Part shown: positions 1-15,444 of the stretch, piece by piece
Position numbering within the stretch: the first letter of the stretch is position 1
How the letters are laid out: each line of letters starts with the position of its first letter
DNA from: Pseudomonadales bacterium
GTDB lineage: Bacteria > Pseudomonadota > Gammaproteobacteria > Pseudomonadales > DT-91
Assembly (NCBI GenBank): GCA_013215025.1
Contig: JABSRR010000092.1
Coordinates: forward strand, 1-15,444
Direction of reading: 5' to 3'
Length of the DNA: 15,444 nt
Notes under the pieces: generated by a model
Database searches by the model: none
The model's input: only the letters and a program-made list of their open reading frames with translations
Told to the model about the DNA's origin: nothing
Made by a program: the position numbers and the translations under genes

Positions 1-901
1 GCACACTAATGCTATCACCACCATTGTTAACATTACCCCAGGTAACCACGGTGCCATTGTTTTTTATCGCCGCAAACGCGGTGTCAGTGCCTATTGCTAT
101 TTTAACATTGCTAAGATCGACACCAGTAATATCGGCACCATTCGCATCTCTGCCCCACACAACGACATCGCCATTGGTCTTGAGGGCAACAAATACACCT
201 ACGTTGCTGGCCACTGATTGTACATTACTGAGATCAAGGCCAGCACTATTGCCACCATAGTCAGCACCGCCCCAAGTGATTAGATTCTCATTGATATCAA
301 GCGCGGCAAAGGCGCGCGCCGTTGCCGAGATCGACTGCACATTACTCAGTGGCTGAACGCTACTACTATTGCTACCATAGCCAGATGACCCCCATGTTAC
401 CACGCTGCCGTCCCCTTTCAGTGCTGCAAAGGCGCGTGAAGTTGCCGCAATCGATACAACATTGTTGAGATCCGCTTGTACACTACTACTGTTACCCCCA
501 TTTCTGCCCCAAGTGACAACACTGCCATCATCTTTAATTGCCGCAAAGGCAGAATCGGTAGCTGCTATTGATTGCACATTGACAAGGCTGGCTTGCACAC
601 TGCTGCTATCACCGCCGTTATTGCCCCATGTCACTACTGAGCCGTCGGCTTTCAATGCTGCAAAGGCGCTGCCGGTCGCCGAAATAGATTGTACATTGCT
701 CAGTGGTTGTACACTGCTACTGTCACCACCAAAGCCATTATTACCCCAAGTTACCACTGTGCCATCATTCTTAAGTGCGGCTAAAGCAAATTGTGTTCCT
801 GCTATTGATTGTACATTGGTTAGATCTACGCCCGTGCTATCACCACCAAAGGGGTTATAACCCCAGGTCTCTGCAGTGCCGTCATCTTTTATTGCGGCAA
901 A
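1..901 (-). repeat. Tandem RCC1-like coding repeats, ~117-120 bp unit, at least eight copies
   Basis: These lie within the large lipoprotein gene. Successive units start with F-A-A-(I/L)-K and contain V-V-T-W-G followed by G-G-(D/N)-S-S-S-V-Q-x-L-x-N-V-Q-S-I-A-A-T. Units 2 to 5 are the most alike (about positions 430-785), and the outer ones have diverged. The last unit runs off the left edge, so the copy number is a minimum. RCC1-type repeats normally build a beta-propeller of about seven blades. These are shorter than the eukaryotic RCC1 repeat (roughly 50-60 residues) but typical of secreted bacterial versions. The similarity of the middle units gives scope for copy-number change by recombination. 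Confidence 0.85.
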
Positions 902-3607
902 TACGCGATCGTTATTGGCGATAGCCTTCACTGCATTGATGCTCACGAGCAAATTCTCAGTAACGAACTCACAGGCATTACTGCCATTGATACCAGTATT
1001 TTGTGCTGTGCAGTAAGCATTTTTCACCGTAACGTCAACGCCCACTTGGGCTGGGAAGCCTGTATCATTGCCTGCTGGATATGTTGGGTTATTAGTGCCG
1101 ACTCGACGGCCGTTGATAGTATATTGATAATCTGTTTTGCTTGGGTCGCAGTTAGTGCAGCGGACATTGGTGGTAAGTGCATTATTGGCATAAGTAATAG
1201 ATAAATTATCCACCACAGGCGCAGCGGGTGGATTGATCACAAAATCAATATTGGCTTGATCGAAGTCACCTAAGGTATCTTTAACAATGTACGATAAAGT
1301 TTCATTGCCGAAGCTAATATTGTCGGGTGTATAGTCGAAGGTTAATGTGCCGGGATTCAATGCAATCCGCCCATATTTGGCCCCGACCACGTTGATCAGC
1401 TCGAAAGGCCGTGCTAAGTCATCTGTCACAAAGTTGCTTACATCAATGGTAAAGGTGGGTGTATCTATGTCGATGGCTGGTAAGCTAAAATCTTGGGCGT
1501 CTACCACAGGCCCTTGAGGCGCAGAAAGAATACTAATCGTACTAAAAGCCTCTTTTTGTCCATCAGAGACAAGATAACCAAAAGTTTCTGTGCCTACATA
1601 GGTATTGGGTGTATAGGTTAATACTAAGTTATTTTGTACAAGAGTCGCTGGCGCGGTGGCGTTACCTTGTATAGTAAGTGTTAAGATGTCGTTGTCGGTA
1701 TCTGTTATAAAACTCGCCATGTCTATTGTAAGCGAGTTAGAGGGGACTGAAGGGTCGATAGTTTCCACGACAGGATCTGCAGTGGGTGCATTATTGATGA
1801 TGTTGATGGTGATCGTGCCCTGGGCAAATCCACCATTGCCATCAGACACCACATAAATAAAGCTATCACTGCTGACGTCGGTCGATGCCTCGTAAAGCAA
1901 TTCCAGATCCCCTGCTATAGTCACAGGATCTACAGCGCCAAACACTTGAGTCACCGTTAATGGATCATTATCTGCGTCACTCACTAGACTTGACAGATCA
2001 ATACTGCGACTTGACTGAGTTAATATATCGTTTAAGGAGTAGTTGATAATTTGATTACTGGCGGTTGGTAAAGCGGTGTTTGCATCCGACACAGTAAATA
2101 CTATGCTTGCGGCCGCTAAACCACCTCGGCCATCGTTAACCACATATGCAACATCATCTACGCCAATAAAGCCATCAGGATCGTAGTTGATCACATTACC
2201 ACTCAAGGTGGCGCGGCCACCGCCACCAAAAATAGAAACCGTGAGCGGGTCGCCGTCGGCATCATCAATTAAATTCAGCCCCGACAAGCTCACATTCACT
2301 GGCGAACTGCTGTTGGTCGTTTGTGAATAATCGGCAGCCGTCGGTATACTGTTTGGAATTGGCGGGTTAGCATCGGCAACAGTGACAATAATTTCACCTA
2401 AGCCTATGCCGCCTCGATCATCTGCGACCACATAAGTAGCTACATCTTGGCCTATAAACCCACTGGGCGTATAAGTGACGGTGTTACCAAAGAGTGCAAA
2501 GCGCGGTGGACTGTTGGCTTGAAGCAGCTCAGTAATCGTTAGCGTGTCTCCAATATCGATATCAGAGATTGATAAGCTGAGATCTATATTAATCGGTGTA
2601 TCATTGAAGGTGCTCTGTATGCTATTTTGAGCGCTGGGCGGGTTGTTGTTGAGGCTATTGATAGCAACAATCAAGGCAGCGCTTTGTTGCTCACTAGCGG
2701 TTGCAACCGTATAAGTCGCTTCAGCAACACCCGCAGAGCCGGCGGTTAAGTCAACCGACTTTGACCTCACGTTATCAACTTGTAAATCCCCACTGTTAAC
2801 CACGACATCAATTAACTGCCAAGTTAATCCTGACTTAATTTTCGAGCTGAAATCAAAGTTCGCGGTTTCACCCTCAATCATATCTACAACCAGTGGTGCT
2901 GCTGCAAGTGCTCTCGGTACTAAAGGCAAAATGGAGTTGACGGTGATTTCTGCCTGCGCCACACCGCCGTTGCCATCGCTAACTTGATAAATGAAACTAT
3001 CCTTACCTCTAAAACTACCCGGCTCATATTGTATGGTAAAGGGGTCGAGTATCGAGGCCCTTCCTGAAGTTGCTGCCAGGTTCTGTAATGTGACATCATC
3101 ACCATCGGTATCGTTGACTAAAGAGGTGATATCAATACGATTGATTGATCCTTGCACAACTGTTAAAGCAAAATTGTTGGCTGTCGGTGGCGTATTATTG
3201 TCAGCGTTAGAGATAGCCACAAAACCCTGAGACGCATATTGTTTGCTATCTTGCTCAATGCGCCATGTGATTTCAGCAAAGCCTGGAGAGTTTGCGGTAA
3301 AGGTTAATACAGAATCGGAAAAGCTAATATCGCTTAACAGGCCATTGGGCTCCTCTGCCTCAGCTAAACGCCAAATGTTATCGCTGCTTACATTTGCTGA
3401 TATATCCACACTGGCGGTATTGCCCTGAATGAGATTAATGCTAAAAGCGGTGAGTATTGGGGTGTCACTGTCTTGTGTGCTGTCATCGGGTAATAAGGGT
3501 TTGTCGCTCGTTTTATCGCAAGCGAGTATGAATATGGTTATGCACCCAAGCAGTAAAAAGCGCAGCAATGATGCAGCTGGAGGTCTTGCAAGTTGGTGTC
3601 GCATCAT
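1..3607 (-). CDS. Large multidomain lipoprotein: Ig/cadherin-like domains plus RCC1-type repeats (3' end outside window)
   Basis: One frame stays open from an ATGATG pair at 3607/3604 to the left edge (over 1,200 codons); I checked it codon by codon and found no stop. The N-terminus has basic residues, a hydrophobic stretch and a lipobox ending I-L-A-C (Cys30), so it is probably a lipoprotein. Asp31 at +2 would favour inner-membrane retention by E. coli rules. Residues ~40-210 form a pair of beta domains (A then B), and a similar A-B pair follows (~220-410). Four more B-type domains carry the cadherin-like signature D-x-D-x-D-x-L-T, then Y-x-V-x-D-G-x-G-G-x-A. Residues ~800-900 are a Cys-containing module (motif C-T-N-C-D-P). 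From ~903 there are eight RCC1-type repeats of ~39-40 residues, each with A-A-(L/I)-K-x-(D/N)-G-x-V-V-T-W-G. The role is probably envelope-bound adhesion or protein binding; no catalytic site was seen. A possible SD (AGG, 10 nt upstream, or AAAGG just before the ATG pair) supports the start. Confidence 0.88.
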   Translation of the reverse strand, partial: MMRHQLARPPAASLLRFLLLGCITIFILACDKTSDKPLLPDDSTQDSDTPILTAFSINLIQGNTASVDISANVSSDNIWRLAEAEEPNGLLSDISFSDSVLTFTANSPGFAEITWRIEQDSKQYASQGFVAISNADNNTPPTANNFALTVVQGSINRIDITSLVNDTDGDDVTLQNLAATSGRASILDPFTIQYEPGSFRGKDSFIYQVSDGNGGVAQAEITVNSILPLVPRALAAAPLVVDMIEGETANFDFSSKIKSGLTWQLIDVVVNSGDLQVDNVRSKSVDLTAGSAGVAEATYTVATASEQQSAALIVAINSLNNNPPSAQNSIQSTFNDTPINIDLSLSISDIDIGDTLTITELLQANSPPRFALFGNTVTYTPSGFIGQDVATYVVADDRGGIGLGEIIVTVADANPPIPNSIPTAADYSQTTNSSSPVNVSLSGLNLIDDADGDPLTVSIFGGGGRATLSGNVINYDPDGFIGVDDVAYVVNDGRGGLAAASIVFTVSDANTALPTASNQIINYSLNDILTQSSRSIDLSSLVSDADNDPLTVTQVFGAVDPVTIAGDLELLYEASTDVSSDSFIYVVSDGNGGFAQGTITINIINNAPTADPVVETIDPSVPSNSLTIDMASFITDTDNDILTLTIQGNATAPATLVQNNLVLTYTPNTYVGTETFGYLVSDGQKEAFSTISILSAPQGPVVDAQDFSLPAIDIDTPTFTIDVSNFVTDDLARPFELINVVGAKYGRIALNPGTLTFDYTPDNISFGNETLSYIVKDTLGDFDQANIDFVINPPAAPVVDNLSITYANNALTTNVRCTNCDPSKTDYQYTINGRRVGTNNPTYPAGNDTGFPAQVGVDVTVKNAYCTAQNTGINGSNACEFVTENLLVSINAVKAIANNDRVFAAIKDDGTAETWGYNPFGGDSTGVDLTNVQSIAGTQFALAALKNDGTVVTWGNNGFGGDSSSVQPLSNVQSISATGSAFAALKADGSVVTWGNNGGDSSSVQASLVNVQSIAATDSAFAAIKDDGSVVTWGRNGGNSSSVQADLNNVVSIAATSRAFAALKGDGSVVTWGSSGYGSNSSSVQPLSNVQSISATARAFAALDINENLITWGGADYGGNSAGLDLSNVQSVASNVGVFVALKTNGDVVVWGRDANGADITGVDLSNVKIAIGTDTAFAAIKNNGTVVTWGNVNNGGDSISV

Positions 3608-3640
3608 CCTTTATCAGCCTTTGTCCTTGTTAGCTATGAT

Positions 3641-3652
3641 AAGTATATACTT
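3641..3652. promoter_or_regulatory. Perfect 12-bp palindrome AAGTATATACTT, possible operator
   Basis: The sequence equals its own reverse complement and overlaps the expected start of transcription of the lipoprotein gene. It could be a repressor site, but AT-rich palindromes of this size also occur by chance. No regulator family can be assigned. Confidence 0.25.
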
Positions 3653-3653
3653 T

Positions 3654-3682
3654 AGTATAAACACTACTATAGCGCCTATAAG
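3654..3682 (-). promoter_or_regulatory. Weak candidate promoter for the large lipoprotein gene
   Basis: On the minus strand a -10-like TATACT (3659-3654; five of six consensus bases) follows a poor -35-like CTTATA (3682-3677; three of six) with 17-bp spacing. Initiation would fall near 3647, about 40 nt before the first ATG and inside the palindrome AAGTATATACTT. The poor -35 keeps this tentative. Confidence 0.25.
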
Positions 3683-3754
3683 CGCAGTAAAGTAGCTAAT
3701 TGAGATACAACTTGAATGTTTGTATGCCTTCTCATGCTAACATACCGCTTTTAT

Positions 3755-3767
3755 GGTCAAATTGACC
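3755..3767. promoter_or_regulatory. Inverted repeat GGTCAA-A-TTGACC, possible regulator site
   Basis: Two 6-bp arms form a perfect inverted repeat around a single A, near the middle of the divergent intergenic region. The left half (TTATGGTCAAA, with flank) recurs at 3905-3915, close to the first operon gene. A repeated half-site suggests a transcription-factor site serving the plus-strand operon, but no known regulator consensus is claimed. Confidence 0.3.
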
Positions 3768-3934
3768 TATAGCTTGATGCAGCCGCTAGCTTATGCAGAG
3801 CTTTGGCTTTTGGTAAGTTTTCGCAAAGACAAATCAAGATATCGCTCTAACGTTGCCATGCCTAGACTGATTGAAAAAGCCGTTACGCTAATGCAGCTTT
3901 TTTGTTATGGTCAAAGTATAAGGAATGAAAGATG

Positions 3935-3940
3935 AAAGGA
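3935..3940 (+). promoter_or_regulatory. Shine-Dalgarno AAAGGA that decides the start of the first operon gene
   Basis: AAAGGA ends 5 nt before ATG 3946. The in-frame ATG at 3925 has its only purine-rich stretch (AAGGA) touching the start codon, too close to work well. Starting at 3946 also gives a cleaner signal peptide. Confidence 0.7.
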
Positions 3941-3945
3941 TTAGC

Positions 3946-4827
3946 ATGTTGCCAATATATCAATTGATAGTGCGCATCTTGATGCCTGCTTTGCTTTACA
4001 TGACGCACAGCGGCTATGCGGAAGAAAAAAGCTATCCAAGCCTTTGGCAGAGCCATGACGCTGCATTACAAACCTCACTGGAACAGCTATTAGATCAGCA
4101 GCAGCTATCGCAGGCGGTCGCCAAGCAACAATTAGCGATTGCACTTGTTGATATTTCAACGCTAAGTCAGCCGAAGTTAGCGGCAGTTAATGGCGATCGT
4201 ATGTTCTATGCGGCAAGCCTACCCAAAATTGCTATTTTACTCGCTGCATTTGTGCAAATTGATCGTGGTGAACTACAGCTCGATGACGCTCTGTGGGCTG
4301 ATATGAATAGTATGATTCGCACCTCAAGCAATCGAGCCGCTTCAAACGTTTTGGCAAAAGTAGGTCCTGACAAACTGATTGACATAATCAGCAGTGAACA
4401 ATTTGCCCTGTATGATGAAGACCGAAATGGCGGCCTATGGGTAGGGAAAGCTTACGCTAAGTCGCCAGCTTATCAACGTGATCCATTGCAGAATCTATCG
4501 CATGCCGCGACCGCTATACAGGCAGCGCGCTTTTATTATTTATTAGAGACGGGTCAACTGGTTAATTCTGAGCTTACTTCACAAATGAAGTCGGTGTTAA
4601 CTGACCCTAAAATATCGCATAAATTTGTAAAGGGCTTAAACCTTGTACCTGAATTGGCCTTGTATCGTAAATCCGGCACTTGGCGTGATTATCATGCTGA
4701 CAGTGTAATGGTGGATGATGGTCAACATAAATACATAATGGTGGGTCTGGCGCATCATGCAGAGGGTGGGCAATGGTTAGAAAGATTGGCGTTACCTTTG
4801 CATAAATTGATAACAGAGAGTAAGTGA
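3946..4827 (+). CDS. Exported class A beta-lactamase-fold serine enzyme (PBP-like, no Glu166 motif)
   Basis: A protein of 293 residues. Residues 1-23 look like a signal peptide with cleavage after G-Y-A. The three active-site motifs of penicillin-interacting serine enzymes are present in order: S91-L-P-K94 (nucleophile and general base), S127-S-N129 (SDN equivalent) and K242-S-G-T (KTG equivalent). The spacing and the stretch R-D-P-L-Q-N-L-S-H-A-A-T-A match the class A fold, but the omega-loop E-x-x-L-N motif carrying the deacylating Glu166 is not apparent. Efficient beta-lactam hydrolysis is therefore unlikely; a DD-peptidase, an acyl-binding role or another serine hydrolase activity fits better. 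The protein contains no cysteine. It is the first gene of the operon, 41 bp before the secreted dikinase, and a second SxxK enzyme lies beyond that. An upstream ATG at 3925 would add seven residues. Family is firm, function is not. Confidence 0.85.
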   Translation: MLPIYQLIVRILMPALLYMTHSGYAEEKSYPSLWQSHDAALQTSLEQLLDQQQLSQAVAKQQLAIALVDISTLSQPKLAAVNGDRMFYAASLPKIAILLAAFVQIDRGELQLDDALWADMNSMIRTSSNRAASNVLAKVGPDKLIDIISSEQFALYDEDRNGGLWVGKAYAKSPAYQRDPLQNLSHAATAIQAARFYYLLETGQLVNSELTSQMKSVLTDPKISHKFVKGLNLVPELALYRKSGTWRDYHADSVMVDDGQHKYIMVGLAHHAEGGQWLERLALPLHKLITESK

Positions 4828-4868
4828 TAATATATTCACGGAATGATAAAAAATAAGGGAATAGTTTT

Positions 4869-7799
4869 ATGATCAAGTCGCTGTATCTATGGATTGTCTG
4901 CTGCATTGGGTCTGTGTTTTTGCAGCCTAGTTATGCAGAGCCATCGAGCTTGAATGCAAACATCGATAGCTACCAAGCTTGGGTGTCGAAAATGAAAGAT
5001 GCCCCGAAAGGTCCTTTCTATCGGATTCGTTGGTTCTGTAATGATGGTTCTGTATTACCTCCCAAAGCCTATGCCTGTGTTGATCATGGCGGAGGCGTTC
5101 AGCATGGACAGTACAGCCAAAATACTGAGACTATTCGCAGTGACGGCTTTTATATAGCTAACCTGCTTGCCGGTAAAGATTTGTCTCAGTGGATAGATTC
5201 AGCGCTATTCACACAGCAGCTTGACCATTTGCTGATAGAAAAATACTTAATCGCGGCTGATGATGGTTGGATTTTTCGCCAAGCGGCAGCCTATCGTGGC
5301 GCCTATCAAGAGGAAGATGAACGATTACAGGCGCGTCAACTGCTACAGTTACTGATACAGCGGCCAAGTTATCTTGGACCGCATTTTGCTGAATTGCGCA
5401 CGGCGGTAAAGCTGTTGCCCCATGGTTTAGATACCAGCTCAGCATCTTCTGTTAGACAAATGGCCACGTCTTTATCTAATGCTAACGCAAAATTTATGCC
5501 CTTGCGCGCTAAGATTCACAATATGCCCAGTGCTGATGATGCATCAGCTGTCAGAGCATTTGCAGCCAATGCTGATTACCTTAGTGATCGATCTGAATAT
5601 GACCGTTTAGCAGATGCGATTGATCAATTGTATCAAGCTAAACCCTTGATACTCGAGCTGCAAACAATGGCAGACTCTGTTGATCAATATCCTCAACTGG
5701 CCAAATTATTTGCTGACGCAGCAGTTCAGCTGAAAGCTGCTGATGCATCAACGTTATATCAAGTTTCGGCAGATTTATTAGCTGTTACTCGTAAGAATTT
5801 AGCGCAAATAAATCAGCCGCAGCTGCGCCTGCAGTTACTAGATTTCTCTCTGCGCCTGGAGGCAGAACATTTTAAGGCCAGCACCCAGTTGCGCGCCAAA
5901 TTATCCAGTTATACACGGAGCGAGCATGTTAGTTTTCTCATTCATGCGCTTAACGCAAGCTATGGCGCTGGTTTAATAAATACCCGCAGTTATCAAGCGG
6001 CATTAAATGCTACCTCAACCTTGCTCGATTCAGATATAAGTATTGATGATTACAATCAGCAGCTCGCTTATCTTGGTCGAGTACCGAGCTGGGGCACACA
6101 AACCTTACGCTTTGAGTTTCAAGAATCGATGCAAAAACTGATGCAAATAGAGCCGCTGGCGGGTCTTTTTATTCAAGATCAGTTGCGCGGTAGCCCGCTA
6201 TTGTTTTTCTCGCAAACCTTGGATCGACTGTCCAGAGATGCGAATCGTCTTAGCGGTATTAAACACAAGCTATTTGAGAAAGAAATTGGCAGTGGCTTTC
6301 ATGCCTTAAACCCTGGTTTAGCCCGAGGTCGATTACATATTAAACTGAATATGGATAACCTAGAAGATATCGAAGCTGATGGTATCTATGTGTTGCCTGA
6401 GACGGTGTCTGACCTGCCGCCTTTGGCAGGCATTATTACCGCTGGCGAGGGTAATCCACTGTCGCATGTACAACTATTAGCCAGAAATCTTGGTATTCCG
6501 AATGTTTCAATTCAGACCGATTTAATTGAAAGTCTAGCCAAGTATGACGGCAAGATGGTCGTCATGGCAGTCAGCGCAAGTGGCTTAGTCGAATTTCATC
6601 AAGATAGTGCCGTATGGCAAAACTATTTTGCCGGTCCAGCCACGGCGCAGGCGGTAAAAATTAAGCCGGATCTTAAAAAATTAGATTTAGATGAAACCCG
6701 ATTTTTAAATTTAAATAATTTACGCGCCTCTGATTCAGGCAGAACCGTAGGTCCAAAAGCAGCTAAATTGGGTGAGCTTCATCATCATTATCCTAATCAA
6801 GTAGCTTCAGGTGTGGTTATACCTTTTGGCCTATTTAAAGCAACAGTGTTAGATCAACCATACAAAGGGTCTGAGAAGTCAGTGTTTGACTGGATGGTTG
6901 AACAATATGATGTAATAAAGTCTTTATCTAATAACACGGCATTACAAAAACAAACGGCAGAAAATTTTCGTGCCGAGCTGTATCAAATTATCTTAAACGC
7001 CGAAATAAGTGCTGAATTTAGCCAAGCCTTGTCTCAAGCTATGCTTGAGGTATTTGGTACAACTGAGATTGGCGTGTTTGTTCGCTCAGATACCAACGTT
7101 GAAGATTTGCCTGGGTTTACTGGTGCGGGTTTAAACCTAACACTGCCAAATGTTATTGGTATTGATGGTGTGTTAGATGCGATAAATCGCGTTTGGGCTT
7201 CGCCGTTTACTGCTCGTGCTTTTGCATGGCGACAATCGCATATGGATAAACCACAGCATGTCTATCCGGCAGTGTTGTTACTGCAGTCGGTTGCTAACGA
7301 TAAATCGGGTGTGCTGGTGACGCAGGATATTGATACTGGTAATAATCAGGTGATTTCAGTTGCTGTAAATGAGGGCGTCGGAGGCGCCGTTGACGGGCAA
7401 TCTGCAGAATCTTTGCGAGTCGATATGAATACCGGTGAAGTCAAGCTTTTAGCCACTGCCTCGGCGCCCTGGCGTCGTCAGCCTGCGCCCAGTGGTGGCA
7501 TAGAAAAATTGCCTGCCTCTGGTTCTGATAGCGTGTTGCAGCCGTCTGAAGTGCAGCAACTGATTAAGTTTGCTAAAGCTTTGCCTACTACCTTTCCTGC
7601 TATTACTGATGACAAGGGAAACCCAGCCCCGGCAGACGTTGAATTTGGCTTTATTAATGGCGATATGCGTCTGTTTCAGCTGCGACCGTTTTTACAAAAT
7701 GCTCAAACGCAATCGAATCAATATTTGATCGATATGGATAATGCGCTGTCTGGCGCGGCGGATAAAACCGTCGATATGGGTGAGGTTCTCAGCTTATGA
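4869..7799 (+). CDS. Exported dikinase with glucan-water-dikinase-type His and ATP-binding domains
   Basis: 976 residues. Residues 1-23 form a signal peptide (K3, hydrophobic core, cleavage after S-Y-A). Residues ~30-480 are largely helical and unrecognised; C57 and C70 are the only cysteines of the mature protein, as expected for a periplasmic disulfide. Residues ~495-590 are the mobile phosphohistidine domain of PEP-utilising enzymes, with G-N-P-L-S-H533-V-Q-L-L-A-R. Residues ~625-945 are a PPDK_N/PEP-synthase-type ATP-binding domain: V-G-P-K630, V-R739-S-D-T-N-V-E-D-L-P-G, V-W-A-S-P-F-T-A-R-A-F, and a terminal D-V-E925-F-G ending Q-L-R-P. The order His domain then ATP domain, and the R-S-x-x-N-V-E-D-L motif, match glucan water dikinases. 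There is no PEP/pyruvate barrel and no recognisable starch-binding module. The expected chemistry is ATP to AMP plus Pi with beta-phosphate transfer through His533; the acceptor is unknown. SD AAGGGA lies 8 nt upstream. Database-style names such as PEP synthase would mislead. Confidence 0.88.
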   Translation: MIKSLYLWIVCCIGSVFLQPSYAEPSSLNANIDSYQAWVSKMKDAPKGPFYRIRWFCNDGSVLPPKAYACVDHGGGVQHGQYSQNTETIRSDGFYIANLLAGKDLSQWIDSALFTQQLDHLLIEKYLIAADDGWIFRQAAAYRGAYQEEDERLQARQLLQLLIQRPSYLGPHFAELRTAVKLLPHGLDTSSASSVRQMATSLSNANAKFMPLRAKIHNMPSADDASAVRAFAANADYLSDRSEYDRLADAIDQLYQAKPLILELQTMADSVDQYPQLAKLFADAAVQLKAADASTLYQVSADLLAVTRKNLAQINQPQLRLQLLDFSLRLEAEHFKASTQLRAKLSSYTRSEHVSFLIHALNASYGAGLINTRSYQAALNATSTLLDSDISIDDYNQQLAYLGRVPSWGTQTLRFEFQESMQKLMQIEPLAGLFIQDQLRGSPLLFFSQTLDRLSRDANRLSGIKHKLFEKEIGSGFHALNPGLARGRLHIKLNMDNLEDIEADGIYVLPETVSDLPPLAGIITAGEGNPLSHVQLLARNLGIPNVSIQTDLIESLAKYDGKMVVMAVSASGLVEFHQDSAVWQNYFAGPATAQAVKIKPDLKKLDLDETRFLNLNNLRASDSGRTVGPKAAKLGELHHHYPNQVASGVVIPFGLFKATVLDQPYKGSEKSVFDWMVEQYDVIKSLSNNTALQKQTAENFRAELYQIILNAEISAEFSQALSQAMLEVFGTTEIGVFVRSDTNVEDLPGFTGAGLNLTLPNVIGIDGVLDAINRVWASPFTARAFAWRQSHMDKPQHVYPAVLLLQSVANDKSGVLVTQDIDTGNNQVISVAVNEGVGGAVDGQSAESLRVDMNTGEVKLLATASAPWRRQPAPSGGIEKLPASGSDSVLQPSEVQQLIKFAKALPTTFPAITDDKGNPAPADVEFGFINGDMRLFQLRPFLQNAQTQSNQYLIDMDNALSGAADKTVDMGEVLSL

Positions 7800-9094
7800 T
7801 AACGAAGTGGATGATAGGAGTGGCGCTAACGGCCAGCTTGATGATAACTGCCCCGTTAAATATTGCCTATCCAATAGATGGTTATGAAGATACTGGTATT
7901 CGCAGAGTCGAGGGCTACCGTCGCATAACGGCTGGTGAAATACCAGGAACAAAGCTGCCGCAAGGTGGCCGGCTAAATACCGCAGCGGTTGACTTGAGGC
8001 TGACCCAGCAGATGCAATCAGGTCTGCCTGTAGTTGATCAACAATTGTCTCAAGAAATTAAACAATTACTGGGTAAAGACGCTGCGCATTATGGACTGGC
8101 GCTGCTCGATTATTCAGATCCAAATAATATGGTCTATGCAGAGGTTAATGCGGATTATCGGCAGAACGTTGGTAGCGTGGGTAAATTAGTTGGTGCATTG
8201 GGTTTTTTTCAGGCCTTGGCTGATGTTTATCCCACTGATATTGATAAACGCGCAGCATTATTAAAATCGACCATTGTCACAGCTGATCAATTCTCCCAAC
8301 GTGATACACATTCAATTAAGGTGTTTGATCCAGCCACGAATATTATGCATCGTCATAGTATGAAGATTGGTGAAACCGGTAATTTATGGGAATATCTCGA
8401 TTGGATGTTGTCGGTTAGCTCAAATGCCGCCGCTGCGATGATCATGCGCGAGGCCATGCTCATTCGGCATTTCAAAACGGCATACCCCGTAGATGACAGT
8501 CAAATACAAGCTTTTTTCCGCGATACGGATAAGGCAACCTTGACCGCCTTGTATAAAGAAACCTTTTGGCAACCGATTGAGCGAAACGGCATCAGTATTG
8601 ATGAACTGCGTCAGGGTAGCTTCTTTACACGTTCGGGCAAAGCGGCGGTTTATGGCGGTGGTTTAAGTTACGGTACGGCTAAATCTTTGATGCAGTTAAC
8701 CTTAAAAATGGAGCAAGGTCAGCTGGTAGACCGCTGGAGTAGCTTGCAACTTAAGCGCCTACTTTACATGACAGAACGGCGTATTCGCTATGCATCGGCG
8801 CCTGCGCTAAACGCTGCGGCGGTGTATTTTAAATCGGGCTCCTTGTATAGCTGTAAGCCCGAGCCAGGGTTTAGCTGCGGTAAATACCAGGGTAATGTGA
8901 AAAATTATATGAATTCACTCGCGATTATTGAAAGTCCGGCTGCCAAGCCTGAATTACAATATTCTGTGGCGTTAATCTCAAACGTGCTCAAAGTCAACTC
9001 TGCTGTTGCACACCAAACCCTGGCAATGCGCATTCATCGACTTTTAGAAAAGCGTCATGCTGAACAAAGCACCACGGTGGCGAAAAGCCTTTGA
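7796..9094 (+). CDS. Second exported SxxK serine enzyme of the beta-lactamase/penicillin-binding fold
   Basis: 432 residues, longer than a class A beta-lactamase (~290). The start ATG overlaps the TGA of the dikinase gene in ATGA, so translation is probably coupled. The N-terminus is hydrophobic (residues ~5-24) and looks like a signal peptide. Active-site motifs: S127-V-G-K130, S208-S-N210 and K346-S-G-S349. Residues ~25-90 form a polar extension before the fold. There are extra segments between the second and third motifs (about 215-300), and after the KSG motif an insertion bounded by C353 and C361, the only two cysteines, probably a disulfide. No Glu166 equivalent was identified. It is clearly diverged from the first serine enzyme rather than a recent duplicate. 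A substrate related to peptidoglycan stem peptides is the natural guess, but either enzyme could have been recruited to other acyl or peptide chemistry. Confidence 0.8.
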   Translation: MITKWMIGVALTASLMITAPLNIAYPIDGYEDTGIRRVEGYRRITAGEIPGTKLPQGGRLNTAAVDLRLTQQMQSGLPVVDQQLSQEIKQLLGKDAAHYGLALLDYSDPNNMVYAEVNADYRQNVGSVGKLVGALGFFQALADVYPTDIDKRAALLKSTIVTADQFSQRDTHSIKVFDPATNIMHRHSMKIGETGNLWEYLDWMLSVSSNAAAAMIMREAMLIRHFKTAYPVDDSQIQAFFRDTDKATLTALYKETFWQPIERNGISIDELRQGSFFTRSGKAAVYGGGLSYGTAKSLMQLTLKMEQGQLVDRWSSLQLKRLLYMTERRIRYASAPALNAAAVYFKSGSLYSCKPEPGFSCGKYQGNVKNYMNSLAIIESPAAKPELQYSVALISNVLKVNSAVAHQTLAMRIHRLLEKRHAEQSTTVAKSL

Positions 9095-10509
9095 GTACGC
9101 TAGCAAAATCGCCACTGGAGCGTTTTTTTTCAATATTCTCTGATGTTAGGTCAGGAGAAGGCAACACCGTTTTATTGTTGTCTGCGAATGTGTTTTTCAT
9201 TCTGTTAGCGTACTACATGATTAAGCCCGTTCGAGAAGGTTGGATCGCAATATCTGATATTCCTGGCATCAGTAAAGTCGAGGTCAAAGCCTACTCCAGC
9301 TTCTTACAAAGCGTGTTGTTACTGTTTATTGTGGGCTGGTATGCCAAGTTGTCAGACAAGCTAGATAAGCTTGTACTATTCCGCTGGGCAACCTTGTTTT
9401 GTATTTCGAATATTGTGATTTTCTGGTTGCTGCAGCCTGATTTTATTATTGCTAAGTCTGCCTGGATTGGCTTCGCTTATTACCTCTGGGTTGGTATGTT
9501 TGGCGTGTTTGTGGTTGCCCAGTTTTGGACGTTTTGTGCCGATTTATTTACCAGCGATACTGGTAACCGTTTGATGCCGGTCATCGCGATAGGCGCGACC
9601 TCGGGTGCTGTCATTGGCTCATGGCTAGTTTCTGCTTTATTGCATACTAGCTGGTTCAACAGTGATTATTTGTTAGTGTTAGCGACTGTGCCTTTACTAG
9701 CCTCGATTTTTTTAATGCAGCAGGTAGGGCGACAATCACAGCAACACACTGCAAAAGCCTCAGCGATTGAGCCAGCTAAGCTCTGGGTAGGCGTAAAGTT
9801 GATTTGTAATAGCCGTTTTTTACTGCTCGCTGCCGTGGTAACAGTGCTATCAAACTGGGTTAATACTAATGGTGAGAATCTACTGTTCTCTGTGGTGCAG
9901 GTATTTTTACAGCAGCAAGCCATTGTTGAACAAATTAGCAGTCCTGCGGCAGTGAACAGTTTTATTAATACTGGCACCACTGCTTTTTATGGCGACTTCT
10001 TTTTTTGGGTTAACTTGTTCGCCTTATTACTGCAGGCGTTTGTCGCGTCGAGACTGTTAAAATATGGTGGCTTTGCTGCTGTATTATTATTGCTGCCGGT
10101 GATTGCGATTGCTTCATATGTGATTATCTTTTTGGCACCGGTGTTATATATCGTTAAAGTAATGAAAATCTTGGAAAATGCTACCGATTACTCCATTAAC
10201 AACACGTCTCGACAGGTGCTGTGGTTACCTATTGCAAGCCAAACTAAATTTCATGCCAAACCGGCAATTGATACACTTTATTGCCGCTTGGGCGATGGTT
10301 TAGCCGCTTTGACCGTATTTCTAGGTGTGCATGTGTATATTATTCCTCTGAAGTACTTAATTGCTTTTAATCTTGCTTTAGTCGTGCTGTGGTTAATGTC
10401 AGCGGTTGCGCTGGCCATACATTATAAACGTCTTGTACAGAGCAATGATGGACCAAAGCAGCCACCAGCAATCAATAATGAAAACATACTTTCACAAAGT
10501 ACAGGGTGA
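9091..10509 (+). CDS. ATP/ADP translocase family (NTT/Tlc) nucleotide carrier, inner membrane
   Basis: 472 residues with about 11-12 hydrophobic segments, near the ~500 residues of Tlc/Npt carriers. Family marks are Y-Y-M-I-K-P-V-R-E-G-W in the first membrane segment (~41-51) and E-N-A-T-D-Y-S-I-N-N-T-S-R-Q followed by L-P-I-A-S-Q-T-K-F-H-A-K and I-D-T-L-Y-C-R-L-G-D (~362-403), which is the most conserved part of nucleotide transport proteins. Members exchange ATP for ADP or move other nucleotides; they are best known from Rickettsia, Chlamydia and plastids, with poorly studied relatives in free-living bacteria. The start is TTG at 9091, overlapping the previous TGA as TTGA. The next in-frame ATG (residue 43) would cut off the first membrane segment. 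Translational coupling to the upstream enzymes suggests it serves the exported dikinase; the direction and the nucleotide are inference. Confidence 0.85.
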   Translation: MSTLAKSPLERFFSIFSDVRSGEGNTVLLLSANVFFILLAYYMIKPVREGWIAISDIPGISKVEVKAYSSFLQSVLLLFIVGWYAKLSDKLDKLVLFRWATLFCISNIVIFWLLQPDFIIAKSAWIGFAYYLWVGMFGVFVVAQFWTFCADLFTSDTGNRLMPVIAIGATSGAVIGSWLVSALLHTSWFNSDYLLVLATVPLLASIFLMQQVGRQSQQHTAKASAIEPAKLWVGVKLICNSRFLLLAAVVTVLSNWVNTNGENLLFSVVQVFLQQQAIVEQISSPAAVNSFINTGTTAFYGDFFFWVNLFALLLQAFVASRLLKYGGFAAVLLLLPVIAIASYVIIFLAPVLYIVKVMKILENATDYSINNTSRQVLWLPIASQTKFHAKPAIDTLYCRLGDGLAALTVFLGVHVYIIPLKYLIAFNLALVVLWLMSAVALAIHYKRLVQSNDGPKQPPAINNENILSQSTG

Positions 10510-10515
10510 TAGCTC

Positions 10516-11268
10516 TTGAGATATTTTATTCAGTCTTTTTTTAGCCAGCTTGTTTATACCCTCGGTGCTATATCATTGTGGCTGGGATTTACTGTGCAGC
10601 TTAGCTATGCGCAGGAGAATCTTTCGGCCGACGCTAAGCATCAGTTCGTGCACGTTGAAGTTCAAAATGTGCAGCTTGAACTGCAAGGTGTCAGTGATGC
10701 ACTGCAGTCACTTGAACAGCGCCTGATTGCGATGACTGTGGCAATGGAAAAGTTAGCCGCTAGTGGTGGTACCCTAACAGAGCAAGATCAGCTATTACTG
10801 TCACAGCTGCGCAAGAATCTAACCGATACCAGCACTGCGCTTAAATACCAGGTGGAACAACTGCCGAATGATGCGGAAAAACTTCATGCCTATTTAAATA
10901 CTTTGAGTAGTAGTTTACAGCAGTTACAGATCAGTCTCGCGAATTTTTTACTTACCTATCCTGAAGTATTTCAGTCGATGCAAGACAATGTCAATGCCAG
11001 CATTAACCATGGATTCACCTGGTTAATTGTGGTGATGCTGGTAATTGTGCTGTTATTGCTTAGCCTGATTGTGATTGGCATCAAATTATTCTACCGTCAG
11101 GTTATGCAGCCGTTAATGCATTGCATTGATACGCTGGCTAAGTTTCCTGCGCAGCAACAGCAAACAGCCGAGCTAATGCAGGACATCACCGAGCGATTAG
11201 CACAGCTGCAATCTGAAACAAAAACTATTCCCAAGACTATTGAGAAAAATTCAACTGACGAGCAATAA
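10516..11268 (+). CDS. Signal-peptide, coiled-coil, single-span membrane protein of unknown function
   Basis: 250 residues, starting at TTG 10516 with an SD-like AGGGTGA that includes the stop codon of the carrier gene (gap 6 bp). Residues 1-32 are a signal peptide with probable cleavage after S-Y-A. Residues ~40-160 are heptad-like and rich in Q, L, E and S, so a long periplasmic coiled coil is likely. Residues ~168-193 are a strongly hydrophobic span, followed by K/R residues, then a tail of about 55 residues with a second short amphipathic helix. Topology would be periplasmic N-terminus and cytoplasmic C-terminus; the only cysteine (in L-M-H-C-I-D) is on the cytoplasmic side. I recognise no family. 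Its place next to the carrier suggests a scaffold tying periplasmic enzymes to the membrane, or a signal relay. A mechanosensitive-channel-like or chemoreceptor-like fragment was considered, but no diagnostic domain is present. Confidence 0.75.
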   Translation: MRYFIQSFFSQLVYTLGAISLWLGFTVQLSYAQENLSADAKHQFVHVEVQNVQLELQGVSDALQSLEQRLIAMTVAMEKLAASGGTLTEQDQLLLSQLRKNLTDTSTALKYQVEQLPNDAEKLHAYLNTLSSSLQQLQISLANFLLTYPEVFQSMQDNVNASINHGFTWLIVVMLVIVLLLLSLIVIGIKLFYRQVMQPLMHCIDTLAKFPAQQQQTAELMQDITERLAQLQSETKTIPKTIEKNSTDEQ

Positions 11269-11305
11269 TTTTTTGTTTCGAATAAAACGTGCTTGGTAGT
11301 ATTTG

Positions 11306-12040
11306 ATGTCAGTGACTGTAAAAGGTAATTCTCGAGAAGCCAATTGTATTGATTGGTTGCGCTTTCTCGCCATAGTGTTAATGATTTTCTATCACTTCTT
11401 ATGGGATTTGAAACTCTTTGATATTATTGCACCCTACTTTTTTTATTCCAACCTTGTTCAGTTTTTCGGGCGATTGTGTCTTTTTCTATTTCTTTTCTGT
11501 GTCGGTTTTAGTTTTTCTTTTTCTCATTCAAACCACGTTGATTGGTCAGCTTTCTTCAGGCGATTGATTAAGTTAAGCCTTGTTGCACTGTCGATTTCGT
11601 TACTCACTTTTCTCTCAATGCCGAGTAAATTTATATATTTTGGCATTATCCATCATATCGTTTTTGCAAGTATTGTTTTAATAGTCATGGTGAGGCATCG
11701 TTTGCTTGCCTTTATTATAGGTGTATATGTATTCGCGCCTTACCTACTCGCTAATAGTATTGAATGCAATGCTGAATGGGCGCGTTTTTTCCCGTTGCTA
11801 CAATCCAATTGTTATTATCCTAAATACTGGCTATTTCGATCTACCGTCGATTATATTAACCCTTTGCCTTGGCTTGGCTGCAGTTTGATTGGCTTAGGCT
11901 TCAGCTATTTTGGTGTTTTACAGAAAATAGCTGTGCCAAATTATCCGTTGGTCAAGTTTCTAAGTCAGCATTCCTTGATCATTTATATAATACATCAGCC
12001 TTTATTACTGGCCATTGTTTATACTTTAACCAAGTTTTAA
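11306..12040 (+). CDS. DUF1624 / HGSNAT-like transmembrane acetyltransferase
   Basis: 244 residues, mostly membrane-embedded (about seven spans). Family marks are C-I-D-W-L-R-F-L-A-I-V-L-M-I-F-Y-H30 with W-D-L in the first span, Y-F-G-I-I-H-H-I in the middle, L-F-R-S-T-V-D-Y followed by L-P-W-L-G, and Y-I-I-H-Q-P-L-L-L near the end. The human relative, heparan-alpha-glucosaminide N-acetyltransferase, takes acetyl from cytosolic acetyl-CoA and transfers it across the membrane to a terminal glucosamine, using a histidine. Bacterial DUF1624 proteins are shorter and their substrates are mostly unknown. ATG 11306 was chosen over the adjoining TTG 11303; neither has a strong SD (GGTAG lies upstream). 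It follows the coiled-coil gene by 37 bp with no visible terminator between them, so it is probably in the same operon and may modify an envelope glycan. Confidence 0.8.
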   Translation: MSVTVKGNSREANCIDWLRFLAIVLMIFYHFLWDLKLFDIIAPYFFYSNLVQFFGRLCLFLFLFCVGFSFSFSHSNHVDWSAFFRRLIKLSLVALSISLLTFLSMPSKFIYFGIIHHIVFASIVLIVMVRHRLLAFIIGVYVFAPYLLANSIECNAEWARFFPLLQSNCYYPKYWLFRSTVDYINPLPWLGCSLIGLGFSYFGVLQKIAVPNYPLVKFLSQHSLIIYIIHQPLLLAIVYTLTKF

Positions 12041-12055
12041 GCTGCGTTTTTTTGA

Positions 12056-12060
12056 AGAGG
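12056..12060 (+). promoter_or_regulatory. Shine-Dalgarno AGAGG that fixes the start of the channel gene
   Basis: AGAGG ends 6 nt before ATG 12067. The frame is open upstream to an ATG at 11869, but that extension overlaps the acetyltransferase in another frame and is not membrane-protein-like, so 12067 is the real start. Confidence 0.8.
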
Positions 12061-12066
12061 TATCAA

Positions 12067-12879
12067 ATGCAGAGTTATCTATTACAGAATAAATTTGAGC
12101 AATTGCGCTCTAATAAGCTGTTTGAGCTTTTTGTGATCGCAGTCATTATTTTTTCTGCCCTCGTCGTCGGTGCTAAGACCTATGCAATACCCGCGGGTCT
12201 GTATCAAATAGTCACGCTATTAGATGGTTTTATTACACTGTTTTTCTTGTTTGAAATTCTGGTGCGTTTTCTCGCCGAGCCGCAAAAGCGACGTTTCTTT
12301 TTTAATTTTTGGAATAGTTTTGACACCTTGATTGTGTTGGTGAGCCTGATACCCATCGATAATAGTGAGATGGCGGTAGTGGGTCGTCTGATAAGAATAT
12401 TTAGAGTGCTGCGCATGGTGTCAATGATTCCTGAACTGCGTTTATTAATAAGCTCCTTGGTTCGCGCTTTACCGCAGTTAGGCTATGTCTTATTGCTAAT
12501 GTTTATAATTTTTTATATTTATGCGGCAATTGGCGCGACACTGTTTGCCCCAATCAATCCGGTACTGTGGGGTGATATCAGCATTGCTATGCTCACCTTA
12601 TTTCGCATCATGACCTTTGAAGATTGGACGGATGTGATGTATGAAACTATGGCTGTTTATGGCTTTAGCTGGTTTTATTATTTAAGCTTTATCTTTTTTA
12701 CCGCATTCGCATTTCTCAATATGGTAATTGGGATTGTCGTTAACTCCTTAGAGACTGAACACGCGCAACAGCGTCATGATGAGCAGGGGGAGCCGACTTT
12801 GCTTGAGCTGCAAGAAGAGATACGCAGCCTTAAAGTGCTGATTCAGCATCAAGCTAAGCGCAATCCGCCATCAACATGA
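12067..12879 (+). CDS. One-domain voltage-gated cation channel (NaChBac/NavAb family) with Ca-type filter
   Basis: 270 residues, the usual size of bacterial one-domain channels, which assemble as tetramers in the inner membrane. S1-S3 lie in residues ~18-100. S4 carries four gating arginines every third residue (R107, R110, R113, R116). S5 follows at ~130-155. The pore helix leads into the filter T183-F-E-D-W-T-D189. S6 (~205-230) contains A-F-L-N-M-V-I-G-I-V-V-N. A cytoplasmic tail ends in a heptad-like coiled coil (L-L-E-L-Q-E-E-I-R-S-L-K-V-L). Classical sodium members read T-L-E-S-W-(S/A)-x. Here acidic residues occupy the positions changed to Asp when NavAb was engineered into the calcium-selective CavAb, so calcium permeation is predicted. 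It lies 26 bp after the acetyltransferase; its 3' end overlaps the convergent reductase gene by 31 bp. Confidence 0.92.
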   Translation: MQSYLLQNKFEQLRSNKLFELFVIAVIIFSALVVGAKTYAIPAGLYQIVTLLDGFITLFFLFEILVRFLAEPQKRRFFFNFWNSFDTLIVLVSLIPIDNSEMAVVGRLIRIFRVLRMVSMIPELRLLISSLVRALPQLGYVLLLMFIIFYIYAAIGATLFAPINPVLWGDISIAMLTLFRIMTFEDWTDVMYETMAVYGFSWFYYLSFIFFTAFAFLNMVIGIVVNSLETEHAQQRHDEQGEPTLLELQEEIRSLKVLIQHQAKRNPPST

Positions 12880-13613
12880 ATGGTCTCACCATGAATATAG
12901 TCATTGTGCAAAAGAAAGCGGGCGGTTGACGCTATAGCCGATGTATTGCCCAGTTTATGTAACGGAATTTTATCCAATAAAGCCTGCTGTTCCTGATTAT
13001 CCAGTGCGGCTGTCTGTGGTTCAGGCCATAAAATGGCCCCGGGCGCGATAGCATTTACGCGAACATGCGGCGCAAAACTGAGGGCCATATTTTCAGTTAA
13101 CATTTTCAGTGCAGCTTTGCTGGTGCTGTAGGCGTCAAAACCATATTGCGGTTTGCTCGCGTAAACGTCTAACATATTGATAATACAGCCGCCGTTTTTC
13201 TCAAGGCTTGGTCGCATGGCCTGAGAAATAATCCAGGGTGCCAACATATGCATCGCGATATGCGTGTTAAAATGCTCCACATCAATATGCCTTAGATTAC
13301 TCTCTGTTGCAGGCGTTTTGTGATAAATAGATGCATTATTGATCACAGCAAATATAGCGAGCTCCTGTGCAATGATGTGATTACACATCGCCTGTGTTGC
13401 TTCATTATTTCGCAGATCGGCTGCAATAATTCGGCAAGAGTCTGCTCGCTGTTGATTCAGTTTGCTTTGAATCGCGGCTGCAGCCGCATGGCTTTGATGA
13501 TAATGCAGCATGATGCAGTATCCATCTGCATGAATCGATTCGACCAGGCGTTGTCCAAGTCGTTTAGCCGCGCCAGTCACGAGCACCCACTGGTCTTTTT
13601 TACTCTGGTTCAC
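12849..13613 (-). CDS. folM: Pteridine reductase of the SDR superfamily (FolM-like dihydromonapterin/dihydrofolate reductase)
   Basis: 254 residues of the short-chain dehydrogenase fold. The nucleotide-binding motif is T13-G-A-A-K-R18-L-G, the T-G-x-x-x-R-x-G form typical of NADPH-dependent pteridine reductases (PTR1, FolM). N92-N-A-S, the catalytic Y162-S-T-S-K166 and a C-terminal H-V-D-G-G are also present. The usual catalytic Ser is replaced by Asp149 in I-N-M-L-D-V-Y, again as in pteridine reductases. Expected reaction: NADPH reduction of dihydromonapterin (cofactor of phenylalanine hydroxylase in many proteobacteria) or dihydrofolate, in the cytoplasm. Start GTG 13613 lies inside the end of cca (14-nt overlap) with AGG 8 nt upstream, implying coupled translation. 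Its 3' end runs 31 bp into the convergent channel gene. The exact substrate is not certain; other SDRs also use this fold. Confidence 0.8.
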   Translation of the reverse strand: MNQSKKDQWVLVTGAAKRLGQRLVESIHADGYCIMLHYHQSHAAAAAIQSKLNQQRADSCRIIAADLRNNEATQAMCNHIIAQELAIFAVINNASIYHKTPATESNLRHIDVEHFNTHIAMHMLAPWIISQAMRPSLEKNGGCIINMLDVYASKPQYGFDAYSTSKAALKMLTENMALSFAPHVRVNAIAPGAILWPEPQTAALDNQEQQALLDKIPLHKLGNTSAIASTARFLLHNDYIHGETIHVDGGLRLA

Positions 13614-14919
13614 GCTGGTTACCTAATATACGTTCTTGAAGGGTTTGTATTGCCTGGCAGCGCAGTTGATCAAGCTTGTCGCCGATTATTTTGCCGCCTT
13701 GTTTTAGCGTCTCAGCATCTAGCATGGCAGCTTTACATGCTGCTGCCGCAGCAAAGCACTGGTTTAAAAAAGTAGCTGCTTTGTATTCAATATCACTATC
13801 AGCATGTTGAGTGTGGAAGTCAGCCTCACAAAGCATTAAAAACAGTTGAAGCTTATGCGGGTCTCTAAAGGCATCCAGCGTTTTCAGCAGCTGTAAAACA
13901 GTCTCTGCGTCTTGCTCAATAATACTGTGGCATTGTTGATAATGTTGACTACAAAGCAGCGCTAAAGTTTGAGTCGAACTGGCTACGCGCAGCCGCTGAC
14001 AAAGCTGGCTTATATAGTCTGTAGAGTCCGCCTCAGCTTGATTTCCCACCTTGCTTGTTAAGCTATGCTTGTTATTTAGTAAATATGTTAGGCAGCAAAA
14101 CAACAGGTCGATATGCTGTTTTTGGTTTAGCGGGCTTTCGAGCGACTGTATCAGCCGCTTTGCTTGCATAAGCGTTGCCAGTGGCTGCTGAGCTTTTGTG
14201 GATATCGGCGAAATCGAAGCGTCTAGTTGTTCAATATGGCTGATCTGCGCTAATGGCAATGAATTGAAAAATAACTCATCTAGCTCAGGAAATAACTGGC
14301 CTAATGCACCGCAGTGCTGCAAGCTTAGAAAAAAGTAATGCGCCGATGGGCTAAGTAGGGCTTTCTGTGTTTCTTGCCATACACGTTCGATGCTTAATGT
14401 TTGCAGCTCACCCGATTTAGCAATCTGCTGCATTAAAGCTAAGGTTTCTGGCGCAATTTGAAAGCCCAGATGCGCAAATCGTGCATGAAACCGAGCTACT
14501 CGCAGTACTCGCAGTGGGTCCTCTGAAAATGCTGCCGAGACATGCCGTAGAATTTTGTTACTGAGATCAGCTTGACCGTTATAGGGGTCAATTAATTCAC
14601 CATGCTGATTTTTTGCTATGGCATTAATCGTGAGGTCACGTCGTTGCAGATCTTGCTCTAAGCTAACCGTAGGATCATAGAAGCAGGCAAAACCATCATG
14701 GCCAGAGCCGATTTTTCTTTCCTGTCGCGCGAGAGCATATTCTTGTTTGGTTTCAGGGTGTAAAAATACCGGAAAGTCTTTACCCACCTGCTGAAAACCA
14801 CGATCTAACATGTCTTGAACTGTATGGCCGACAACGACCCAGTCCAAGTCAGCACCTTCAATGCCTAGCAGTTGATCACGAACCGCACCACCAACAAGAT
14901 AATATTCTAACGGTTGCAT
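13600..14919 (-). CDS. cca: CCA-adding tRNA nucleotidyltransferase, class II, lacking the HD phosphohydrolase residues
   Basis: 439 residues (E. coli enzyme: 412). The nucleotidyltransferase head has G10-G-A-V-R-D15, the metal-binding pair D24-L-D26, and the conserved L-Q-R-R-D95-L-T-I-N-A with nucleotide selection by E133-D-P-L-R-V-L-R-V-A-R-F. The enzyme restores or builds the 3' CCA end of tRNAs from CTP and ATP in the cytoplasm. Many gammaproteobacterial homologues have a C-terminal HD domain with 2',3'-cyclic phosphodiesterase activity. Here the region that should contain H-D reads C-C-L277-T278-Y-L-L, and no H-T motif precedes it, so that activity is probably lost. Residues ~280-439 are diverged and helical. 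The gene follows apaH by a few bases and overlaps the reductase start by 14 nt. The SD of the ATG at 14919 is weak. Confidence 0.93.
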   Translation of the reverse strand: MQPLEYYLVGGAVRDQLLGIEGADLDWVVVGHTVQDMLDRGFQQVGKDFPVFLHPETKQEYALARQERKIGSGHDGFACFYDPTVSLEQDLQRRDLTINAIAKNQHGELIDPYNGQADLSNKILRHVSAAFSEDPLRVLRVARFHARFAHLGFQIAPETLALMQQIAKSGELQTLSIERVWQETQKALLSPSAHYFFLSLQHCGALGQLFPELDELFFNSLPLAQISHIEQLDASISPISTKAQQPLATLMQAKRLIQSLESPLNQKQHIDLLFCCLTYLLNNKHSLTSKVGNQAEADSTDYISQLCQRLRVASSTQTLALLCSQHYQQCHSIIEQDAETVLQLLKTLDAFRDPHKLQLFLMLCEADFHTQHADSDIEYKAATFLNQCFAAAAACKAAMLDAETLKQGGKIIGDKLDQLRCQAIQTLQERILGNQREPE

Positions 14920-14925
14920 GATTTA

Positions 14926-15444
14926 TTAAGACTGATAACGGTGAAATTGCATGCTGTCAGCATTGACCATAGTGAGTGCGCCACCCCAGACAAAACCTGT
15001 ATCTAGGGCAAAAATATCAGGGTGTTCACAGTGCCCTTGCAGTGAGGCCCAATGACCAAAGAACAGCTTGCCAGATAAACCTTTATGCAACTCGAACCAA
15101 GGCTTTAATTGACTGTTTGCATCCAGTCGATCAGGGCTCACTTTCGCCTCTAAATCAATCCTCATATCGCTATCTAAATAGCGCATGCGGGTAAAAATAT
15201 TGGTAATGCAGCGTAAACGATTTATGCCGCTTAATTCACTGTGCCAATAATCCGGTGTATCGCCATACATCTGGCGAAAAAATTCAGCCGCTTGATCGCT
15301 TTGAAGCACACGGCAGACCTCATCGTTAAGTTTCTGCGCCGTATCGAGGTCCCACTGCGGGTGAATACCAGCATGCGCCATCGCGATAGTGTGCTGGTGC
15401 ACAAACAATGGCTGTGTTAATAACCAGTTGATCAATACATCTTT
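14926..15444 (-). CDS. apaH: ApaH, symmetrical diadenosine tetraphosphatase (C-terminal part; 5' end outside window)
   Basis: About 172 residues are visible; the frame is open to the right edge (reading K-D-V-L-I-N-W at the edge), so the TTG at 15435 is only internal. Diagnostic stretches are M-A-H-A-G-I-H-P-Q-W-D-L, M-Y-G-D-T-P-D-Y-W, I-T-N-I-F-T-R-M-R, L-K-P-W-F, F-G-H-W-A-S-L-Q-G and L-D-T-G-F-V-W-G-G-A-L-T, which match the C-terminal half of the E. coli enzyme. ApaH is a PPP-type metallophosphatase that splits Ap4A into two ADP and can remove Np4 caps from RNA. The N-terminal metal motifs (G-D-x-H-G, G-D-x-x-x-R-G) lie beyond the window. The stop lies 6 bp before the cca start, so the two are probably co-transcribed with the reductase. 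Confidence 0.95.
   Translation of the reverse strand, partial: KDVLINWLLTQPLFVHQHTIAMAHAGIHPQWDLDTAQKLNDEVCRVLQSDQAAEFFRQMYGDTPDYWHSELSGINRLRCITNIFTRMRYLDSDMRIDLEAKVSPDRLDANSQLKPWFELHKGLSGKLFFGHWASLQGHCEHPDIFALDTGFVWGGALTMVNADSMQFHRYQS

Follow-up and report, generated by a model that had tools for sequence, protein, structure and literature searches.

Four gene families, encoding a dikinase with a phosphohistidine swivel domain, two SxxK serine enzymes (hereafter SerA and SerB) and a nucleotide carrier of the NTT type, are linked in bacterial genomes, and this linkage is real and strong. We give an even chance to the reading in which they would constitute a periplasmic module for ATP-dependent phosphotransfer, served by the nucleotide carrier and directed at a putative envelope substrate. 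The component families are known and the system as a whole appears to be new, no account of the module having been found in the open PMC literature as searched by titles and abstract starts. The window, namely the whole stretch of DNA analyzed here, comprises 15,444 nt from a Pseudomonadales bacterium (GCA_013215025.1, contig JABSRR010000092.1, positions 1 to 15,444, forward strand) and contains the following features.

3946..4827, + strand: SerA, SxxK serine enzyme 1, apparently exported (PF13354, class A beta-lactamase / PBP-A like)
4869..7799, + strand: dikinase, apparently exported, with an orphan N-terminal domain, a phosphohistidine swivel domain and a C-terminal ATP-binding domain
4869..4937, + strand: Sec signal peptide predicted for the dikinase, 23 aa with the cut following PSYA (heuristic)
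5037..5078, + strand: dikinase codons 57 to 70, whose ends are the conserved cysteine pair C57/C70 (alignment)
6396..6527, + strand: PEP-utilizers (phosphohistidine swivel) match, dikinase residues 510-553 (Pfam sub-threshold and PDB alignment)
6465-6467, + strand: dikinase H533 codon (77/77 rows)
6744..7718, + strand: PPDK_N ATP-binding domain, dikinase residues 626-950 (Pfam match and PDB alignment)
6756-6758, + strand: dikinase K630 codon (77/77 rows)
7083-7085, + strand: dikinase R739 codon (77/77 rows)
7796..9094, + strand: SerB, SxxK serine enzyme 2, apparently exported (motifs, cysteine pair C353/C361)
9091..10509, + strand: NTT-type nucleotide carrier, subfamily nttA (profile comparisons)
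10294-10296, + strand: carrier D402 codon, at the place of AtNTT1 K527 (alignment)
10516..11268, + strand: fifth gene, coiled-coil-like, one membrane helix, considered to lie outside the conserved module

The ORF coordinates confirm that these are five consecutive genes of the + strand with gaps of 41, -4, -4 and 6 bp, as an earlier note on this DNA had described, and its cysteine counts were equally correct (two in the mature dikinase, none in SerA and two close together in SerB). The ORF of SerA is listed from an earlier ATG at 3925. The ORFs of the best 80 of 112 loci include no relative of the fifth gene, which the same note had listed with the other four, and the gene that follows the carrier in locus L004 is not truly similar to it, so that its membership was rejected. 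A scan for promoters returned 20 sites (shuffled mean 19.1) and one for terminators 7 (shuffled mean 10.4), which was uninformative.

The association of the four families is documented first by their distribution in genomes. The window's order was sampled with 116 genomes, two of which (G000 and G002) have a full dikinase; these two are the only ones to contain SerB and SerA and also have the two best carrier scores, weaker NTT matches occurring in 16 others; 88 further genomes of the order gave matches to parts of the C-terminal ATP-binding half of the dikinase only. At the level of the class, 276 genomes were sampled and the dikinase occurs in 28 (E 1e-60; in pieces in G228, G347 and G375), SerB in 29 (E 1e-20), namely the 28 dikinase-positive genomes plus a fragment in G296, and SerA in 27 (E 1e-15), all of them dikinase-positive (it is missing from G121 and a short piece in G250). 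NTT-type genes are detected with the nttB profile (E 1e-6) in 28/28 dikinase-positive vs 47/248 negative genomes, the corresponding figures for PF03219 being 26/28 and 21/248. Fisher tests of co-occurrence with the dikinase return 1.6e-37 for SerB, 1.4e-36 for SerA and 1.8e-18 for the nttB profile, values that are too small and not to be taken literally because the sampled genomes are related. All 21 places scoring above 440 bits with the nttB profile lie in dikinase-positive genomes, vs a best score of 196.5 in a negative genome; since it was built from dikinase-linked genes, this profile indicates the linked subfamily rather than providing an unbiased test. Physical linkage, defined as location on the same contig within 3 kb, was found for dikinase and SerB in 23 of 25 cases and for SerA and NTT in 23 of 26.

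The survey of loci gives the same picture. Genome contigs scanned with two exact peptide patterns yielded 112 encoding stretches, and the best 80 of these were retained as loci, many on short contigs; SerB is present in 72 of them, SerA in 53 and a gene of the NTT type in 44. Cultured bacteria with the dikinase include species of Parahaliea, Agaribacterium and Aestuariicella. When at least 8 kb are available on both sides of the dikinase (31 loci), SerB is present in 30, SerA in 26, NTT in 21 and all three in 20, with 10 loci having no NTT nearby; one locus of this set, L040, has NTT as the only one of the three partners. Unprejudiced clustering of the neighboring ORFs placed the four module families at the top, with 78, 67, 51 and 39 loci including the window, the next family reaching 12 loci (some ORFs were lost to overlap filtering). 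Gene order and strand differ widely among the loci. Sixteen genomes were searched whole: in 12 the sampled locus lacks a carrier, and 11 of these carry one elsewhere, none being detected by this search in the genome of L007; in the other four (L010, L062, L068 and L074) the locus contains a carrier, whole or in part. Conserved linkage, whose absence from other genomes the earlier note had named as grounds for abandoning its proposal, is borne out, together with co-occurrence, by both the genome samples and the locus survey. Chance neighborhood was rejected on the strength of the co-occurrence, the linkage, the recurrent carrier slot (see below) and the locus counts.

Distance matrices of the four families also agree with each other, most closely for SerA-nttB (r 0.968), SerB-nttB (0.855), dikinase-SerB (0.835) and dikinase-nttB (0.823), followed by SerB-SerA (0.638), dikinase-SerA and dikinase-nttA (both 0.564), SerA-nttA (0.524) and SerB-nttA (0.446). 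The small sets available for nttH gave r 0.751 with 7 loci and 0.934 with 6, values reached in 24 and 73 of 2000 permutations. Agreement of this kind is also expected from common ancestry alone. Carriage as cargo of mobile elements was rejected, since a search at E 1e-30 did not find the dikinase in 72,556 plasmid records or in 50,697 phage records; an anti-phage defence system was considered as well and rejected, as the four proteins have no match to PADLOC models at E up to 0.01.

The dikinase combines a PPDK_N match (E 2e-26) with a match to the PEP-utilizers family PF00391 that lies below threshold (21.1 vs a cut-off of 23.1 bits), the swivel region being aligned to PEP synthase 8a8e in PDB comparisons. 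According to Pfam, the swivel domain (residues 510-553) comes first and the ATP domain (626-950) second in the 976 residues of the protein. For the first 456 residues of the mature protein Pfam gave no family at E values up to 5, and no starch-binding domain is recognized there. The ATP-binding and swivel histidine domains, with their catalytic residues retained, are shared with PEP synthase and pyruvate phosphate dikinase (PF01326, PF00391), from which the protein differs in having these domains in the opposite order, in its apparent export and in its orphan N-terminal domain; membership of this group was rejected, since no C-terminal PEP/pyruvate-binding domain is found (Pfam, E up to 0.001). 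In plant glucan and phosphoglucan water dikinases the histidine domain lies ahead of a C-terminal ATP domain, and glucan water dikinase, which transfers the beta-phosphate of ATP to glucan, possesses an N-terminal starch-binding domain. The dikinase resembles glucan water dikinase in domain order and presumably shares with these plant proteins an RSDxNxEDLxGxxGAGL-like motif, but it is bacterial, apparently exported and linked to serine enzymes and an NTT carrier. K630, R739 and H533 are invariant in 77/77 rows of the dikinase alignment and are read as the residues corresponding to Lys22, Arg117 and His825 in rifampin phosphotransferase, an enzyme in which mutation of Lys22 or Arg117 abolished resistance according to PMC4844700.

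From these elements we infer the following mechanism. The dikinase would be exported by Sec and work in the periplasm, where its ATP-binding domain would transfer phosphate from ATP to His533 on the swivel domain; the latter would then swing to the orphan N-terminal domain, which may bind the envelope substrate, and pass the phosphate on to this substrate with release of AMP and Pi. The NTT-family carrier would move nucleotide over the inner membrane, supplying ATP and/or retrieving spent AMP; a chemistry converting ATP to AMP would call for AMP to be returned or broken down. SerA and SerB, as acyl-serine enzymes of the penicillin-binding-protein type, would process or hold the substrate before or after its phosphorylation, the simplest candidate for this substrate being a peptide or glycan of peptidoglycan type. 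The boldest step is ATP in the periplasm, a compartment that is thought to lack it. The more specific proposition, that in free-living Gram-negatives an NTT carrier exports ATP (possibly against AMP) and thereby powers an exported dikinase that acts alongside two acyl-serine enzymes and phosphorylates a polymer of the envelope, is one we hold tentatively, as somewhat short of an even chance. A point counting against the preferred reading of a phosphotransfer module is that a dikinase would yield AMP and not ADP.

The carrier of the window matches neither PF03219 nor any other Pfam family, and G000 was likewise missed in the genome search with PF03219, the cut-off of which is passed by 9 of 10 carrier relatives tested. 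A 14-row profile of the window carrier and its relatives nevertheless matches CpNTT1 (E 5e-13) and AtNTT1 (E 3e-8; PDB 9j3n and 9j3j), and the window carrier aligns with the relatives over most of its length at a probability of 100 in profile comparisons. These profiles place it in the NTT family, which includes the NTT/TLC carriers (PF03219) known from chlamydiae, rickettsiae and plastids. Four charged residues of AtNTT1, K155, E245, E385 and K527, are given in PMC10654386; K155 and K527 bear on the binding of ADP and ATP and E245 on transport, ATP binding being lost in K527E, as described in PMC3306366. We placed these residues on 9j3j by counting along alignments, assuming the offset that puts lysines at K155 and K527 and glutamate at E245, and on this offset-based placement K155, E245 and K527 are replaced in the window carrier by S70, G135 and D402. 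E262, near the place of E385, is conserved, the place of E385 itself being imprecise in the alignment. Given the loss of at least two charged residues needed by the plant carrier for ATP/ADP exchange, the family is more secure than the substrate; the designation of the protein as an ATP/ADP carrier in the earlier note is supported for the NTT family and not supported for ATP/ADP as substrate, G135 and D402 standing where AtNTT1 has E245 and K527. In this respect the window carrier is unlike the known NTT/TLC carriers, and a further difference is the occurrence of the module carriers in bacteria with genomes of 2.3-5.7 Mb, beside enzymes that appear to be exported.

Three kinds of carrier occupy the slot beside the dikinase: nttA, the kind found in the window, nttB (~420-460 aa) and nttH, formed by NTT-HEAT fusions (HEAT repeats were found by Pfam in 4 of 5 nttH proteins tested). 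The 44 carrier-bearing loci among the best 80 of 112 comprise 15 with nttB only, 14 with nttA only and 8 with nttH only, plus 6 with nttB and nttH and one with nttA and nttH. All three kinds have in common K45, K390, D394 and R399, and position 262 is acidic in each. At the place of E245 nttB has D in 16/16 rows and at that of K527 it has K in 16/16; in nttH the latter place is D or E in the 8/8 rows with a letter there. Both the acidic residue of nttH and the S70, G135 and D402 of the window carrier count against our preferred explanation, as do the 10 of 31 loci with no NTT nearby and the genome of L007, in which none was detected. Mapped on the tree of 71 dikinases, the carrier kinds require 10 changes, vs a possible minimum of 2 and a shuffled mean of 17.1; the labels used, of an earlier date and incomplete, cover 37 rows, with L068 and L073 unlabelled and with the two-kind loci L030, L072 and L062 entered as nttH and L055, L064 and L071 as nttB. 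Well-supported branches of the dikinase tree force at least 5 to 6 carrier changes per kind. We read this pattern as a single functional slot that has been refilled repeatedly, the alternative being that one of two ancestral copies was lost.

The altered ATP/ADP residues of the window carrier lend themselves to a different reading, in which the carrier, instead of sending ATP outward, would import NAD, a nucleotide or some phosphorylated product made or set free by the exported enzymes, and the module would be a system of salvage or uptake. The NTT family does include carriers of NAD and of other nucleotides according to PMC5381601, and the acid phosphatases (3 loci), metallophosphoesterases (4) and symporter-solute-binding fusion (9) that accompany the module would fit the uptake of a product. 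Under uptake, however, an exported dikinase whose ATP-binding domain is intact would have no source of nucleotide except the surroundings, and nttB, which fills the same slot, retains the lysine of K527. On balance we consider this reading unlikely, if well worth keeping in mind.

Reading the module as periplasmic depends on export, for which we used a home-made signal-peptide heuristic. It passes 62/73 dikinases, 50/67 SerB and 44/53 SerA, vs 0/10 Lon and 1/8 pyruvate kinase sequences taken as cytoplasmic controls (both named by eye); the 11/73, 17/67 and 9/53 that it misses include some with wrong starts. It also passes 5/7 symporters and 30/44 carriers, and thus detects hydrophobic starts in general. 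The signal peptides reported in the earlier note are retrieved by the heuristic for the dikinase and SerB of the window, whereas SerA is rejected, its hydrophobic start ending in GYA being recognized by eye only. Altogether, the dikinase, SerA and SerB are predicted to be exported in most relatives. The apparent export could still be an artefact of prediction, the hydrophobic start anchoring the dikinase at the inner membrane face, near cytoplasmic ATP, as a home-made heuristic that membrane proteins pass too would allow. We find this distinctly improbable, for the window dikinase has a standard cut site past the hydrophobic stretch, and the mature dikinase and SerB of the window each have a conserved cysteine pair as their only cysteines. 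The cysteines of the dikinase are 11 and 12, inside the signal peptide, plus 57 and 70, the latter pair being conserved in 71/71 and 71/72 letters of the alignment, and C353 and C361 of SerB are conserved in 61/61 each; such pairs would fit oxidised, exported proteins. SerA and SerB moreover resemble exported types of enzyme.

SerA matches PF13354 (E 2e-14) and, weakly in PDB comparisons, the cyanobacterial TLL2115 (2j7v), presumably PBP-A. Its residues S91, K94, S127, N129, K242, S243 and G244, invariant in 49/49 rows, form the SxxK, SxN and KSG motifs common to class A beta-lactamases and cyanobacterial PBP-A. Class A beta-lactamases need Glu166 for deacylation; SerA has no glutamate at invariant or nearly invariant columns (19 rows), hence no counterpart of Glu166 in these columns, and its membership of class A beta-lactamases was rejected. 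SerB falls below threshold for PF13354 (20 vs a cut-off of 22 bits), another difference from these enzymes, and has S127, K130, S208 and N210 in 65/65 rows and K346 and G348 in 61/61, with S at position 347 in 59 rows and T in 2; of its glutamates, E306 and E327 are conserved, both far off the spacing expected of Glu166.

The beta-lactamase-type motifs of SerA and the match of the dikinase ATP domain to rifamycin phosphotransferase models, far below their cut-offs, suggest yet another possibility, namely that the module inactivates toxins or antibiotics in the periplasm, the dikinase phosphorylating a drug and SerA/SerB binding or opening acyl compounds. Rifampin phosphotransferase, according to PMC4844700, passes phosphate from ATP via a swivel histidine to a substrate other than pyruvate, and equivalents of its Lys22 and Arg117 are present in the dikinase. 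However, its order, with the ATP domain first and the histidine domain C-terminal (PMC4844700), is not that of the dikinase, in which the histidine domain precedes the ATP domain and the drug-binding domain is not recognized, so that membership of this family was rejected. Since the rifamycin model matches are also confined to the shared ATP domain, SerA has no conserved glutamate in 19 rows and no plasmid record matches the dikinase at E 1e-30, we attach little probability to drug inactivation.

Equally slight is the probability of a phosphoryl donor other than ATP, or of a reverse reaction in which AMP and a phosphorylated polymer of the envelope would yield ATP, which the carrier would then import: the direction of NTT carriers is set by gradients, but we know of no such phosphorylated polymer in the periplasm and the sequences hold nothing in its favor, even if pyruvate phosphate dikinase forms ATP in bacteria and protozoa (PMC5371819).

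The periplasmic phosphotransfer module that we prefer retains from the interpretation of the earlier note the linkage, the predicted export, the catalytic residues and the NTT family, and gives up ATP/ADP as the substrate of the carrier and the fifth gene. NTT genes are widespread in free-living bacteria and most of their diversity is uncharacterised, as stated in PMC5381601. A conserved set in which an NTT carrier adjoins an apparently exported enzyme whose ATP site is intact suggests one role that such carriers might play. The module points to an envelope modification not yet known and, if the carrier does export ATP to power the dikinase, would represent a new way to energise periplasmic chemistry, with a dedicated ATP economy in the periplasm.

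Additional genes accompany the module in some loci, their families being assigned by Pfam on one example of each. A sodium:dicarboxylate symporter fused to a family 3 solute-binding domain lies beside it in 9 loci, which hints, as a lead, at an amino acid as product. Phosphatases occur beside it in 7 loci together, 4 with a metallophosphoesterase and 3 with an acid phosphatase (an apparent lipoprotein), and would fit a turnover of phosphate esters or AMP beyond the membrane, again as a lead. A Ser/Thr kinase is found beside NTT-HEAT in 4 loci. Lon, named by eye, is present in 12 loci and lies close to pyruvate kinase in both loci inspected, L055 and L072, a proximity that we read as shared gene order.

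The genes that lie beside the module (SerA, dikinase, SerB and the NTT-type carrier) were inspected in other loci, numbered L among the 80 best of 112 dikinase-encoding stretches. A recurrent neighbour is an SDF symporter carrying an SBP_bac_3 solute-binding domain (L007, L008, L014, L018, L023, L033, L034, L044 and L078; the fusion was recognized by Pfam in the L007 example alone), the gene of which adjoins different module members from locus to locus. The gene of a transmembrane Ser/Thr protein kinase, in which Pfam recognized kinase and Cache domains for the L030 example, adjoins that of the NTT-HEAT fusion carrier in L011, L030, L040 and L070. Phosphatase genes also border the module, namely those of acid phosphatase B (L010, L016 and L023) and of a metallophosphoesterase (L014, L018, L020 and L030), the latter being accompanied in all four of its loci by an unnamed protein that is about 480-500 aa long and incomplete in L030.

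In L053 (3422-9070) the module encloses an additional SerA copy, which is short, as well as a DUF3011 protein with two look-alikes recognized by eye. Among the 276 genomes of the class sample, G296 is devoid of dikinase and has, at C174:22203-25057, an NTT gene adjoining a SerB fragment, perhaps the remnant of a decayed module. In the dikinase tree, L064, the record of which is titled as a Klebsiella pneumoniae MAG, clusters with unnamed Gammaproteobacteria; this label is probably wrong.

Upstream of the module, the window contains a large ORF that continues beyond its edge and shows, by eye, a lipoprotein-like start and cadherin-like repeats followed by RCC1-like repeats. The flanking genes are:

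2-3607, minus strand: this large ORF
11303-12879, plus strand: HGSNAT-type acyltransferase, then Ion_trans channel gene (family search)
within 12849-15435, minus strand: short-chain dehydrogenase and CCA-adding-type enzyme (family search)
within 12849-15435, minus strand: ApaH-like fragment (named by eye)

Since the TTG start listed for the channel gene falls inside an overlap with the acyltransferase, its real start is probably located later.
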